A DNA stretch of 64,000 bases from Vibrio sp. 10N.286.49.B1. GTDB lineage: Bacteria > Pseudomonadota > Gammaproteobacteria > Enterobacterales > Vibrionaceae. Shown piece by piece: positions 1-64,000 of this stretch; within the stretch, counting starts at the first letter, position 1; the number at the start of each line of letters is the position of its first letter. Under the pieces are notes generated by a model that saw only the letters and a program-made list of their open reading frames with translations, made no database searches and was not told the DNA's origin. Position numbers and translations under genes: made by a program. The stretch is from contig NZ_MCUW01000012.1 of the NCBI RefSeq assembly GCF_002873335.1, positions 1 through 64,000 of the forward strand, read 5' to 3'.

Positions 1-117
1 GGATGACGGTTAGTTTTTATTGGTAGAGGCGGTCACATGCTGGGATTTATTCTGCGCTGATGATCACAGCTGATGAAAACTGAACTAGCACGTTTTTGGA
101 CATAAACGGTTTAGTTT
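1..117. repeat. Tail of a dispersed Vibrio intergenic repeat (copy 1)
   Basis: The first ~110 bases closely resemble positions 61745-61836: both start with GGATGACG, continue with TTAGTTTTTAT and GTCACATGC, and end with GATGAAAAC followed by GCACGTTT and TGGAC. The window starts inside the unit, so the palindromic head of this copy lies outside. No coding potential is seen. It is a dispersed non-coding repeat of unknown function. Confidence 0.6.
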
Positions 118-142
118 CCTTTTTCCTCCAACTAACAACGTT

Positions 143-264
143 CGTCATCCTCACGAAAGTGAGGATCTCACAAAGCGCATAGACAATTGAAAAAATTCGA
201 TTAGGTTAAGTACATCGAGTTCGCAACGCGCTGAATGAGATCCCCTTTTTCAAGGGGAAGACGG
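143..264. repeat. MITE-like imperfect palindromic repeat (copy 2)
   Basis: CGTCATCCTC and GAGGATCTCAC with AGCGC on the left are mirrored by GCGCTGA, GAGATCCCC and GGGGAAGAC on the right, so the whole ~120 bp can fold into one long interrupted hairpin. The same architecture recurs at 61635-61753. It has no open reading frame and is probably a non-autonomous repeat. The rest of 265-384 shows nothing recognisable. Confidence 0.6.
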
Positions 265-384
265 TTCTTATGGTTGGTTTGAAACAAAAAATGGGGCATA
301 CATAACTTAGCAGTAGCCTCGTTGACTCGAAGATCGACTAGACGAAGAAAGTATCGTTCGTGACGGTTTAATCAACATACAAAA

Positions 385-415
385 CAAAAAAGCGAGCCAC
401 TTGGGCTCGCTTTTC
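385..415 (-). terminator. Rho-independent terminator of ackA
   Basis: Inverted repeat AGCGAGCC / GGCTCGCT with a short loop, flanked by A-rich sequence on the left and TTTT on the right. It lies 25 bp after the ackA stop codon and could work in both directions. Confidence 0.85.
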
Positions 416-439
416 ATTATCTGATTTTCTTAGAATCTA

Positions 440-1633
440 TTACAGAAGTTCTACCGATTGTTGAGCAATCACAAATTCTTCATTGGTTGGGATAACCATC
501 GCCACCGCACCCAAAAGCTCAGACTTACCGACGATACCAGCAGCACCGAAGCGCGCGTCTTCGTTACCCTTCTCGTCTTCGACAAAGCCAAGCAATTTAA
601 GGTTACGCATAATTTCACGACGAATTGGTAGTGAGTTTTCACCAATACCACCGGTGAAGATAACCGCGTCTAGGTGATCTAGAGGAATCAAGTAAGAACC
701 AATGTACTTCGCTACACGGTATGTGAAGACTTCAAAGGCAAGCTTAGCACCTTCATGACCGTCTTCCATCGCCTCTAGCACGCCACGAGCGTCAGAAGTA
801 ATGCCAGACACACCTAAGAAGCCAGACTTCTTGTTTAGCGTCTCAAAGACCTTCTCTTGGCTCCAACCTTTCTTCATCAAGAATTCAATAATGCCTGGGT
901 CTAAATCTCCGCAACGCGTACCCATCATCAAACCAGATAGAGGAGTGAAGCCCATCGACGTATCGACACTCTCACCATTATTAATTGCACAAACAGACGC
1001 ACCATTACCAAGGTGAACCGAGATAAAGCTTGATTGTTCTACTGGCTTGTTGAGCATCTTCGCCGCTTCACGACTAACGAAGTAGTGACTTGTTCCATGG
1101 AAACCGTAGCGACGGATGCCGTATTCTGTGTACAACTCATTTGAGATAGCGCCAGTGAACGCCTTCTCTGGCATTGTTTGGTGGAAAGCAGTATCAAATA
1201 CAGCGAATTGCGGAAGCGCTGGGAATGCTTCAATAGCCGCGCGAATACCAATGGCACCTGCTGGGTTATGCAGCGGAGCAAGGTCAGCGAGTTTTTCAAT
1301 TTCTTGTGTCACCGTCTCGTCGATGCGAACCGTCGAAGTGAATTTCTCACCACCGTGAACAATTCGGTGGCCAATCGCGACGATGTTATCAGAAAAACCT
1401 AATTCTTCAGTTAGGCCAACCAACTTACCAATAGCAAGTTTGTGGTGGTTACCTTCACCTTCAACGGCAACTTCGGTTTTTTGTCCATTAAATTTCCAAG
1501 CCATGCGTGCATCAGGCAAACCGAAACACTCACCTAACCCACTTAATACAGCCTCTCCACTTTGAGAATCGATGACGGCGAATTTAAGAGATGAACTACC
1601 GGAGTTGATGACGAGAACAAACGAATCAGACAT
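440..1633 (-). CDS. ackA: Acetate kinase (AckA2 type)
   Basis: Interconverts acetate + ATP and acetyl phosphate + ADP in the cytoplasm. The 397-residue product has the family length and motifs: the N-terminal phosphate-binding SGSSSLKF, HRIVHGGEKF, GFHGTSH, the GNGAS and TRCGD loops, and GGIGEN near the C-terminus. The ATG at 1633 is preferred over an upstream extension because it gives the family N-terminus MSDSFVLVINSGSS. No phosphotransacetylase gene is adjacent, unlike classical ackA-pta. The sequence resembles the AckA2 paralogue that I recall on V. cholerae chromosome 2. A FNR-like box lies about 130 bp upstream, which would fit mixed-acid fermentation. Confidence 0.95.
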   Translation of the reverse strand: MSDSFVLVINSGSSSLKFAVIDSQSGEAVLSGLGECFGLPDARMAWKFNGQKTEVAVEGEGNHHKLAIGKLVGLTEELGFSDNIVAIGHRIVHGGEKFTSTVRIDETVTQEIEKLADLAPLHNPAGAIGIRAAIEAFPALPQFAVFDTAFHQTMPEKAFTGAISNELYTEYGIRRYGFHGTSHYFVSREAAKMLNKPVEQSSFISVHLGNGASVCAINNGESVDTSMGFTPLSGLMMGTRCGDLDPGIIEFLMKKGWSQEKVFETLNKKSGFLGVSGITSDARGVLEAMEDGHEGAKLAFEVFTYRVAKYIGSYLIPLDHLDAVIFTGGIGENSLPIRREIMRNLKLLGFVEDEKGNEDARFGAAGIVGKSELLGAVAMVIPTNEEFVIAQQSVELL

Positions 1634-1761
1634 GAAAATGTATCCTGTTGTTGAGCGAAAAGGGGAAAGAAGCCTTCCCATATAATCTTATTGTATTATT
1701 CAATAATTTTTGAATCTTTCAAATTTGTTTTATAAGAATATTTGTTTCAAAATGATATTTC

Positions 1762-1775
1762 TTGACGAAGATCAA
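1762..1775. promoter_or_regulatory. Possible FNR-type box upstream of ackA
   Basis: TTGAC-GAAG-ATCAA matches the FNR consensus TTGAT-N4-ATCAA with one mismatch. It sits in an AT-rich stretch 129 bp upstream of the ackA start codon. This is a sequence match only. Confidence 0.35.
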
Positions 1776-1855
1776 ATTTTAAATTAATTCACCCATTGAA
1801 TTTAATCGTGTTTTTTATCACTAATCGCCATTCGCTTAGAAAATTTATTAACAGG

Positions 1856-1888
1856 CACAAAAAAGCCGAGCATTCGCTCGGCTTTCAT
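1856..1888 (-). terminator. Rho-independent terminator of deaD
   Basis: AAAGCCGAG / CTCGGCTTT stem with a CATTCG loop; on the minus strand it is followed by a T-rich tract. It lies just beyond the deaD stop codon. Confidence 0.85.
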
Positions 1889-1911
1889 TTAGTGCTTAAT
1901 GTTTAATGACA

Positions 1912-3837
1912 TTAAGACTCAGTGTTACGTGATTGACCACGTTCACCACGGTGGCTTCCACGTTGGTCGCTGCCACGGTTACGATCGAAACGACGTTCAC
2001 CTTCAGCACGTTGACCACGGTTAGCACCGTCACGGTTACCACGGTAGCCGCCGCCTTCGCGATTGCCGCCTTCACGGTTTCCGTCACGCTGACCACGATG
2101 GCCTTCACGACGTGCACCACGATGATTATCACGGCTACCGCCGCCATCGCGACGTGGACCACGAGATTCACGGAAATCATTGAATTCAACAACAACAGCG
2201 CCCGCTTCTTTCTGACGAATGCGAAGCTTACGAAGCTTACCTGCTACATCAGTAGTCATCTGCTTAGGCAGTTGAACGTACGTTTGGCCTTTATCAAGTT
2301 TGATAGCACCAATAGAGCCTTTAGTTAGGCCTAATTCGTTCGCTAGCGCACCAACGATATCTTTAACTTGAACGCCTTGCTCACGACCAACCTGAAGTTG
2401 GTAAGTATCCCAATCTTGAGTGTTGAAGCTACGACGACCATCACGACCTGCATCAGGATTGTCACGACGTTCTTTACGACGTTTTTTGTCACGCTCGATA
2501 GCTTCAATCATTGGATCAGCACCAACGTAGAACAAAGGACGTTTGCCTTGTTGACGTTTAAGCAGAATCGCAGCAAGTGTCGCAGCATCGATCTCTAGGC
2601 TTTCTTGAAGCTTTTCGATTAGCTCAGCAAAGCTTTCTAGTGATTTGTGGCCTTTCTCAGTTTCTAGCTCAGCACCAAGCTTAACTAGACGAGCTTCAGC
2701 AACTTGGTCACGTGGTGGAAGTTGAATTTCTTCCATTTGAGACTTAGTTACACGCTCAATCGTACGCAGCATACGAATTTGGTTAGTACGAACAAGAAGG
2801 ATAGCTTTACCCTTACGTCCAGCACGACCAGTACGACCGATACGGTGAATGTATGACTCAACATCGAATGGGATGTCGTAGTTAAATACGTGAGTGATAC
2901 GTGGCACATCAAGACCACGAGCAACAACGTCAGTCGCGACTAGGATATCGATTGAACCCTGCTTGATGTTGTCAACAGTACGCTCACGTTGAGATTGAGG
3001 GATGTCGCCGTGTAGTGCTGCCGCGCTAAAGCCACGTGCAGTTAACCAGTCAGCTAGACGCTCAGTGTCTTGACGAGTACGAACGAAAACGATAGACGCA
3101 TCGATTTCTTCAGTTTCAAGAAGGCGAGCCATTGCTTCGTCTTTCTCTACGCCTTTTACTACCCAGTAGTTTTGAGCAACTTTATCAACCGTGTGGTTAG
3201 TACCCGCAACGTCAACACGAGCTGGATCACGCAAGTAGCGATCAACAATCGTTTTCACCATTGGAGGCATAGTTGCAGAGAACAGAACACGTTGAGCCGT
3301 TTCTGGTGCTTTCTCTAGAATCCAAGTCACGTCATCTACGAAGCCCATTTTTAGCATTTCATCCGCTTCATCAAGAACGAATGTATGTGCTTGGTCTAAG
3401 TGTAGACGGTCACGGTTTAGAAGGTCTTTAACACGACCAGGTGTACCCACAACGATGTGAGCACCGCGGCTTAGAGCGCGCATTTGATCAACGATAGAAG
3501 CGCCACCGTAGATCTCTAATACTTTCAAGCCCTTGATGTCACGACCAAGGTTTTTGATTTCCGCAGCAACCTGAATAGCAAGCTCACGCGTTGGCGCCAT
3601 GATGATTGCTTGAGGTTTATGCTGGTTAAGATCGATTTTGTTAAGAAGCGGCAAAGAGAATGCTGCTGTCTTGCCCGTACCCGTCTGAGCTTTACCTAAC
3701 GCATCTCTTCCTTCTAACAATAGAGGAATTGCAGCCGCCTGGATTGGAGTTGGCGATACAAAGCCCATAGAGTCTAGAGCAGAAAGAATATTGCTGTTAA
3801 GCGCTAATTCATTGAATTGAATTGCAGAATCTTGCAT
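1912..3837 (-). CDS. deaD: Cold-shock DEAD-box ATP-dependent RNA helicase
   Basis: Unwinds structured RNA during ribosome assembly and mRNA decay, mainly in the cold. The 641-residue protein has the full helicase core: a Q motif near the N-terminus, AQTGTGKT (motif I), PTREL (Ia), DEAD (II), SAT (III), ARGLD and HRIGRTGRAGR (VI). A DbpA-type RNA-binding domain follows around residues 480-555, and then a long Arg/Gly-rich tail. The ATG at 3837 gives the family start MQDSAIQFNEL; a longer frame begins at 3903 but adds 22 unrelated residues. It is divergent from rnb, which also acts on RNA. Confidence 0.95.
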   Translation of the reverse strand: MQDSAIQFNELALNSNILSALDSMGFVSPTPIQAAAIPLLLEGRDALGKAQTGTGKTAAFSLPLLNKIDLNQHKPQAIIMAPTRELAIQVAAEIKNLGRDIKGLKVLEIYGGASIVDQMRALSRGAHIVVGTPGRVKDLLNRDRLHLDQAHTFVLDEADEMLKMGFVDDVTWILEKAPETAQRVLFSATMPPMVKTIVDRYLRDPARVDVAGTNHTVDKVAQNYWVVKGVEKDEAMARLLETEEIDASIVFVRTRQDTERLADWLTARGFSAAALHGDIPQSQRERTVDNIKQGSIDILVATDVVARGLDVPRITHVFNYDIPFDVESYIHRIGRTGRAGRKGKAILLVRTNQIRMLRTIERVTKSQMEEIQLPPRDQVAEARLVKLGAELETEKGHKSLESFAELIEKLQESLEIDAATLAAILLKRQQGKRPLFYVGADPMIEAIERDKKRRKERRDNPDAGRDGRRSFNTQDWDTYQLQVGREQGVQVKDIVGALANELGLTKGSIGAIKLDKGQTYVQLPKQMTTDVAGKLRKLRIRQKEAGAVVVEFNDFRESRGPRRDGGGSRDNHRGARREGHRGQRDGNREGGNREGGGYRGNRDGANRGQRAEGERRFDRNRGSDQRGSHRGERGQSRNTES

Positions 3838-4224
3838 TGGGATCCCATTAAAGTAAATATAAACACAGGTCCCATGAGCTCTACCAATTCCAAACTGATC
3901 CAATACTGCTTTAAAAACAGTAGATAAGAGCTGATTCCATTCAGATGCGGAAAAGTGAAAATCGCATCAAGCCACTAGGGACGTAAACAAGGAGGCGGAT
4001 TATTCACTAAAAGCACAAAAAAAGCCAGAAAAAATTGAAATACATCACAATTTTATTCTTGAACTGTCATTATTGAGTAATGTGCCATCAATGTGGCAAA
4101 ACTTTAGGCATTTCGTTACGTTATTGCTGCATGATTGACATGCGGTTACGCCTTGAGTTTGAACTAGGCAACAACCGAGCGTTTGGGTATAGTGTGGGCA
4201 CTTTCATTATTAAGAAGTAGATGC
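3838..4224. other. deaD-rnb divergent intergenic region
   Basis: A 387-bp spacer between divergent genes. It would give deaD a long leader, as is known for enterobacterial deaD, but no convincing promoter or cold-shock element could be assigned by eye. A TATAGT at 4188-4193 could serve as a -10 element for rnb. No small coding sequence was found. Confidence 0.4.
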
Positions 4225-6237
4225 ATGTTTCAAGATAACCCGCTACTCGCCCAACTCAAACAGCAGATTCAAGAGAACCTTCCTAAAAAAGAAGGCACAA
4301 TCAAAGCAACCGAGAAAGGGTTTGGCTTTTTAGAAGTCGACGCGAAAACCAGTTTCTTTATCCCGCCACCGTACATGAAAAAATGCATGCACGGCGATAA
4401 AGTCGTCGCGATTATACGCACGGATAAAGATCGCGAACTAGCAGAGCCTCAAGAACTTGTTGAACAAGGTGTTACCCGCTTTATTGCCCGCGTAAAGCGC
4501 TTTAAAGGCCGCCTTAATATTACACCGGATCACCCGCAGCTTAAAAAGCTGTCTTTAAAAGCCAAAACTCAAAAAGGCATCAAGAGTGATGACCTTAATG
4601 ACGGAGACTGGGTCGTTGCTCATGTTATTAACCACCCTTTAAAAGGTGACAACGGCTTTTTAGCAGAAATCTCTCAAAAAATTACCGATGGCGACGACAA
4701 AATCGCGCCGTGGTGGGTCACCCTAGCGCAAAATGATTTACCCAACACTGAGCCGGCCGGTTTAGACGCATGGGAAATCAAAGACGATGCTACGCTCACG
4801 CGCACTGATATGACGTCTATGCCCTTTGTTACCATTGATGGCGAATCGACCAAAGATATGGACGATGCGCTGTTCGCTAAGAAAAAAGACAATGGCGACT
4901 TCGAAGTAACAATCGCGATTGCTGACCCAACGGCCTATATTACTCCCGAAGATGAAATGGATATTGTGGCTCGCCAACGAGGCTACACCATCTATCTCCC
5001 AGGGCGTAATATTCCAATGTTACCGCGCGACTTGGCAGACGATGTATGCTCATTGCTTGAAAATGCCGAGCGTCCTGCCCTTTGCTGCTCTGTCACGGTC
5101 AATAAAGACGGTGTTATTCAAGATGACATCAAATTTTTTGCTGCGAACATGAAATCTCACGCGCGACTTGCTTACCAACATGTCTCTGATTGGTTAGAGA
5201 ATGGCTCAAGCGAAGCATGGCAACCAAGTGAAGAAATTGCTGAGGTTGTTCGCGACTTGCACGATTTCTCATTAGCGCGTGCAGCTTGGCGTCAAGCTAA
5301 CGCAGTTGTATTCCCAGACCGCCCAGATTATCGATTTGAACTCAGCGAAGATAATGACGTTGTCGCGATTCATGCTGACTCTCGACGTAGCGCTAATCGC
5401 CTTGTAGAAGAAGCGATGATTACCGCCAACATCTGTGCGGGCCGCACTTTAAAAGAAGCGTTTGGTTACGGTGTATTTAACACCCATGCTGGTTTTAAAC
5501 CAGAGAAGGTAAAAGACGTTCTTGAGTTGGTCAACCCACCGAATGAAGAACCCATTTATACTGAAGAGCAAATTATGTCTTTGCACGGCTTTGCTGCGTT
5601 GCGCCGTGATTTAGGCGGATTGGACTCAAGCTACTTAGACAGCCGAGTACGTAAGTACCAAGCATACAGCGAAGTAGGCAATGAACCTCTGCCACATTAT
5701 GCGATGGGCCTCGATGTTTACGCGACATGGACATCACCGATTCGTAAATACGGCGACATGGTCAACCACCGACTTCTAAAAGCGCACATTACTAACGCGG
5801 AACCAATACAAAAGCCGGATGATGTCTTGGGTGATGAACTAGCTGTTCACCGCAAACATCATAGAATGGCAGAGCGTAATGTCGGAGATTGGTTGTACGC
5901 TCGTACTCTTGCAAACGAGCCAAAGAACGGCACCGAATTTTTGGCAGAAATCTTTGACATTAATCGTGCGGGCATGCGAGCTCGATTGACTGAAAACGGC
6001 GCAGCCGTGTTCATTCCAAACTCGCTAATAGTAAGCAACAAAGACCGAATCGTTAGCAATAACGAAAATGGCACTGTCACTATCGACCAAAATTTGGTGT
6101 ATCGATTAGGTGATACACTCAAAGTCGTCTTAAATGATGTGAACCAAGAAACACGCAGTATTGTTGCAAAGCCCGTTGAAGTGTTTGCTGAACCAGTGAC
6201 GACAACGGAAGACACCGCTTCTTCTGAGTCAGAATAA
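4225..6237 (+). CDS. rnb: Exoribonuclease II
   Basis: Processive 3'-5' hydrolytic exoribonuclease that degrades single-stranded RNA. The 670-residue product starts [14 protein letters not shown], the same as E. coli Rnb, which fixes the ATG at 4225 over the upstream TTG at 4183. It has N-terminal cold-shock/OB domains, the RNB catalytic domain with the Asp-rich motif TKDMDDAL near residue 210, the conserved [13 protein letters not shown] segment and a C-terminal S1 domain. It is monocistronic, with a terminator 48 bp downstream. Confidence 0.95.
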
Positions 6238-6284
6238 TCAGCCTATAGTCCGGTGACAACATTGGACTAAATGTACAAGACGAA

Positions 6285-6321
6285 TAAAAAAGCCAGTTGG
6301 AGGACCAACTGGCTTTTTTTA
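6285..6321 (+). terminator. Bidirectional terminator after rnb
   Basis: AGCCAGTTGG / CCAACTGGCT perfect 10-bp stem with an AGGA loop, T7 on the right and A6 on the left. It can end both rnb (+) and the converging GH94 gene (-). Confidence 0.9.
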
Positions 6322-6374
6322 TAACACGGATCTCGACATAGTCTATTGCCTAGCCATCTACATCATTCACTCTG

Positions 6375-8753
6375 CTATACCGAATGTGCGCTCTCTTGCG
6401 GTAGAAGTACCGTAACTTGATAGCAAGCACCTGATTGAAGCCCTGGCAGTATATTAGTCGTTAGTTTCTTACCATCCATGATTACCTCAACCTTCGTTAC
6501 CTCTGCGGTACGTTGATACGTCACATGTAGCTGCGCACCACGAAATGATCGTTTGACCGAAAAATTTGACCATTCAGAAGGTAATTTAGGTTGAATGGAA
6601 AGGCCTTCTTCACATCCCTTAAGACCGAGCATTTCTTCAATAATCATGCGATAAAACCATGCGCCAGTGCCCGTATTAAACAAGTTACTGGAACGACCTG
6701 CCGTGTCGGGGTATTGATAATATGCACCACGATAATAATTGGGAATATAGACGGGCAATTGCCCTCTCCGCTCAAATGTATCACTTTGTGGATCAGCAAC
6801 CATTTTCCGCAATACTGCAAATGCTCGGTCAGGCTCATCTATAGCATAAAGACTCGCGGCATAAAACGCGGCGGCATGATTATAAATAGAACCATTCTCC
6901 CCTGAGCCTGGCCACTTTTGTGTCACACGACCCACATCTTCTCGCATTTGAGTAAAGGCAGGCGCACACAACATGACGCCATAAGGCGTATCAAGTTGCT
7001 CGTCAATCGCGGCCAACATTTTTGTTTTCTGTTCCGCATTAGGCATATTGGCCATAAATGCCCAGCTTTGGGTATTCAAAAAGATACGCCCTTCACTATC
7101 TTCTGGCACACCAAACGTTACGCCGTCATCCGTGATACCACGCGCGTACCAATCCCCTTTCCACAGATACTCATGTGAAATGGTGGCCAATTCTTCAACC
7201 ATAGATTCGAATTGCTGAATTATGGATTCATCATTGTATTTTCTAGATATTCTTATCCAAGTTTGCAGCGCAACGCTTAGCGCTTGCGCTAGCCAGCCCG
7301 AAACGCCTTTTCCTTTCGGGCCCACCATATTCATCGGATCGCACCAGTCACCTTGAGCAATGAATGGTAAGCCTCGATAATCTCTCGCTTCACACATATG
7401 GTTCATGGCACGGTTCATATGTTCTAACACCGAAGCATCAGAATCCTCGTCCGCCCACGTGACTTGTTGTTGCAAAAGGCTCCAATCGTTCGTCTCATTA
7501 AGATAAGCATCAAGGATGAGTGCAAGCCAAACGGAATGATCGGTGTGCGGTATCTGATTAATGTACTTCAACGTCGCTTCTGGGGTGAGTAGCACACCGT
7601 CAGGCATTTCTCCGTCAGATTTCTGTTGAGCCAATGAAGTTAGAATAACCGTTCGAGTCGCGTCACTTTTCACATAAGCCATACCCATCCCATCTTGCAA
7701 ATAATTACGAGTTTGAGGGTCGGTCGTTAATCGATTAGTGTCACCATGATAAAAAACCTGCCGTGGTAGCCAATGATTGACAAAGTGGTTTAGCGCGTCA
7801 TCGGGCGTATCAATCTCTACAACCCCGGAACCTGACAATATATAGTCTTCATAGGCTTGAGTGGCTTGTTGTTTCTCGTCACCAGTATGATTGCTAATGA
7901 TTCGCCCTACTTCGTGTTTATCCAGCGCGGGACCAAAGACAAAATTGAGCGGCTTCTGCTCGTTGGGTTTGAGATCAAGCTTAAATTGCATCGCACAAAT
8001 AGGCATTTCGTAGTGAGCGGCTTTACTGCTAAGGCTGGCGAGTTGTTGCAATGCCGTTGGGTTGTGTAGCCCACCTTGCCCTTCAAAACGCGGTAAGCTT
8101 GTCTCATAAGCATCAGGGACAACATCAGAGGCAAAAAATGTTATGTCTTTTAAGTGTTTGTTCTTTTCGTAATCTTCTAGCTTTTGGTAAGGCGTAATTG
8201 AAGTACAGACAATCGCATTGAGCGACTCATCATAATGTGCGCCCATGTTCATCCACGACATGTAACCAACTGGAAAGTAAGGAATGACAGATAGCTTACG
8301 CGGTGTACCCCCCGTGTTCGACACTTCGACATGCCACAATTCAGCGGCTTCATCTTCACCCAACGTAAGAGTAATCGTCAGTTCAATGCCTTGATGTTTT
8401 ATGATCCACTTAACGTCGCTTAGACCCGGTTGGAAATCAAAGCTATCCAGCTTGGATTTAATCGGCGCAAATGGTGCGGAAAACAACTCGCCCGTTTCAT
8501 CATCTCGCACATAAAAAAAGCGACCTGGATGATGGGCAAAATAAGGCTGTTCCGGCTGCATAAAACTTGTCGCGGCTAGATTGGGTACATGCGTATATTT
8601 TTTGGGTTCTGGATTCATGTATTGCGCGACAACATAACCTTGGCAATTAACATGAATCATCATCTTACGATTCCAGAGATAACCCGCCGAATTAGGAAGA
8701 AGCGTTGGATCCGTTAATGAAAATCGGGTTCCCTGTTCGAGAAATGTTGACAT
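6375..8753 (-). CDS. GH94 glycoside phosphorylase, probably cellobionic acid phosphorylase
   Basis: GH94 enzymes split beta-glucosides with inorganic phosphate to give alpha-glucose 1-phosphate. The 792-residue length and domain order (N-terminal beta-sandwich, alpha/alpha barrel, C-terminal sheet) fit the family. The general acid is expected in QGDWCDPMNMVG. This variant, rather than the GDWND of cellobiose and chitobiose phosphorylases, is the form I recall in cellobionic acid phosphorylases (EC 2.4.1.321, often annotated NdvB). The segments WLPRQVFYHGDTNR and TDPQTRNYLQDGMGMAY also fit that group. Lacking a signal peptide, it should act in the cytoplasm on an imported sugar. The neighbouring LacI gene and ABC importer support this. 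The family is firm; the exact substrate is inferred. Confidence 0.8.
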   Translation of the reverse strand: MSTFLEQGTRFSLTDPTLLPNSAGYLWNRKMMIHVNCQGYVVAQYMNPEPKKYTHVPNLAATSFMQPEQPYFAHHPGRFFYVRDDETGELFSAPFAPIKSKLDSFDFQPGLSDVKWIIKHQGIELTITLTLGEDEAAELWHVEVSNTGGTPRKLSVIPYFPVGYMSWMNMGAHYDESLNAIVCTSITPYQKLEDYEKNKHLKDITFFASDVVPDAYETSLPRFEGQGGLHNPTALQQLASLSSKAAHYEMPICAMQFKLDLKPNEQKPLNFVFGPALDKHEVGRIISNHTGDEKQQATQAYEDYILSGSGVVEIDTPDDALNHFVNHWLPRQVFYHGDTNRLTTDPQTRNYLQDGMGMAYVKSDATRTVILTSLAQQKSDGEMPDGVLLTPEATLKYINQIPHTDHSVWLALILDAYLNETNDWSLLQQQVTWADEDSDASVLEHMNRAMNHMCEARDYRGLPFIAQGDWCDPMNMVGPKGKGVSGWLAQALSVALQTWIRISRKYNDESIIQQFESMVEELATISHEYLWKGDWYARGITDDGVTFGVPEDSEGRIFLNTQSWAFMANMPNAEQKTKMLAAIDEQLDTPYGVMLCAPAFTQMREDVGRVTQKWPGSGENGSIYNHAAAFYAASLYAIDEPDRAFAVLRKMVADPQSDTFERRGQLPVYIPNYYRGAYYQYPDTAGRSSNLFNTGTGAWFYRMIIEEMLGLKGCEEGLSIQPKLPSEWSNFSVKRSFRGAQLHVTYQRTAEVTKVEVIMDGKKLTTNILPGLQSGACYQVTVLLPQESAHSV

Positions 8754-8885
8754 GAATGAGACCTCTTTACACGTAATAGTTTTTATCTATCTAGACGGGC
8801 TTGTTAATGTACTAAGCCCACGAATTTTCTAGTAATTTAGGATGATTTCTTCAATGGCATTCTTCGAACCACATTCAATAAATAC

Positions 8886-8897
8886 GGTTCATGAACC
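8886..8897. other. GGTTCATGAACC palindrome
   Basis: A 12-bp perfect palindrome within a longer imperfect one (AATAC on the left, GTATT on the right), between the lacI-family stop codon and GH94. It could be an operator for GH94 or a transcript hairpin. It differs from the operator at 10113. Confidence 0.3.
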
Positions 8898-8921
8898 CGT
8901 GTATTATTACGCTACGTATTG

Positions 8922-9929
8922 TTATTTTTGCACTGAACCCGTCGAATCACGAACATTAAGTGTCGGTTCAAAATGGGATGCAATAGGCAGCTTTTCGTCG
9001 TAGCACAAGTTCAATAATTGATGACAAGCATTACGAGATATTTCTTCTAACGGCACATGAACGCTCGTCATTGCTGGCGATGTATAACTCGATATATCGA
9101 TGTCGTCATAACCAATAACTGAGATGTCTACGCCGACACGAATGCCTTGTCGATGTAGTGCTGCCATCGCGGCCATTGCACTGTTGTCATTACCACAAAA
9201 CAACGCGGTAAACGGCTTGTCTTTAGCCAATAACTTTTGTGTGGCCACCGCGCCTTGTTCAAAACTGTAGCCACCAGATTCAATTAGGTCGGCATCTACC
9301 TCGATCCCTGAGGCTCTTAACTCATCGATAAACCCTTGGTGACGCATTTTTGCATCTTGCGCGCTCATTCGTCCGCTCACAACGGCAATATTCTTATGCC
9401 CCAATTCAACCAGATGACGAGCCGCTAACTTGCCTCCCTGATAATGATCGGCGCTAAAGGTTTTTTGCTCGAGTTCGTCGATATCACGGTTAATGAACAC
9501 CACTTTCGGGTACCGTGCTTCAATTTTTGCTAGTTCAACCACGGACAACTCTGGACACGACATTAGAATGCCATCGCAGTCTCTCTCAATGAGATAATCT
9601 AAGCACGCTATCCGCTCTTTATCCGTCGTTGCATCCTCCGCATTGGCAAGGATGATGTGCTTATCGCGTTTCCGTAGTTCTCTTTCGATGGTTTGCAGCA
9701 TCTTTCGATGAAACGACCCAGAGAATGATGGCACCCATAATCCAATGATATTCGACTTTTTCGACGATAATGAGCGTGCCATGCTGTTTGGCCGATAATT
9801 GAGATCCGACATTGCGGCGGCCACTTTATCCATTGTCTTAGTTGAAATAGAGGCATTACCAGAAAGATATCTGGAAACAGTTCCAACTCCAACTCCTGCC
9901 AGTTTTGCCACATCTTTTATCGTCGCCAT
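8922..9929 (-). CDS. LacI-family transcriptional regulator
   Basis: Ligand-responsive repressor of 335 residues. The N-terminal HTH (ATIKDVAKLAGVGVGTVSRYLSG) and hinge helix (residues ~50-58, NSMARSLSSKK) are followed by a periplasmic-binding-protein-like effector domain ending in the usual GYDDIDISSYTSP segment. It is divergent from the ABC importer operon and upstream of the GH94 gene on the same strand. A LacI-type operator with a central CG lies 66 bp before the importer's first start codon. It therefore probably controls both units in response to the imported saccharide. Confidence 0.9.
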   Translation of the reverse strand: MATIKDVAKLAGVGVGTVSRYLSGNASISTKTMDKVAAAMSDLNYRPNSMARSLSSKKSNIIGLWVPSFSGSFHRKMLQTIERELRKRDKHIILANAEDATTDKERIACLDYLIERDCDGILMSCPELSVVELAKIEARYPKVVFINRDIDELEQKTFSADHYQGGKLAARHLVELGHKNIAVVSGRMSAQDAKMRHQGFIDELRASGIEVDADLIESGGYSFEQGAVATQKLLAKDKPFTALFCGNDNSAMAAMAALHRQGIRVGVDISVIGYDDIDISSYTSPAMTSVHVPLEEISRNACHQLLNLCYDEKLPIASHFEPTLNVRDSTGSVQK

Positions 9930-10112
9930 TTGTTGTCACCCTATGGACTAGTCATTACTATATTTCACTTATATTAGTGAAATTACACCGTTTAAGACAT
10001 CAATTTTTACACTTAATACACAAATACGTAGAATTCGTGACCAATTTCTCATGTTTATAATTTACTCAAAAAGTTCCTAGATCTGATGATAAAGAAGCGC
10101 TATAAAATAATA

Positions 10113-10130
10113 AATGGAATCGATTCCATT
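10113..10130. promoter_or_regulatory. LacI-family operator
   Basis: AATGGAATCGATTCCATT is a perfect 18-bp palindrome with the central CG typical of LacI-family sites. It lies between the divergent regulator and the solute-binding protein gene, where a bound repressor would block importer transcription. Confidence 0.8.
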
Positions 10131-10178
10131 ATAGAAATACTACTTAGGACTATAACAAAACAACGAAAGGGTATTCTC

Positions 10179-11405
10179 ATGATCAAGAACGTGACACTTG
10201 CTGCTGCTATCGCTATCGCCGCCTCCCCCGCTTTTGCTAAAGAAGAAGCAGAAGTTATGCATTGGTGGACATCTGGCGGTGAATCTGCAGCGATTAAAGT
10301 ACTTGCGGACGCTTATGAAGCGGACGGCGGAACATGGCAAGACAGCGCCGTCGCAGGTGGGTCTAACGCACGATCGGCGGCAATCAACCGTATGATTGGT
10401 GGCTCTCCAACAACCGCCGCACTGTTTAACACCTCGCAGCAGTATCACGAGATGATTGCGGAAGACATGCTCAATAATATTGATGCCGTCGCCAAAGCAA
10501 ATAACTGGGATCAAATCCTACCTAAACCTACCCTGGACGCGATTAAAGTTAACGGCCATTTTTATGCCGCGCCCGTCAATATCCACATGCCTGGTTGGTT
10601 CTGGTATTCAAAAGAAGCGTTTGATAAAGCCGGTATTGAGCAAGAGCCCCAAACTCCCGAAGAATTGTTCTCTGCCCTTGATAAGCTAAAAGAGGCAGGT
10701 TATATCCCACTCGCACTGGGAGGACAAAACTGGCAAGAAAACCTATTGTTCGCCACGGTACTTAGCAACATAGGGGGTAAACAACTGTATCTCGATGCCT
10801 TGGGTAAAAGAGACGCTGAGACGTTAAACTCTGATGAATTTAAAACGGTTGTCGATACCTTCCTAAAACTTAAACCTTATGTTGACACAGGGTCTCCAGG
10901 TCGTAACTGGAATGACACCACCAGCTTAGTTATTAACGATAAAGCCGGTATTCAAGTCATGGGGGACTGGGCAAAAGGCGAGTTTACTCAAGCCAACAAA
11001 ATTCCGGGCCAAGATTATGGTTGTTTCCCAGGCTTGGGCGATGACTCGCTTTATATCGTTGGTGGCGACGTGTTCGTCTTCCCTAAAACCGATGATAAAG
11101 ACCAAATCGCCGCTCAGCAGAGTCTCGTTGAATCCATGCTTAAACCAGCGACACAAGTCGAATTCAATAACCTGAAAGGGTCAGTTCCAGTTCGAACCGA
11201 TATTGATGTGTCCTCAATGGATATCTGTGCACAAAAAGGCGCAGCCATTCTCAAAGTCGCTGACCGCCAAATCCCAGATGGGTCAATGTTAATGGAAGAA
11301 TATTTGTACGGTTCGTTAAAAGATGCCGTGACCGAGGTTTGGAACTCACCAAACATCACCACCGCGCAAGCCGTGACAATTTTCGAGCGCGCACTTCGCG
11401 ACTAA
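10179..11405 (+). CDS. Sugar ABC transporter substrate-binding protein
   Basis: Periplasmic receptor for a CUT1-type saccharide importer, 408 residues. The ATG at 10179 follows an AAGGG ribosome site and opens a typical signal peptide cut after ASPAFA. The mature start contains EVMHWWTSGGE, as in glucose/mannose GtsA-like binding proteins. A frame extending upstream runs through the operator and is unlikely. It is first in a four-gene operon. The ligand is unknown: a cellobionate or beta-glucoside is suggested only by the nearby GH94 enzyme. Confidence 0.9.
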   Translation: MIKNVTLAAAIAIAASPAFAKEEAEVMHWWTSGGESAAIKVLADAYEADGGTWQDSAVAGGSNARSAAINRMIGGSPTTAALFNTSQQYHEMIAEDMLNNIDAVAKANNWDQILPKPTLDAIKVNGHFYAAPVNIHMPGWFWYSKEAFDKAGIEQEPQTPEELFSALDKLKEAGYIPLALGGQNWQENLLFATVLSNIGGKQLYLDALGKRDAETLNSDEFKTVVDTFLKLKPYVDTGSPGRNWNDTTSLVINDKAGIQVMGDWAKGEFTQANKIPGQDYGCFPGLGDDSLYIVGGDVFVFPKTDDKDQIAAQQSLVESMLKPATQVEFNNLKGSVPVRTDIDVSSMDICAQKGAAILKVADRQIPDGSMLMEEYLYGSLKDAVTEVWNSPNITTAQAVTIFERALRD

Positions 11406-11413
11406 ACGCACTT

Positions 11414-11445
11414 GGCACCTTCCCTCAAGGGCGGTGCCTATTTTA
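11414..11445 (+). terminator. Attenuating hairpin between binding protein and permease
   Basis: GGCACC / GGTGCC stem with an inner CCCT/AGGG stem, followed by TATTTTAT. Such hairpins commonly keep binding-protein mRNA more abundant than permease mRNA. Confidence 0.55.
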
Positions 11446-11477
11446 TCTCTCATCTAATTAAATAAGGGAGATCCCGC

Positions 11478-12371
11478 ATGGATCTAGTCGCCATTAAGCG
11501 GCACATTCGAAGAAACACACTGGCTTATGTAGCAATATTACCAATGGCTTTTACTGTCATTGTCGCTTACATGGGTACGATGTTTTGGTCGGTAAGGCTA
11601 TCCTTTACCAGCTCAAGAATGCTGCCTAAGTATGACTTTGTCGGATTCTCTCAATATGAACGTCTATTCGAGACATCACGTTGGGTCACATCGTTAGAAA
11701 ACCTATTAGTCATCGCCTTTTTGTTTCTCGCTATTTGTTTTGTTCTCGGCTTTTTACTTTCTATTTTTATTGATCAAAAAATTAAAGCGGAAAGTTTCTT
11801 TAGGACTGTCTTTCTTTTCCCTTATGCCATGTCCTTTATCGTTACCGGACTCGTTTGGCAATGGATATTCAACCCACAGCTCGGTATTCAAAGCGCCATG
11901 CACAATTTGGGCTGGGAATCGTTTACTTTTGACTGGATCGTCAATCCTGACATGGTGATCTACACCGTCATCATTGCAGCCGTTTGGCAAGGCTCTGGCC
12001 TAGTGATGGCGCTATTATTAGCAGGGTTAAGAGGTATTGATGAAGACTTATGGAAAGCAACAAAAATAGACGGTATTCCGACGTGGCGAGTTTATTTCAG
12101 CATCATCTTACCGATGCTGCGTCCAATGATTATTACCACCGTCGTACTGCTGTCCATCAGTATCATCAAGATGTATGACGTTGTTGTAGCCATGACGTTA
12201 GGCGGACCAGGTGTCGCCAGTGAAGTACCGGCGAAGTTTATTATGGATAACCTCTTTGAGCGCGCCAATATTGGCATTGCGACTGCCGCATCTACTGTCA
12301 TGCTCACCACCGTACTGTGTTTAATCGCACCGTTTATTTACACCAACTACATCAAGAAACAAGGTAGGTAA
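11478..12371 (+). CDS. Sugar ABC transporter permease (MalF/UgpA type)
   Basis: Inner-membrane permease of 297 residues with about six hydrophobic segments. The EAA loop that contacts the ATPase is visible around residues 190-215 (DEDLWKATKIDGIPTWRVYFSIILP). An AGGGAG ribosome site precedes the ATG. It is 3 bp upstream of the partner permease, so the two are surely co-transcribed. Confidence 0.9.
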   Translation: MDLVAIKRHIRRNTLAYVAILPMAFTVIVAYMGTMFWSVRLSFTSSRMLPKYDFVGFSQYERLFETSRWVTSLENLLVIAFLFLAICFVLGFLLSIFIDQKIKAESFFRTVFLFPYAMSFIVTGLVWQWIFNPQLGIQSAMHNLGWESFTFDWIVNPDMVIYTVIIAAVWQGSGLVMALLLAGLRGIDEDLWKATKIDGIPTWRVYFSIILPMLRPMIITTVVLLSISIIKMYDVVVAMTLGGPGVASEVPAKFIMDNLFERANIGIATAASTVMLTTVLCLIAPFIYTNYIKKQGR

Positions 12372-12374
12372 GCT

Positions 12375-13280
12375 ATGAGTATTCTCTCACCTACGATGAC
12401 GCCAGCTGCCACTAAACGCCCAACCTCGGTTAAGGCACGATGGGGACGCATCGGCATCTATGGTTTTCTAACCATTACCGCGCTCTTTTTCCTATTGCCA
12501 CTGTATGTCATGATCGTCACGTCATTTAAAGAACTCGACGAAATTCGCATGAGCAGTATTTTTGCCTTGCCACAGCAGCTGTCCTTTGATTCATGGAAAG
12601 TCGCATGGAGCAGCGCCTGTACCGGCTTAGAATGTAACGGCTTACAAGTGGGCTTTTGGAACTCGGTAAAGATATTGATACCTAGTGTCATTATTTCTGT
12701 TTTATTTGGTGCAATAAATGGTTATGCCCTCTCCTTTTGGAAAATAAAAGGCGCAAACCTGCTGTTTGCTTGCTTGTTGCTGGGCGCATTCATTCCGTAC
12801 CAAGTGTTCATCTACCCATTGATTCGTGTTTATGCCGATTTAGGTATCTACGGTACCTTAACAGGCGTTGTAGTCTCACACGTTATTTTTGGTATGCCTA
12901 TCATGACGCTACTGTTTCGCAATTATTACAGTACCTTACCAATGGAACTGTTCAATGCCGCTCGTATTGATGGTGCAGGATTCTTTAAAGTATTTTTCTC
13001 CATCATGCTACCGATGTCGGTACCTATCATCATCGTAGCGGTCATTATGCAAGTGACGAATATCTGGAACGACTTCTTGATCGGGTTAGTCTTTGCAGGC
13101 ACAGACAATCTACCGATGACGGTTCAACTTAACAATATCGTCAACACCACAACCGGTGAGCGCGCCTACAACGTCAACATGGCCGCTACCATTCTTACTT
13201 CTTTGGTCCCTCTTATCATCTATGTGGCGTCGGGACGTTGGTTTGTTAGAGGCATCGCTTCTGGCGCAGTAAAAGGATAA
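12375..13280 (+). CDS. Sugar ABC transporter permease (MalG type)
   Basis: Second membrane subunit, 301 residues. It has a first transmembrane segment near residues 28-50, the MalG-type FKELDEI loop, and an EAA loop (ELFNAARIDGAGFFKVFFSIMLP) near residue 200. It forms the channel heterodimer with the preceding permease. Only 5 bp separates it from the ATPase gene. Confidence 0.9.
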   Translation: MSILSPTMTPAATKRPTSVKARWGRIGIYGFLTITALFFLLPLYVMIVTSFKELDEIRMSSIFALPQQLSFDSWKVAWSSACTGLECNGLQVGFWNSVKILIPSVIISVLFGAINGYALSFWKIKGANLLFACLLLGAFIPYQVFIYPLIRVYADLGIYGTLTGVVVSHVIFGMPIMTLLFRNYYSTLPMELFNAARIDGAGFFKVFFSIMLPMSVPIIIVAVIMQVTNIWNDFLIGLVFAGTDNLPMTVQLNNIVNTTTGERAYNVNMAATILTSLVPLIIYVASGRWFVRGIASGAVKG

Positions 13281-13285
13281 TCATC

Positions 13286-14377
13286 ATGGGTATAGTTAAC
13301 ATCAACAAGCTCGACATTAGTTATGAGAGCACAAAAGTCGTCAAGCAGTTAGACCTGTATATTAATGATGGTGAGTTTTTGGTTCTACTGGGGCCCTCAG
13401 GGTGTGGTAAGTCCACATTGCTTAACGCTATCGGTGGCCTTATTGACTCAAGTGGCGGCAGCATTTCATTTGACGGTAAAGATGTCACCTGGACCGATCC
13501 AAAGGACCGCGGTATTGGGATGGTTTTTCAGTCCTATGCCCTTTATCCAACCATGTCGGTTGAGCGAAATATGTCGTTCGGGTTGCGGATTGCGGGTGTC
13601 GACAAAGATACGATCAATAAGAAGGTACAATGGGCGGCTAAACTATTGCAGCTTGAACCCTTGCTTGATCGAAAACCCTCCGCGCTTTCCGGGGGCCAAC
13701 GCCAACGTGTGGCTATAGGGCGAGCTCTTGTTCGAGATGCTGACATCTATCTGTTTGACGAGCCATTATCAAACCTTGATGCCAAACTGCGTGCAGAGCT
13801 TAGATTGGAAATCAAAAAACTGCACAATACATTGAAGTCCACCATGATTTACGTCACCCATGACCAGATCGAAGCGCTGACGCTGGCTGACCGAATTGCA
13901 GTGATGAAAGATGGTATTATCCAGCAGTTGGATACCCCTCACAATGTCTACAACAAACCCGCTAACTTGTTTGTCGCCACGTTTTTAGGTTCTCCAGCGA
14001 TGAACTGTGTTGAAGGGAAGCTTGAGGTAAAGGGTGACATTACTTACTTCCGTTCTAAAGATTTGGTGCTAAACGTTACGTCTTATCCATTTAAGTCATT
14101 AATCACTGACGGAAAAGCCGTAACATTAGGCATGCGACCAGAACATTTATTCACGTCTCTAGAGCATGATAGTGAGGAGAATAGCATTACAGGCACGATA
14201 GAGCTGGTTGAACCCATGGGATCAGATACCCTCGTTTGGACTCAGTTTGATGCTGACCACACACTGTCTCACCGCACAACCACCGAATTTGAGATCCACG
14301 CTGGTGATAAGATTACCGTTAAGGTCGATGCGGCGCGCTGTTCAATATTCGACTGTGAATCCACACAGCGAATGTAA
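13286..14377 (+). CDS. Sugar ABC transporter ATP-binding protein (MalK/UgpC type)
   Basis: Cytoplasmic ATPase of 363 residues that powers the CUT1 importer. Walker A is GPSGCGKST (near residue 36), the signature is LSGGQRQR, Walker B is IYLFDEPLSNLD and the H-loop is YVTHDQIEA. A C-terminal MalK-like regulatory/OB domain (MRPEH motif) follows. It is the last gene of the operon, with a terminator about 65 bp downstream. Confidence 0.92.
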   Translation: MGIVNINKLDISYESTKVVKQLDLYINDGEFLVLLGPSGCGKSTLLNAIGGLIDSSGGSISFDGKDVTWTDPKDRGIGMVFQSYALYPTMSVERNMSFGLRIAGVDKDTINKKVQWAAKLLQLEPLLDRKPSALSGGQRQRVAIGRALVRDADIYLFDEPLSNLDAKLRAELRLEIKKLHNTLKSTMIYVTHDQIEALTLADRIAVMKDGIIQQLDTPHNVYNKPANLFVATFLGSPAMNCVEGKLEVKGDITYFRSKDLVLNVTSYPFKSLITDGKAVTLGMRPEHLFTSLEHDSEENSITGTIELVEPMGSDTLVWTQFDADHTLSHRTTTEFEIHAGDKITVKVDAARCSIFDCESTQRM

Positions 14378-14440
14378 TACGTTTCTTATGACTAGGCCAC
14401 TATCCAGTAGTGTGTAAGTCGATCTTGTTGGATTTATACT

Positions 14441-14475
14441 AAGGCACTTGATGTTAATCATCACGTGCCTTTTTA
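14441..14475 (+). terminator. Terminator of the sugar ABC operon
   Basis: AAGGCAC / GTGCCTT outer stem with TGATG / CATCA inner stem, then T5. It may also serve the converging sensor-kinase gene. Confidence 0.8.
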
Positions 14476-14522
14476 GACTTATTAACGATCTTACCCGGTG
14501 GCATCGATGTCGATGTCTTTAG

Positions 14523-15926
14523 CTAAACATTCAGCGCTTCTAATTCAAACCGTTGGATGCACCGTTCATTAGAAATGTCCGTTTCAAGATAACTATGATG
14601 AAGCATAAGGATCGATTTTACGATTTTCGTTCCGATACCTAGGCTGCCATTTTTTGCTTGGGGTTCAATGCTATTAACGAGACTGAATTCAATTCGTCTA
14701 CCTTCTGTATGCTCCAATACCGTAGCGATAATTTGCCCTCCAAATGGGCTATGTCGTACCGCATTTTCCAAGAGGTTTAACAACATTCGCTCTAAAAGTG
14801 ACTCATCTCCAATCGTCCAAATTTCACGATTTGTATCCATATGTAAGGTTAACGCGCGCCGGTTTAGCTCAACTTGAATCGTTTGTTTGCAGGTGTGTAA
14901 CACCTTAGAAAGATTAACGGATTCATATTGATAAACCGGTAACGCCGGTTGCTGTTTCGCAGCCTCAAGCAGAGACTGCAACTGAGCTGAGAGTTTGACA
15001 CTATTATTGAAAGCAATATCGATTAATGGATCAGGGGTCGAGCTTTGTAAGCGCCAAGTTTCTAAATAACCCAACACACTCGACAGAGGCGTTTTCAGAT
15101 CGTGACTTAATGTCATAAGAGATTCACGCTGTGCACTGGATTGATATTCAAGCTGCAAAAATTGTTGTTGTATCCGTTTTGCCATGAGTTGATATTGCTC
15201 TGCAATCGGCACTAATTCAGGCACTTGATGCGTAAAATCAGGGGTTAAACGAAAGTCTTGTTCCGCCTGCTCTTGCAAATTTCTCGTCACACGCTCCATC
15301 GGCAACAATAAACTGCGCTTAACGAGCCAATACGCAACTAGGCTGAAGCCCAAAATAGACAAGAGAATGAGTGACGCGAGTGCTAGGTAGGGTGTATCCA
15401 GTTGCGAATTAGCAATGTCGGTATGTCGACTACTGCCAATAACCACGTATAAATAACCGATGGTCGAGCCTAGTTCAGTAATTGCAGCCACTGAAAACAC
15501 TTTCTTTTGGTCGCTGTGTCGGGGATCATCACCAAGAATAGGAAACGGTTCGTTGATCAGAAAACGTTGGATCGGCGTCGTGTCCACTTTATCCATTAGC
15601 TCGGCGCCTTCTGGCGCGGCATGACTGGTAATATTGCCTTGGCTATCGAGAAAATAAATCTCAAAGTCGGGACCTATCAACATCAAAGTATGAAAAATAG
15701 ACTTGAGTGCCGCTGGATTATAATCGGTACCAATCATCAAAGGGTTATCGTCGCGCATATGCGAAGCCAACTCTTTATGTAGGCTCTGTTTTGTTCGGAG
15801 TTCCGTCGTTTTTCTTTGCCAATCGTAAGTGAAGGCGATAAGTGCCGACGCCAATAAAAACCACACGCTGGTTAGCAAAATTAAGCGAGATTTAAAACTC
15901 ATCGCAGCCTTGTTACCTGCCACCAT
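14523..15926 (-). CDS. Sensor histidine kinase
   Basis: Inner-membrane sensor of 467 residues. It has a TM1 near the N-terminus, a periplasmic domain of ~140 residues, a TM2 (SLILLSILGFSLVAYWL), a HAMP-like linker, an H-box (SHDLKTPLSSVLGY), an N-box (NLLENAVRHSPFGG) and a weak G-box (GSLGIGTKI). The ATG at 15926 was chosen because GGAGGA lies 4 bases ahead of it. Alternative starts at 15953 and 15902 have no such site. It is transcribed after the response regulator with a 109-bp gap, as the last gene of a unit headed by two spondin-domain genes. The signal is unknown. Confidence 0.85.
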   Translation of the reverse strand: MVAGNKAAMSFKSRLILLTSVWFLLASALIAFTYDWQRKTTELRTKQSLHKELASHMRDDNPLMIGTDYNPAALKSIFHTLMLIGPDFEIYFLDSQGNITSHAAPEGAELMDKVDTTPIQRFLINEPFPILGDDPRHSDQKKVFSVAAITELGSTIGYLYVVIGSSRHTDIANSQLDTPYLALASLILLSILGFSLVAYWLVKRSLLLPMERVTRNLQEQAEQDFRLTPDFTHQVPELVPIAEQYQLMAKRIQQQFLQLEYQSSAQRESLMTLSHDLKTPLSSVLGYLETWRLQSSTPDPLIDIAFNNSVKLSAQLQSLLEAAKQQPALPVYQYESVNLSKVLHTCKQTIQVELNRRALTLHMDTNREIWTIGDESLLERMLLNLLENAVRHSPFGGQIIATVLEHTEGRRIEFSLVNSIEPQAKNGSLGIGTKIVKSILMLHHSYLETDISNERCIQRFELEALNV

Positions 15927-16035
15927 GACTTCCTCCATTGTATCGAATTTCAAAACAGTTTTTTATTTTTGCGCCCATATCAAACCACAAAGCACTCGGA
16001 AAAATGGTGTTATGGCTGATCTTCAGAAGCATGCA

Positions 16036-16809
16036 TCACACACTATCCGGCAAAAATTTGTACCCCACGCCCCACACCGTTTGAATATAATTATGTACGC
16101 TATGAGCCTTGTGCAGTTTGGTTCGTAGGCGGTTAATGGTGCTACAAACCGTGTGATGATAACCACTATGATGCGTATCCCAAACATGCTCCAGCAACTC
16201 ATCCTTGCTATATACGCGACCGGGACGACGTGCAAGAAAATGCAACAGCGTGAATTCGGTCGCCGTTAAATCAAGATGTTGACCTGCAAGTGCTACAGTG
16301 TGTTGCTCAGGATAAATAGACAATGAGCCTAAACTTAATGCTGGCGACTCGTGTTTTGTTTCTGAGTGGATGGGCGTTAGGTGTTCGGTCTTATGCTGGC
16401 GATGATGACGTCGAAGAGTATTTCGTACCCTCGCCTGAAACTCGAGTACACTAAAAGGCTTAGTAATATAGTCGTCCACCCCTGCTTCTAATCCATCAAC
16501 TTTGTCCATCTCTGAATCGCGCGCCGTCATCATGATTATTGGCACCCAGTCGTTTTGATGTCTCAGCTGCAAGCAAACATCTAATCCATCGCCATCAGGA
16601 AGACCGCGATCCAGTACCAGCATATCAATGGATTGTTCACTATAGCGCTCAATTCCTTCTTTGACACTTGTCGCTCGAATGACGTGATGGCCCTGAAACT
16701 TAAGGTGCATTTGTATCAAGCCCGCGAGGTCTTCGTCGTCCTCCACTAGCATAATCGTCGCGGCGTCAGGGTTTAATACTTCGGTGACTGGTCTTTCCTT
16801 TATGACCAT
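16036..16809 (-). CDS. OmpR-family response regulator
   Basis: A 257-residue two-component regulator. The receiver domain carries the acidic pair EDDED (residues 23-27), the phosphoacceptor Asp67 in VLDRGLPDGDG, and the Lys of ITKPFS. A C-terminal winged-helix domain ends in VHNYIQTVWGVGYKF. An AAGGAG site sits ahead of the start codon. It is the likely partner of the kinase encoded just downstream. Because the spondin genes are upstream in the same orientation, it may regulate them. Confidence 0.92.
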   Translation of the reverse strand: MVIKERPVTEVLNPDAATIMLVEDDEDLAGLIQMHLKFQGHHVIRATSVKEGIERYSEQSIDMLVLDRGLPDGDGLDVCLQLRHQNDWVPIIMMTARDSEMDKVDGLEAGVDDYITKPFSVLEFQARVRNTLRRHHRQHKTEHLTPIHSETKHESPALSLGSLSIYPEQHTVALAGQHLDLTATEFTLLHFLARRPGRVYSKDELLEHVWDTHHSGYHHTVCSTINRLRTKLHKAHSVHNYIQTVWGVGYKFLPDSV

Positions 16810-16893
16810 GCTCGCTCCTTGCTTTGGTTTGGTGAAACAACGCGAATTTAATCACGCAGTAGAAAACCAGACCGAAGCAAGGCGCGATATCTT

Positions 16894-17589
16894 TCACTTG
16901 GTACGAATTATCGTCAGCAAGGCACCGGTGCTTGCAAATCGGTGACTGGCATTCAATGCAGAGCCAACTAATCCGTCATCAACGGAGATAACACCCGCAT
17001 GAAACGCAAGTCTATCTATATCGTCACGTACCGCATTGAAACCTTCCCCTCCACCAGCAGGACCCGGGATGGTGCTGGAAGACTCACTATCGCCTTCTGT
17101 CCCCGCGTCCCATACGTTCATTGCCATCTCGTAGCTTTCGTTCACACTTAATGAGTCGAGACTAATACCTGTCTCCCCAATAAATGCATCATTGGTGTTA
17201 ACCAACATTGATGCCAATGACAATTCATTTGCACTAGAGGAATCAATACTAAACGTCACGGTATCTGATGACCCAGGAAGGATCAGTCCATTACCAGAAA
17301 CCCCCAATTCCACATTACTTTGGGTGGCTTGCAAGCTTAGAATGTCACTATTGCTGCCCGATTCTGCGAGTTTTTCAAGCTCAAGCGATACAGGAACGCC
17401 AACAGAAAATAGTTCGTACTGGTTATTATGAGCAAGTACCGCAAGAGGAGACATGGGTTGATTAGCCGTCGTATTCTTCACCGTCACGGTGTACGTTCGC
17501 ATCGTGTCGGCGCTTGTATTGTTTGAATCATCCGGACAACCTGCTAGTAAAGCGACGGAACTGGCAATCATGAATAGTTTATATTTCAT
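16894..17589 (-). CDS. Spondin-domain lipoprotein
   Basis: A 231-residue envelope protein. Its signal peptide ends in the lipobox LLAGC (Cys18), so it should be lipid-anchored. The body contains a spondin N-like fold: TYTVTVKNTTANQPMSPLAVLAHN at the start, a FSIDSSSANELSLASMLVNTNDAFIG core, a DAGTEGD segment and a closing LNASHRFASTGALLTI. It is a divergent paralogue of the next gene upstream, and 9 bp separates the two. Spondin domains in bacteria have no established general function, so the role is unknown. Confidence 0.8.
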   Translation of the reverse strand: MKYKLFMIASSVALLAGCPDDSNNTSADTMRTYTVTVKNTTANQPMSPLAVLAHNNQYELFSVGVPVSLELEKLAESGSNSDILSLQATQSNVELGVSGNGLILPGSSDTVTFSIDSSSANELSLASMLVNTNDAFIGETGISLDSLSVNESYEMAMNVWDAGTEGDSESSSTIPGPAGGGEGFNAVRDDIDRLAFHAGVISVDDGLVGSALNASHRFASTGALLTIIRTK

Positions 17590-17598
17590 AATAATCCC

Positions 17599-18282
17599 TT
17601 ACTTAACAACAACAGTTAAAGTGGCAACCGGATTCAACCAACGATGGCTTGCATTGTCTAAATCACTGATACCTGCGACAGGATCACTATCACCAAGGTT
17701 TCCCGCATGAACGTGGACTTTGGCGTTTGTCACGGTTGTTTCAACACCAGTGCCCCCATCACCGAAAGTAATGAATGGTGGATTAGGCATGCTCACTGCT
17801 AATTCATCATTCGCTTCTGTACCCGCATCGTACCCACGGAGTCGCACCTTATAAGTCCCGGCTTCGCTCGGGATTTCCCAACTATCAAGTCCAACAAATC
17901 CATCATTTGTCGGCAGTAACATAGCCGAGATAGACAAGTAACCCATTGTGCCGGTGTCGATAGAGAATGTTGTTTGATCACCTGGATTAAGAATGCCACT
18001 TGCTGGGTTGTTTACGACGACACCACCCGCATTCGCTATTACGGATGAAAGCCCAGAAATATCGCCACCTTCTGCCATCGCTTCAAGTTCAGGAGAAGCA
18101 CTTTCGCCTGTTCTAAACATCACGAGGGTTGAATCGTGTGCCGCGACAATCAACGGCGTAAAATAAATGCCCTTAGTGGCGTTGGTTAGCGTAATGTCGA
18201 GTTCAGCGGCTTGTGCGGAAACACCGGAAACTGCGGCCATCACCGATGTAAAAATAAGTCCTAGCTGAGTGTGTTTATTCAT
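17599..18282 (-). CDS. Secreted spondin-domain protein
   Basis: A 227-residue exported protein with a cleavable signal peptide (ending VSAQAA) and the same spondin-type pattern as its neighbour: LDITLTNATKGIYFTPLIVAAHD, LSISAMLLPTNDGFVGLDSW, YDAGTEANDE and a closing NASHRWLNPVATLTVVV. The ATG at 18282 gives the signal peptide; the 14 extra residues of a longer frame do not fit one. It is the first gene of a probable four-gene unit with the lipoprotein, response regulator and kinase. Confidence 0.8.
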   Translation of the reverse strand: MNKHTQLGLIFTSVMAAVSGVSAQAAELDITLTNATKGIYFTPLIVAAHDSTLVMFRTGESASPELEAMAEGGDISGLSSVIANAGGVVVNNPASGILNPGDQTTFSIDTGTMGYLSISAMLLPTNDGFVGLDSWEIPSEAGTYKVRLRGYDAGTEANDELAVSMPNPPFITFGDGGTGVETTVTNAKVHVHAGNLGDSDPVAGISDLDNASHRWLNPVATLTVVVK

Positions 18283-18527
18283 GTCAATTCCATCCTTATT
18301 GGTTTGATCGTTCTTAATACCCAATAAGCATGCACCTTATATCTATCGCCCCTTTCACACAGTTCTCATAAAAATCTCACAAGTTTATCCATGAATACTC
18401 ACCATACTTTCGATGGGTATCATCCTACAAAACCGATTACTGGTTTCTACAACGTGCTTGTAAAATGTTTATCACTCAAGTGGGTTAACGTTAAATATCG
18501 ACATCACTCACTTATCATTTCAACAAG

Positions 18528-18767
18528 ATGAATGAGAAACCAATGCCATATTCACTCGTTTCGATGCCTCATGAACTTGAGCTGGGAGGGATCTATTTCC
18601 CCCCTTTCTTGTTAGTGTGCGTTCTGAGTTATCTGCTTACGCTGTTGACCAGCAAAATCGTTATTTATATGAAGTGGCACCGATTTTTTTATGCGTATGC
18701 TGTCGTAGAAGTCGCGATTGCCACCATTTATGCACTATTAATCAGCCAATACTTGCTTCTCTTTTAG
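18528..18767 (+). CDS. DUF1656 small membrane protein (AaeX-like)
   Basis: A 79-residue inner-membrane protein with two hydrophobic segments (about residues 24-45 and 56-78). The HELELGGIYFPPFLL segment is typical of DUF1656, which nearly always precedes an AaeA/AaeB-type efflux pair, as here (31 bp to the next start). The start could also be the ATG at 18543, which has a better-placed GAG ribosome site. Confidence 0.85.
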   Translation: MNEKPMPYSLVSMPHELELGGIYFPPFLLVCVLSYLLTLLTSKIVIYMKWHRFFYAYAVVEVAIATIYALLISQYLLLF

Positions 18768-18798
18768 CTCCAGCTTGAGCGTAAAAAAGGTACTCCCC

Positions 18799-19665
18799 AT
18801 GTCAAAAAAAATACTCTCATCGTTATTAATTATTGTCATCGCCGCTTACTTCGGTATACAGCGTTACACTGATTATATCGAAAACCCATGGACAAGAGAC
18901 GGACAGATTCGAGCACATATCATCGAGGTCACACCGCGAGTAACAGGGCCGGTTACCCAATTAAATGTCGAAGACAATCATTTTGTTAAAGCAGGAGACG
19001 TATTATTTGAAATAGACCAAAGCGTCTTCATCGCGTCTCTTGATCAAGCCCGTGCAAATCTCCTGCAAGCCAAAGCCTTACTCGAACGCGCAAAAAACGA
19101 GGAACATCGCTCTGCAGCGCTAGAGAAAATGAAACCCGGTTCGGTCCCTGTACTAACGTTAAACAACCTAGAGAATGACATACAAACCGCGAGCGCCAAC
19201 GTTAAAGCGGCAGCGGCAGCAACAAAGGTCGCTGAACTTAACCTAGAGTTCACGACAGTCGTTGCACCAAAAGATGGATTCATTACCAATCTGAACCTAC
19301 AGCAAGGCTCCCAAGTTGTCGCTAATCAACCCGTCGTAGCCTTAATCGAAAATGACAGTTTTTGGGTGGAAGGTTTTTTTGAAGAGACCGATCTTCGTGA
19401 CATCGGCCTGGGATCAAAAGCACAAGTGACACTCATGTCTCATCCAGATACTCCGCTGCATGGATATGTGGAAAGCATGGGGTTTGGTATTTCCAAACAG
19501 GATGGGAGCACTGGGTCTTTTTTACTACCGACCGTCAATCCAAATTTTCAATGGATCCGTTTAGCTCAACGCGTACCGGTTAAAGTAAAACTCACAGAAA
19601 CACCGGATGATTTTAACCTCATCGTTGGCACCACAGCATCTGTTTTAGTGCATAAATCTCAGTAG
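18799..19665 (+). CDS. HlyD-family efflux adaptor (AaeA-like)
   Basis: Membrane-fusion protein of 288 residues. It has one N-terminal TM anchor (residues ~5-22), the family segment NPWTRDGQIRAHIIEVTPRVTG, a short coiled-coil hairpin (~80-130) and biotinyl-lipoyl halves around VEDNHFVKAGDVLFEID. The ATG at 18799, with an AAGG site upstream, gives the conserved N-terminus. With the flanking DUF1656 and FUSC genes it forms an aromatic carboxylic acid (p-hydroxybenzoate-like) efflux pump. The substrate is inferred from the family. Confidence 0.88.
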   Translation: MSKKILSSLLIIVIAAYFGIQRYTDYIENPWTRDGQIRAHIIEVTPRVTGPVTQLNVEDNHFVKAGDVLFEIDQSVFIASLDQARANLLQAKALLERAKNEEHRSAALEKMKPGSVPVLTLNNLENDIQTASANVKAAAAATKVAELNLEFTTVVAPKDGFITNLNLQQGSQVVANQPVVALIENDSFWVEGFFEETDLRDIGLGSKAQVTLMSHPDTPLHGYVESMGFGISKQDGSTGSFLLPTVNPNFQWIRLAQRVPVKVKLTETPDDFNLIVGTTASVLVHKSQ

Positions 19666-19671
19666 GTCGAT

Positions 19672-21066
19672 ATGGGTAAGTTAGATATAAGAGAAGCGTT
19701 AAAAATTAGCATAGCGGTTCCTACTGCGCTATTAATCGCCTTGTGGCTTGGATGGGAAAAGCCATATTGGGCTGCCGCTACCATCGTCATTCTCGCAACC
19801 AATGAATCATTTGGGCATTCAATTAAAACAGGCAAGGAACGCATACTCGGCGCGGCGCTCGGCAGTCTACTTGCTGTTATTCTTGTTGCGTTGTTTCCAC
19901 AAAGTCCTATTTACTTTATGGCGACGTTTATCGCCGTATCTTCAATTCTGGTCTATTTGTCAGGTTGCCAATACCACGGTTACCTATTTAAAATGGCGTT
20001 GACCGTTTGTACCTTAATCGCAATGGTTGGCGGTCTTGATAACGTGGCAACGTTTCAGATTGCGGTGACTCGTCTACAAGAAACCATACTAGGTGTTCTC
20101 GTCTTCACGTTTGTCTACAGCTTCTTGGGGCAGCAAGAAACCCAACAGTTGGTCAAAACTTCGTTTGATGATGCGCTTGAAGCCATACGGAAAAAAATCG
20201 TCAGCGCCCGATACCCTAGTTTATTCGATAAATCTCCAACAAACGTCGAGTTTACCACTGCAAAAAAACGCCTTATCTCCTTGTTATCTTTGCCACTTAA
20301 CGGAAGCCATGATCTAGCAAGTAACAAGAAAAACTATCAGATTTTGCTTGCCGCGTTGATAGAAAGTGCGGAACGAGAAATAGATTCGTCAGAATCTGAG
20401 CAGTTATTGATACACCGCTACTCAGCAATAAAGCGCCTTCTAACTCAAAATGCCGTAAGCGATTGTTCAAGCAAGACGCTACCAGCCTTATTAGGGCTAA
20501 CGGATCGTGAAAGTAAAGTGCTCATTAAACAAACTAAGCCAACACTCACTGTATTGACTAATTACCAAGCACGGCTCATGACCGTTCTACAAAACGCATG
20601 TATTGTCGCAACAAGTTTTTTGATATGGATACACCTACCGGTACCAGGCGGCACAACGTTCCCAATGTTAGCGTGTGTGCTTGCTAATTCGATGGTGACC
20701 ATGCCTAAGTCCATCATTAAACATGTCATCGGCGGCTTCTTAGTATTTTCGGTCGTCATTTTGATTCAATTTGTATTGATTATGCCAGTACTGACTGAAG
20801 CGTGGCAGCTTGCTGCTTTCTATTTCGCCAATTTATTTTGTATTTGGTTAATATGCGACATACTTAAACAACCATTACAAAAAATGTTAGGCGGACAACT
20901 GCTTGTCGTTTTGACTAATGGAACTTTGCACCTGACTCCAACATACGATATCCAAACACCAATCATCATGATTATTCTCGTGTTCATGTCTCTGGCTATT
21001 TGTAAGTTTTTTATAGATTTAATTCAGCCTGAGGTATTGCTCCCTCATCGAATCAGCCCTACATAA
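19672..21066 (+). CDS. FUSC-family inner-membrane efflux protein (AaeB-like)
   Basis: A 464-residue membrane protein with a hydrophobic block of about five or six helices (residues 10-160), a cytoplasmic middle, and a second hydrophobic block (~300-455). This duplicated layout is typical of the fusaric acid resistance/AaeB family. It is shorter than E. coli AaeB, which has about 655 residues. Only 6 bp separates it from the adaptor gene. No dedicated LysR regulator (AaeR) is adjacent. Confidence 0.82.
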   Translation: MGKLDIREALKISIAVPTALLIALWLGWEKPYWAAATIVILATNESFGHSIKTGKERILGAALGSLLAVILVALFPQSPIYFMATFIAVSSILVYLSGCQYHGYLFKMALTVCTLIAMVGGLDNVATFQIAVTRLQETILGVLVFTFVYSFLGQQETQQLVKTSFDDALEAIRKKIVSARYPSLFDKSPTNVEFTTAKKRLISLLSLPLNGSHDLASNKKNYQILLAALIESAEREIDSSESEQLLIHRYSAIKRLLTQNAVSDCSSKTLPALLGLTDRESKVLIKQTKPTLTVLTNYQARLMTVLQNACIVATSFLIWIHLPVPGGTTFPMLACVLANSMVTMPKSIIKHVIGGFLVFSVVILIQFVLIMPVLTEAWQLAAFYFANLFCIWLICDILKQPLQKMLGGQLLVVLTNGTLHLTPTYDIQTPIIMIILVFMSLAICKFFIDLIQPEVLLPHRISPT

Positions 21067-21549
21067 AACGAACAAAATAATTCGTAAACGTAAAACCCGA
21101 CAAGAGCGTTAATGCTAATTTCTCATAAATTTAATATATCAGGAGAGTTTATAATAACTTACATACAACCTACGGAAATAACAATCCACAAAAATAAAAA
21201 TTGATTGCCTAATGTATAAGAGAAAACCTAGTTTACGATGGTTTCGCCCATCAAAAACGATTATTTAAAATATCGCTATTACTTTATTATCGGATCATAT
21301 AAAGGGAAAAGTCTAAAATTAGCAAACAGATTAGACCCTAATAATTTAAAACACTGATTAAAAGCACTGATGTAGATATTAAAATCATTCAGAATTTAAC
21401 TATACGGTTATATTAAATTCATCTGACTTTCATTATGTTGCCTAGCAAGTATGACCACTATCACTCTGAAAAACGTCGTGTTCTCGATAATTACTTTGCT
21501 CAGTTCAACACTCAACTTTTAATCTAACTCATAATTAAGTAGGCATATT
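21067..21549. other. AT-rich intergenic region before pdxY
   Basis: 483 bp, very AT-rich. It must hold the pdxY promoter. No reliable terminator, repeat or small gene was recognised. Confidence 0.4.
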
Positions 21550-22407
21550 ATGAAAGGTATTATCTCCATTCAATCCCATGTGGTTTACGGACGTGCTGGC
21601 AACAGCGCTGCAGTCTTTCCGTTGCAACGCTTGGGGTTCGAAGTATGGCCAATCCATACCGTACAATTTTCAAATAACGCACAATACAAACAAGGTTGGA
21701 CAGGAACCAAATTTAACGCCAGTTTAATCGGTGAATTGACGTTAGGACTCGACCGAATTGGCGCATTAAGTGAGTGCCAAGGTGTATTATCTGGTTATTT
21801 AGCTAACAGCGCTCAAGCACTTGAGATTAGAAAGTTAGTAAGACAAGTAAAACGCTCAAATCCAAATGCAATCTACGTTTGCGACCCAGTGATGGGCGGT
21901 CCCAACAAAGAGGACATTGTTAGTGATGATGTCACCAGTGCCATCATCGAACACCTAACACCGATTGCCGACGTTCTCGTCCCCAGTCAATATGAGTTAG
22001 CGGCCATCACTGGCATTGCCATAGAGTCTTTACAAGATGCGATTGCAGCATGCCGGAAAGCATTGACGTTAGGCCCAAAAATGATAGTGGTGAAGCACCT
22101 TCATAGTATTTCAGACAATGTCTTCACCATGTTATTTGCAATGACAGACCAATGCTATATGGTTCAAAGGCCATTCATTAAATTTGACGAACAACCCATT
22201 GGGATAGGTGATTTAATCTCCGCACTCTTCACCGCTGGTTTGTTAAGTGGGTCAGAGCCACACAAGGCATTCGAGTACGCTAACAATGCTTGCTACGGCA
22301 TACTAAAAGAAACTCATATACAGAATGTACGAGAGCTTCAAATTGTTTCTGCACAAGATTGTCTCATCGAACCCAAAGACCGCTTTATGGTTCAACGCAT
22401 CTACTAG
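21550..22407 (+). CDS. pdxY: Pyridoxal kinase (PdxY)
   Basis: Phosphorylates pyridoxal in the vitamin B6 salvage pathway. The 285-residue product begins with IISIQSHVVYGRAGNSAAVFP, the signature start of PdxK/PdxY, and keeps TVQFSNNAQY, CDPVMGG and VPSQYEL. The ribokinase-type catalytic loop reads GIGDLISALF, with the base Asp retained but an unusual LI where PdxY normally has VT. It stands alone between two long spacers. Confidence 0.88.
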   Translation: MKGIISIQSHVVYGRAGNSAAVFPLQRLGFEVWPIHTVQFSNNAQYKQGWTGTKFNASLIGELTLGLDRIGALSECQGVLSGYLANSAQALEIRKLVRQVKRSNPNAIYVCDPVMGGPNKEDIVSDDVTSAIIEHLTPIADVLVPSQYELAAITGIAIESLQDAIAACRKALTLGPKMIVVKHLHSISDNVFTMLFAMTDQCYMVQRPFIKFDEQPIGIGDLISALFTAGLLSGSEPHKAFEYANNACYGILKETHIQNVRELQIVSAQDCLIEPKDRFMVQRIY

Positions 22408-22411
22408 ATAT

Positions 22412-22437
22412 AATACCTTGTGCTCTCGCAAGGTATT
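22412..22437 (+). terminator. Hairpin after pdxY
   Basis: AATACCTTG / CAAGGTATT, a 9-bp perfect stem with an 8-nt loop, 4 bp past the stop codon. The T tract is weak, so it may be a terminator or a 3' stabilising hairpin. Confidence 0.55.
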
Positions 22438-23075
22438 GCTCTTCAAAACAGACGATACGAAATATTCTAAACACGGTTATCGGACCGTTCGTTTTGATTT
22501 CTCAAACGCTCATTATGTAGTGAGCAATGCTGCTCACTACTGACCCCTCACTTTAGCTCAAATACATGCCTGATACGTCTCTTCGTAAACAGCGCGTTAT
22601 CACTCTCTCTACTGCTAACCTAGAAACAGACAAATTGAAGGGTTTAGTCCTTCAAATGCGATTATCGCGTTAACCCAACCCCACTTATAATCTGACGACC
22701 AAGTTAACTACGCTTCTTGGTAATGTAATGAATTTTTGTGAATGGACATAACGTTTTGAGCCATGCTCTTGTATTGGGAAAGGATGCCCAATTTTTCTGT
22801 TGTCATTCCCTCACGAGCGCCGCCAAGGCACCCTGCAGATATCAATCGAGACCGTGTGTTGATGTACCTTATTAAATGATTCTCTGTGGTCGCTTAATCG
22901 GAATGTCATTGACTTAACAACGCCGCTAACCGTTCGTTCATTTTCCTATCAGAGACTATGGTGCCACTCGCTACTGAAAACAGCTCAAAGCACACCTTGG
23001 CTCACTTTCTATATCCAAAACGCTAGCCATACGATTTACGACTACCATTTATTTATTACAGTCACAGTCACAGGT
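22438..23075. other. Long non-coding stretch
   Basis: About 640 bp with no supportable gene. It holds a perfect hairpin at 22517-22540 (GTAGTGAGCA / TGCTCACTAC, 4-nt loop) without a T run. All three minus frames of 22700-23030 give short, vaguely protein-like stretches broken by stops. This could be a decayed gene, but nothing was identified. Confidence 0.35.
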
Positions 23076-23108
23076 ATAAAAAAGCCGTGCCTTATATAAA
23101 GCCACGGC
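23076..23108 (-). terminator. Terminator of the patatin/D15 operon
   Basis: GCCGTG / CACGGC stem; on the minus strand it is followed by T7. It lies 51 bp past the last stop codon of the minus-strand operon. Confidence 0.75.
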
Positions 23109-23159
23109 AACAACAACATTGTTTTAAATCAACCCCGCTATAAGAGAGGTTTAGCTCAA

Positions 23160-24350
23160 CTAAAAACCCGTCCCAACTTGAAAATAAAGTGTGCCTTCAC
23201 CTTCGCTGATAGCGTAGTCCATACCGACATTTAATCCATACCGACGCGCAATGTTGTATCTAAAGCCCGCACCGTACGCACTTACCGTACTTTCATACAG
23301 CACTTCGGATTCTTCGGCCGCCGACCCGACGCCATAAAAACCTGTTAACGTCCATCTTGCATTCATGTGCCACATCGCTTGCGCTTGTAGAGTGCTGACT
23401 TCATTGCCTTGATATTTATACGCCGCTACCCCTCGCATATCTATATACGGATTAGACAGTGGAGGCAAAAATACTTCTTCCGTTGTTAGTGAACTATACG
23501 AGCCTGCAAACCCCAGTGTCAGCGAGTCATTTACGGGCACATATTTGAACGCGTTCACATCCAAAGTGTGATAGTTGTAGTCACTACCCAGTGCCTCATC
23601 ATAAATCATATACTCCGCGACAATCGACGCCCCTTTGGTTGGAAAAAACAAGTTGTTCCTTGTATCTAATTCCGCTATCACACCTAGAGAAGATACGGTG
23701 CTTTGCAATGACGGTGAAATATTGGGAATATCGATAATATGACCGGATAAATCAACCGACGCACTATTTATACTGGTAGAGAACGTTGACACGCTTTGTG
23801 AAACACCCAAAAAAAGCTGGGTATTGGGTAGTCGGAATTCAACATGTTGTTTTAGTAGAAAACCTTCGCTAGCCGTCGACATTTGCAGTGATGCATCAAT
23901 AGGCCAGTTATCAGGGGCACGACGAAAAACATCGATATTGGCATGGCCATATCCCATTCCTCCCAAGTATCTAATGCTATCATCATTCCACGTATGACGA
24001 TGAGCAACCAAAGCCATCCAGGTTCCGTTGTCAGTAACTGCACCACCTGCGACAGTAATCGCGGGCGCTAGTAATTGCGCCCCACCGTCCGTTGAACTTA
24101 AAGCGTGTGCTTTTCTATTCTGTTTGTCTTTCTCTGATTCATGGAGAAACATGCCCAAAAACCCGCCCCCTACCCCAACTGCGGGCTCGGTGATAAGTAT
24201 TGGTATTGGCATAAAGCCGTATGCATTATTGGCCAGGTAGTCGCCCATATCAAATTGGCCATCAATCGGGTCTAAAAAACTTGCAAACGTTGGTGTAGAA
24301 AACAGACTAATTATAGTGAATAAAATAAGTTGATGATGTTTAATAGGCAT
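23160..24350 (-). CDS. BamA/TamA-like D15-domain outer-membrane protein
   Basis: A 396-residue protein with a signal peptide (cut near TPTFA) and a beta-barrel ending in the outer-membrane signature VGTGF with terminal Phe. The sequence resembles the surface-antigen D15 family: LDTRNNLFFPTKGASIVAEYMIY is its characteristic strand-loop motif. At this length it holds the barrel but has no room for a POTRA array. It is the last gene after a patatin lipoprotein and another outer-membrane protein. Confidence 0.75.
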   Translation of the reverse strand: MPIKHHQLILFTIISLFSTPTFASFLDPIDGQFDMGDYLANNAYGFMPIPILITEPAVGVGGGFLGMFLHESEKDKQNRKAHALSSTDGGAQLLAPAITVAGGAVTDNGTWMALVAHRHTWNDDSIRYLGGMGYGHANIDVFRRAPDNWPIDASLQMSTASEGFLLKQHVEFRLPNTQLFLGVSQSVSTFSTSINSASVDLSGHIIDIPNISPSLQSTVSSLGVIAELDTRNNLFFPTKGASIVAEYMIYDEALGSDYNYHTLDVNAFKYVPVNDSLTLGFAGSYSSLTTEEVFLPPLSNPYIDMRGVAAYKYQGNEVSTLQAQAMWHMNARWTLTGFYGVGSAAEESEVLYESTVSAYGAGFRYNIARRYGLNVGMDYAISEGEGTLYFQVGTGF

Positions 24351-24460
24351 AATAATGTCTTGCGTAAAAAGCTCGATTAATATTGAAAATTATCTTTTCT
24401 TGAATATTAACCGAGCCAAAATTAAAGTGTTTGTTCTTTCATATATAAAAGAATTAATCG

Positions 24461-25633
24461 TTATTGAGGCACTTCTTTAGTCCAAAGATTTAAACCTTGT
24501 GCTTTCCTATAACCATAGTTGTACAGGTTAACCATATACTCAGCATCAAACATTTTTTTGCTCTGTTTGTGCGCTTTAAAGTCAGGATCCACATAAGTAA
24601 AATCTATATCTAAATCACTTTCTTTACTCATATAGAGCATTCGATACATATCTCCACGAGTTTGTTGTAACGTCAAACTCGTGATGCTTCGAGTTAATAA
24701 GTCGACCCCCTTATCGGCAACGCGTTGATATGAGCTTTTCAGCGTCCCGTTTCTGATTACATGAACCTGTGGCTTATTTTTTAGCCCCATCGCCTTGCTC
24801 ATTTGTCCATAGTCGTAATTCGCTGGATCAAAGAACATTTGGTAGGTTAACCCACCATCAACGTGTAACTCTTCCAGTGTCTCACCTTGGTAATTTACCG
24901 AAATAAATTGTGGTGGAAAAACGCCGGGTATCGACGAACTTGCCGCTAGTATTTGATGAATGAGATCCGCCTTGTTTTCAAGGTTGCTGTCAGCTATTTG
25001 GCCAATATTCCATACCGATTGCTGACCAGAATCAAAATGTGTTGTGCCAATGAAAAGACGCTTACCTTGTCTATGTCGCTCCGCCATACGCTCAATCATT
25101 GCGGAGTCATAGATCTCTTGCATTAATAACAACAAACTCTGACCATTGGTAAAGGCATCTTTGAACAACGTATTAAGGAAGTTCTTTTTCCCCAACACTC
25201 TATCATCATTAAGTCCCAACATTACGTCTTTAAGTCGGTGAATATCCTCGCCGCCCGTATAGACAAACGGTGCGATAAGTGCGCCAGCGCTTATACCTGT
25301 AATGATTGAATAATCAGGGAGTTCACCAGCATCGTATAAACCATTTATCACGCCGGCACCAAATGCGCCATTCGCCCCTCCGCCAGAAAGCGCCAAGATA
25401 TTTAAACGGTCACCATTTACCGTAATCACGGGTGAATGAGCGACATCAGAGGTAAGAAAATCCGGCTTTTCACCGCCCCAAAATCGAACCGGTTCTTCTA
25501 AATCTAGTTTTTCTGTTCCGCTAACGGAAACAAGTTGATAATTTTCTTTAGTAACACGCTCATCAAAAGCGTGGTGTGTTGAACAGGCAGACAGCAATAC
25601 TGACAGCACAACGATGCCAAATTTGGTTTTCAT
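24461..25633 (-). CDS. Patatin-like phospholipase lipoprotein
   Basis: A serine lipid acyl hydrolase of 390 residues. The signal peptide ends in the lipobox LLSAC. The patatin core has the oxyanion loop SGGGANGAFGAG (~85), the nucleophile elbow GISAGAL and the catalytic HVDGG motif, so the Ser-Asp dyad is intact. The ATG at 25633 was chosen over a TTG 12 bp upstream. A 110-bp gap leads to the D15 barrel gene and 57 bp separates it from the upstream barrel gene. In PlpD-type proteins (type Vd secretion) patatin and D15 domains are fused; here they are separate. Confidence 0.88.
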   Translation of the reverse strand: MKTKFGIVVLSVLLSACSTHHAFDERVTKENYQLVSVSGTEKLDLEEPVRFWGGEKPDFLTSDVAHSPVITVNGDRLNILALSGGGANGAFGAGVINGLYDAGELPDYSIITGISAGALIAPFVYTGGEDIHRLKDVMLGLNDDRVLGKKNFLNTLFKDAFTNGQSLLLLMQEIYDSAMIERMAERHRQGKRLFIGTTHFDSGQQSVWNIGQIADSNLENKADLIHQILAASSSIPGVFPPQFISVNYQGETLEELHVDGGLTYQMFFDPANYDYGQMSKAMGLKNKPQVHVIRNGTLKSSYQRVADKGVDLLTRSITSLTLQQTRGDMYRMLYMSKESDLDIDFTYVDPDFKAHKQSKKMFDAEYMVNLYNYGYRKAQGLNLWTKEVPQ

Positions 25634-25690
25634 AATAGAACTCAAGCAAAATAATATAAATTAGATTAAAAAACAGGCAAGTTAATCCAA

Positions 25691-27286
25691 CTAGAATCGA
25701 TAACCCAAGTTAACGGTTAGTGCATTTCTAGTTTCGCCTCGGTTATATAACATCGTTAAATTATAGTGCTTGCCGATTTGCTTATTAAAGCCGACGAGGT
25801 AAGCCCACTTATTTAGATCCACACCTACATCATAATCAAATTCTTTTTCGCCAAGGACGGGAATATCAACCTTACCAAGATTTCCACTCATACGTGGTCT
25901 TAGTCCTTGATACTCAGCACCAATAAATATTTGCGCTCGATAATCAACCAATTGATAACCTAACATTGGTTGAATCGTTACAATACCATCCCCCCAATCA
26001 GCATTATTGTTGCCCTTAAGTCTTGTCATCGAGTATGTGCCTGTTACCGAGGCGAAAAATTCTTTATAACCCGCCGATAATGTCGTACCAGCACCGATTA
26101 AGTCATACTGAAGATGAATCGGCACACCAAACTGCACTGACGGCAAGTCAGGCAGAGGCCAAGTAGTATCCAATCCTTTAAATGTCGCATCAACCACTGC
26201 ATTTACATCGATCTGACCTACGTATCCAAACACATTCCAAAATGGCAAAATATTGACATCACCACGAATCGTTAGAGATTCCGCCGTGACGTGCGCTATC
26301 GTCTGTTCGGGATCAAAAAATTCATTAAGCCCCATCCCCATGATATTGAAATCAGTAAAGTTAAAATCCATATCTTGGTTACGATAAGCGACCGAAATTC
26401 CAAACGGTAGCGGTACGTCAATACCCTGACGTCTAACCATATCAGCCATTAGTGGGAAGGTACGATCCAACTCTACGTATTCTTCTCTCATACGTGGATC
26501 CGAGACGGTAGTGAGCAACGCTTCATCCTTCACGATGGCCCCCAAATTATCGTCGTAATAGACGACCGGGGTTAAGTCAATTTCAATTTTCGCTGCTTGC
26601 TTCTTATGTTTACCTATCGCCGTTATTTTTTTATCTTTAATCACCGTGCGACCGTTAAGTAAAGTATCAAAGAATGTCGTCTGTTGATAAGAATCAATCG
26701 AATATTTACCCTGCGTAAACGGCTGACGATTAGTCACAATTAAAGATACGGGTTGACCATCTGTTAACAACAACTTACCTTGCATAAATCTGAAATACGC
26801 TAAATCTTGAGGTAGTGTATATTTTGAATAATCAAACGTTATTTCAAGGTCACCATTACCAAGATCTGTCACTTTCACTGATTCTTTATCATACATTTCA
26901 GCGTATTGACGCATTTGATATTCCGCCTTTGTAATAGATTCAATGTTATCGAGTAAATCTTCATTATCATTAACATTTTCAGGGTCATATTTAATGCGTA
27001 AGTCAATATTTCCTTTTTTATCCGTAGTCTGGACAAGGTAAACTTCTGATTCACGAACCTGATCACCAATCGTTACTTTTTTGCGCGCATGCTCAACAAA
27101 GTGTAACTCCTGTACCATTGCATTAATTCCCAACTTGGGAAGATACTTAGGAACACCATATTCTTCCATGGTTGCTTTCTTTGATGGCAAATTGTCTACA
27201 GCGTTATTGGCGATAACTGCACCTGAAAATATCAAAGGAACAGTGATAAAAAGAGTGCGAGTCATTTTGTTTTTAAACTTGAGCAT
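25691..27286 (-). CDS. Uncharacterised outer-membrane beta-barrel protein
   Basis: 531 residues with a signal peptide (residues ~1-26, ending VIA) and a soluble, charged N-terminal half (to ~280). A C-terminal half of alternating strands follows and ends VNLGYRF, an outer-membrane insertion signature. I do not recognise the family. AAGG 7 bases before the ATG supports the start at 27286. As the first gene of the operon, followed by the patatin lipoprotein and the D15 barrel, it probably works with them at the outer membrane. Confidence 0.7.
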   Translation of the reverse strand: MLKFKNKMTRTLFITVPLIFSGAVIANNAVDNLPSKKATMEEYGVPKYLPKLGINAMVQELHFVEHARKKVTIGDQVRESEVYLVQTTDKKGNIDLRIKYDPENVNDNEDLLDNIESITKAEYQMRQYAEMYDKESVKVTDLGNGDLEITFDYSKYTLPQDLAYFRFMQGKLLLTDGQPVSLIVTNRQPFTQGKYSIDSYQQTTFFDTLLNGRTVIKDKKITAIGKHKKQAAKIEIDLTPVVYYDDNLGAIVKDEALLTTVSDPRMREEYVELDRTFPLMADMVRRQGIDVPLPFGISVAYRNQDMDFNFTDFNIMGMGLNEFFDPEQTIAHVTAESLTIRGDVNILPFWNVFGYVGQIDVNAVVDATFKGLDTTWPLPDLPSVQFGVPIHLQYDLIGAGTTLSAGYKEFFASVTGTYSMTRLKGNNNADWGDGIVTIQPMLGYQLVDYRAQIFIGAEYQGLRPRMSGNLGKVDIPVLGEKEFDYDVGVDLNKWAYLVGFNKQIGKHYNLTMLYNRGETRNALTVNLGYRF

Positions 27287-27609
27287 TTAATTACCTTAAT
27301 TAACGGGAATCAAAACTATAATCCCGTTATTTAATTACTTGGGGCACACTATTCCTTGTATCCGCATAATAAATAAAGTGATAATCTAGCGCGCTAAAAC
27401 TGCATTGGTAAAATGAAACGCACATTTACAAATCATCATCTCGTTGTTGCAACCTATAATAGACACGGGACAAAAAACCGGTTAATCACGTTTGTAGGAC
27501 TTAACCCTCACGTCTATACTCGTAAGTGATTTTAAACGTGATGACTGCCTACTATCTGATTGAAAAACATGTGGATGATTAGCGCATAACTATACTGGGA
27601 CTAAATACT
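27287..27609. other. Divergent promoter region between outer-membrane operon and lysR gene
   Basis: 323 bp between divergent genes, the usual position for LysR control of the neighbouring operon. No specific T-N11-A operator could be singled out. Confidence 0.4.
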
Positions 27610-28524
27610 ATGAATTTTAGCATTGAGCAATTGAACAGCTTCGTGGCAGTCTATGAACAAGGATCATTTAGCAAAGCAGCGGTTCAACTCGACAAACATC
27701 GAACCACTATCGGGCAAGTCATCAATAATCTCGAGGATGAATTGGCGGTTGAGCTATTCCAAAGAATAGGCCGAACGGCCAAACCCACTGAAGATGCCAA
27801 GCTACTGTATTCGTATGCAAAGCTCGTTGTTGAACAAGCTCGCTCGTTTGATAAATTGGCGCTTAGCCTATCGTTTGGTGAGTTAGAAAGCATAAACATT
27901 GCTTATAATAGCTTTATCCCGCCCAGTGCAATCCGCGCAATCCGAGTCCGATTACTCGAACTTCATCCCACAATGAAAGTGAATTTCACGGTCAAAAGCC
28001 TTAAAGAAATTCGTGATGGTATTTTAGCGGATGAGATTCAGTTCGGGCTCATCAATGCGGACGACCGACGCGTGATTAGCAGTATTCAATCGACCTTAAT
28101 AAACAACGTCACGTTCAGCATCTACGCCTCAAAAGATAGCGACATAGCCAAGGCACCTAAGTCGGAACGCTGGAGCTTACTCAAGACAGAGAAACAGCTG
28201 ATTATAAAAAGTTTAATTGATGACAAAATGGGAGAAAAAATTATTATTTCAGCGGATCATGAGTATGTTGACCAACTTACGGTCGCCATGGAGCTCGTTC
28301 AACACAATGTGGGGTGGGCAATGCTACCTCGCGCTGTGACTTACACTGACTTTGATAATCACGGGCTTGTTGAAATTGAAACCGACACTGTGAGAGAGCC
28401 TTTTCGAATCCCCGTGGCGATTTGCTCCCCTCATTCCAAGCAACTAAGTACATTGCATAGCGAGATTGCCAGCGCGTTAGTCAGTTATGTCGAGCGCGTG
28501 AACAAAAAGGCAGGCCTAAGTTAA
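27610..28524 (+). CDS. LysR-family transcriptional regulator
   Basis: 304 residues. The N-terminal HTH (residues ~3-60, IEQLNSFVAVYEQGSFSKAAVQLDKHRTTIGQVINNLEDELAVELF) is typical, though the recognition helix is unusual (HRTTIGQVI). The remainder is a substrate-binding effector domain with low similarity to common members. It is divergent from the patatin/D15 operon, which it may regulate; the effector is unknown. Confidence 0.88.
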   Translation: MNFSIEQLNSFVAVYEQGSFSKAAVQLDKHRTTIGQVINNLEDELAVELFQRIGRTAKPTEDAKLLYSYAKLVVEQARSFDKLALSLSFGELESINIAYNSFIPPSAIRAIRVRLLELHPTMKVNFTVKSLKEIRDGILADEIQFGLINADDRRVISSIQSTLINNVTFSIYASKDSDIAKAPKSERWSLLKTEKQLIIKSLIDDKMGEKIIISADHEYVDQLTVAMELVQHNVGWAMLPRAVTYTDFDNHGLVEIETDTVREPFRIPVAICSPHSKQLSTLHSEIASALVSYVERVNKKAGLS

Positions 28525-28642
28525 TTTTAAACTCGCATGCGCCGTTTACGAGGGTCGAGTCCTCCATAAGCGATTGTCCTTATTTTACTCGTCCGATTAC
28601 TATCCTTTCCGAAATCTACACCACATTTTAGAAAGGATACCC

Positions 28643-29077
28643 ATGAACAAAATACTTTTATCGGCCATGATCGCAAGTGCTTCTGCCAGTGCATTTGCGC
28701 AACCTCATCTTGGTGCTGAACAAAATCTTGATATCATTAATGAAGAAATGAGCCACCTTGAGCAACAAACTGCTGATGTTGGCCTTTTCATTGTTACGGA
28801 GCAATCAGCAAACTTCGAAACAATCCAATATGTCGGTACATTAGAAGAATACTTCACGGAACGCTACATTTCTTCAGACCAAGCAAAAGAAATGAACTTG
28901 GAAAAAATCAAGAAGTTCCATGTTTACAGCGCGATCAATCCAAATCAAATTAGCAATAACATTATTAAGCACATTGAACGTGATCAACCTAAATATTTCT
29001 CGGTCGACTTCTATCAAAATACGGTCGGTAATTCAGATATGGTTGAGTTTGTCGCGAAAGTGATCGAATACAAGTAG
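28643..29077 (+). CDS. Small exported protein of unknown function
   Basis: 144 residues with a clear signal peptide (cut after ASAFA) and a GAAAGGA ribosome site before the ATG at 28643. The mature protein has no cysteine or transmembrane segment and is rich in Glu, Asn and Lys. The alternating pattern of KYFSVDFYQN and MVEFVAKVIEYK suggests a small beta-rich periplasmic domain. The family is not recognised. Confidence 0.7.
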   Translation: MNKILLSAMIASASASAFAQPHLGAEQNLDIINEEMSHLEQQTADVGLFIVTEQSANFETIQYVGTLEEYFTERYISSDQAKEMNLEKIKKFHVYSAINPNQISNNIIKHIERDQPKYFSVDFYQNTVGNSDMVEFVAKVIEYK

Positions 29078-29101
29078 CCGCCCCGTCCTACTATGCAATA
29101 G

Positions 29102-29128
29102 AGCCTGTTTCTTTATTAGAAGCAGGCT
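29102..29128 (+). other. Hairpin overlapping a ribosome-binding site
   Basis: AGCCTG-TTCT / AGAA-CAGGCT stem ends 8 bases before the next ATG, so the only AGG-type ribosome site is paired inside it. It could be the terminator of the previous gene or a translation brake on the next one. Confidence 0.45.
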
Positions 29129-29136
29129 AAATAGTC

Positions 29137-29415
29137 ATGATAAGAAAAAAACTATCACTTTTAATCAGCATACTAATAACGCCGTTCACGTTAGCTCAGT
29201 CCACTGATAGTACGACATTAACTGGACAGCTTTCTGACCAGTTTATTAAAGGCGAGCATCTTTATTGCGAGTATAAATATGAATTCGAGGTTTTTTATGT
29301 CGTGAAACGACATATTGAAACCTGTTCACCAACTGCTATTGGTGATGTCGTCGCTAAAAAAAAGGTTAAAAAACCGACTCTTAAAGTACCACGTGTATGG
29401 AAGGACGTTCGTTAG
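29137..29415 (+). CDS. Small exported protein of unknown function
   Basis: 92 residues with a signal peptide (IRKKLSLLISILITPFTLAQ). The mature part has two cysteines (in LYCEYKY and ETCSPT) that could form a disulfide, and ends in a basic tail (KKKVKKPTLKVPRVWKDVR). It lies between another small exported protein and a phospholipase D-like lipoprotein. No family is recognised. Confidence 0.6.
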   Translation: MIRKKLSLLISILITPFTLAQSTDSTTLTGQLSDQFIKGEHLYCEYKYEFEVFYVVKRHIETCSPTAIGDVVAKKKVKKPTLKVPRVWKDVR

Positions 29416-29493
29416 CACTTTGGGAGCGATGTTTTGCCACCGTTTAACCAAAAATTACACCTCATTGAATGGACTCAATTACTAGGAAAGCCA

Positions 29494-30966
29494 ATGAATT
29501 TAATGAGCTCTATTCTTCAGAAAACAAATCGTCAATTAATCACGGTATTATTTCTATTCGCTTTAATCTCAGGTTGTGCAACCCATCAACCGCATGTAGA
29601 CAGTAATTTTGAAAGTGATTGGCAATATCAAACCTTTCACGGAGAAGTATCATTAATTTCTTCTGCCCCTCAGGCGTTTGCACAACGGTTAGCCCTTGTT
29701 CGTGCCGCGCAAAAATCAATCGACATCGAATATTTTTCGTGGACTAAAGACGTATCTGGTTTAATGTTAATGGACGCATTAACACAAGCGGCAAAGCGCG
29801 GAGTAAAGGTACGAATTATCCTTGATGATTTACTCGTATTTAACGAAACATGGCTGGCGTCCGCTAACCAAAACACCAATCTCGACATCCGTATTTTCAA
29901 CCCTTTTAAGTCGAGAAAAACAAATTGGTTAGGTCGGTCGTTTGATTATCAAAGCAACAAAGCACAACTCAACCACCGCCTACATGAAAAATACTTCAAC
30001 ATCGATGGCGAAGTGCTGATTCTAGGGGGGCGCAACATTGGTGATGATTACTTTAGTTTCAAATCTAAAAATAATTTTTTCGATTTGGATACCCTAATTA
30101 AGGGTCAAGTCATTAAACCTTTCGAAGAAAACTTTTTGGCATTGTGGGAGAACGACTTAGTCACCCCGATAGAAGCACTAATAACATCAAAAAAACAAAA
30201 TAGTGACGAATTGACTCAAGCGGCCATCAAGTCAATGGAACAAAATCAGGCATTGGTCACCCGTATTGAATCTGAAGTCAATGCGCTTGATGACGCTATT
30301 TACGTCCCGGCTAAAATCACTCCTATTTTTGACTCGGTGGACAAGGTCGGCACCTCCATGCCTTACTTCAAAAAGCGCTTAGAACATTTCGTTTATCGCT
30401 ATCCAAGTAAAAAAGAGGAGTTGATTATTTCGACCCCCTATTTGATACCGCATAATGATGGGTTTAAGGTCATCCCTGATTTTATTAATCATGGTGCCGA
30501 TGTCACGCTGTTTACCAATTCAGCGGCATCAAACGACTCACCATTCGTACCGGCTTATTACGCGCAGCACCGTCAGGGTTTGCTTGATTTAGGTGTCAAC
30601 ATTTATGAATATGACACCGACGCGACCCATCGCGACAACTATCATTCTGCTAGCGGACACTTCCACAATAAAGCGTTTATCTTGGACAGCATTTTGAGTT
30701 ACGTCGGTTCGTCAAATTTCGATCCTCGCTCAGATTTTCTTAACCTTGAGTTCGGGATAGTCATTGAAAGCGAAGCGTTTGCCGAACAATTAAAGCGTTA
30801 CTTGTTCTCCGAAGACCATTCTTATTATTGGCATGTTCAACAAGATAAAAGCGACACATCGTGGGAAAGCGATACACAAAAAATCACCAAAGAACCTGGT
30901 ACAACGCTACTAAGCCCAGTAAGCAACGCCCTATTTCGAAGCTTAAACATTGAATCTGAACTTTAA
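29494..30966 (+). CDS. Phospholipase D/cardiolipin synthase-like lipoprotein
   Basis: Member of the PLD superfamily resembling ClsC/YmdC-type cardiolipin synthases: 490 residues with two HKD motifs, HEKYFNID with GGRNIGDDYF (~165) and HNKAFILD with GSSNFDPRS (~405). A signal peptide with lipobox LISGC predicts a lipid-anchored envelope protein. The ATG at 29494 has AGGA upstream and keeps the signal sequence near the N-terminus. It probably handles phosphatidyl transfer or hydrolysis; the exact reaction is not shown. Confidence 0.82.
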   Translation: MNLMSSILQKTNRQLITVLFLFALISGCATHQPHVDSNFESDWQYQTFHGEVSLISSAPQAFAQRLALVRAAQKSIDIEYFSWTKDVSGLMLMDALTQAAKRGVKVRIILDDLLVFNETWLASANQNTNLDIRIFNPFKSRKTNWLGRSFDYQSNKAQLNHRLHEKYFNIDGEVLILGGRNIGDDYFSFKSKNNFFDLDTLIKGQVIKPFEENFLALWENDLVTPIEALITSKKQNSDELTQAAIKSMEQNQALVTRIESEVNALDDAIYVPAKITPIFDSVDKVGTSMPYFKKRLEHFVYRYPSKKEELIISTPYLIPHNDGFKVIPDFINHGADVTLFTNSAASNDSPFVPAYYAQHRQGLLDLGVNIYEYDTDATHRDNYHSASGHFHNKAFILDSILSYVGSSNFDPRSDFLNLEFGIVIESEAFAEQLKRYLFSEDHSYYWHVQQDKSDTSWESDTQKITKEPGTTLLSPVSNALFRSLNIESEL

Positions 30967-30979
30967 TCAATGCGCTAGA

Positions 30980-31014
30980 TAGGTCCTCATGCACTGCAAG
31001 TGCACGGGGACCTA
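30980..31014 (+). terminator. Hairpin after the PLD-family gene
   Basis: TAGGTCC / GGACCTA outer stem with TGCACT / AGTGCA inner stem, 13 bp after the stop codon. No T tract follows, so terminator function is uncertain. Confidence 0.45.
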
Positions 31015-31165
31015 GCTGAGTGGTTTCACTTCTTATAGCTTTGCTGACATACGTTTAGACAGCAAGTACGTTACAAGCGCTTTCAATAGTTCGACAACTT
31101 GTGCGCCACTCCTTTACTGTATCGCTTCACCGCAACGTGGCCTTGGCAGTAGGTACTCGTGCCAA

Positions 31166-31200
31166 GTCCTGGGTCCTGGGTCCTGGGTCCTGGGTCCTGG
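31166..31200. repeat. Heptanucleotide tandem repeat (GTCCTGG)5
   Basis: Five exact copies of GTCCTGG followed by a partial copy GTCCTA that contains the reverse complement of the ldhA stop codon. It abuts the 3' end of ldhA and is likely to vary in copy number by slippage. Confidence 0.9.
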
Positions 31201-31203
31201 GTC

Positions 31204-32193
31204 CTACAAAAAATTAGCATTTGTCGCTTGTTGTTCAAACAAACGAATATTACTGAGCGTCACATCCGCAATGTTCGCTAACGCATCTTGAGTCAAAAAT
31301 GCTTGGTGACCCGTAAATATCACATTATGACAAGCTGACAACCGGCGGAATATATCGTCAACTATCACGTCATTTGAGTTGTCTTGGAAAAATAGCTCTT
31401 TTTCATTGTCGTAAACATCAAGACCTAATGCCCCTATCTTGCCTTGTTTTAAGGCCTCAATAGCGGCACTCGAATCCAGCAACTCCCCGCGACTGGTGTT
31501 GATTAACATCACACCTTTTTTCATTTTACTAAACGCGGTTTCATCAAGAAGGTGATAATTCTCAGGCGTCATCGGACAATGCAGAGAAATGACATCAGAT
31601 TGCGAAAATAGCGTATCGAGATCCACATAGGTTGCGCCAAGATCGGTAACCAGCGGATTAGGATAAGGGTCAAAACACAGGACATTCATACCAAGGCCAC
31701 GAAGAATTCGAATAGTCGCTAAGCCTATTTTACCCGTACCGACGATACCCGCAGTCTTACCATGAAAATTAAAGCCAACTAATCCTTCAAGATTAAAATT
31801 AGCGTCGCGAGTACGCTGATACGCCTTATGAAAACGACGATTCAAGGTCATCATCAGTCCCACGGCATGCTCAGCAATGGCTTCTGGTGAGTAGGCAGGC
31901 ACTCGCGCGACTTGAATACCCAGCGCTTTTGCTGCTTCAACGTCAACATTATTGAAACCGGCACATCGCATAACAATGAGCTTCACACCTCTTACTGATA
32001 GGTGCTCTAATACCGGCTTGGACAAGTCATCATTGACGAAGGCGCAAACAACCTCACATCCTTTTGCTAGCTTTGCGGTTTTCTCAGTTAAGCGGAAATC
32101 GTAAAAGTGAAAGGTCATCTGACTTGTGTCATTTGAGCGATTAAAAGACTGCTCATCGTATGATTTAGTACTAAAGAATGCGACGTTCAACAT
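31204..32193 (-). CDS. ldhA: D-lactate dehydrogenase (fermentative)
   Basis: Reduces pyruvate to D-lactate with NADH. 329 residues with the D-2-hydroxyacid dehydrogenase layout: N-terminal substrate domain with MRCAGFNNVD, Rossmann motif GIVGTGKIGLA (~150), TSRGELLD carrying the catalytic Arg, the catalytic Glu region LDVYDNE, and the catalytic His of TGHQAFLT. An AGGAG site precedes the start. The stop codon lies against a heptamer repeat tract. Its fermentative role matches the nearby dhaKLM-gldA genes. Confidence 0.93.
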   Translation of the reverse strand: MLNVAFFSTKSYDEQSFNRSNDTSQMTFHFYDFRLTEKTAKLAKGCEVVCAFVNDDLSKPVLEHLSVRGVKLIVMRCAGFNNVDVEAAKALGIQVARVPAYSPEAIAEHAVGLMMTLNRRFHKAYQRTRDANFNLEGLVGFNFHGKTAGIVGTGKIGLATIRILRGLGMNVLCFDPYPNPLVTDLGATYVDLDTLFSQSDVISLHCPMTPENYHLLDETAFSKMKKGVMLINTSRGELLDSSAAIEALKQGKIGALGLDVYDNEKELFFQDNSNDVIVDDIFRRLSACHNVIFTGHQAFLTQDALANIADVTLSNIRLFEQQATNANFL

Positions 32194-32328
32194 AATGACT
32201 CCTAACTAGAACATAGACATTTGTTATATCAGACATTTAGCAATTAAAACACTGATAACCTGCAGGGACATAATGCAAATGGTAAATAGTCACCATTTGG
32301 CCATTTGATATTTTGAGTACGACCGACA

Positions 32329-32359
32329 TAAAAAAGCCCAAGCGACTAGGCTTGGGCTT
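32329..32359 (-). terminator. Terminator of the dhaKLM operon
   Basis: AAGCCCAAG / CTTGGGCTT 9-bp perfect stem; the minus strand continues into a T tract. It lies 28 bp past the dhaM stop codon. Confidence 0.85.
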
Positions 32360-32386
32360 GGGTTTAGCATTGATGGCTGATGGCTA

Positions 32387-34795
32387 CTATACGGTCGCCA
32401 TATTCACGTTTCTAACTTTCTGTTTCAATGCGGGCAACAACGTCGAGCTGGCACTGAACTTCCTCAGACCAAAACTAAGCAGTAACTCTGTTGCAGTCAC
32501 ATCTCCCGCCATTTCACCGCACATACTGACCGGAATACCGGCTCTGTTAGCCGCCTCGATTGTTATTTTTATAGCATTGAGAACCGCGGGTTCAAAGTAA
32601 TTCACCAACTCAGCAACATCGCTATTGCCTCGATCTGCGGCCATAACATATTGAGTTAAATCGTTGGTGCCAATCGAGAAGAAATCCACTTCTTTTGCTA
32701 ATGCATCTGCATTAAATACCGCAGCCGGAACCTCAATCATAATGCCAACTGGTAGCGCGTTGCCTACAATATGAAGTTGCTCCTGTACTCGATTAATCAG
32801 CGCTTTGACGCGATGAATTTCACCCACCGTCGCTATCATCGGAATCATCAGCTGTATATTGGATTGCTCAGCATGAGCGCGGAGAACGGCTCTTAATTGG
32901 GTCTCAAAAAGCGCTTTATGTGTTAAGCATAAACGAACGCCTCGAAGTCCCAAAAATGGGTTCTCTTCTTGTGGCATTGGGTACGCGGCTAATGGTTTAT
33001 CTCCACCAACATCGAGGCTGCGGATTGTGATTGGTTTATCGCCAAATGATTGCGCGATATCTCGGTAAATTTGGAACTGTTCGTCTTCTGTTGGCAGTGC
33101 ATCACTTGCCTGAAATAGAAACTCAGTTCTGAATAAACCCACACCTTCCGCACCATTCTCTAGTGCTTGTGCCACATCTTCAGGACCGCCAATATTGGCC
33201 AGAGCTTGAATCGCGGTACCGTCTTGAGTGGCTGCTACTTCAAGTGCATTCTTTAACGCGGCTTTTTGCTTGGCAAGCCATTCTTGACGTTTATTGTTTA
33301 GTTCTTCTTGTATCGATGTGGAAGGCGTGACCCACAACAAACCACTAAAACCATCAACGGTCACCTGGGCACCGGTTTTTACTTGGTCCGTGCAGCCTGT
33401 CGCTTTAACAATGGCAGGGATACCCATCGCACGCGCTAGAATGGCGCTGTGCGATGTTTTTCCGCCTTCACTTAAACAAATTGCTAGCACTTTCGACTTG
33501 TCTAATCCTGCTACATCAGATGGCATCAGATCTCGAGCTAACAAGATACTCGGTTCACTTATAGTGAGTGCTTTTGGTACTGCTCCCGTGAGCGCAATCA
33601 TGACTTGTCGAGCGATATCATAAACATCAGCTTCACGCTCACGCATATAATCACTTTCAGCGCGTTTATATTGCAGTGCCAATTCAGTAGTCACATCACA
33701 CCATGCTCGCTCGGCAATGTTGCCCTCTAGAATCAATCGCTCGGCATGAAGATGTAACTCAGGATCATCGAGCATCATGGCATGTGCAGCAAATATTTCA
33801 CCATGTGGTAGCTTAGCTTGCTGCTCTAAGTGTTGCTTGACCGAAGACATTGCATTGTTTAGCTTAGACTGCTCACCTTCCGGACCAATAAAATCACGCG
33901 TCGGAACATCCGGAACTTCTTGAGCAAAGAGCACAGCGGGCGCAGTGACAATGCCACCATTTACGCTAAGCCCTACAATGGCTCCTTCAATGTCTTGTTG
34001 AGATTGCTCAGCAACATCATCGTCATGGTGCTCGTTTGCCACCATTGGCGTCGGGTTATTCACCGCTTCAGCCTCACCAAAGTGTTGCTGTGCAAGCAAA
34101 GTAAAGGCATCAATCGCCAGCTGTGCGTCATCACCAGACGCAAACAGCGTCATACTTTCATCACATCGAACACCAAGCTTAGCGATACTATTTAGACTTT
34201 TCGCATTCGCTTTTTTGCCTTCTTTATCTAGCTGAACGTCACCACTAAAACTGGCAAGGCAGCCAACGATCGCAGCAGCCGGACGCGCGTGAATGCCATG
34301 AGGATTCTTAACAAGCCATTTAAACGATAATACTTCGCCTTCATGGGATAGACAGTCCATCTCTGTGATTTTACTCGTCGCCGCTTCTTCTCCTAAATGT
34401 TCTTTCTTAACATCTAATGCGTTCGTGGCTTCTGCAATAACGTCATGAATAGAAAGCCCTGCAGCGGCGGCAACACTTGCTGCCATCGTTCCCTCAACAA
34501 TCGGTGCCGAGACCAACACCACTTTATCGCGAATGTCATCATCGAGGAGCTCCAACGCCATTTCTGTACTCAGTAATGCGCTCCCTAAGTCCATCAATAC
34601 AATCGCGCCGCCGTCGTCACACACTTCTTCAATGGCGCCCATGACAGCAATCGCGTCAGTACCAATTGGGTTCTCAGGATCATCGATCCCTGCTGCTATC
34701 GCTAGATTCGCTTTGCCTTGCGTCATTTGAGTGGCCAATTCGGCCACTCCTTCAGCTAACAGGCGGCTATGCGATACGACTACAATGCCTACCAT
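32387..34795 (-). CDS. dhaM: Multi-domain PEP-dependent phosphotransferase DhaM
   Basis: Rephosphorylates the ADP bound to DhaL from PEP, driving dihydroxyacetone kinase. The 802 residues hold three parts: a mannose-type EIIA-like domain (~1-130; active His in VVSHSRLLAEG), an HPr domain (~155-240; active His in PHGIHARPA) and enzyme I (~265-795; active His in GGKTSHSAILAR, PEP-binding FRTEFLF and a complete C-terminal barrel with MCGEMAGD). E. coli DhaM has about 470 residues and a truncated EI; this one is full length and could use PEP without general enzyme I. It is 3 bp from dhaL. Confidence 0.92.
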   Translation of the reverse strand: MVGIVVVSHSRLLAEGVAELATQMTQGKANLAIAAGIDDPENPIGTDAIAVMGAIEEVCDDGGAIVLMDLGSALLSTEMALELLDDDIRDKVVLVSAPIVEGTMAASVAAAAGLSIHDVIAEATNALDVKKEHLGEEAATSKITEMDCLSHEGEVLSFKWLVKNPHGIHARPAAAIVGCLASFSGDVQLDKEGKKANAKSLNSIAKLGVRCDESMTLFASGDDAQLAIDAFTLLAQQHFGEAEAVNNPTPMVANEHHDDDVAEQSQQDIEGAIVGLSVNGGIVTAPAVLFAQEVPDVPTRDFIGPEGEQSKLNNAMSSVKQHLEQQAKLPHGEIFAAHAMMLDDPELHLHAERLILEGNIAERAWCDVTTELALQYKRAESDYMREREADVYDIARQVMIALTGAVPKALTISEPSILLARDLMPSDVAGLDKSKVLAICLSEGGKTSHSAILARAMGIPAIVKATGCTDQVKTGAQVTVDGFSGLLWVTPSTSIQEELNNKRQEWLAKQKAALKNALEVAATQDGTAIQALANIGGPEDVAQALENGAEGVGLFRTEFLFQASDALPTEDEQFQIYRDIAQSFGDKPITIRSLDVGGDKPLAAYPMPQEENPFLGLRGVRLCLTHKALFETQLRAVLRAHAEQSNIQLMIPMIATVGEIHRVKALINRVQEQLHIVGNALPVGIMIEVPAAVFNADALAKEVDFFSIGTNDLTQYVMAADRGNSDVAELVNYFEPAVLNAIKITIEAANRAGIPVSMCGEMAGDVTATELLLSFGLRKFSASSTLLPALKQKVRNVNMATV

Positions 34796-34798
34796 GCT

Positions 34799-35434
34799 TT
34801 ATTTCCCTGCTATTGCCTGTCTTAGCGCTTTAATCATTAGAAGTGACGATGTCGCGCCTGGGTCTTGATGACCTATACTGCGTTCGCCAAGGTAACTTGC
34901 ACGTCCTTTTCTGGCTTGCATCTCAATAGTTGAAACCACACTTTTCTCCGCAAGCAACACCATCTCGTCCAATAGATGGTCAGGGCTTACCCCTTCTTCT
35001 AAAGACGCTTTAGTACCATTAAGCACAGGCAACCAAACATCACACATGGTTTTGTCACCTTGCTCCGCTTTACCACGTGAAATCACGCCATCAACGCCAC
35101 TTTTTAAATCATCGATCAATTCTTGAAAAGTAAGGGATTCTCGACTGCCAACTGAGGCTGCCGTGCGAATAAACAGAGTACCGTATAGAGGGCCACTGGC
35201 ACCGCCAACGCTAGAAAGAAGCGTCATACCGGTATTTTTCAATATTGCGCCGATGTTTTGTTTTTCAACTTTTGGCAGTGTTTCTTTAACCTTCTTAAAA
35301 CCACGATTCATATTAAGACCATGGTCAGCATCACCGATATCACGATCAAGATCCGTTAAGAAATCTTGGTTCTCTTCGTATGACACCGCACAAAGCTCAA
35401 GCCAGTTTAAAATGTGTTGTTTTTCAATTTGCAT
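34799..35434 (-). CDS. dhaL: Dihydroxyacetone kinase ADP-binding subunit DhaL
   Basis: The 211-residue subunit carries tightly bound ADP/ATP and transfers phosphate to dihydroxyacetone on DhaK. The Mg-ADP site motif DRDIGDADHGLNMNRGF and the GASGPLYG loop are present, as is the lid segment with GHQDPGATS. The ATG at 35434 gives the family N-terminus. Its start is 14 bp after the dhaK stop codon. Confidence 0.93.
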   Translation of the reverse strand: MQIEKQHILNWLELCAVSYEENQDFLTDLDRDIGDADHGLNMNRGFKKVKETLPKVEKQNIGAILKNTGMTLLSSVGGASGPLYGTLFIRTAASVGSRESLTFQELIDDLKSGVDGVISRGKAEQGDKTMCDVWLPVLNGTKASLEEGVSPDHLLDEMVLLAEKSVVSTIEMQARKGRASYLGERSIGHQDPGATSSLLMIKALRQAIAGK

Positions 35435-35448
35435 AATTTGACCTCGAA

Positions 35449-36507
35449 TTACCACTTAATCGCCGCTGTATCAACCGGAGCATCAAACAGTTCTAACATT
35501 TCGGAATCTGCTTTAAGCAGCGTAATAGATACCCCTTCCATATTGAGCGAGGTGCAATAGTTACCCACCATGTTGCGCGCAATATTAAAGCCTGCCTTTT
35601 CACAGTTTTGCGCCAAGCGACGATACACGCCGTACAACTCAGATTCCGGCGTTGCTCCAAGGCCATTTACAATGGCGATATACTCTTGATTCGCTTCAAA
35701 ATCTTCAATTTTTGATGACGTTTCATCCCATTGACCTTCGACACGGTTCCACAAACGTAAAGTGCGGCTGTATCCGTCATTTTCAGACAGCTCAACAAAC
35801 ATTTTGTCAACAAGCTCGTCAGCGTTGGTAAATTTAATACGCTCGATGCCCGGCTCACCATGGATGCCGACACCAAATTCAACTTCATCATCCGCCAGTG
35901 TGAATGATGGCTTACCAGCGGCAGGTACAACGCACGCATCTAACGCCACCCCAAACGAACGGCAACGATTGTTTATCCGAGTCGCTAGCGCTTCACATTG
36001 CTCTAGTGAGTAACCTTTGGCTGCAGCTGCACCCACAATTTTTTCAACGAGGACCGTACCAGCGACGCCACGTCGACCTGCGGTGTACAAGCTATCTTTT
36101 ACCGCAACATCATCATCGATCAGTACTGAACCGACTTTAATACCATCGAAATGCAGTAGTTCAACAGCGGTTTCAAAGTTAAGCACATCACCGGTGTAGT
36201 TCTTGATAAAAAACAACACGCCCTCACCCGTATTCACCTGGTTACCACATTCATACATTTGGTCCGGTGTTGGCGAAGTGAACACCTCACCTGGACAAGC
36301 CCCCGTCAGCATACCTTTGCCAATGAAGCCCGCATGTAATGGTTCATGACCACAACCACCGCCTGAAACAAGGGCAACTTGACCCGGAGTTTCTTCATGC
36401 CACATATAACGCGGCTCGTAATTCACTTTAAGTTCAGGGCGAGAAGCGGCAAGACCTTCCATCTGCTCTCTAACAACGTCTTCGACACTATTAATTAATT
36501 TTTTCAT
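35449..36507 (-). CDS. dhaK: Dihydroxyacetone kinase substrate-binding subunit DhaK
   Basis: Binds dihydroxyacetone covalently as a hemiaminal through a catalytic His and presents it to DhaL for phosphorylation. The 352 residues contain the SGGGCGHEPLHAGF substrate loop, IKNYTGDVLNFE, and the catalytic His in GVGIHGEPG (~215). It is first in dhaKLM and divergent from gldA, so glycerol oxidation and dihydroxyacetone phosphorylation share one control region. Confidence 0.94.
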   Translation of the reverse strand: MKKLINSVEDVVREQMEGLAASRPELKVNYEPRYMWHEETPGQVALVSGGGCGHEPLHAGFIGKGMLTGACPGEVFTSPTPDQMYECGNQVNTGEGVLFFIKNYTGDVLNFETAVELLHFDGIKVGSVLIDDDVAVKDSLYTAGRRGVAGTVLVEKIVGAAAAKGYSLEQCEALATRINNRCRSFGVALDACVVPAAGKPSFTLADDEVEFGVGIHGEPGIERIKFTNADELVDKMFVELSENDGYSRTLRLWNRVEGQWDETSSKIEDFEANQEYIAIVNGLGATPESELYGVYRRLAQNCEKAGFNIARNMVGNYCTSLNMEGVSITLLKADSEMLELFDAPVDTAAIKW

Positions 36508-36605
36508 CTTTTGTTTCTCTTATATTTTTATGTTCGTTAATTGGATACTGGTAACTTTTCATCCATCATAAAAATAAATGGCTACTCGACAATAAAAAAC
36601 AAACC

Positions 36606-36652
36606 GTTCCAAAATGGAACAAATAACAAAATTAAACGTTCCAAAATGAAAC
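36606..36652. promoter_or_regulatory. Two tandem inverted repeats upstream of dhaK (candidate DhaR sites)
   Basis: GTTCC-AAAAT-GGAAC at 36606-36620 and GTTCC-AAAAT-GAAAC at 36638-36652. Their centres are 32 bp apart, close to three helical turns, as expected for cooperative binding of one regulator. DhaR, encoded at 42577-44508, is the obvious candidate, but this is inference. Confidence 0.5.
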
Positions 36653-36659
36653 ATAGCTT

Positions 36660-36821
36660 TCAGTAAAATGACGCTTTGGTGATCTCACCCTGCATAATTG
36701 CCAAATCCAATTCTCGTCCGAAACGCGCTTTGTTAGCCACGTCAAACAATCGGATCTCACTTTGGTAAATGCTTTCGATAATGCACTGCCCCTCTTTAAG
36801 ATGAAGCCAACGTTGAAACAA
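36660..36821 (-). pseudogene. Possible gene remnant or 53-residue ORF between dhaK and gldA
   Basis: A minus-strand frame reads RWLHLKEGQCIIESIYQS, then LFDVANKARFGRELDLAIMQGEI and ends KASFY-stop, with a natural-looking protein composition. A TAG lies just upstream and the only usable start is a TTG without a clear ribosome site. It looks like the C-terminal remnant of a lost gene, or a small protein with a weak start. The family was not recognised. Confidence 0.35.
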
Positions 36822-36857
36822 AAATAACTATTAACTTAAAATAAAAGGTCTAGAAAA

Positions 36858-37940
36858 ATGGACAAGATTATTATTAGCCCAAGTAAGTATGTTCAAGGTG
36901 AAAACGTATTAGGCTCTATTGCGACATATGTCAAAGCTCTCGGCGCAAACCCTCTAGCGATTGCCGATGAGTTCGTAACAGGCCTAGTCGGCGACACAGT
37001 AAAAGATAGCTTTATTAAAGAAGACATGCCGCTTGCGATGGACATATTTAATGGGGAGTGCTCACGCTTAGAAATTGACCGTCTAACGGATATCTGCGCA
37101 ACACAGAAAAATGATGTCATCATCGGCATTGGTGGTGGTAAAACGCTTGATACTGCTAAATCTGTTGCTTTCTATACTAAGATCCCTGTGGTTGTGGTTC
37201 CTACTATTGCCTCTACCGACGCTCCAACAAGTGCGCTTGCTGTTATCTACACCCCAGAAGGCGAGTTTGCAGAATATCTGCTGTTCCCACAAAACCCAGA
37301 TATGGTCGTAATGGATACGAAAGTCATTGCTGGTGCACCGGTAAGGCTGTTGGTATCTGGTATGGGTGACGCGCTTTCTACGTACTTTGAAGCCCGTGCA
37401 AACATGACATCAGGAAAACCAACGATGGCAGGTGGCGCGCCGACCCGCTCTGCACAAGCGCTCGCAAAACTGTGTTATGAGACGTTGCTTGAAGATGGTG
37501 TGAAAGCAAAAATCGCAGTAGAAAACGGCGTAAGTACCACTGCCGTCGAAAACATCATTGAAGCGAACACTTACCTAAGTGGTATCGGATTCGAGAGTAG
37601 TGGTCTCGCAGCAGCGCACGCCATCCATAATGGCTTAACAAAATTAGAAGAATGTCATCACTTGTACCACGGCGAAAAAGTGGCATTCGGAACCCTCGTT
37701 CAACTAGTATTAGAAAATGCGCCAATGGAAGAAATCCAAACCGTGCTCACTTTCTGTCGCGAAGTGGGGTTACCTACCAACTTGTTTGATATGGGTGTCA
37801 AAGAGATCAACAAAGACAAACTATTTGAAGTTGCTGAGGGTGCTACCGCGGAAGGTGAAACCATTCACAACATGCCTTTTCCAGTCACCGCAGATAGCGT
37901 ATTTGCCGCTATTTTGACTGCGCATCAATTAGGCCAATAA
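36858..37940 (+). CDS. gldA: Glycerol dehydrogenase (NAD+)
   Basis: Oxidises glycerol to dihydroxyacetone, which DhaKLM then phosphorylates. It is a 360-residue iron-type (group III) alcohol dehydrogenase fold. It has GIGGGKTLDTAK (NAD pyrophosphate loop, ~90), PTIASTDAPTSALAVIY, and metal ligands at the Asp of SGMGDALSTYFEA and the His residues of AHAIHNGL and HGEKVAFG. It is divergent from dhaKLM. Confidence 0.95.
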   Translation: MDKIIISPSKYVQGENVLGSIATYVKALGANPLAIADEFVTGLVGDTVKDSFIKEDMPLAMDIFNGECSRLEIDRLTDICATQKNDVIIGIGGGKTLDTAKSVAFYTKIPVVVVPTIASTDAPTSALAVIYTPEGEFAEYLLFPQNPDMVVMDTKVIAGAPVRLLVSGMGDALSTYFEARANMTSGKPTMAGGAPTRSAQALAKLCYETLLEDGVKAKIAVENGVSTTAVENIIEANTYLSGIGFESSGLAAAHAIHNGLTKLEECHHLYHGEKVAFGTLVQLVLENAPMEEIQTVLTFCREVGLPTNLFDMGVKEINKDKLFEVAEGATAEGETIHNMPFPVTADSVFAAILTAHQLGQ

Positions 37941-37985
37941 TACCACTCATAATAATGTCTTAATTGGCGTCAACGCCCAAAAGAC

Positions 37986-38012
37986 AAGGTCAGCATTATG
38001 CTGGCCTTTTTT
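37986..38012 (+). terminator. Terminator of gldA
   Basis: AAGGTCAGCA / TGCTGGCCTT stem with one G-U pair and a 3-nt loop, followed by T6. Confidence 0.85.
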
Positions 38013-38359
38013 GTGCCATTAAATAATGTTTGTCCAAACAATACCCAACCAATGCACATAGTAGATATATTATAAATGCAATATTTAAGTGCAGCCATTA
38101 ATTCACCAGGGAAATAAAAACTTACAATTATTAAACATTAATTTCAATTAAATCTCTTTTATCATCTTAATAATGATTTGGATTAATTTCCCTCCACTTA
38201 ATAACTAGTAATGTTGTTTTACAATGATGAAGCTAGAGCTGAGTTTGTACTCGAAATAAAAATGAACACAGCATTAATTTATCCGTAAAGAACGTGGTAA
38301 TAACGCTCATCATTGATTAAGAGCAACTAATTTATATAATAAAAACTAAGGACAGCATA
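38013..38359. other. AT-rich intergenic region
   Basis: About 350 bp of AT-rich sequence leading to the exported beta-barrel gene. It presumably holds that gene's promoter. No repeat or small gene was recognised. Confidence 0.35.
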
Positions 38360-38992
38360 ATGAAACTAGTCTCAACACTAGCAGTAGGTACATTAGCGTT
38401 ATTCCCTCTCTCTTCACTAGCAGACCACACCGTGATAGATGGCCTCGAATTTGGTCCTCTCGCACAACTCGTGGGGACTTGGAAAACCGTCGACACCGGG
38501 GTTGATCTCTCTCCCGCTCAAGCCGGCACCGAGCAGGGAAAAGGCGCACCCGCTATTACTCCTTTTTACGAAGTCATGACTTTTGAAGTGGCCGCTGACG
38601 CTGTCAATGCGAGTGAACAAACACTGGTGGCGCTCTACTACAAGCAAGAAGTCTTTAGAAAAGCTGATGACTCTAAATTTCATGATCAACGCGGTTACTT
38701 CATTTACGATCAAGAAAATCAGGTCGTTTATAACTCTTTCTGTGTGCCAAGAACCACTTGTGTCACTGCAGAAGGACCGGCAGGCAATAACATGACACTG
38801 ACCATGTCAGACCGTGGTGTAGCTGAGTCTAATTTTATGCAACAAAAAGCAAGCACAACAGGGTTTACCATGAACCTTAACATAGAGGGTGATACACTGA
38901 CGTACTCTCAATCCACCATGTTGAAGATCTACGACGGCGAATTTGCCCACACTGACTCTTCTGTGCTTGAACGTGTAAAAGCCAATAATTAG
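38360..38992 (+). CDS. Exported heme-binding-barrel (nitrobindin-like) protein
   Basis: 210 residues with a signal peptide (cut near SLA-DH). The mature protein begins with a GLEFGPLAQLVGTWKTVDTG segment of the kind that opens FABP/nitrobindin-like beta-barrels, and alternating strands continue to the end. No partner is adjacent: the following acetyltransferase is 235 bp away. The family call rests on the N-terminal motif and overall pattern, so the function is open. Confidence 0.55.
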   Translation: MKLVSTLAVGTLALFPLSSLADHTVIDGLEFGPLAQLVGTWKTVDTGVDLSPAQAGTEQGKGAPAITPFYEVMTFEVAADAVNASEQTLVALYYKQEVFRKADDSKFHDQRGYFIYDQENQVVYNSFCVPRTTCVTAEGPAGNNMTLTMSDRGVAESNFMQQKASTTGFTMNLNIEGDTLTYSQSTMLKIYDGEFAHTDSSVLERVKANN

Positions 38993-39227
38993 CGTACGAT
39001 AGAGACCTAATTGTATCTTACACATATAGAGAACGAGGGAATGGCAGATTGTGTGGCGTCCCTCGTCATCAGTACTGATGTAAGTCGAAAGCCTCTCATT
39101 GGCACGTTATGAATAGAGACTTTTCACCCGCAGTACGCCAACCTAAAGACCATTTAACAAATTATGACAATACAACCTTGTTGCGTTGTTATCCATTATT
39201 CAGACTTAAGTGATATCAATTCATCCT

Positions 39228-39773
39228 ATGAACGAAAAACAAAAGATGCTGTCTGGTGTTAATTATGACCCTAGTGATCAAACACTAAAATCCGAGCGTA
39301 CGAACGCCAAGTTATTGTGTTTTAAATTAAACCAGAGCCACCCTGACGATCCTACAATTCCTGATACCATCAACTCACTATTGGGCTATGAGGCCGATGC
39401 CGATCTCAACGTGCCATTTCATTGTGATTATGGTTACAACATTAAAGTCGGCAAAGGGTTTTATGCCAACCACGGCTGCACATTTCTTGATTGCAACACG
39501 ATTACCGCAGGTGACAATTGCCTTCTTGGCCCAGGCGTCATTCTCGCGACCGCGATACACCCTCTTGACGCAAAAGAACGCGCTTCCGGTATTGAATCAG
39601 CATTGCCGATAACACTTGGTCACGACGTTTGGCTTGGCGCCAATGTCACGGTCTGTCCAGGCGTAACCATTGGAAACAATGTCGTTGTTGGCGCTGGTAG
39701 CGTCGTAGTAAAGGATTTACCCGCTAACACAGTGTGTGTAGGCAACCCTGCCAAAGTGATTCGCAGCAACTGA
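39228..39773 (+). CDS. maa: Sugar O-acetyltransferase (maltose acetyltransferase type)
   Basis: Acetyl-CoA-dependent O-acetyltransferase of 181 residues with the left-handed beta-helix hexapeptide repeats of the LacA/Maa family. An N-terminal MLSGVNYDPSD segment is followed by FHCDYGYNIKVGKGFYANHGCTFLD, the catalytic-His region TAIHPLDAKER, and VTVCPGVTIGNNVVVGAGSVVVKDLP. The ATG at 39228 matches the family start although its ribosome site is weak. The natural acceptor sugar is unknown. Confidence 0.88.
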   Translation: MNEKQKMLSGVNYDPSDQTLKSERTNAKLLCFKLNQSHPDDPTIPDTINSLLGYEADADLNVPFHCDYGYNIKVGKGFYANHGCTFLDCNTITAGDNCLLGPGVILATAIHPLDAKERASGIESALPITLGHDVWLGANVTVCPGVTIGNNVVVGAGSVVVKDLPANTVCVGNPAKVIRSN

Positions 39774-39969
39774 TCGTCGACTCACTGGAACCACTCGCCC
39801 CATCGGCTGATGTTAAACATTCAGCATTAGCCGATTATTATTTATACATCAAGCATAACAGTGCGTTATCAAGCTCATTGCTATCGATAAGGTTAGCCAT
39901 TAAAAATTTGATACTTAAAACACACTCCGATTCCATTACCGAAACATACAAAAACCAAGACTAACATAC

Positions 39970-39996
39970 TGAAACAAAATACTATTTATTGTTTCA
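39970..39996. promoter_or_regulatory. Inverted repeat upstream of the PhnDCE-type operon
   Basis: TGAAACAA / TTGTTTCA arms separated by 11 bp, with a third TTGAAACC half-site about 25 bp downstream, in the 319-bp spacer 39774-40092. It is a likely operator for the importer operon. Nothing else was recognised in this spacer. Confidence 0.45.
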
Positions 39997-40092
39997 CTCT
40001 TCTTATCCATGTCATCCTATTGAAACCAAATCACATCATTTGTGTCATGTAACCCCCCTAATTTTGGTACCTAATAAAACAGGGAGTTACTC

Positions 40093-40929
40093 ATGAAAAA
40101 ATCGATTTTATACACTTCAATCCTTTCAACGGCTCTATTAAGTGCTTCTGCATTTTCTGCCTGTCCCGACACATTGCGCTTTGCAGATACAGGGATAGAA
40201 GGAACTGAAGAGCTACAAATGACCTACCAACAATTTGTTCAAGAAGTGGAGAGTAGACTTGATGTAAACGTCGAATTCTTCCCTGTTGGTAACCGCACTA
40301 CGGCAATTAACGCGCTGCGGTTCAATCAAGTTGATATCGTTTTGGCAGGTCCTTCAGAGTACGTTTTGATGGCAGAGCATGTCGAAGGTATCAAGCCAGT
40401 GAGTGCCGTAGTAAGACCAGAATATTATTCTGTCTTCATTGCTCCTGTCGATTCTGACATTAATACGTTAGAAGACCTGAAAGGTAAACATGTCGCAATG
40501 AAAGACCATGGCTCGACCACTGGTCATATCATGCCGATGTATATGCTTCATAAAGAAGGGATTGACTTAGATCGTGACTTAAAAATAAGCCTGCTAGATG
40601 GTGCACGTATGCAAGCACTGGCCTCAGGAGAAGTGGATGCCGTCGGGACTGGTATTCGAGATTTCAGTCCATTTGTCGAGCAACAAGGAGAGGGAAAATA
40701 CAAAGTTGTCGCCCGCAGCGAAACAATGCCAGGCGACCCCTTTGTAGCTGGACCTCACATTTCGCAGCAATGCGCTGACTTTATCCAAGAAAAGTTCATG
40801 GATGACCCTGAAGGCTTGTTACAGGCTATTTTAGCGCCTGGGAAACGCAAAAAATACGTCGGAGCGACGATGATTAGTGTCAATGATCAAGCCTACGACC
40901 TTGTGCGTGAATCCTACTCATTATTGTAA
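40093..40929 (+). CDS. PhnD-family ABC transporter substrate-binding protein
   Basis: A 278-residue periplasmic receptor with a signal peptide (ending AFSA). The PhnD/SsuA-like pattern includes RFADTG at the mature start, NALRFNQVDIVLAGPSEYV and LEDLKGKHVAMKDHGSTTGH, the region that binds the phosphonate moiety in PhnD. A strong AGGGAG site precedes it. No C-P lyase or phosphonatase gene is nearby, so the ligand could be a phosphonate, phosphite or other organophosphorus compound. Confidence 0.82.
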   Translation: MKKSILYTSILSTALLSASAFSACPDTLRFADTGIEGTEELQMTYQQFVQEVESRLDVNVEFFPVGNRTTAINALRFNQVDIVLAGPSEYVLMAEHVEGIKPVSAVVRPEYYSVFIAPVDSDINTLEDLKGKHVAMKDHGSTTGHIMPMYMLHKEGIDLDRDLKISLLDGARMQALASGEVDAVGTGIRDFSPFVEQQGEGKYKVVARSETMPGDPFVAGPHISQQCADFIQEKFMDDPEGLLQAILAPGKRKKYVGATMISVNDQAYDLVRESYSLL

Positions 40930-40938
40930 GTGACTCTT

Positions 40939-41739
40939 ATGCATCTAGATGTAAACAACCTAAATAAAACCTACGACGATGGAACGAAAGCACTCGACGG
41001 AATCTCTTTTAGCGTGGAACCAGGAGAGGGCGTCATCATCTTAGGTCACAATGGCTGCGGAAAATCGACATTAATGAAGTGTTTAACCGGGATAGAAACA
41101 ATAACCTCCGGTAGCATTACGCTTAATGGTGCGGACCTCTCCAACGCCAGTAAAAAAAATCTTCGTAATTTGCGTCAACAAGTCGGTTGTGTATTTCAAA
41201 AATTCAATATGGTTGGCAACCTCAGCGTATTGCAAAACGTGTTGTTTGGATTGATGGGACATAAAAGTTATTGGTCATGCAATACACTAACAGCCAGCAA
41301 ATCCGATCGTATGTTAGCAATGGATGCGCTCGACCGTGTTGGTTTGTCTCACCTTGCCGATCGCCGCACTGATACATTGTCGGGCGGCCAACAGCAACGA
41401 GTCGCCATCGCACGGATGTTAATGCAAGACGCTCAGATTGTTTTTGCTGACGAACCAGTTGCCAGTTTAGACCCTAAAGCTGGCCAAGAAGTTATGGAAC
41501 TGCTTTGGTCTGTCATCAAAGAGCACAACATGTCCGTTATTTGCGTTTTACACCAAATCGAATTCGCACGTGAGTTTGGTGAGCGTTTTATCGGACTAAA
41601 TTCTGGCAAGCTTGTCTTTGATTCACCGTCACTTTCGATAAGCGATAAAGCGATAGAAGACCTTTATCAAATACCACCAATTATTAATGAGCAACAACAT
41701 GAACCAAGTATCATCAAAGCAGCATTCTCTGCCACCTAG
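40939..41739 (+). CDS. PhnC-type ABC transporter ATP-binding protein
   Basis: A 266-residue ATPase with Walker A GHNGCGKST, signature LSGGQQQRVAIAR, Walker B IVFADEPVASLD and the H-loop His in VLHQIEFA (Leu-His rather than the usual Thr-His). The ATG at 40939 lies 9 bp after the binding-protein stop codon; a GTG three codons earlier is possible. Its 3' end overlaps the permease gene by about 40 bp. Confidence 0.87.
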   Translation: MHLDVNNLNKTYDDGTKALDGISFSVEPGEGVIILGHNGCGKSTLMKCLTGIETITSGSITLNGADLSNASKKNLRNLRQQVGCVFQKFNMVGNLSVLQNVLFGLMGHKSYWSCNTLTASKSDRMLAMDALDRVGLSHLADRRTDTLSGGQQQRVAIARMLMQDAQIVFADEPVASLDPKAGQEVMELLWSVIKEHNMSVICVLHQIEFAREFGERFIGLNSGKLVFDSPSLSISDKAIEDLYQIPPIINEQQHEPSIIKAAFSAT

Positions 41740-42502
41740 AGTAGAAAGCCCATCGTTATTTACCTGGTTAGTGGCGATAGTACTGTTAGCATTTTTCATC
41801 AATGGCATCACTGCTGCTAATATTACTACCGACCGACTTTATAATGGTGTATTTAACTTAGGTACGTTTTTAGGGGAAGCCTTTCCCCCCAAAATGGATC
41901 GAGTTGATGTTATCGCAAAAGCCATGCTAGAAACCTTTCAAATGGCAATTGTGGGTGTGGTAATTGGCGTCATCTTAAGTCTGCCGATGGCAGTATTATG
42001 TGCAAGAAATACGTCACCACACCCGATTATACGGATATCCTGCGTGAACATTGTGTCGACATTTCGTACTATTCCGGACCTTGTCTGGGCGTTAGTCTTT
42101 GTCATCGCTGTCGGTCTTGGACCGTTGGCGGGCATCCTCGCCATTGTTATGGATACCATAGGTTTTTGCGCACGTTTTTTTGCTGAACGAATAGAGGAAG
42201 TAGACCCAGGTCCGAGCCGTGCATTAAATGCGATAGGTGCGAAACCAAGCGGTGTCATCATGGGCGCAATCATACCTGAGTGTTTACCTTCTTTTGTCGC
42301 AACCAGCTTATATTCCGTTGAAAAAGCAATAAGAAGTGCAGTCGTTCTGGGGCTTGTCGGCGCCGGGGGGATTGGGGTCGAACTGTCAGCATCAATGAAT
42401 TTATTTAGGTACGATCAAGCTCTAACGGTGATCTTATCTATTCTTGTCGTTGTAATTGGCGTAGAGAGAATTTCAGCTCAAATCCGTAAACGTATTTTGT
42501 AA
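41699..42502 (+). CDS. PhnE-type ABC transporter permease
   Basis: Inner-membrane permease of 267 residues with about five or six hydrophobic segments. The PhnE-type core includes CVNIVSTFRTIPDLVWALVFVIAVG and the EAA-like loop GPSRALNAIGAKPSGVIMGAIIPE. The ATG at 41699 has a GAG 7 bases upstream; an in-frame ATG at 41687 is the alternative. The start lies inside the ATPase gene, which indicates translational coupling. Confidence 0.85.
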   Translation: MNQVSSKQHSLPPRVESPSLFTWLVAIVLLAFFINGITAANITTDRLYNGVFNLGTFLGEAFPPKMDRVDVIAKAMLETFQMAIVGVVIGVILSLPMAVLCARNTSPHPIIRISCVNIVSTFRTIPDLVWALVFVIAVGLGPLAGILAIVMDTIGFCARFFAERIEEVDPGPSRALNAIGAKPSGVIMGAIIPECLPSFVATSLYSVEKAIRSAVVLGLVGAGGIGVELSASMNLFRYDQALTVILSILVVVIGVERISAQIRKRIL

Positions 42503-42532
42503 TCAAGGTTAGATCATCCCGAATTAGTCTGT

Positions 42533-42562
42533 AGACCTAACCTTGCGTTAGGTCTAATTTTC
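42533..42562. terminator. Hairpin between converging permease and dhaR genes
   Basis: AGACCTAAC / GTTAGGTCT 9-bp perfect stem with a CTTGC loop, then AATTTTC. It probably ends the importer operon. Confidence 0.7.
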
Positions 42563-42576
42563 ATCGCCTAACACCG

Positions 42577-44508
42577 TTAACGTGCCGTGTCTTCAAGCCC
42601 ATATTTTTGAATCTTTCTCCATAATGTCGTGCGACCAATATCCAATGCTTTGGCCATATCTTGCATTTTTCCGTCGTATATTTTCCATGCTTGAATGATG
42701 GCTTTTTTTTCTACGTCTTCCAATGTAAGTATCGATTTTCCATCTCGACTGCCTTCGTCGCTTAAATTGTGCTTAATCTCTTCAGGAATATCACTTAAGG
42801 TAATCAGGTTGCCACTGCGATTGAGAAGGATCCGTTCCATTCGGCTTTTTAATTCAGAATTATTACCCGCCCAGCTGAATTTGACTAACGCGTCCATCAC
42901 GGTTTTTTCAATCGATACCGCCACATTGTGACGCTTTTCATAATTGTGAATAATCACCATTATAAGATGTTCAATATCTTCTTTACGTTTTCTCAACGGC
43001 GGTATTGATAGCTCATTCGAGGACAGTTCATAATACAACTGTCTCCCGAAAGATCGCCTCGCAACATACTCACTAATATCCGACGACGTGCTGGTAATAA
43101 GTTGAAAGCTTACCGGTATTAACCGTGCACTATCACAACGGCTCACTAAACCCGTTTTTAGTAATTTCAGCAATACCGCTTGCAACTCTGGACTTAAATA
43201 TTCGACCTTTTCCAAATATAGCGTTCCGTTATGCGCTAATTCAAACTTAGAAGGCAAACCCTGACCATCTTCGTCATCAAAACCAAGCATTTCTTTGACC
43301 ATGGCTTCGGATGTCAAAGAGCGGCAATTCAGCGTGATAAATGGGCCGTTTTTTGCGTTACTTTCGTTATGAATTGCCATAGCAAGGTCGGACTTCCCTA
43401 CCCCTTCCTCGCCATTGATTAAGATAGGTGCTTTTGACTTAACGGCACGTTTGGCAATCGTTAACACATGCTTCATTCCACGAGACTGGGCATTAATATT
43501 GGCAAATGTATACTTAGCATTTCCCCCTATCTGCTGTTGCGCAAGTTCTCTAATTTTATCGATAGGATGAATGAATAATAGATTTGAGCCATCAACCAAC
43601 GGTTTCAACGTCACAATCGACTCGATAAATTCACCATTTACCTCAACGATGGTTTGTTTACGCCTAATCGTGCTGTGTGTTTCTATGCTTCTTTGGATAT
43701 TTGGTGCAAAACGAACCACCGAAAAGATGTCTTTATCGATAATGTCTAAGGTTTTGAAATTGAGTAATTCCTCGGCTTGGTGATTAGCCATCGTGATCCG
43801 ATTATCTTCATTCCAAGACAATAACCCGTCATCCATACACTCCAATGTAGCATTGTAAGCATTGAGTAGCCGGTTCATTGTCTCTTGCTCATTTTGGACG
43901 TGGATCTGCAGCGCGATCTCTTTCGCACAAGACGCAATAATGACGTGGTTTTCTTTTGTGTACTCGGTGGCTTTTTTGAATAACGAGATGGTTCCTCGTA
44001 AGCGACCAAACGTATCGAATATGGGTGCGGCGGTGGTTGCGTAACAATGCAAATGACGGTTGAAATGCTCTGCCGCAAATACTTCTGTCGGTAAATGTGT
44101 GTTAAGTGTCAAACTGATCGCGTTGGTACCAATTTTCCCTTCTGAGAAAAAACAGCCTTTCTTAAAACCCAACGCACTGACTTCACGCAACAAAGCATCA
44201 TGCCCGACACTAAATAACACGCAGCCGCTATCGTCCGTCACAAATAGTACCAGTTCTTCGCTTCGCAGTAAGTCGTAGGTGTCTTCTATCACTGTGGTGG
44301 CTGAGGTAATAACACGCTCATTTCTCTTAATCAGAGATTTAAGCGTATAGCCAGAAGCAATATGCGGTTTGGACCAGTTGTAAGGGCTCGACTGTTTAGC
44401 GCATCTTTCCCAAGATTCCAGGATCGGCGAAAGCATAAAGTCAGGTGATACCCAGTGATGCTTTTGGAAAAAGTCCCACTTCTTTTTATTGTCTTCAATC
44501 GACAGCAT
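42577..44508 (-). CDS. dhaR: DhaR-type transcriptional activator
   Basis: Activator of dhaKLM in E. coli, where DhaK and DhaL set its activity. The product has ~643 residues (E. coli DhaR 639). Domain order: an N-terminal sensor with ILESWERC, a GAF-like region (~70-190), a PAS region (~215-310), an AAA+ domain with Walker A NGEEGVGKSDLA, and a C-terminal Fis-type HTH (DIGRTTLWRKIQKYG). The loop where GAFTGA should be reads MLGFDDEDGQGLPSKFELA, so it should not contact sigma-54; E. coli DhaR shares this loss. The ATG at 44508 is preferred, but starts up to 44601 (GTG) are possible. It lies 6 kb from dhaK. Confidence 0.88.
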   Translation of the reverse strand: MLSIEDNKKKWDFFQKHHWVSPDFMLSPILESWERCAKQSSPYNWSKPHIASGYTLKSLIKRNERVITSATTVIEDTYDLLRSEELVLFVTDDSGCVLFSVGHDALLREVSALGFKKGCFFSEGKIGTNAISLTLNTHLPTEVFAAEHFNRHLHCYATTAAPIFDTFGRLRGTISLFKKATEYTKENHVIIASCAKEIALQIHVQNEQETMNRLLNAYNATLECMDDGLLSWNEDNRITMANHQAEELLNFKTLDIIDKDIFSVVRFAPNIQRSIETHSTIRRKQTIVEVNGEFIESIVTLKPLVDGSNLLFIHPIDKIRELAQQQIGGNAKYTFANINAQSRGMKHVLTIAKRAVKSKAPILINGEEGVGKSDLAMAIHNESNAKNGPFITLNCRSLTSEAMVKEMLGFDDEDGQGLPSKFELAHNGTLYLEKVEYLSPELQAVLLKLLKTGLVSRCDSARLIPVSFQLITSTSSDISEYVARRSFGRQLYYELSSNELSIPPLRKRKEDIEHLIMVIIHNYEKRHNVAVSIEKTVMDALVKFSWAGNNSELKSRMERILLNRSGNLITLSDIPEEIKHNLSDEGSRDGKSILTLEDVEKKAIIQAWKIYDGKMQDMAKALDIGRTTLWRKIQKYGLEDTAR

Positions 44509-44822
44509 AGATAAACCAATTACGGCGCCGTTGCGGACGCTCAGTGTTGCGGACCGACTATGATAGCGCGACATTTCGAACGCTAGAGTGATCCTATTCA
44601 CACTGACAAACTCAATATTAAACTAATCGATACATCACTGATCTGGGTTGGTGTTTTGATGATTTGTGAAAGAAACATTCAACCAAACACGGTTATCTCA
44701 TCCACCAAAACCATTGTTCACCGCGCACAGAGTTTACGGAAATACATTGAAGATGAGCCGCTGACTAAAAGCAAGCGATGAGCGATAGGACGATCACGGT
44801 TAACGTCGCAAGTTGGACGTCT
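44509..44822. other. Intergenic region upstream of dhaR
   Basis: About 310 bp. The plus strand has a short ORF at roughly 44657-44780 starting MICERNIQPN, but it has no ribosome site and no recognisable product, so it is not called. The dhaR promoter should lie here. Confidence 0.3.
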
Positions 44823-44885
44823 GAAGTTAGAAGTTAGAAGTTAGAAGTTAGAAGTTAGAAGTTAGAAGTTAGAAGTTAGAAGTTA
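44823..44885. repeat. Heptanucleotide tandem repeat (GAAGTTA)9
   Basis: Nine exact head-to-tail copies of GAAGTTA in an intergenic spacer between dhaR and the sulfoquinovose cluster. It is non-coding here and likely to vary in copy number among strains. Confidence 0.95.
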
Positions 44886-44947
44886 GAAAAATACTATCAA
44901 TAACGGACGCACATCCTTTGTGCGCTGCTTTCCGGTACAGTGAGTGG

Positions 44948-45091
44948 TTAAATCCACGCCAGAGAAAGCAATAATAGTGGGACAGCAACCAAAGATGCCA
45001 TTTTCATCAATGACAATACTTCACGTAAGACGATTTTAGTTTTTGAATCAATCAGTTGAATTGGTTGTTGTAGCGTTGCGGTGTTATTCAT
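44948..45091 (-). CDS. 47-residue small membrane protein at the edge of the sulfoquinovose cluster
   Basis: The minus frame from the ATG at 45091 encodes MNNTATLQQPIQLIDSKTK, a short amphipathic linker, and a hydrophobic C-terminus (ASLVAVPLLLLSLAWI-stop). That predicts a single-pass membrane peptide with a soluble N-terminus. AAGGG sits 9 bases before the start. Upstream are a CRP-like site and a 23-nt motif that also precedes the aldolase and isomerase genes of the cluster. The motif's distance to the start codon (95 bp) equals that at the aldolase gene. The family is unrecognised; membership of the sulfoquinovose regulon is inferred. Confidence 0.6.
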   Translation of the reverse strand: MNNTATLQQPIQLIDSKTKIVLREVLSLMKMASLVAVPLLLLSLAWI

Positions 45092-45132
45092 GTCAGATGC
45101 CCTTGGTACGTTGAGTAAAATTGACTAATCAA

Positions 45133-45148
45133 TGTGATTTACATCGCA
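45133..45148. promoter_or_regulatory. CRP-like site
   Basis: On the minus strand TGCGA-TGTAAA-TCACA matches TGTGA-N6-TCACA with one mismatch, 42 bp before the small membrane-protein gene. Confidence 0.4.
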
Positions 45149-45185
45149 ATTTTGCACCTTTACGTGACCTTCGTCAACTTAATTT

Positions 45186-45208
45186 TGTCCATAATTGTAC
45201 ATTTTTGT
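45186..45208 (-). promoter_or_regulatory. Candidate CsqR (YihW) operator, copy D
   Basis: Minus strand reads ACAAAAATGTACAATTAT followed by GGACA. It shares the layout ACAnAAAT, CAAnT and GGACA with the sites at 51493 and 52996. Confidence 0.55.
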
Positions 45209-45220
45209 AATTTTAACTAC

Positions 45221-45248
45221 AAAAAAGCCTCGCGATAATGGCGAGGCT
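45221..45248 (-). terminator. Terminator of the sulfoquinovosidase gene
   Basis: AGCCTCGC / GCGAGGCT perfect stem with a 7-nt loop; the minus strand continues into T6. Confidence 0.88.
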
Positions 45249-45274
45249 AGATAGCAAGAATATAAATCTATGAT

Positions 45275-47284
45275 TTAAATAGTTTTTATCTCATCTAACA
45301 ACGTACGATACGGTGAAGATTCTCTATAAAACACGGCAGGTTCACCAATCGGAGCATCAATATCAATCCAACCTCCTGTGAACACCTTCCCTGTCCATGC
45401 ATGAATCCAGTTATCTTCTGGCAAATACACGGTTTTAACCGTTTCGCCTTCGTTGTAGACAGGTGCAACTAGGATATCTCGACCAAAGAGGTACTGGTAC
45501 TTAATCTCATACGTTTCAGCTTCCTGCTCGTAGTGCATAAACAGCGGGCGCTGTACGGGCATACCCTGCTTAGCATTTAAGGCAACAGCCTCTTTAATAT
45601 ACGGCTTCAAATGCTTGAACACTTTCGTCATTTTAGCTAGGTGCGCTAACGTTTCGGCATCGGTATCATATTGATGATTATCACCAGGTCTATTACCTTC
45701 ATGACTGCGCATAATCGGAGTGAATGCGGCCATTTCTGACCAGCGCTGGAACAGTTCTTTCGTTCGCTTCATACCGTGTAACGTGGTATATCCGCCAATA
45801 TCGCTGTGATGAATGCCGTTCCCCATCAATCCTGAAGACAATGCCGCTGGAATCACCGACGCTAAACCGTCGTCAAGAGACCAGTTGACCGATTGATCTC
45901 CGCCCCATAAGGTGTGGCAATACCCTTGAATCCCAGTACCACCAGCTCGCATAAAGAATAAGATATCATCCGTTTTACCCGCTTCTTCAATCGCTTCATG
46001 CTGTACTTTCGCCCAACGATATGGCCATTTATTATGCTCTATTTCTGCACTAACTCCGTTGCTCAATGCACAATCTGTCGGTAAGTATTCTCCAAAATCG
46101 CCCATCCAGCCATCAAGCCCAAAGTCGATCATGTTCGTTTTAATCACACCCTTGTACCATTCGCAGGCATCTGGGTTAGTGAAATCAACCACACCACAGT
46201 AAAACTCACCAAAATCGACGACATATTTAGAACCATCTTGTTGAGTGGCCAAATAACCTTTTTCTTTCGCTTCGTTATATAGAGGAAAGTCTTCGAGCAC
46301 ATACGGGTTTATGTAACCAAGAAAGCGAACGCCCTCTTCTTTCATTTGATGAATTTTACTATCAAGCTCTGGGTATAGTTCTTTGTTCCACTGCCAATCC
46401 CACTGCAAGCGCTTGCCAAAAGAGGTCATCTTAATGCCTTGCCAATCTTGGCACCACGCTCCAGCGACTTCGATACCGGCTTCTTTCGCGGCTGCTACCT
46501 TTTCAATGGTGATCTCGGTACCACCTTGGATCCCAATAATTAAGCCGTTGTATACCCATTCTGGCATTTCTGGTTGTCGGCCAAATACACCCGTAATGTT
46601 TTCCATTAGGTCTGAATAATTATCTTCGCTGTCTAGCAGCAAATAACGAGGGATATCCCAACACTGAAGCTCATGAAAATCATCGTTTGTGAAATTGAAA
46701 TCCGCATAGGCAGTGGTTTCTAAATGGCAAAAGTACTTTTTGTCCGATACGAATGTGGGTTGTGGATAGTTCGTGGTGTAATAATCGCCACCAGCTCTAT
46801 CATGCACATCAGCTTGCCAAGTTACATAACTATTTTTGTTACGACCCACACCCGGTTCACTCGACCATAATGGGAAGTTTTTTCCACGTAGGTTTAAATA
46901 AGTCAGTTGCTCACCACAGCCAAATACTCGCTCATCAGGTGTAGCTGAAACACGAATCCAGAAACGATTATATGAATGATCCACCGCTTCAAATTCAGAC
47001 AGCAAGCGGCCTTCTTCCGTTTCAGACACAATCATGCGAATAACGTCGTTTCCGTCAAACTTAAACGTAATACAAAAACGGTTCTCTCCTGCCTCTGTGA
47101 CGTCAAATTGTCTCAAAGGCAGACGCTCTACAACGTAGTCAGTAATATCAAAGTTCCCACGGTACATATCGAAGTTGCCTTCGCCAGTACCAAGAAATAG
47201 GGCGGGTGTTTGTAGAGAGTGCGTAAATACGGTTCTATTTTTATGTTTTATTGTTAGCGTATTTCCACTGGTAATCAGTTCCAT
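45275..47284 (-). CDS. yihQ: Sulfoquinovosidase (YihQ, GH31)
   Basis: Hydrolyses alpha-sulfoquinovosides such as sulfoquinovosyl glycerol to free sulfoquinovose. The 669 residues follow E. coli YihQ closely: RVFGCGEQLTYLNLRGK, SEPGVGRNKNSYVTWQAD, NGLIIGIQGGTEI, WCQDWQG, the nucleophile Asp in MGDFGEYLPTD (~405), the acid/base Asp in WGGDQSVNW, and MRSHEGNRPGDN. The QGGTE and DWSG/DWQG elements separate YihQ from ordinary alpha-glucosidases. The ATG at 47284 has GGAG 6 bases upstream. There is no signal peptide, so cleavage occurs after import. It follows dctP, with a terminator in between. Confidence 0.93.
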   Translation of the reverse strand: MELITSGNTLTIKHKNRTVFTHSLQTPALFLGTGEGNFDMYRGNFDITDYVVERLPLRQFDVTEAGENRFCITFKFDGNDVIRMIVSETEEGRLLSEFEAVDHSYNRFWIRVSATPDERVFGCGEQLTYLNLRGKNFPLWSSEPGVGRNKNSYVTWQADVHDRAGGDYYTTNYPQPTFVSDKKYFCHLETTAYADFNFTNDDFHELQCWDIPRYLLLDSEDNYSDLMENITGVFGRQPEMPEWVYNGLIIGIQGGTEITIEKVAAAKEAGIEVAGAWCQDWQGIKMTSFGKRLQWDWQWNKELYPELDSKIHQMKEEGVRFLGYINPYVLEDFPLYNEAKEKGYLATQQDGSKYVVDFGEFYCGVVDFTNPDACEWYKGVIKTNMIDFGLDGWMGDFGEYLPTDCALSNGVSAEIEHNKWPYRWAKVQHEAIEEAGKTDDILFFMRAGGTGIQGYCHTLWGGDQSVNWSLDDGLASVIPAALSSGLMGNGIHHSDIGGYTTLHGMKRTKELFQRWSEMAAFTPIMRSHEGNRPGDNHQYDTDAETLAHLAKMTKVFKHLKPYIKEAVALNAKQGMPVQRPLFMHYEQEAETYEIKYQYLFGRDILVAPVYNEGETVKTVYLPEDNWIHAWTGKVFTGGWIDIDAPIGEPAVFYRESSPYRTLLDEIKTI

Positions 47285-47313
47285 CGTTATCTCCAATAAT
47301 TCGACTCTTAGGC

Positions 47314-47340
47314 TAAAAAAAGGCGCACAATTGTGCGCCC
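47314..47340 (-). terminator. Terminator between dctP and yihQ
   Basis: GGCGCACAA / TTGTGCGCC perfect 9-bp palindromic stem followed on the minus strand by T7. It should lower read-through from the abundant binding-protein mRNA into yihQ. Confidence 0.9.
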
Positions 47341-47356
47341 TAACTAAATGGTATGT

Positions 47357-48406
47357 TTATTTGAATTGTAAGTTGTAGTCGGCATCAATCGCGGCTTCAC
47401 ATGTTTTGATCTCATTTTCAAAACGCTGTAACCATTTCTGACCTTCTGGTCCTGTAGATTTTAAGAAGTAATCTTTAACTGGTGCTGAAGCCGTTTTAAA
47501 TGCTTCTTTTTCAGCCGCCGTTGGATTATAGATGGTGCCATCTGCTTTCTTAAACTCTTCGTAAGCTGAGTATTCTTTGTGCTTAGGATACGCTCGTAGG
47601 TATTGATTTTGAGCAGAAATGCCATCAATAACGACTTTCTTCAGGTCATCTGGGAATGAGTTAAATTTGTTGTCGTTAAATACCCATGCCCCACCCATGT
47701 ACGCATGGCCGTCTAAGATCATATAATTCAGGCTTTCATGGAAGCGATTCATGATAATATCAACAATGCCATTTTTAGTGCCATCAACCACGCCTGTCGA
47801 CAAAGCAGTATAGACCTCAGGCCAGGCGATTGGTGTTGGCGAACCACCTAGATCTTTGACAAGTTCTTGTTGAATCTTGGCTGGAACCGTACGAAGTTTT
47901 AGGCCTTTCACATCATCTGGTGTTTTCACTTGCTTCTTGGTCGTTGCAATATTTCGCCATCCACCCGAGTTTGAAACCATCATCAGACGCACATTCGGCG
48001 CTTTTTTCAGTACTTCACTACGTACATCACCAATGAATTTTTCATTGTCATACACACATTCCGCCACACGGTCATTGGGCAATAAGTACGGTAAGTCAAA
48101 TGCCCCTACCGGTTGCCAAAAGTTTGCGAGCTCTGCCGTCGTCGTTTGGAAGTAATCAAACATGCCAGCTTGAACCCCAGCAATACACTCTTTAGCGTTA
48201 CCACATAGTTGACCAGAAGGATAAATATCGACACTGATTTGGCCATTAGAACGCGACTCTACGTAGTTTTTAAACACCAATAGTGATTGGTGGTTGTAAC
48301 CATCAAGATTGGTAACATGAGGGACGGTTAACTTGTAATCTGCCGCATTAACTGCGCCCGCTGTAAACATTGCCGCTGCTGCTAATCCTAGAAGTGTCTT
48401 TTTCAT
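47357..48406 (-). CDS. TRAP transporter substrate-binding protein (DctP family)
   Basis: A 349-residue periplasmic receptor with a signal peptide cut after AVNA-A. It has the DctP pattern: GVQAGMFDYFQTTTAELANF, LRTVPAKIQQELVKDLGG with the ligand-carboxylate Arg, TPIAWPEVYTALSTGVVDGTKNG and WVFNDNKFNSFP. It lies between dctM and yihQ, so the ligand is probably sulfoquinovose or a sulfoquinovoside. TRAP receptors usually bind carboxylates through that Arg; a sulfonate is a plausible variant. Confidence 0.9.
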   Translation of the reverse strand: MKKTLLGLAAAAMFTAGAVNAADYKLTVPHVTNLDGYNHQSLLVFKNYVESRSNGQISVDIYPSGQLCGNAKECIAGVQAGMFDYFQTTTAELANFWQPVGAFDLPYLLPNDRVAECVYDNEKFIGDVRSEVLKKAPNVRLMMVSNSGGWRNIATTKKQVKTPDDVKGLKLRTVPAKIQQELVKDLGGSPTPIAWPEVYTALSTGVVDGTKNGIVDIIMNRFHESLNYMILDGHAYMGGAWVFNDNKFNSFPDDLKKVVIDGISAQNQYLRAYPKHKEYSAYEEFKKADGTIYNPTAAEKEAFKTASAPVKDYFLKSTGPEGQKWLQRFENEIKTCEAAIDADYNLQFK

Positions 48407-48524
48407 AAGATGTTCCTTTCAATTTATCGTTATAATTTAATTTATTTCAATATTTCACATGTAGGGGTATTAATATTTATTGTTTATTAGTTGAGAGCCA
48501 ACACCGATAGCGTTGGCCTCTGGG

Positions 48525-49814
48525 TTACATCACGCCTAATAATTTTGGCAATCCGATGACGAGCTGCGGGAAGAACGAAATCATAAAGATGATTAGGAAC
48601 TCAACCGCTAAGAACGGAATAATCGCCTTTGATATTTTCTGCAATGGCACACCTGATACACCGGATGCCACAAACAACACCAAACCCATTGGCGGTGTCG
48701 CCAATCCAATCGATAGGTTGGCACACATCACAACACCAAAATGCACTGGGTCGATACCCGCATTAATCATGATTGGGCCAATAATTGGAGCAAAAATCAG
48801 AATCGCAGGGCCTGCATCTAAAAACATACCTACGATGAATAAAAAGATGTTGATGATAAAGAACAGCAAGTAAGGATTATCTGTAATACCGTTAATCAAT
48901 TCAGACACATGATTTGAGATACCAGAGAAGCTGATCGCAGAAGCAAATCCACTTGCGGCAGCAACGATAATCAAAATAGCAGCGGCGTTAACAGCGACCT
49001 TCGAGAATAATACGTACGTGGCCTTAATGGTGGTTGCTTTAATAACATACACCGAAATAACAATGGCATACGCCACCGCAACAGCAGCTGCTTCTGTCGG
49101 TGTAAAGATGCCACCGTAGATGCCGCCTAGAATAATAACGGGCGTCAGCAAAGGTAGAATAGCCATTTTTAGACTTTTACTACGCTCTACCTTCGTCGCT
49201 CTCTCCATTGGTTGAACCTCTGGATAATGACGAATCTGAATACGGTTAACGATCATCAAACCAACACAGAAGATAAAGCCTGGAACAATCCCTGATAAGA
49301 ACATTGCTGCCACTGATGTATTCATGACAAAAGCGTAGATCAGCATGATACCTGACGGCGGAATAATCGTACCTAACACGGTAGCGGCGGCGGTCAAAGC
49401 AGCAGAGTAAGCTTTGTCGTAACGGTATTTAGACATCTCAGGGATTAACATATTGCCAATCGCTGAGGTGGCTGCTACCGCTGAGCCCGTTAGTGCACCA
49501 AACAACGTCGCCGCTAGGATGACCACATGCCCTAACCCACCTTTAAGGTGTTGAACACGAGTCTGTGCAAACGAAATAATACGAGGGGTAATGCCGCCAC
49601 TCGACATACATTCGCCTGCCAACATGAAAAACGGCAATGCAAGCAACAAAAAATTATCTAAACCAGAATATAGACGCTGGTATAGCATGTTAATAAATAA
49701 TGTTTGGTCATTCTGAAAAAAAGTAATTACTGGCGCTAACCCAAGTGCAAATAAAACTGGCACACCAACAATTAAGAAAAATAGAAAATAAAGTAAAAAA
49801 ACTGGAGAAATCAT
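48525..49814 (-). CDS. TRAP transporter large permease (DctM)
   Basis: Ion-driven membrane subunit of 429 residues with about 12 hydrophobic segments. DctM motifs include FFMLAGECMSSGGITPRII, GSAVAATSAIGNMLIPEM and GLATPPMGLVLFVASGVSG near the C-terminus. It starts 11 bp after dctQ and precedes dctP by 118 bp. This gives sodium-coupled uptake in place of the MFS importer YihO of E. coli. Confidence 0.93.
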   Translation of the reverse strand: MISPVFLLYFLFFLIVGVPVLFALGLAPVITFFQNDQTLFINMLYQRLYSGLDNFLLLALPFFMLAGECMSSGGITPRIISFAQTRVQHLKGGLGHVVILAATLFGALTGSAVAATSAIGNMLIPEMSKYRYDKAYSAALTAAATVLGTIIPPSGIMLIYAFVMNTSVAAMFLSGIVPGFIFCVGLMIVNRIQIRHYPEVQPMERATKVERSKSLKMAILPLLTPVIILGGIYGGIFTPTEAAAVAVAYAIVISVYVIKATTIKATYVLFSKVAVNAAAILIIVAAASGFASAISFSGISNHVSELINGITDNPYLLFFIINIFLFIVGMFLDAGPAILIFAPIIGPIMINAGIDPVHFGVVMCANLSIGLATPPMGLVLFVASGVSGVPLQKISKAIIPFLAVEFLIIFMISFFPQLVIGLPKLLGVM

Positions 49815-49825
49815 AACAACACCTA

Positions 49826-50365
49826 TTATTCCGCTACTTCAGCTGAAACCAATTTTTCTTGTTCTGGTTTAAAGTGAATAAACTGATGAATTGAAGCAAC
49901 TAATTTCTGGATAGCGAACGAACATGACACTGTCAGCATAACCGGCGGTATCGCGTAAATTACGAACATCGGTATCGGCAGACTATCGGCCATTACCGAC
50001 CCTGTCTTGAAAAACGCATACCCGAAGTAAATCCAGATAGAAAAAAGAACAAGCGCGATAAGGTGCGTTAGCATCATGAATACCTCATAAATTCGGCGCC
50101 CTTTTAACTTATCCGTTACAAATGTCATTGCGATATTCTTGTCTTCTAAATAAATAATCGGAAGACACAAATAAGTCATGTATATCATTAAAAATCTTGA
50201 AGATTCGTCAGTCCAACTCAAAGGAATATTGAGAACATAACGACAAAAAACTTGTAGAAGAACAATAATTGTCATTATCAACAATAAAATTCCAGAAATA
50301 TGAGCGGTTACTTTTGCAAGTGGTGCATTCACTTTGTTTAATGCACTTTCTATAGCTTTAAGCAC
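49826..50365 (-). CDS. TRAP transporter small permease (DctQ)
   Basis: 179 residues with four hydrophobic segments and the DctQ signature VFCRYVLNIPLSWTDESSRFLMIYMTY. The start is a GTG at 50365, with GGTGA upstream. It is the first TRAP gene after the class II aldolase (169 bp upstream). Confidence 0.9.
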   Translation of the reverse strand: MLKAIESALNKVNAPLAKVTAHISGILLLIMTIIVLLQVFCRYVLNIPLSWTDESSRFLMIYMTYLCLPIIYLEDKNIAMTFVTDKLKGRRIYEVFMMLTHLIALVLFSIWIYFGYAFFKTGSVMADSLPIPMFVIYAIPPVMLTVSCSFAIQKLVASIHQFIHFKPEQEKLVSAEVAE

Positions 50366-50534
50366 AAAATCACCATCAAACCAATATTGGTATAGTTATT
50401 AAAACGACATATCGTTTACTGAGTTTCTATTGATAACCTAGTTAATTAATCTAATCCGTGATTTCATTCACAGGCAGACACAACATGTCGTTTTTTGTAG
50501 GGTTTATGTCACATAAGAGACATTTAGAGGTTTG

Positions 50535-51398
50535 TTATGCCGCTTTTCCGTTGGAGCCGAATAAACGAATTTTATGTTGTACAACTTCTTTCATTGAATC
50601 GATACCTGTGTTCATTACATCCGCCAAAATGTAATCGGTTCCACACTCTTTCCAATGCGCTTGAATCCCATCAATGAAACCCTGACGAAGCTCTGTATCA
50701 ACATTAATTTTTGCCACGCCACGCTTAACCGCTTCTAGGACCTGGTCGTCTGGCACACCCGAACCGCCATGCAAAACAATCGGTTTTTTGACGGCTTCTT
50801 TAATTTCAGACAATCGCTCAAATTTTAGCTCTGGGGTCGTTTTGTAAACGCCGTGCGCAGTGCCAATCGACACCGCTAAATAGTCAACACCGGTACGCTC
50901 AGAAAAATCTAACGCTTCTTCTACCGTGGTAATCATCGCGTCTTTTTCGTCAACGGTGATGTCGTCTTCTGTACCACCAATTTTACCAATCTCTCCTTCC
51001 GAACCCAGGCCAAGTGCTGCGGCGACATCGACAACCGCTTTAGTGATTCGAATATTATCTTCAAATGGCAGCGCAGAACCATCAAACATCAACGATTGAA
51101 AATCGCGAGTCGCAGCTTCCATACATTGTTCAAATTTACGGCTGTGGTCTAGATGGATACAAATAGGGACTGAAATTTGGTGGTGCTCTATCAGTGAATC
51201 AATAGCATCACGCAATGGTTTCATGCCCATTTCGTTAATCGCCTTTTGGCCAATTTGAATCATAATCGGTGATTGCTCTTCTTGAGCTGCAAGCAATACC
51301 GCTTTAATCGTTTCAAGGTTATGTGCAGTGAAAGCACCGATAGCATAGCCATTGTTCCATGCTTCATTGATCATCGTTTTACCAGATACGTAAGGCAT
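50535..51398 (-). CDS. Class II (zinc) aldolase, probable 6-deoxy-6-sulfofructose-1-phosphate aldolase
   Basis: 287 residues of the KbaY/GatY/FbaA fold: HLDH (catalytic Asp82-type residue and first Zn His), SEGEIG, GTAHG (second Zn His), VLHGGSG (third Zn His) and INVDTE. The cluster lacks a YihT homologue, the class I Schiff-base aldolase of E. coli sulfoglycolysis. This enzyme therefore probably splits sulfofructose 1-phosphate into DHAP and sulfolactaldehyde. Zinc aldolases with this role have been reported in other sulfoglycolytic bacteria. The ordinary alternative is tagatose- or fructose-bisphosphate aldolase. The fold is certain, the substrate inferred from context. Confidence 0.82.
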   Translation of the reverse strand: MPYVSGKTMINEAWNNGYAIGAFTAHNLETIKAVLLAAQEEQSPIMIQIGQKAINEMGMKPLRDAIDSLIEHHQISVPICIHLDHSRKFEQCMEAATRDFQSLMFDGSALPFEDNIRITKAVVDVAAALGLGSEGEIGKIGGTEDDITVDEKDAMITTVEEALDFSERTGVDYLAVSIGTAHGVYKTTPELKFERLSEIKEAVKKPIVLHGGSGVPDDQVLEAVKRGVAKINVDTELRQGFIDGIQAHWKECGTDYILADVMNTGIDSMKEVVQHKIRLFGSNGKAA

Positions 51399-51492
51399 TT
51401 TAAGTCGTCCTATTGAATTAACTTTTCGTTCGTCGTGGTGATAAATTATCAGTCTAAAGCGCTCAATTCTGTTAGATATGTATCACTTTCCA

Positions 51493-51515
51493 ACACAAAT
51501 GTACAAATTAGGACA
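51493..51515 (+). promoter_or_regulatory. Candidate CsqR (YihW) operator, copy C
   Basis: ACACAAATGTACAAATTA followed by GGACA, 95 bp upstream of the aldolase start codon. It agrees with the copy at 45186 at most positions. Further TGTACAAA and ACAAAAGTGA words nearby (51550-51585) suggest extra half-sites. Confidence 0.55.
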
Positions 51516-51584
51516 AAAGTGAGTGTTGAGACACAATTTAAATGTCAATATGTACAAAATCTCGTAATCTACAAAAGTGAACAT

Positions 51585-51616
51585 AAAAAAAAGATGACAA
51601 CCAAAGGTTGTCATCT
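51585..51616 (-). terminator. Terminator of yihS
   Basis: AGATGACAACC / GGTTGTCATCT 11-bp perfect stem with an AAA loop; the minus strand continues into T8. It separates the upstream yihU-yihS unit from the aldolase-TRAP-yihQ unit. Confidence 0.92.
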
Positions 51617-51661
51617 TCATGAAATCACCAAGTGTAAACGTTAACAAACGTTTATGAGAGG

Positions 51662-52912
51662 TTAGCGCATACTTTCGTCTAAGCGACCTTCTGCTAGTGC
51701 AGGCGCTAATCCAGGCGTTAACGGCAGCCTAGGGATAACTAAGCAGTGCATCAAATGATAGATGTCTTGTTTACCGTCCCAGACTTTACTTGTGCCAGCT
51801 TGGTTGTTTACATCGAGCTCCTGCCACCAAGAACACCCCTCATAATCAATAAGATAAGTACGACAGTAATCCCACCAAGTTTGATAGAATTCTTCGTATT
51901 TTTTATCGCCAGTGACCGTGAAAAGCGCATAAGCGGTACCAATAGCTTCGACAGGAGCCCAACGAATACGCTCACGTACCACGGGTTTACCATCCCAATC
52001 CACTGAATAGACAAAACCTGGGGCCCCATCCACGGCCCACGCGTCGCGCACGGTTGCATCAAACAGCCCTTTCGCATCTTCCAGTAACCACTCTGGTGTC
52101 TCGGCTCCAATTTCAAGCAACGTTGCTCGAAGGTGGCAGATTAGACGGCCCCATTCAATCCAATGGCCCGGTGTACCGCCGTAAGCACGAAAATGACTTG
52201 CAGGCGTATCTTTGTTGTAGTCCGGTAGTGGATTCCAACTAGAGTCGAAATGTTCATTAACACGATAACTCAGATTTTTCGCCGTTTTGTGAATCATGAA
52301 TTCAGTGATATGGAGCGCTCGGTCTAGCCACTTTTTATCTTTAGTCACGTCATATACAATAAGAAATGCCTCAACCGCATGCATGCTGGCATTACCGCCA
52401 CGGTAGTCTTCTGTCTCAGAGAACGCTTCATCCCAAGATTCAAGTACCATCTGTTCTTCTTCGTTCCAAAAGTACTTTTCAATCACAGCAATTGACTCGT
52501 CTAAAAGAGCGCGAGCACGTGGGTGACCCGTCGTCACGGCACTCGCCGCCCCTAATAATACGAAGCAGTGTTGATAGCCCTGTTTCGAGGCATCAACGAT
52601 ACCATTGCCTTCGTTATCAATGGTTGCATACCAACCACCATGAGTATCGTCTTTAAGAGGCCCTTCAAGTGCCGAGATCCCATGTTCCACTAGATCAAAC
52701 GCCCCTGGTCTTCCCATTAATGCGGCTAGAGAATAACAATGCAACATACGAGCAGTGATCCACAAACGTGTTCCCATTTCTTCACGAACGTTGCCATTAT
52801 TACCAATCCAACCAAACCCATTAGGGACGATAGCATTTCTTCCAAATTCAAAAATTCGGTCAGTTTCTGTATCCAACCAAGCATTATGGGATCGGGTATT
52901 AATCCATTTCAT
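51662..52912 (-). CDS. yihS: Sulfoquinovose isomerase (YihS)
   Basis: Converts sulfoquinovose to 6-deoxy-6-sulfofructose. This 416-residue member of the AGE isomerase family matches E. coli YihS along its length: [20 protein letters not shown] at the start, [57 protein letters not shown] and [18 protein letters not shown]. The catalytic His residues of GHWIEW and DIYHLMH are kept. A GAGG site precedes the ATG. Confidence 0.95.
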
Positions 52913-52995
52913 AGGGTATTTCCTCGTTATTTTTATTGTTACTGACGTTACCAGTCAGCAGCGTTGAATTATGTTAATTGACCATCATTTTTGTG

Positions 52996-53018
52996 ACACA
53001 AATAATCAAATATGGACA
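52996..53018 (+). promoter_or_regulatory. Candidate CsqR (YihW) operator, copy B
   Basis: ACACAAATAATCAAATAT followed by GGACA, 84 bp upstream of yihS and overlapping the 3' end of the TSUP gene. It has the same 18-nt spacing before GGACA as copies C and D. Confidence 0.5.
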
Positions 53019-53746
53019 TTTTTGATCACTAGCACACAACCAATGACAAGAAGTAGGCCATGCACGATGTGGTGGTAGTTGATTTTGTATTTTTGTAGAA
53101 AGTGGTAGCCCACCATGCCGCCAGTCATACCGACAAGAAAAGCAGGCATCGCGGATAAAACCAGCTCTTGTACGTCAGGCGTAATCAAGCCCTCATTCCA
53201 AAAGCTCGCAATCGCCCCTATCATTTGCAACATGAAAAAGAACACCAGCGTCGACTTCGCCTGATCGGCTGTCCAAGGTTGCATTGATGTGTAAGCGATC
53301 ACCGGCGGACCAGCCTCACCAACACTCGCCCCTAATACGCCAGAAGCAAAACCAGTCCCTACGGTCACCGGTACCGAGGTCTTTGAGAACGCAGGCTTAG
53401 CACTTCTCATCGAATGAATACTCGATAAGATCAATACCACCCCCATCGTAATCAAGATGTATTGTGACGGCAGACTCGCCAACAGCTTTGCTCCAACAAA
53501 TGATGCCGGTAATGATCCTGCAACAAGAATTAATCCCACTTTGTATTGGATGGAATGACGCATTTTCCAAACGATCGGAAACGTCACTAACCAACCAAAT
53601 ATTCCAGCGATGGGGACCGCCATTTTTGCATCGATAACCAGCGAAAGTAATGGTACAGAAACGAGCGCTAACCCAAACCCGGTCAAGCCTTGTGTAAAGC
53701 CCCCTAATGCAATGATTAAGGAGACGAGAATAACGGTGATATCCAT
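53006..53746 (-). CDS. TauE/SafE (TSUP) family membrane exporter
   Basis: A 246-residue membrane protein with about eight hydrophobic segments. The TSUP start (ALGGFTQGLTGFGLALVSVPLL) is repeated in weaker form in the second half (ASGVLGASVGEAGPPVIAY). TSUP members include sulfite and organosulfonate exporters. Placed between yihS and the mutarotase, it probably exports the C3 sulfonate end product (2,3-dihydroxypropane sulfonate). The role is inferred. Confidence 0.82.
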   Translation of the reverse strand: MDITVILVSLIIALGGFTQGLTGFGLALVSVPLLSLVIDAKMAVPIAGIFGWLVTFPIVWKMRHSIQYKVGLILVAGSLPASFVGAKLLASLPSQYILITMGVVLILSSIHSMRSAKPAFSKTSVPVTVGTGFASGVLGASVGEAGPPVIAYTSMQPWTADQAKSTLVFFFMLQMIGAIASFWNEGLITPDVQELVLSAMPAFLVGMTGGMVGYHFLQKYKINYHHIVHGLLLVIGCVLVIKNVHI

Positions 53747-53800
53747 AATTAAATCCTAAATAAGGGCGAGAACTCACCCTTAAGTGATAACTGACAGTTG

Positions 53801-54841
53801 TTATTTTACAGAGAAGCGGTGAATGGTTTTTTCTTCGAACACTTCACCAGGATTCAAGCGTACACTTGGAAAGTGCGGCTGATTTGGGCTGTCGGGGAAA
53901 TGTTGCGTTTCCAAACATAGCCCCTCCCGTGCCTTATAATGTCGACCATGACGGCCTAACCATGGTTTGTTTGATAACTTAAAACCGTTATAAAACTGAA
54001 CAGCAGGCTGGGTGCTTAACACCGTCATCATCCGCCCACTATGCGCGTCATATAGTTCCGCAGCGTAATGGTACTCACCTTCTCGTTTACGCCCATTCAG
54101 GACAAAATTGTGATCGTATTCACCCGACCCAATTTGAGTGGCGGTAGTAAAATCGAGCCCCGTGTCTTTTACTGACTTGATTTCGCCAGTAGGAATCATC
54201 TCCTCAGTCGTTGGCGTGTATAGATTGGCATGAAGTACAAGTTCATGCTCATCTACAGCGCCCGAATCAAGGCCACCCAAGTTGTAGTAGCTGTGATTGA
54301 CTAAATTGACAACGGTCGGTTTGTCGGTCATTGCTTTGAAGTTGTAATGGAGTTGATTGCCTTCATCCAAACCCACCGAGTGAGTGACATCCATCGTCCC
54401 GCCATAGCCAGACTCACCATCCACAGAAACTCGACTGAGATGCAGATAAATCGCTTCAGGTTGTTCTTCAATCGAAAAATCCCAAACGTACTTATCAAAG
54501 CCTTTCGTCCCGCCATGTAAATGTTGGCGAGTTGGCAGTTCATTGGTCTCCAATTGAAAGCTTTCACCATCGAGTTCATAGCGACCATCTTTAATACGGT
54601 TGGCATAACGCCCAGCTACAGCACCAAAGAACGGGTGCCCTTTTAGGTATTGTTCTAAGTTGTCATAACCTAAAACCACGTTCGCCTTCGCGCCCTCTCG
54701 GTCGGGTGCTTCAATTGAGGTCACGATGCAGCCGTAGTTGGTGACTTGCACTTTCAAACCGTGTCGATTTTCTAGGGTAAATAGTTTGACTGGCAATGCT
54801 TGGCCTTCGACTTGACCCCAATTCTCTACCGTAATTTTCAC
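53801..54841 (-). CDS. Aldose 1-epimerase, probable sulfoquinovose mutarotase
   Basis: 346 residues of the GalM fold: VTNYGCIVTSIEAPDREG, GRYANRIKDGRYELDG, RQHLHGG with a catalytic His, VNLVNHSYYNLGG with the second His, and the Glu of LCLETQHFPDSPN. The start is a GTG at 54841 with GAGG upstream, 20 bp after yihU. E. coli carries the mutarotase YihR in the same context, interconverting sulfoquinovose anomers; YihR is shorter (~308 residues). This GalM-like copy probably has the same job. Confidence 0.88.
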   Translation of the reverse strand: MKITVENWGQVEGQALPVKLFTLENRHGLKVQVTNYGCIVTSIEAPDREGAKANVVLGYDNLEQYLKGHPFFGAVAGRYANRIKDGRYELDGESFQLETNELPTRQHLHGGTKGFDKYVWDFSIEEQPEAIYLHLSRVSVDGESGYGGTMDVTHSVGLDEGNQLHYNFKAMTDKPTVVNLVNHSYYNLGGLDSGAVDEHELVLHANLYTPTTEEMIPTGEIKSVKDTGLDFTTATQIGSGEYDHNFVLNGRKREGEYHYAAELYDAHSGRMMTVLSTQPAVQFYNGFKLSNKPWLGRHGRHYKAREGLCLETQHFPDSPNQPHFPSVRLNPGEVFEEKTIHRFSVK

Positions 54842-54861
54842 GTTATGGCCTCTAATATTTA

Positions 54862-55755
54862 TTATTGGATTTTTGCTTCAAGGCCGGAAGTAACACGAAG
54901 CTGTTCGAATATAGACGTCCAGTCTTGGCGTCCGCGCCCAGCAGCTCGAGCGATACTATACAACTCGCGCGATGCCGCACCGCAAGGCATAGGTACATTC
55001 ACTTGATTCGCTAGATCAAGGGCAATCCCTAAATCTTTATGCGCGAGGTCAACCATAAATGCAGAAGATAAGTCGCCAGCAAGTACCTTACCAGGCCATG
55101 TTGTTGTGAAGTGTCCTTTACCCGCAGGGGTGCCGCTCATCACTTTCATCGCAGCATCAAACTCAAGTCCAATCGCTTCTGACAGCGTTGCCGCTTCAGC
55201 AGATAATGCATTGAGCGCAATACTCATGTAGTTATTAATGATCTTGACCCTAATCCCTTTCCCTGGACCACCAGCGTCAATAGTTTCAGAGCCCATGCAA
55301 TCAAATAGAGGCTGTGCTTTAGCAATTTGTTTCGCGGTTCCACCAGCCAGAATTAACAATTCGCCTTTGATTGCATGATCAGATGTACGCCCCACTGGCG
55401 CTTCCATCATTGAATAACCTTCATTCGACATATCTTTAATCAAGGCATCAGTTTCAAATGGATGAATCGTCGACATATCAATAAGTAGAGCTTGCGTATC
55501 TAGGCGCTCTGTCACACCTCCATCACCAAAAAGGACCTCTCTTACTAACGCCCCATTTGGTAGCATGGTAATAACAAATTCGGCATCGGTTGCCGCTTCG
55601 GCTGGTGACGACGCTGCGGTTGCCCCCAATTCAACCATACGGTTAACTGCGTCTTTATTCACGTCAAACACACGCAATGAGTGCCCACCTTTAATGAGAT
55701 TTGCAGCCATAGGGCTACCCATTTGACCAAGACCGATAAATCCTACTGTTGCCAT
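54862..55755 (-). CDS. yihU: 3-Sulfolactaldehyde reductase (YihU)
   Basis: Reduces 3-sulfolactaldehyde to 2,3-dihydroxypropane sulfonate with NADH. A 297-residue beta-hydroxyacid dehydrogenase, near-identical in plan to E. coli YihU: Rossmann [67 protein letters not shown] with the catalytic Lys, and [15 protein letters not shown]. It is first in the minus-strand operon and divergent from yihV, so redox balance is closed by excreting the alcohol. Confidence 0.94.
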
Positions 55756-55856
55756 GAAAAATCCTTAACTGTTGTTGGTTATAGTTGTTGAATTGCTATT
55801 TACTATAATCATTCGAGAGTTTATAACCACAACACTTGTCACATTTTGTTGTTTTA

Positions 55857-55917
55857 TGTCCATTTATTGTCTTTTTGTGAGAATACTCTCATCCAAACTG
55901 ATTTTGCGCTTTATAAT
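55857..55917. promoter_or_regulatory. yihU-yihV control region: operator copy A, CRP-like site and -10 element
   Basis: On the minus strand 55857-55878 reads ACAAAAAGACAATAAAT then GGACA, a one-base-shorter version of the motif at 45186, 51493 and 52996. Overlapping it, TGTGA-GAATAC-TCTCA at 55876-55891 is a CRP-like site with one mismatch. TATAAT at 55912-55917 is a good -10 element for yihV. That puts the CRP site near -40, a class II position. The rest of the 345-bp spacer shows nothing else clear. Confidence 0.55.
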
Positions 55918-56100
55918 AGTGTCCATGAGCTGACTTTAAGCTCGTCGCATTCGAGATAGCGTTAAGGGTTACTTTGCTATGGTTGATGGCGCGATGAATG
56001 GTAGTGTTAAAGCCTAACGAGCTAAAAACTAAAGCATGCAAAGAAAACGCGCGAAGCGGCACTCCTTATTTTCCAATGATGTAAAAACAATAAGAGATAA

Positions 56101-56994
56101 ATGATGGCGATAGCTTGTGTTGGTATTACAGTATTAGACCGAGTCCAATTGGTTTCTCAGCTTCCAAACTCTGGTGGGAAGTATGTTGCACACAATTATT
56201 TTGAAGTGGGTGGTGGCCCAGCAGCGACCGCATCGGTAGCCGTTGCTAAACTTGGCCATAGTGTTGATTTTATTGGTCGCGTGGGTTGTGATGGTGTGGC
56301 AGATACCATGCTATCTGAGTTAGCAGGATACGGCGTTGGTGTTGACCGTACTATAAAAATTCCCGGCGCTTCATCGGCATTCTCCGCCGTGATCGTGGAC
56401 AACGAGGGGGAACGAATGATCATCAACTACCAAGACGAGTCTTTATCGAAAGATATTACGCCGTTAAAAAATGTTGATTTTTCGACATATTCCACAATTC
56501 TTACAGATGTTCGTTGGTTGGAAGGGGCAACATATGCTTTAGAACAAGCAAAAAAATTCGGGATACCTTCGGTTCTCGATGCAGACCTAACGCCCGAACC
56601 CATTGATGTTCTTGTTAAATTAGCCGATCACGTTGCATTTAGCGAACCAGGACTGGCAAAATTCACAGGAACAAACGATCCTATAGAAGGCCTCAAACTC
56701 GCTCAAAAAAAGACACCCGGCAGAGTTTATGTTACAGTCGGTTCAAAAGGATGTTACTGGCTTGAAAACGGCGAACTCGCTCATCAAGTAGGCCTCAAAG
56801 TAGACGTCGTCGACACTACAGGTGCTGGAGATGTTTTTCACGGAGCCCTTGCTGTCGCCGTGGCAGAGCAAATGGAAACGTGTCAATCTATTATCTTTTC
56901 TAATACTGTCGCAGCCCTCAAGTGCCAAAAACTTGGTGGTCGTGAAGGTATCCCGAACCGAAAAGACGTAGACATTAATATTGTAAACAAATAA
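56101..56994 (+). CDS. yihV: 6-Deoxy-6-sulfofructose kinase (YihV)
   Basis: Phosphorylates sulfofructose at C1 with ATP. This 297-residue PfkB-family kinase keeps E. coli YihV features: ACVGITVLDRV, GGKYVAHNYFEVGGGPAATASVAVAKLG, VDFIGRVG, ADVRW-type TDVRWLEGA, AFSEPGLAKFTG and the C-terminal catalytic motif DTTGAGDVFHGALAVA with the base Asp. It is co-transcribed with the regulator 18 bp downstream. The ATG at 56104 is an equally possible start. Confidence 0.94.
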   Translation: MMAIACVGITVLDRVQLVSQLPNSGGKYVAHNYFEVGGGPAATASVAVAKLGHSVDFIGRVGCDGVADTMLSELAGYGVGVDRTIKIPGASSAFSAVIVDNEGERMIINYQDESLSKDITPLKNVDFSTYSTILTDVRWLEGATYALEQAKKFGIPSVLDADLTPEPIDVLVKLADHVAFSEPGLAKFTGTNDPIEGLKLAQKKTPGRVYVTVGSKGCYWLENGELAHQVGLKVDVVDTTGAGDVFHGALAVAVAEQMETCQSIIFSNTVAALKCQKLGGREGIPNRKDVDINIVNK

Positions 56995-57012
56995 TAAAAA
57001 AGAAGGGTTATC

Positions 57013-57774
57013 GTGACTAATCCAAGACAAGATAAGTTATTGCAGCTAGTTGACGACAAAGGCTATTACACTGTTGAAGAACTGGCGGAAATGTTAGACG
57101 TCTCGACGCAAACCATTCGTCGTGATATTAAAAAGCTCAGTGAAGATCGCTTGGTTATTCGCCATCATGGTGGTGCCAGTTCTCCATCAACGAAAACGAA
57201 CCTAGATTATGAGGTTCGTAAAGTGTCAGAGACCGATCAAAAAAATGCCATTGCAAAACGAATTGCGGACATTATTCCTGATAACTCAACCGTTTTTATT
57301 ACCATAGGTACAACCGCTGAGGTTATTGCTAGCCATCTTCTTAAAAAGAATAATCTGCAGATCATTACCAATAGTTTACGTGTGGCCAATGTGTTACACG
57401 GTAACAAAACATTTGATGTGTTGATACCAAGTGGCAAGGTAAAAGCATTCAATGGCGGTATTGTTGGAACAGAAGCAATGGATTTTATTTCTAACTTTAG
57501 ATTCGACTACCTCATCACAAGCGCCGCCTCCATTGATGTCGATGGAACGTTACTCGAATATGATCTCAGCGAGACACTTATTACACAAACCGTCATGAAA
57601 TCAGCACGACACGTAATGGTTGCATTGGACTCGACTAAGTTTATACCAAAGGGTTCTATTGAATTAGGTCCGATCAGCAAAGCAACTTACCTGTTCACAG
57701 ACTCTCCCCTTAGCGATGAATTGAATACTATTGTAGGCAAGGGAAATACAACGATCGAGATTTGCACCACGTAA
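57013..57774 (+). CDS. yihW: DeoR-family regulator (YihW/CsqR type)
   Basis: 253-residue transcription regulator with the DeoR HTH (YYTVEELAEMLDVSTQTIRRDIKKL, residues ~17-41) and a DeoR C-terminal sugar-phosphate sensor domain (FITIGTTAEVI, KVKAFNGGIVG, and a D-Y/L-Y-S segment near DGTLLEYD). The start is GTG at 57013 with AAGGG upstream. It follows yihV. In E. coli CsqR represses the cluster until sulfoquinovose binds, and the recurrent GGACA-containing motif is its likely target here. Confidence 0.92.
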   Translation: MTNPRQDKLLQLVDDKGYYTVEELAEMLDVSTQTIRRDIKKLSEDRLVIRHHGGASSPSTKTNLDYEVRKVSETDQKNAIAKRIADIIPDNSTVFITIGTTAEVIASHLLKKNNLQIITNSLRVANVLHGNKTFDVLIPSGKVKAFNGGIVGTEAMDFISNFRFDYLITSAASIDVDGTLLEYDLSETLITQTVMKSARHVMVALDSTKFIPKGSIELGPISKATYLFTDSPLSDELNTIVGKGNTTIEICTT

Positions 57775-57816
57775 CAAAGTAATCGATGTTGGCGTGATGG
57801 CTAAACACCCGATATT

Positions 57817-57842
57817 AAGCCCTCTTTATGAGGGCTTTCTTA
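57817..57842 (+). terminator. Terminator of yihVW
   Basis: AAGCCCTC / GAGGGCTT 8-bp stem with a 5-nt loop followed by TTCTTATTT, about 45 bp after the regulator's stop codon. Confidence 0.82.
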
Positions 57843-57854
57843 TTTAGGTTTAAA

Positions 57855-57880
57855 ATGGCTAATCAAAAATGATTAGCCAT
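57855..57880 (-). terminator. Hairpin downstream of the uxuA remnant
   Basis: ATGGCTAATCA / TGATTAGCCAT perfect 11-bp stem with a 4-base loop; on the minus strand TTTT follows. It is a probable terminator for uxuA. Confidence 0.6.
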
Positions 57881-57908
57881 AGGTGTATATATTCTTGAAC
57901 TCTTGAAT

Positions 57909-58541
57909 CTACTCGTAAAACGTTTTTCTCAATGCCAATTCTAAACCTCGAATTTCAGCTAGACCTTTTAATCGCCCGATGCATGAATAGCCAGGGTTAG
58001 TCTTTTTCTTTAGGTCATCAATCATTTGGTGACCATGATCGGGACGCATTGGGATCATACGAACTTGCCCATCATCTTTGCGGCGCTTTTCTTCTTTAAG
58101 CAGTGCATTAATGACGTTATACATATCCACATCACCCTCTAGATGTGACGCTTCATGAAAGCTCATCTGGTTCTCTTCACGCTGCGTGGAACGTAAGTGA
58201 GTGAAGTAAATACGATCGCCAAATGTCTCTATCATATTCACAAGATCATTGTCACCACGCACACCGTAAGACCCCGTGCACATCGTAATACCATTCATCT
58301 TGCTTGGCACAGCCTTCGTCAACGCCTCAATATCTTCAATCGTCGATACGATACGAGGTAGACCAAGGATTGGACGCGGTGGATCATCGGGATGAACCGC
58401 TAACTTAAGTCCAAACTGATCGCACACTGGCATGAGTTCTTCTAAAAACAACACCATATGTTCACGTAGTTTTGACTTATCAATGCCATTACCATTTATA
58501 AACTGTTCAAAATTAGCGCCAAAACATCCATTAAGTCGCCA
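57909..58541 (-). pseudogene. uxuA: 5'-truncated mannonate dehydratase
   Basis: Intact UxuA (~394 residues) converts D-mannonate to 2-keto-3-deoxygluconate. Only about the C-terminal 210 residues remain: [55 protein letters not shown] and [20 protein letters not shown] are well kept. Similarity starts near 58541, directly next to the terminator of a CsrB-type RNA. The open frame continues to 58628 only by running antisense-free through that RNA gene. The N-terminal half is missing, so the product is almost surely inactive. No other uronate gene is adjacent. Confidence 0.85.
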
Positions 58542-58545
58542 TAAA

Positions 58546-58962
58546 AGAAAAACCCCGAGACCTTGCGGTTTCGGGGTTATAACTCTTACTCGCAGCAATC
58601 CCGCTACTAGAGGTGCTCCATGCATCAATCCATGACAGTAATGCTGAAATCCGTCAGCTTATTCCGTTCATCGCCATCCTAGCGGTATCCCAAATGGTGT
58701 TCCTTACCCGCTAACCATCCTCGCTAGCTTACGTCACTCATTCCTAAGCGGTGTCCTTAACATCTATCCTGATGTTTATTCCCGACTTCGTCCAAAAGTG
58801 TCCACTGCCTTCCTTAGTTCGTTACCTATCCTAGTAACGGTTGCATCCTTTCAATGTCCTTTTTGCTCTCCGTGCCGACGGCGCTTCCTAAACCATCGAA
58901 TCGTCTTCCTGACGATGCCCATTCCTTGAGCCTTTCCTGTTCCGTGTCGCTATCCTGTCGAC
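58546..58962 (-). ncRNA. csrB: CsrB-family regulatory RNA (copy 1)
   Basis: Sponge RNA that titrates the translational regulator CsrA. The minus-strand transcript would start GTCGACAGGATAGC, like E. coli CsrB (GTCGACAGGGAG), with TTATAT as the -10 element five bases upstream. It carries about 25 GGA triplets, mostly as AGGA/AAGGA between short hairpins (for example GTTACTAGGATAGGTAAC). It ends in a 12-bp terminator stem (AACCCCGAAACC / GGTCTCGGGGTT) followed by TTTCTTTT, giving a length of about 417 nt. It lacks coding capacity. Confidence 0.88.
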
Positions 58963-59361
58963 AAGAGATATAATAATGGAGTCACGATAAATTGACGTGT
59001 TACTAGGATGTAAAAAAACCATCCCAAAAACGATACATAATAATATAACCTTTAAAAACAGACAATTACCATCATAGACAACTCATGTTCGCAATACCAT
59101 TCCTACCCTTCACTCACGGAAGCGTAAGCGATCTCGCACAAGCCTAAGCGACAGATGGTCATAACCATTCATTCGCAAGTTAATACGATGTTGCCAAGAC
59201 GCGAGATTATCGATTGTTGACCATGATTTTGATATAATCACAACATATTAAAACGTAATAGTGCAGCGCATTTATCATAGTTGGTAAGCTGTCAAGCGCC
59301 GTTGTTTGACTCCTCACTTTACAGCGCGATTACGATACCAAGCATTAAACAGGAATGACCC
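58963..59361. other. csrB upstream region and promoter region of the small gene at 59362
   Basis: Besides the csrB promoter and the UvrY-like box, this ~400 bp contains a TATAAT at 59233-59238. A block near 59178 (GTTAATACGATGTTG) is repeated at about 61290, so the whole csrB upstream region is duplicated. Confidence 0.5.
59123..59140. promoter_or_regulatory. UvrY/VarA (GacA-type) binding box upstream of csrB copy 1
   Basis: CGTAAGCGATCTCGCACA agrees at 15 of 18 positions with the reverse complement of the E. coli UvrY box as I recall it (TGTGAGAGATCTCTTACA). It is centred about 170 bp upstream of the csrB start, the remote position known for UvrY on E. coli csrB. Confidence 0.65.
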
Positions 59362-59532
59362 ATGGCAAAGAAAATCGTTCAATTTGAATATGAGAAAGAG
59401 ACAAAAAACAGTGTGCGCTACAAGGAAGTACCTGAAGAAGGTACTGCGCCAATTGTTGGTTCTTTATATGTTCAGAAATGGTTTGCCGGAAACAGCAAAA
59501 CGCTAGAAATCACGATTGAGAAGAAAGACTGA
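59362..59532 (+). CDS. Small conserved hypothetical protein (56 residues)
   Basis: The frame begins MAKKIVQFEYEKETKNSVRY and ends LEITIEKKD, with AGGA 8 bases before the ATG. It is a highly charged, soluble protein, probably a small beta-sheet (alternating KIVQFEYE, IVGSLYVQKWF, TLEITIE). I recall similar small proteins in vibrios without an assigned function. It lies between the two CsrB-type RNA genes. Confidence 0.75.
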   Translation: MAKKIVQFEYEKETKNSVRYKEVPEEGTAPIVGSLYVQKWFAGNSKTLEITIEKKD

Positions 59533-59608
59533 ATACGTACACGCTAGCGGATGTTGACTCGGTAATAAAAATATCATCGAGTCAACGAATTGCCATAGCC
59601 CAAGATAA

Positions 59609-59803
59609 CTAATCAATGATCACTTTTACACGACCCACTTCACCACTCTCAAGACGGACTTTAATACCATGAGGGTGACTAGGCGATTTGGTCAAAAGAT
59701 CTTTCACTACTCCCGACGTCAATGTCCCACTTCGTTGATCCTGCTTCAGAACAATCTTTACTTCTAGCCCTGGGTGAATATTAGCTCGGGTTGTTCCACT
59801 CAT
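59609..59803 (-). CDS. YwbE-family protein
   Basis: 64 residues that match the YwbE/DUF2196 family along the whole length: RANIHPGLEVKIVLKQDQRSG, VVKDLLTKSPSHPHGIKVRLESG and a closing GRVKVI. It is small, cytoplasmic and basic, of unknown function, and converges on the 56-residue gene. Confidence 0.88.
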   Translation of the reverse strand: MSGTTRANIHPGLEVKIVLKQDQRSGTLTSGVVKDLLTKSPSHPHGIKVRLESGEVGRVKVIID

Positions 59804-59963
59804 GATTTATACCTTATTTGATCAATTTTTCTAGACGATACACGCAATACATTGCCGAGTCGACCAGACTTTCTTTGCCTAAAACACCACATTCATTAAC
59901 GGCTTAAGTCGTTCAAACTAGGCTTGACGAGCAAAATGTAAACCTGAGCAATAGTGGCGGTCT

Positions 59964-60524
59964 TCACACCTCATAATTTGCCTTGATACCGATATCAAAG
60001 TGCAGCGGCATCCTCCATTTTTGAATGGCGAGGTAAGTCATAATTATTCCAACGGCCGCAGAACACACCATGACGCCTGGCCAATAGTTTTGCTCAATAA
60101 ACAGCGTATTCAATGCTAGTAAAACGGGGACAAATTTAAGCCCATATACCTTAAAGCAAAAGGATTCTTTTAGCGCGACACCGGAAAAAGTAACAAACAA
60201 AAAGCCCAATGCAATCCACGATGATACGTCGACTCCACCAATCAACATGACCAATAACCCAATCCATGTAGCCCACACTATAATGCTACGAACATGCTTA
60301 CTGTACACGTGCAAATTAGCGGCAGTCAGAGCGCTAGCGACACAAAGCGTCATGACAGTAGCCAATGCCGCAGAGGGGGACAGCGAAAATACGCCGTTCA
60401 TGCTAGAGGCAACCAACGAATAAGCGAACGTCGCAACAGCAAACAAACTGATGCCAGTGCGATACAAGCAAACACTTATTTTATCATGTGTGTCTAATTT
60501 CTCTGTGTACTCGGGATTTGCCAT
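59964..60524 (-). CDS. DUF2301-like integral membrane protein
   Basis: 186 residues with about six hydrophobic segments from residue ~25 to ~170. It contains ANLHVYSKHVRSIIVWATWIG and GVALKESFCFKVYGLKFVP, which I associate with DUF2301 proteins. The ATG at 60524 has GGAAAG upstream; a longer frame from 60578 is less likely. No function is known. Confidence 0.7.
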   Translation of the reverse strand: MANPEYTEKLDTHDKISVCLYRTGISLFAVATFAYSLVASSMNGVFSLSPSAALATVMTLCVASALTAANLHVYSKHVRSIIVWATWIGLLVMLIGGVDVSSWIALGFLFVTFSGVALKESFCFKVYGLKFVPVLLALNTLFIEQNYWPGVMVCSAAVGIIMTYLAIQKWRMPLHFDIGIKANYEV

Positions 60525-60710
60525 GGCTGCTTTCCGGTCGTTAATTGCATGTATTCTAACACATGGCATAACAAGCATGATTAGCGTTCGAAACTCTTAA
60601 AGGTTCAGATACTGGTTAACAATGAATTATGAATAACCATGGTATTACTCAATATATTGATTTATCCAAGGGTCTCGGCGATGAGTCTTTATGACAGTTA
60701 ACGGTACCCA

Positions 60711-61074
60711 AAAAGAAAAACCCCAAGACCTTTCGGCTTCGGGGTGATAACTCTTACTCGCAGCAATCCCGCTACTAAAGGTGATCCATGCATCAATCCA
60801 TGACAGTAATGCTGAAATCCGTCAGCTTATTCCGTTCATCGCCATCCTAGCGGTGTCCCAAATGGTGTTCCCTACCCGCTAAGCATCCTCGTTAGCTTAC
60901 CTCACTCGTTCCTAAGCGGTGTCCATGGCATCTATCCTGATGCTTGTTCCCTACTTCATCCAAAAGTGTCCTGTTTGCTCTCCGTGCCGACGGCGCTTCC
61001 TAAACCATCGAATCGTCTTCCTGACGATGCCCATTCCTTGAGCCCTTCTTGTTCCGTGTCGCTATCCTGTAGAC
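60711..61074 (-). ncRNA. csrB: CsrB-family regulatory RNA (copy 2)
   Basis: A second CsrA-titrating RNA, about 364 nt, nearly colinear with the copy at 58546-58962. It starts GTCTACAGGATAGCGACACGG, carries about 20 GGA triplets in hairpin loops, and ends in a terminator (CCCCGAAGCC / GGTCTTGGGG, then TTTTTCTTTTT). The -10 element is probably TATTCT. Compared with copy 1 it lacks one internal block of about 55 nt that holds the GTTACTAGGATAGGTAAC hairpin. Confidence 0.86.
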
Positions 61075-61232
61075 AAGAAATAGAATACGGCATCATTTAG
61101 CTTTTGGCGTGTTACGTAGATGTGGAACAAAAAAATCAGAATGCAAAAACCAAATAAAGTAATTTAAAAACAGATAATTATATGATCGCCCACCATAAAA
61201 CCAACAACATTAACACTCTTGACTCACGCAAG

Positions 61233-61250
61233 CGTAAGCGATCTCGCATA
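61233..61250. promoter_or_regulatory. UvrY/VarA (GacA-type) binding box upstream of csrB copy 2
   Basis: CGTAAGCGATCTCGCATA, identical to the box at 59123 except one base, is centred about 167 bp upstream of the second RNA start. Confidence 0.65.
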
Positions 61251-61634
61251 AAGTGCTGAGACAATATGACATTTAGGCAGAGGCACGAGTTAATACGATG
61301 TTGTCAGGCATTGGATTTACCGATGGTTTCGCAGAGATGTGAACATAAGTTGGAACAATTATGGCGCTAGGCATTTACTGTTAGATACTTAACAGCTTAA
61401 ATCGGCACGACAGAATCGCTTGGTGATCACAATGAGCGTACTACTCTTTGTAACGCGTTTATACCCCTGTCAGTGTTACTTACCACAAGTACTCGAGTCC
61501 AAATATGGTCATTCCTACGAAGGCAGAAACCTACTCACAGCATTTACGGAATCAAAGCCACTCCCCGCGCACTGAAACTCGTTTTTAGACATAGCGCTCT
61601 TAGCTTATCGCTCTTTAACCCATCCCTATTAGGC
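61251..61634. other. Intergenic region with Vibrio-type repeats
   Basis: The left part is the duplicated csrB upstream block (to about 61330). The segment from about 61508 (TCATTCCTACGAAGGCAG) onward has the look of a dispersed Vibrio intergenic repeat. No gene was found. Confidence 0.4.
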
Positions 61635-61836
61635 CGTCATCCTCGTGCAGACGAGGATCTTCATCAGCGTGTGACTCGCTTAAATCGAAACGAATGATAC
61701 TCGAATAGCTTCACAATGCGCTGATGAAGATCCCCTTTTTCAAGGGGATGACGATTAGTTTTTATTTGTGGAGGAGTCACATGCCACAATTTATTCAGCG
61801 TTGATGAAAACCGAACTGGCACGTTTATGGACAATT
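61635..61836. repeat. MITE-like palindromic repeat plus tail (copy 3)
   Basis: CGTCATCCTC and GAGGATCTTCATCAGCG on the left are mirrored by CGCTGATGAAGATCC and GGGGATGACG on the right (61635-61753). The 61745-61836 tail matches window positions 1-117. It ends about 130 bp before the Gabija-like gene pair. Confidence 0.65.
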
Positions 61837-61926
61837 CTGAGTTACGTGCTGCCACATTTGGGCACCAACAAGTACTAGAACATTACAGTAACGACATGAC
61901 TTGTAGTACATTAGTGGCATATGAAC

Positions 61927-61950
61927 TTGTGTGCTTGTGTGCTTGTGTGC
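61927..61950 (+). repeat. Octanucleotide tandem repeat (TTGTGTGC)3 in a leader
   Basis: Three exact copies of TTGTGTGC end 18 bases before the ATG of the nuclease gene and just before its ribosome site. Changes in copy number would alter promoter or leader spacing. Confidence 0.8.
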
Positions 61951-61967
61951 TTTTTAGGGAAATTCTT

Positions 61968-63665
61968 ATGTATATCAGAAAGGTAACGATCAACAACTAC
62001 CGTAGCTTCCGCTTTTTCGAAGCCCAGCTTCAGCAGCTAACAGTTGTCATTGGTGAAAACGATACTGGCAAGACCAACTTTTTCACCGCACTTTCGTTAC
62101 CGTTAAGCGGCAACCAAATAGACTTCAACCAGAAGCGTTTGAGTGTTTCTGACATCAACAAAGATGCCGTTATTGATTTTCTAACGTCTGTAGTCAATGA
62201 CGACGCTGAAGAGAATCAACTTCAGAAGACCCCTAAAGTGTCAGTAACCGTAGAATTTGCTGATCCGAAAGATGCTTATGAAACAGCACTGCTGGCTAAG
62301 TGGATTGTTGCTGATGGTGATGAAGAAAGTTACAAAATCAGATATGACTTTACGCCTAAAGACGACAAAGACTTGCTTGAGGTCGTGAAGAAATCGCTCG
62401 CTGGTAAGACTTTAGATGATATCAACTGGTTTACTCTACCCGTTGAGCTATACGACTACCAAGTCGTATCTGTGAACAACGAAAAGCCTATCGCATACAG
62501 TGATTTAAAACACGTTAGTGTCCATAGTATCAATGCCGAGCGAGATGACTTTTCAGAAAGCAGTTCAATGAAGTCTAATAGCATTTTCACAAAGCTGCTT
62601 ATGAACACACTAAACGATGACGACAAAGGTCAAATCAACACAGCCTACTCTGAGTTCTTTAGTGCTATTGAAAATACTGAAACATTCGACAAAGTTATTG
62701 GAGCCAATGAAGATTTTGAGAACTACGACAGTATTATAAAACAGCTTGAGTGCACTCCTAACCTGCCTAATTTGAAGAACATCTTATCGAATATCACTTT
62801 GAAATACGGTAATGAATTTCTGTACCAAAAAGGCTTGGGGCAACGAAATCTTATCTACATACTCATCCTGTTTGCTTACTACAAGTCGTGTGGTGATACA
62901 TTCAACTTGTGCTGTATAGAGGAACCAGAAGCGCACTTAAGCGTTAACAACCTTCGCTTAGTAAGAGACTTCATCGAGAAAAGCTCAAGCAATAGTGGCT
63001 CGCTTGTACAAACTCTCATTTCTACCCATAACCCATCGATTATCAACAAGCTGAAAATCTCTAATGTCTTAGCGTTTACTGGCGAGAAAGCAATTAGTCT
63101 GTCCGATACACCAACTAAGCTAGTTGACTACTTAAGAAAAAGACCTAATTTCGACATACTAAAGCTGCTGTTCGCAAACAAAGTTATCCTCGTAGAGGGG
63201 CCGACTGAAGAAATGTTGATCAGCACTTATTTGTCTAAGCAACCAGCCCTCAACGACATTGATATTATTCCAATTGGTCAACGTGGTTACGCCACTTTCT
63301 TAGATATATGGCTCACCTTAAACAAAGATAACCCAAACAAAAAAATTGGTGTTATCCGTGATTATGACAATTCAGATGCTGCTAAAGCTAGACACGATGC
63401 TTATGACGCAGCCCACAAGAATGTCACTGTAAGAACAACGACAAATTACACACTTGAAATTGATTTAGTAGAAGCCGAAGACAACCTAGCCTTGCTAAAT
63501 GGTTTATTCGAAATGGATGGCGACCTCAAAGGAGTGTCCGATCACATGATTAATGGCAAAACAGCAAGAATGCTGGATGTCTGTGATGCGATGGTTGATG
63601 AAGAGAACCCTCTGGATATCAAGTTACCATCTCATATCGCACAGGTTATTGAGGCTCTGTCATGA
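61968..63665 (+). CDS. OLD-family ATP-dependent nuclease (Gabija GajA-like)
   Basis: A 565-residue defence nuclease (B. cereus GajA 578). The ABC-type ATPase half has Walker A GENDTGKTN (~32), a signature-like GLGQRNLIYI, Walker B CCIEEPEAHLS and H-loop STHNPSI. A TOPRIM nuclease half follows with the Glu of LVEGPTEEMLI and the acidic pair in IRDYDN. The ATG at 61968 follows AGGGA and gives the family start MYIRKVTINNYRSF; an upstream extension to 61827 runs through a repeat. Its stop overlaps the next start (ATGA), typical of a coupled pair. In Gabija, GajA cuts phage DNA when nucleotide pools drop. Confidence 0.82.
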   Translation: MYIRKVTINNYRSFRFFEAQLQQLTVVIGENDTGKTNFFTALSLPLSGNQIDFNQKRLSVSDINKDAVIDFLTSVVNDDAEENQLQKTPKVSVTVEFADPKDAYETALLAKWIVADGDEESYKIRYDFTPKDDKDLLEVVKKSLAGKTLDDINWFTLPVELYDYQVVSVNNEKPIAYSDLKHVSVHSINAERDDFSESSSMKSNSIFTKLLMNTLNDDDKGQINTAYSEFFSAIENTETFDKVIGANEDFENYDSIIKQLECTPNLPNLKNILSNITLKYGNEFLYQKGLGQRNLIYILILFAYYKSCGDTFNLCCIEEPEAHLSVNNLRLVRDFIEKSSSNSGSLVQTLISTHNPSIINKLKISNVLAFTGEKAISLSDTPTKLVDYLRKRPNFDILKLLFANKVILVEGPTEEMLISTYLSKQPALNDIDIIPIGQRGYATFLDIWLTLNKDNPNKKIGVIRDYDNSDAAKARHDAYDAAHKNVTVRTTTNYTLEIDLVEAEDNLALLNGLFEMDGDLKGVSDHMINGKTARMLDVCDAMVDEENPLDIKLPSHIAQVIEALS

Positions 63666-64000
63666 TTGAAATCCAAATTGCTGGAGCTGGTGCGGGAAAG
63701 ACTTATGGCTTAGCTGAATCGTTGATAGATCATATCAAAACTTTCACTAGTCACAAAAAGACATTCGCACTGACATACACAAACTCAGCAACAGCGAAGA
63801 TAGAGCAAGAGATAATCAAACAGCATGGATTTATTCCGTCGAATCTCTGTATACAGACAGTCCATAGCTTTTTGTTGAACGAAATCATCTACCCGTTTTC
63901 GTTATTCACTCTAGGTGATGTCTATAACGACACATCAATGATGATGTTACCTCCTCCTAAGTACAAAAACAGCCTTTTTGCACGACTTAGAAAGATAAAT
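63662..64000 (+). CDS. UvrD/Rep-type helicase (Gabija GajB-like), 5' part
   Basis: The window ends inside this gene. The visible 113 residues begin MIEIQIAGAGAGKTYGLAES, with Walker A GAGAGKT at residue 8, followed by motif Ia (ALTYTNSATAKIEQEI) and the TVHSF motif of superfamily 1A helicases. It overlaps the nuclease stop codon by 4 bases. The OLD/TOPRIM nuclease plus UvrD-type helicase order is that of Gabija; the remaining length and helicase motifs cannot be seen. Confidence 0.8.
   Translation, partial: MIEIQIAGAGAGKTYGLAESLIDHIKTFTSHKKTFALTYTNSATAKIEQEIIKQHGFIPSNLCIQTVHSFLLNEIIYPFSLFTLGDVYNDTSMMMLPPPKYKNSLFARLRKIN

Follow-up and report, generated by a model that had tools for sequence, protein, structure and literature searches.

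We found that a stretch of DNA from Vibrio sp. 10N.286.49.B1 (64,000 nucleotides, all of which we call the window) carries a complete gene cluster for sulfoquinovose (SQ) at 45275-57774. Judging from the sequence, it almost certainly encodes a hybrid sulfo-EMP pathway, and the substrate is most likely sulfoquinovosyl glycerol (SQGro), both halves of which would be consumed. SQGro forms the head group of the sulfolipid in plants and algae. The enzyme hybrid is already settled knowledge, so that the locus adds another carrier. What the literature searched did not contain is a TRAP transporter that takes up SQ or its glycoside, together with the linked glycerol genes.

Gene content and enzymes of the cluster

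All named genes of the cluster are intact open reading frames. The reverse strand encodes the sulfoquinovosidase YihQ (45275-47296), the TRAP solute-binding protein DctP (47357-48406), the large and small TRAP permeases DctM (48525-49814) and DctQ (49826-50365), a predicted class II sulfofructose-1-phosphate (SFP) aldolase of the SqiA type (50535-51398), the SQ isomerase YihS (51662-52912), a TauE/SafE-like membrane protein (53006-53746), a GalM-type aldose 1-epimerase or mutarotase (53801-54841) and the sulfolactaldehyde reductase YihU (54862-55755). On the forward strand follow the sulfofructose kinase YihV (56101-56994) and the DeoR-family regulator CsqR/YihW (57013-57774). An earlier note on this DNA had placed the cluster at 44948-57774. 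It is intact and complete as claimed there, but it starts at 45275, since position 44948 opens a 47-residue frame (44948-45091) without support. The genes named in that note are present; it omitted the TauE/SafE gene and overlooked dhaR, gldA and dhaKLM to the left of the cluster (32387-44601).

Family scores and identities to E. coli K-12 agree with the recognition of YihQ (56%), YihS (72%), YihV (55%), YihU (71%), a mutarotase and YihW (50% to CsqR; PF00455 and PF08220). YihQ scores as a GH31 sulfoquinovosidase (NCBIfam 994.5 bits, cut-off 553), and what we take to be the QQRWY motif and the catalytic Asp positions of this enzyme are conserved at 7 of 7 positions. By eye, no signal peptide was seen at its N-terminus. 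YihS matches the structure 7ag4, titled 'Sulfoquinovose isomerase' (E 3.6e-217), and stays under the cut-off of the NCBIfam model for D-mannose isomerase (507 bits, cut-off 600). The best structure match of YihV is the sulfofructose kinase 7ag6 (E 9e-97; runner-up 9e-53). YihU reaches 505.9 bits with PRK15461 (cut-off 348) and keeps R123, K171, N174 and S178, presumably the relevant residues of this reductase. An isomerase, a kinase and a reductase of the YihS, YihV and YihU types are all present, and every test run (enzyme scores, identities, structure matches) agrees with the earlier call of Embden-Meyerhof-like sulfoglycolysis.

The mutarotase belongs to the GalM/Aldose_epim family. We rejected it as a close YihR, as E. 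coli YihR gave no BLAST match at 1e-5, with 74 of 282 aligned residues identical. The TauE-like protein (PF01925, 88 bits, cut-off 33) is a candidate exporter of DHPS. Because a search of the genome for an HpfG-like DHPS dehydratase gave matches of only 28% and 25%, we regard DHPS as the final product.

The class II aldolase

The earlier note put the class II aldolase in the place of YihT, and our comparisons bear this out. Its best solved structures are 8q58 (E 1e-121, 408 bits) and 8q57 (E 1e-117, 395 bits), the next following at 3e-63. Over 90 residues, the 8q57 chain is exactly the same as part of a protein named Yersinia aldovae (P0215). The window aldolase shares 64% identity with this protein, 58-60% with aldolases from four Bacillota loci and 38% with GatY and KbaY. 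It is nearest to characterised SFP aldolases and apart from GatY and KbaY. We take the entries 8q57-8q5a to be class II SFP aldolases of Yersinia aldovae and Hafnia paralvei; their source is reportedly Sharma 2023, JBC 299:105338. Three motifs shared with the Yersinia protein are present in the window aldolase and recur among its 120 listed relatives: GQK[AV]I in 111 of them, H[LI]DHSR in 119 and NVDTELR in all 120. They were found in neither GatY, KbaY nor the three paralogues from the same genome that were aligned (three of four, L005 being left out; L003 aligned without the region of the first motif).

A YihT homologue elsewhere in the genome, which the earlier note named, in combination with an aldolase inactive on SFP, as evidence against the exchange, was searched for and not found: PF01791 has one match in the genome, to which E. 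coli YihT aligns over 13 residues only (E 7.8). A search across 296 Vibrionaceae genomes, at E 1e-40 and without positive control, likewise found no YihT, so that the absence of YihT rests on the two results from the genome itself. A class II aldolase with no YihT found in the genome is the arrangement of the hybrid pathway. Of the Bacillota loci, L024 and L027 were included in a neighbourhood scan (L025 and L028 were left out); both have genes for a PFK and an aldehyde dehydrogenase nearby, L024 also one for a fucose-isomerase-like protein, as in sulfo-EMP2.

It seems highly improbable that an ordinary aldolase for fructose or tagatose bisphosphate is located here by chance. The NCBIfam models lean that way, as the top model is class II fructose-bisphosphate aldolase (323 bits, under the cut-off of 423) and the cut-off is passed for a single model, that of the broad subfamily cbbA of ketose-bisphosphate aldolases (284, cut-off 216). 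This is opposed by the much higher identity to the Yersinia protein than to GatY and KbaY, by the motifs missing from the aligned paralogues and by four further PF01116 matches in the genome, and the aldolase adjoins YihS, YihU and YihV in all 19 gammaproteobacterial loci found. Moreover, a Vibrio relative functions in a cluster without YihT, according to the accessible text of PMC13372026. We give even less credence to a related sulfosugar such as sulfofucose as the substrate of the cluster, although stereochemistry is unreadable from sequence. One presumed YihS contact, E. coli R238, aligns to H240 in the window protein, but the other residues that we assume to matter are conserved, and YihQ, YihS, YihU and YihV are 55-72% identical to E. 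coli. In addition, SQ supports growth of V. mediterranei, a species with the same cluster in locus L007 (PMC13372026, accessible text).

TRAP transporter and glycerol genes

DctP reaches 175.1 bits with TRAP_S1 (cut-off 50) and 163.3 bits with the narrower TIGR00787, under its cut-off of 175. DctM scores 388.1 bits with TIGR00786 (cut-off 268) and DctQ 87.5 bits with PF04290 (cut-off 28), so that a binding protein with the TRAP binding-protein fold stands together with a small and a large permease. The search for a close YihO in the genome gave three matches at 27-28%. The claim that DctPQM replaces the MFS importer appears sound, since DctPQM is present and the genome has no close YihO.

Genomic linkage makes it very likely that this system imports SQ or SQGro. 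The gene order was sought across Vibrionaceae, as the earlier note had proposed; the aldolase occurs in 27 genomes, all of which have DctP. All 24 yihQ copies, from 23 Vibrionaceae genomes, have DctP 63-383 bases away, at 76-100% identity. Among 369 genomes sampled from the class Gammaproteobacteria, a sample too sparse to judge spread, this DctP was found in its own genome only.

To the left of the cluster in the window, the reverse strand encodes DhaM fused to HPr and PTS enzyme I, the phosphoryl donor of dihydroxyacetone kinase (32387-34795; TIGR02364 124.8, cut-off 98; TIGR01417 472, cut-off 342; full-length DhaM model 451 bits, under its cut-off of 520), DhaL (34799-35455; TIGR02365 255.8 bits, cut-off 138), DhaK (35449-36507; TIGR02363 468.7 bits, cut-off 406) and DhaR, a sigma-54 activator of dihydroxyacetone kinase operons (42577-44601; PRK11388 836 bits, cut-off 551). 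The glycerol dehydrogenase GldA lies on the forward strand (36858-37940; PRK09423 subfamily 555.5 bits, cut-off 336). The three proteins GldA, DhaK and DhaL, the DhaM domain and DhaR are all above curated cut-offs. Glycerol genes (gldA, an ATP-type dihydroxyacetone kinase, dhaKLM or dhaR, at least 56% identity) surround yihQ in 16 of the 23 genomes that have it, gldA plus a kinase in 12 of these 16. They are near the cluster in none of the four aldolase carriers without yihQ. The kinases near yihQ are of two types, ATP- and PEP-dependent.

From this linkage, SQGro is probably the preferred ligand of the yihQ-linked DctP type, and the balance tips slightly towards a role of the dha genes of the window in using its glycerol. 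Free SQ and the glycoside had been treated as equal candidates for DctP; both stay candidates, and the neighbourhoods lean to the glycerol glycoside. Alternatively, the transporter might import free SQ, the adjacency of DctP and yihQ reflecting no more than one operon and the dha genes serving general use of glycerol or dihydroxyacetone. Free SQ supports growth of V. mediterranei and a ten-gene cluster is induced (PMC13372026, accessible text), DctP is kept in all four carriers without yihQ (69-70% identity), seven of the 23 yihQ genomes have no nearby glycerol gene, and phn genes separate gldA and dhaR in the window. We nevertheless consider this unlikely in view of nine genomes (G433, G666, G583, G536, G576, G481, G586, G546 and G528), in which DctP and yihQ are still together at a distance of 8.5-30.5 kb from the aldolase, and in which an ATP-type dihydroxyacetone kinase and gldA directly follow yihQ. 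The permease genes adjoin the aldolase, not DctP, in six of the nine, those where permeases were seen.

If SQGro is the substrate, it would be bound in the periplasm by DctP, imported via DctQM and split into SQ and glycerol by cytoplasmic YihQ. SQ would then be mutarotated, isomerised by YihS and phosphorylated by YihV, the class II metal aldolase would cleave the product to DHAP and sulfolactaldehyde, and YihU would reduce the latter to DHPS, which may leave the cell through the TauE-like protein. Glycerol would be converted to dihydroxyacetone by GldA and to DHAP by DhaKLM. As both branches end in DHAP, two DHAP per SQGro would result, and the NADH made by GldA would be consumed by YihU. 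A TRAP system dedicated to SQGro and linked to the use of glycerol would account for the recovery of carbon from both halves of the sulfolipid head. DctP adjoining yihQ would then offer an easy way to recognise SQGro users from sequence in marine genomes.

A second DctP type is the only one in four of the 27 carriers, none with yihQ, and stands alongside the first in six. In a FastTree tree it groups with P0104 (support 0.998); the yihQ-linked group is weak (0.825 with L047/L048, 0.495 after adding G390 and P0057). The DctP type alone was rejected as a marker of yihQ, as L047/L048 break the rule. In G509 and G632, a second full DctQMP has an aldo-keto reductase and a dioxygenase of the TauD family as neighbours, a set resembling sulfo-SDO/ASDO, so that the same transporter type accompanies an unrelated SQ pathway. 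Tentatively, two binding proteins may share one DctQM, the yihQ-linked one (often near glycerol genes) delivering SQGro and the second free SQ or another sulfosugar. If this is true, with glycerol oxidation coupled to sulfolactaldehyde reduction through NADH, a redox-balanced fermentation of SQGro would be possible.

Comparison with known systems and a candidate operator

The earlier note supposed that the combination was perhaps undescribed. For the enzymes this does not hold, as hybrid sulfo-EMP/EMP2 clusters were reported earlier (PMC9594981, PMC10991401, PMC12890257, accessible texts); the TRAP part was not found in the literature searched. According to the accessible text of PMC13372026 (June 2026), V. 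mediterranei AbY-1905 has YihS-, YihV- and YihU-type enzymes with a SqiA-type aldolase instead of YihT, grows on SQ, releases DHPS and shows SQ-induced proteins, and an isomerase knockout demonstrated that this enzyme is required. The hybrid pathway was counted there in 81 Vibrio genomes, and Vibrio were active SQ users in coastal water. SQ induces ten clustered genes (AC0VPI_00105-00150), among which the isomerase bears tag 00125, the fifth if tags step by five. L007, from another V. mediterranei strain, has ten genes in the order YihW, YihV, YihU, mutarotase, YihS, aldolase, DctQ, DctM, DctP, YihQ. As number and position of YihS match, the induction very probably extends to the TRAP genes. 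L007 has the genes of the window in the same order including dhaR, apart from TauE; the window differs by TauE inside the cluster and by gldA and dhaKLM further left. The words 'trap' and 'transporter' are absent from the main text of PMC13372026 (figures and supplements being outside that check). In the accessible texts, 'trap' denotes mass-spectrometer or chromatography traps in PMC11659671, PMC6278857, PMC11968277 and PMC12421959 and a trapped complex in PMC12133307, while PMC12608037 has no match to class II, TRAP, Vibrio or SqiA.

The E. coli yih cassette shares YihQ, YihS, YihU, YihV and CsqR homologues and the divergent yihU and yihV; nothing close to its YihT, YihR, YihO or YihP is present in the window, which has the class II aldolase, the GalM-type mutarotase, DctPQM and TauE in their place. 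Hafnia has SqvD in place of YihS (PMC10991401, accessible text), whereas the window has YihS. Bacillota sulfo-EMP2 (SqvD, SqiK, SqiA) shares the SqiA-type aldolase, but the isomerase and kinase of the window are of sulfo-EMP types. In Faecalicatena, candidates for a glycerol dehydrogenase and a dihydroxyacetone kinase in the SQ cluster are SQ-induced, and the authors suggest that the glycerol of SQ-glycerol may be funnelled through them (PMC11659671, accessible text). Unlike the window, this anaerobic gut-type bacterium uses a transketolase/transaldolase pathway, an NAD+-dependent sulfoquinovosidase and a predicted ABC importer. TRAP systems for organosulfonates are known for taurine in Taurinivorans muris (PMC10507020, accessible text) and for isethionate (IseP, 8te9), both C2 sulfonates and not sulfosugars.

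A 44-base box between yihU and yihV (55837-55880, reverse strand) is a candidate CsqR operator. The sequence could be aligned between the window and 19 loci, but has diverged in L006, L012, L018 and L021. Scored with a matrix built from the same sequences, no box above threshold was found near the separate DctP-yihQ units of L039-L043 (L044 and L045 left out). L013 and L017 have a further copy of the box between yihQ and dhaR, where the window has none.

Gene content and the class II aldolase

We found that the named genes of the sulfoquinovose (SQ) cluster (45275-57774) are intact and at the coordinates given in the earlier note, which was right overall, apart from its left edge at 44948, where an unsupported 47-residue frame begins. 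Comparison with E. coli K-12, together with family models, identified YihQ, YihS, YihU, YihV and CsqR/YihW at 50-72% identity, while family models assigned the remaining genes to a DctPQM TRAP set, a class II aldolase, a TauE/SafE-like membrane protein and a GalM-family mutarotase. In alignments to what we take to be the substrate-contact and catalytic positions of the E. coli enzymes, YihQ keeps 7/7 residues, YihU 4/4 and YihV 7/7, the GDVF stretch accounting for four of these; YihS keeps 8/9, with a His aligned to E. coli R238. As had been proposed, no YihT was found in the source genome (GCF_002873335.1): its single PF01791 match resembles YihT at chance level. A search for YihO in the same genome gave three matches of just 27-28% identity. 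Between yihQ and dhaR, a 7-base unit, GAAGTTA, is repeated nine times in tandem (44823-44885).

A sequence search placed the aldolase nearest to the solved entries 8q58/8q5a and 8q57/8q59, presumably linked to a 2023 study of class II sulfofructose 1-phosphate (SFP) aldolases. Protein P0215 (source name Yersinia aldovae) contains a 90-residue part of the 8q57 chain, identical letter for letter. The window aldolase shares 64% identity with P0215, 58-60% with the aldolases from four Bacillota loci and 38% with GatY and KbaY. The 2023 SFP-aldolase paper is cited by title in the accessible text of PMC12890257 and PMC10991401. The Bacillota scan covered loci L024 and L027, except the isomerase position of L027, and the aldolase neighbours there are the sulfo-EMP2 set: fucose-isomerase-like, PFK and aldehyde dehydrogenase proteins in L024, PFK and aldehyde dehydrogenase in L027. 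Moreover, three motifs, which we infer to contact the sulfonate, set the window aldolase group apart from GatY, KbaY and three paralogues from the same genome (three of the four found were aligned, with the part of L003 around the first motif left out).

Distribution and published counterparts

One scan of named genomes yielded 24 loci, of which 19 hold YihW, YihV, YihU, YihS, aldolase, DctQ and DctM together (17 Vibrionaceae, Alginatibacterium and Reinekea), with the mutarotase in 18/19 and DctP in 17/19 of these stretches. The other five are four Bacillota loci and one 35% relative. The aldolase occurs in 27 of 296 sampled Vibrionaceae genomes, the source genome included. Genome G390 has two cluster copies (L070, L071; aldolases 71-72%), DctP adjoining yihQ in both. 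In the yihQ matches of G509, G632 and G390, one internal TAA is read.

The suggestion that the combination was perhaps undescribed did not hold for the enzymes. According to the accessible text, hybrid sulfo-EMP/EMP2 clusters are described in PMC9594981 and PMC10991401, the latter naming Vibrionaceae among the families with EMP2 genes beside csqR, and the enzyme hybrid is also in PMC13372026 (ISME J, 17 June 2026). The part of PMC13372026 available reports that V. mediterranei AbY-1905 grows on SQ with stoichiometric release of dihydroxypropane sulfonate (DHPS), that SQ induces proteins of a ten-gene cluster with an SqiA homologue in place of YihT, that an isomerase mutant lost SQ degradation, and that the hybrid occurs in 81 of 6854 Vibrio genomes. 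Our V. mediterranei locus, L007, has ten genes in a row including DctQ, DctM and DctP, with the isomerase fifth; in AbY-1905 the isomerase tag, 00125 within 00105-00150, is likewise fifth if tags step by five, counted from YihW. Because of this shared position, the TRAP proteins are, by analogy and as far as the accessible text goes, very probably among those induced by SQ. The enzyme pathway is already known; worth testing are the importer and its glycerol link.

TRAP binding proteins and glycerol genes

DctP is present in all 27 Vibrionaceae carriers of the aldolase and yihQ in 23 of them. Next to every one of the 24 yihQ copies, at a distance of 63-383 bases, stands a DctP with 76-100% identity. 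Nine genomes have this pair 8.5-30.5 kb away from the aldolase, and the permease genes stand beside the aldolase in all six split genomes viewed (G433, G481, G536, G546, G576, G586). In G390 the distances from yihQ to an aldolase are 7.7 and 8.6 kb, yet DctM and DctQ adjoin DctP. The yihQ-less carriers (G419, G487, G512, G527) have a sole DctP at 69-70%, and both DctP types occur in six carriers (G433, G521, G536, G541, G666 and, with a distant one at 66%, G390). A DctM search in 11 genomes gave one match in ten (E 1e-100) and a second, at 51%, in G010; given the single match, the two DctPs of G002, G003, G007, G009 and G011 appear to share one permease pair. In G509 and G632 the extra DctP belongs to a complete DctQMP set of its own, after which come aldo-keto reductase and TauD-family dioxygenase genes. 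The latter two genes also directly follow DctP in V. splendidus-type clusters without yihQ (L006:13035-16524; L056:5884-9373), which thus unite sulfo-EMP and a likely sulfo-SDO/ASDO set in one locus. Sulfo-SDO alongside sulfo-EMP is reported for V. ulleungensis in the accessible part of PMC13372026.

The window DctP (47357-48406) gave a good model (pLDDT 91) with the TRAP fold, the fold search being unable to discriminate the ligand. R172, which we take to match the carboxylate-binding arginine of SiaP, is invariant across 34 aligned sequences. Precursor cysteines 68, 74, 117 and 336 are invariant in 34 relatives, a pattern that suggests two disulfides. Relatives at 66-73% occur in Pasteurellaceae and related genomes (P0075, P0076, P0081, P0092), which may use another sulfosugar pathway; among 120 aldolase relatives listed, many nameless, none bore a Pasteurellaceae-type name.

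By eye, no signal peptide was seen at the YihQ N-terminus, so its glycoside must get into the cell. DctP, kept with yihQ in all genomes examined, would be the natural carrier, and neighbouring glycerol genes would point to glycerol as the aglycone. Nine genomes carry genes for a dihydroxyacetone kinase and a glycerol dehydrogenase after the DctP-yihQ pair. The kinase of locus L049 has Dak1 and Dak2 domains and scores 523.6 bits with the glycerone kinase model, under the cut-off of 575; its glycerol dehydrogenase reaches 553.8 bits (cut-off 336), and the remaining copies of both match these at 82-100% identity. In the window, dhaR (836 bits, cut-off 551) adjoins yihQ, with gldA and dhaKLM farther left, above curated cut-offs except for the full-length DhaM model. 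Reading 34 kb in the source genome and about 9 kb on each side of yihQ in the others, we found a glycerol gene (at least 56% identity) near yihQ in 16/23 yihQ genomes and none in 7/23, with gldA and kinase together in 12/23, all raw counts over related genomes. Within about 20 kb either side of the aldolase, none of the four yihQ-less carriers had one. The SQ-glycerol idea has precedent, since the accessible text of PMC11659671 puts it forward for Faecalicatena, with SQ-induced glycerol dehydrogenase and kinase candidates.

A LysR regulator and an Imp-YgjV membrane protein precede a separate DctP-yihQ-dhaK-gldA unit (L049:4418-5977; equivalents in L050, L052 and L054), and this regulator is possibly a dedicated one for uptake of sulfoquinovosyl glycerol (SQGro). 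Between gldA and dhaR, the window also holds PhnD-, PhnC- and PhnE-like ABC transporter genes (40093-42502); the PhnE-like protein scores 269.7 bits (cut-off 217), and no PhnE match was found in the L007 stretch.

A candidate operator box and HpfG

The yihU-yihV interval holds a 44-base box, a candidate CsqR operator, in the window (its one copy there) and in 19 loci, with diverged versions in L006, L012, L018 and L021. Extra copies occur upstream of TauE, facing a glycyl radical enzyme gene (L014, L015, L016, L022), between mutarotase and yihS (L011, L017) and between yihQ and dhaR (L013, L017). Part of the box presumably resembles a CRP half-site, and CRP is a conceivable alternative binder.

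HpfG, the (2S)-3-sulfopropanediol dehydratase, is already known in Vibrio from the accessible text of PMC9594981 and PMC11489063, and no close copy was found in the source genome. Together with its activating enzyme it adjoins the cluster in six loci (L014:638-4243, L015:1744-5416, L016:1767-5424, L020:17899-20858, L022:1961-5573 and L011:1-2653). The L014 HpfG scores 1597.7 bits (cut-off 1000), and the other copies were assigned by 83-87% identity.
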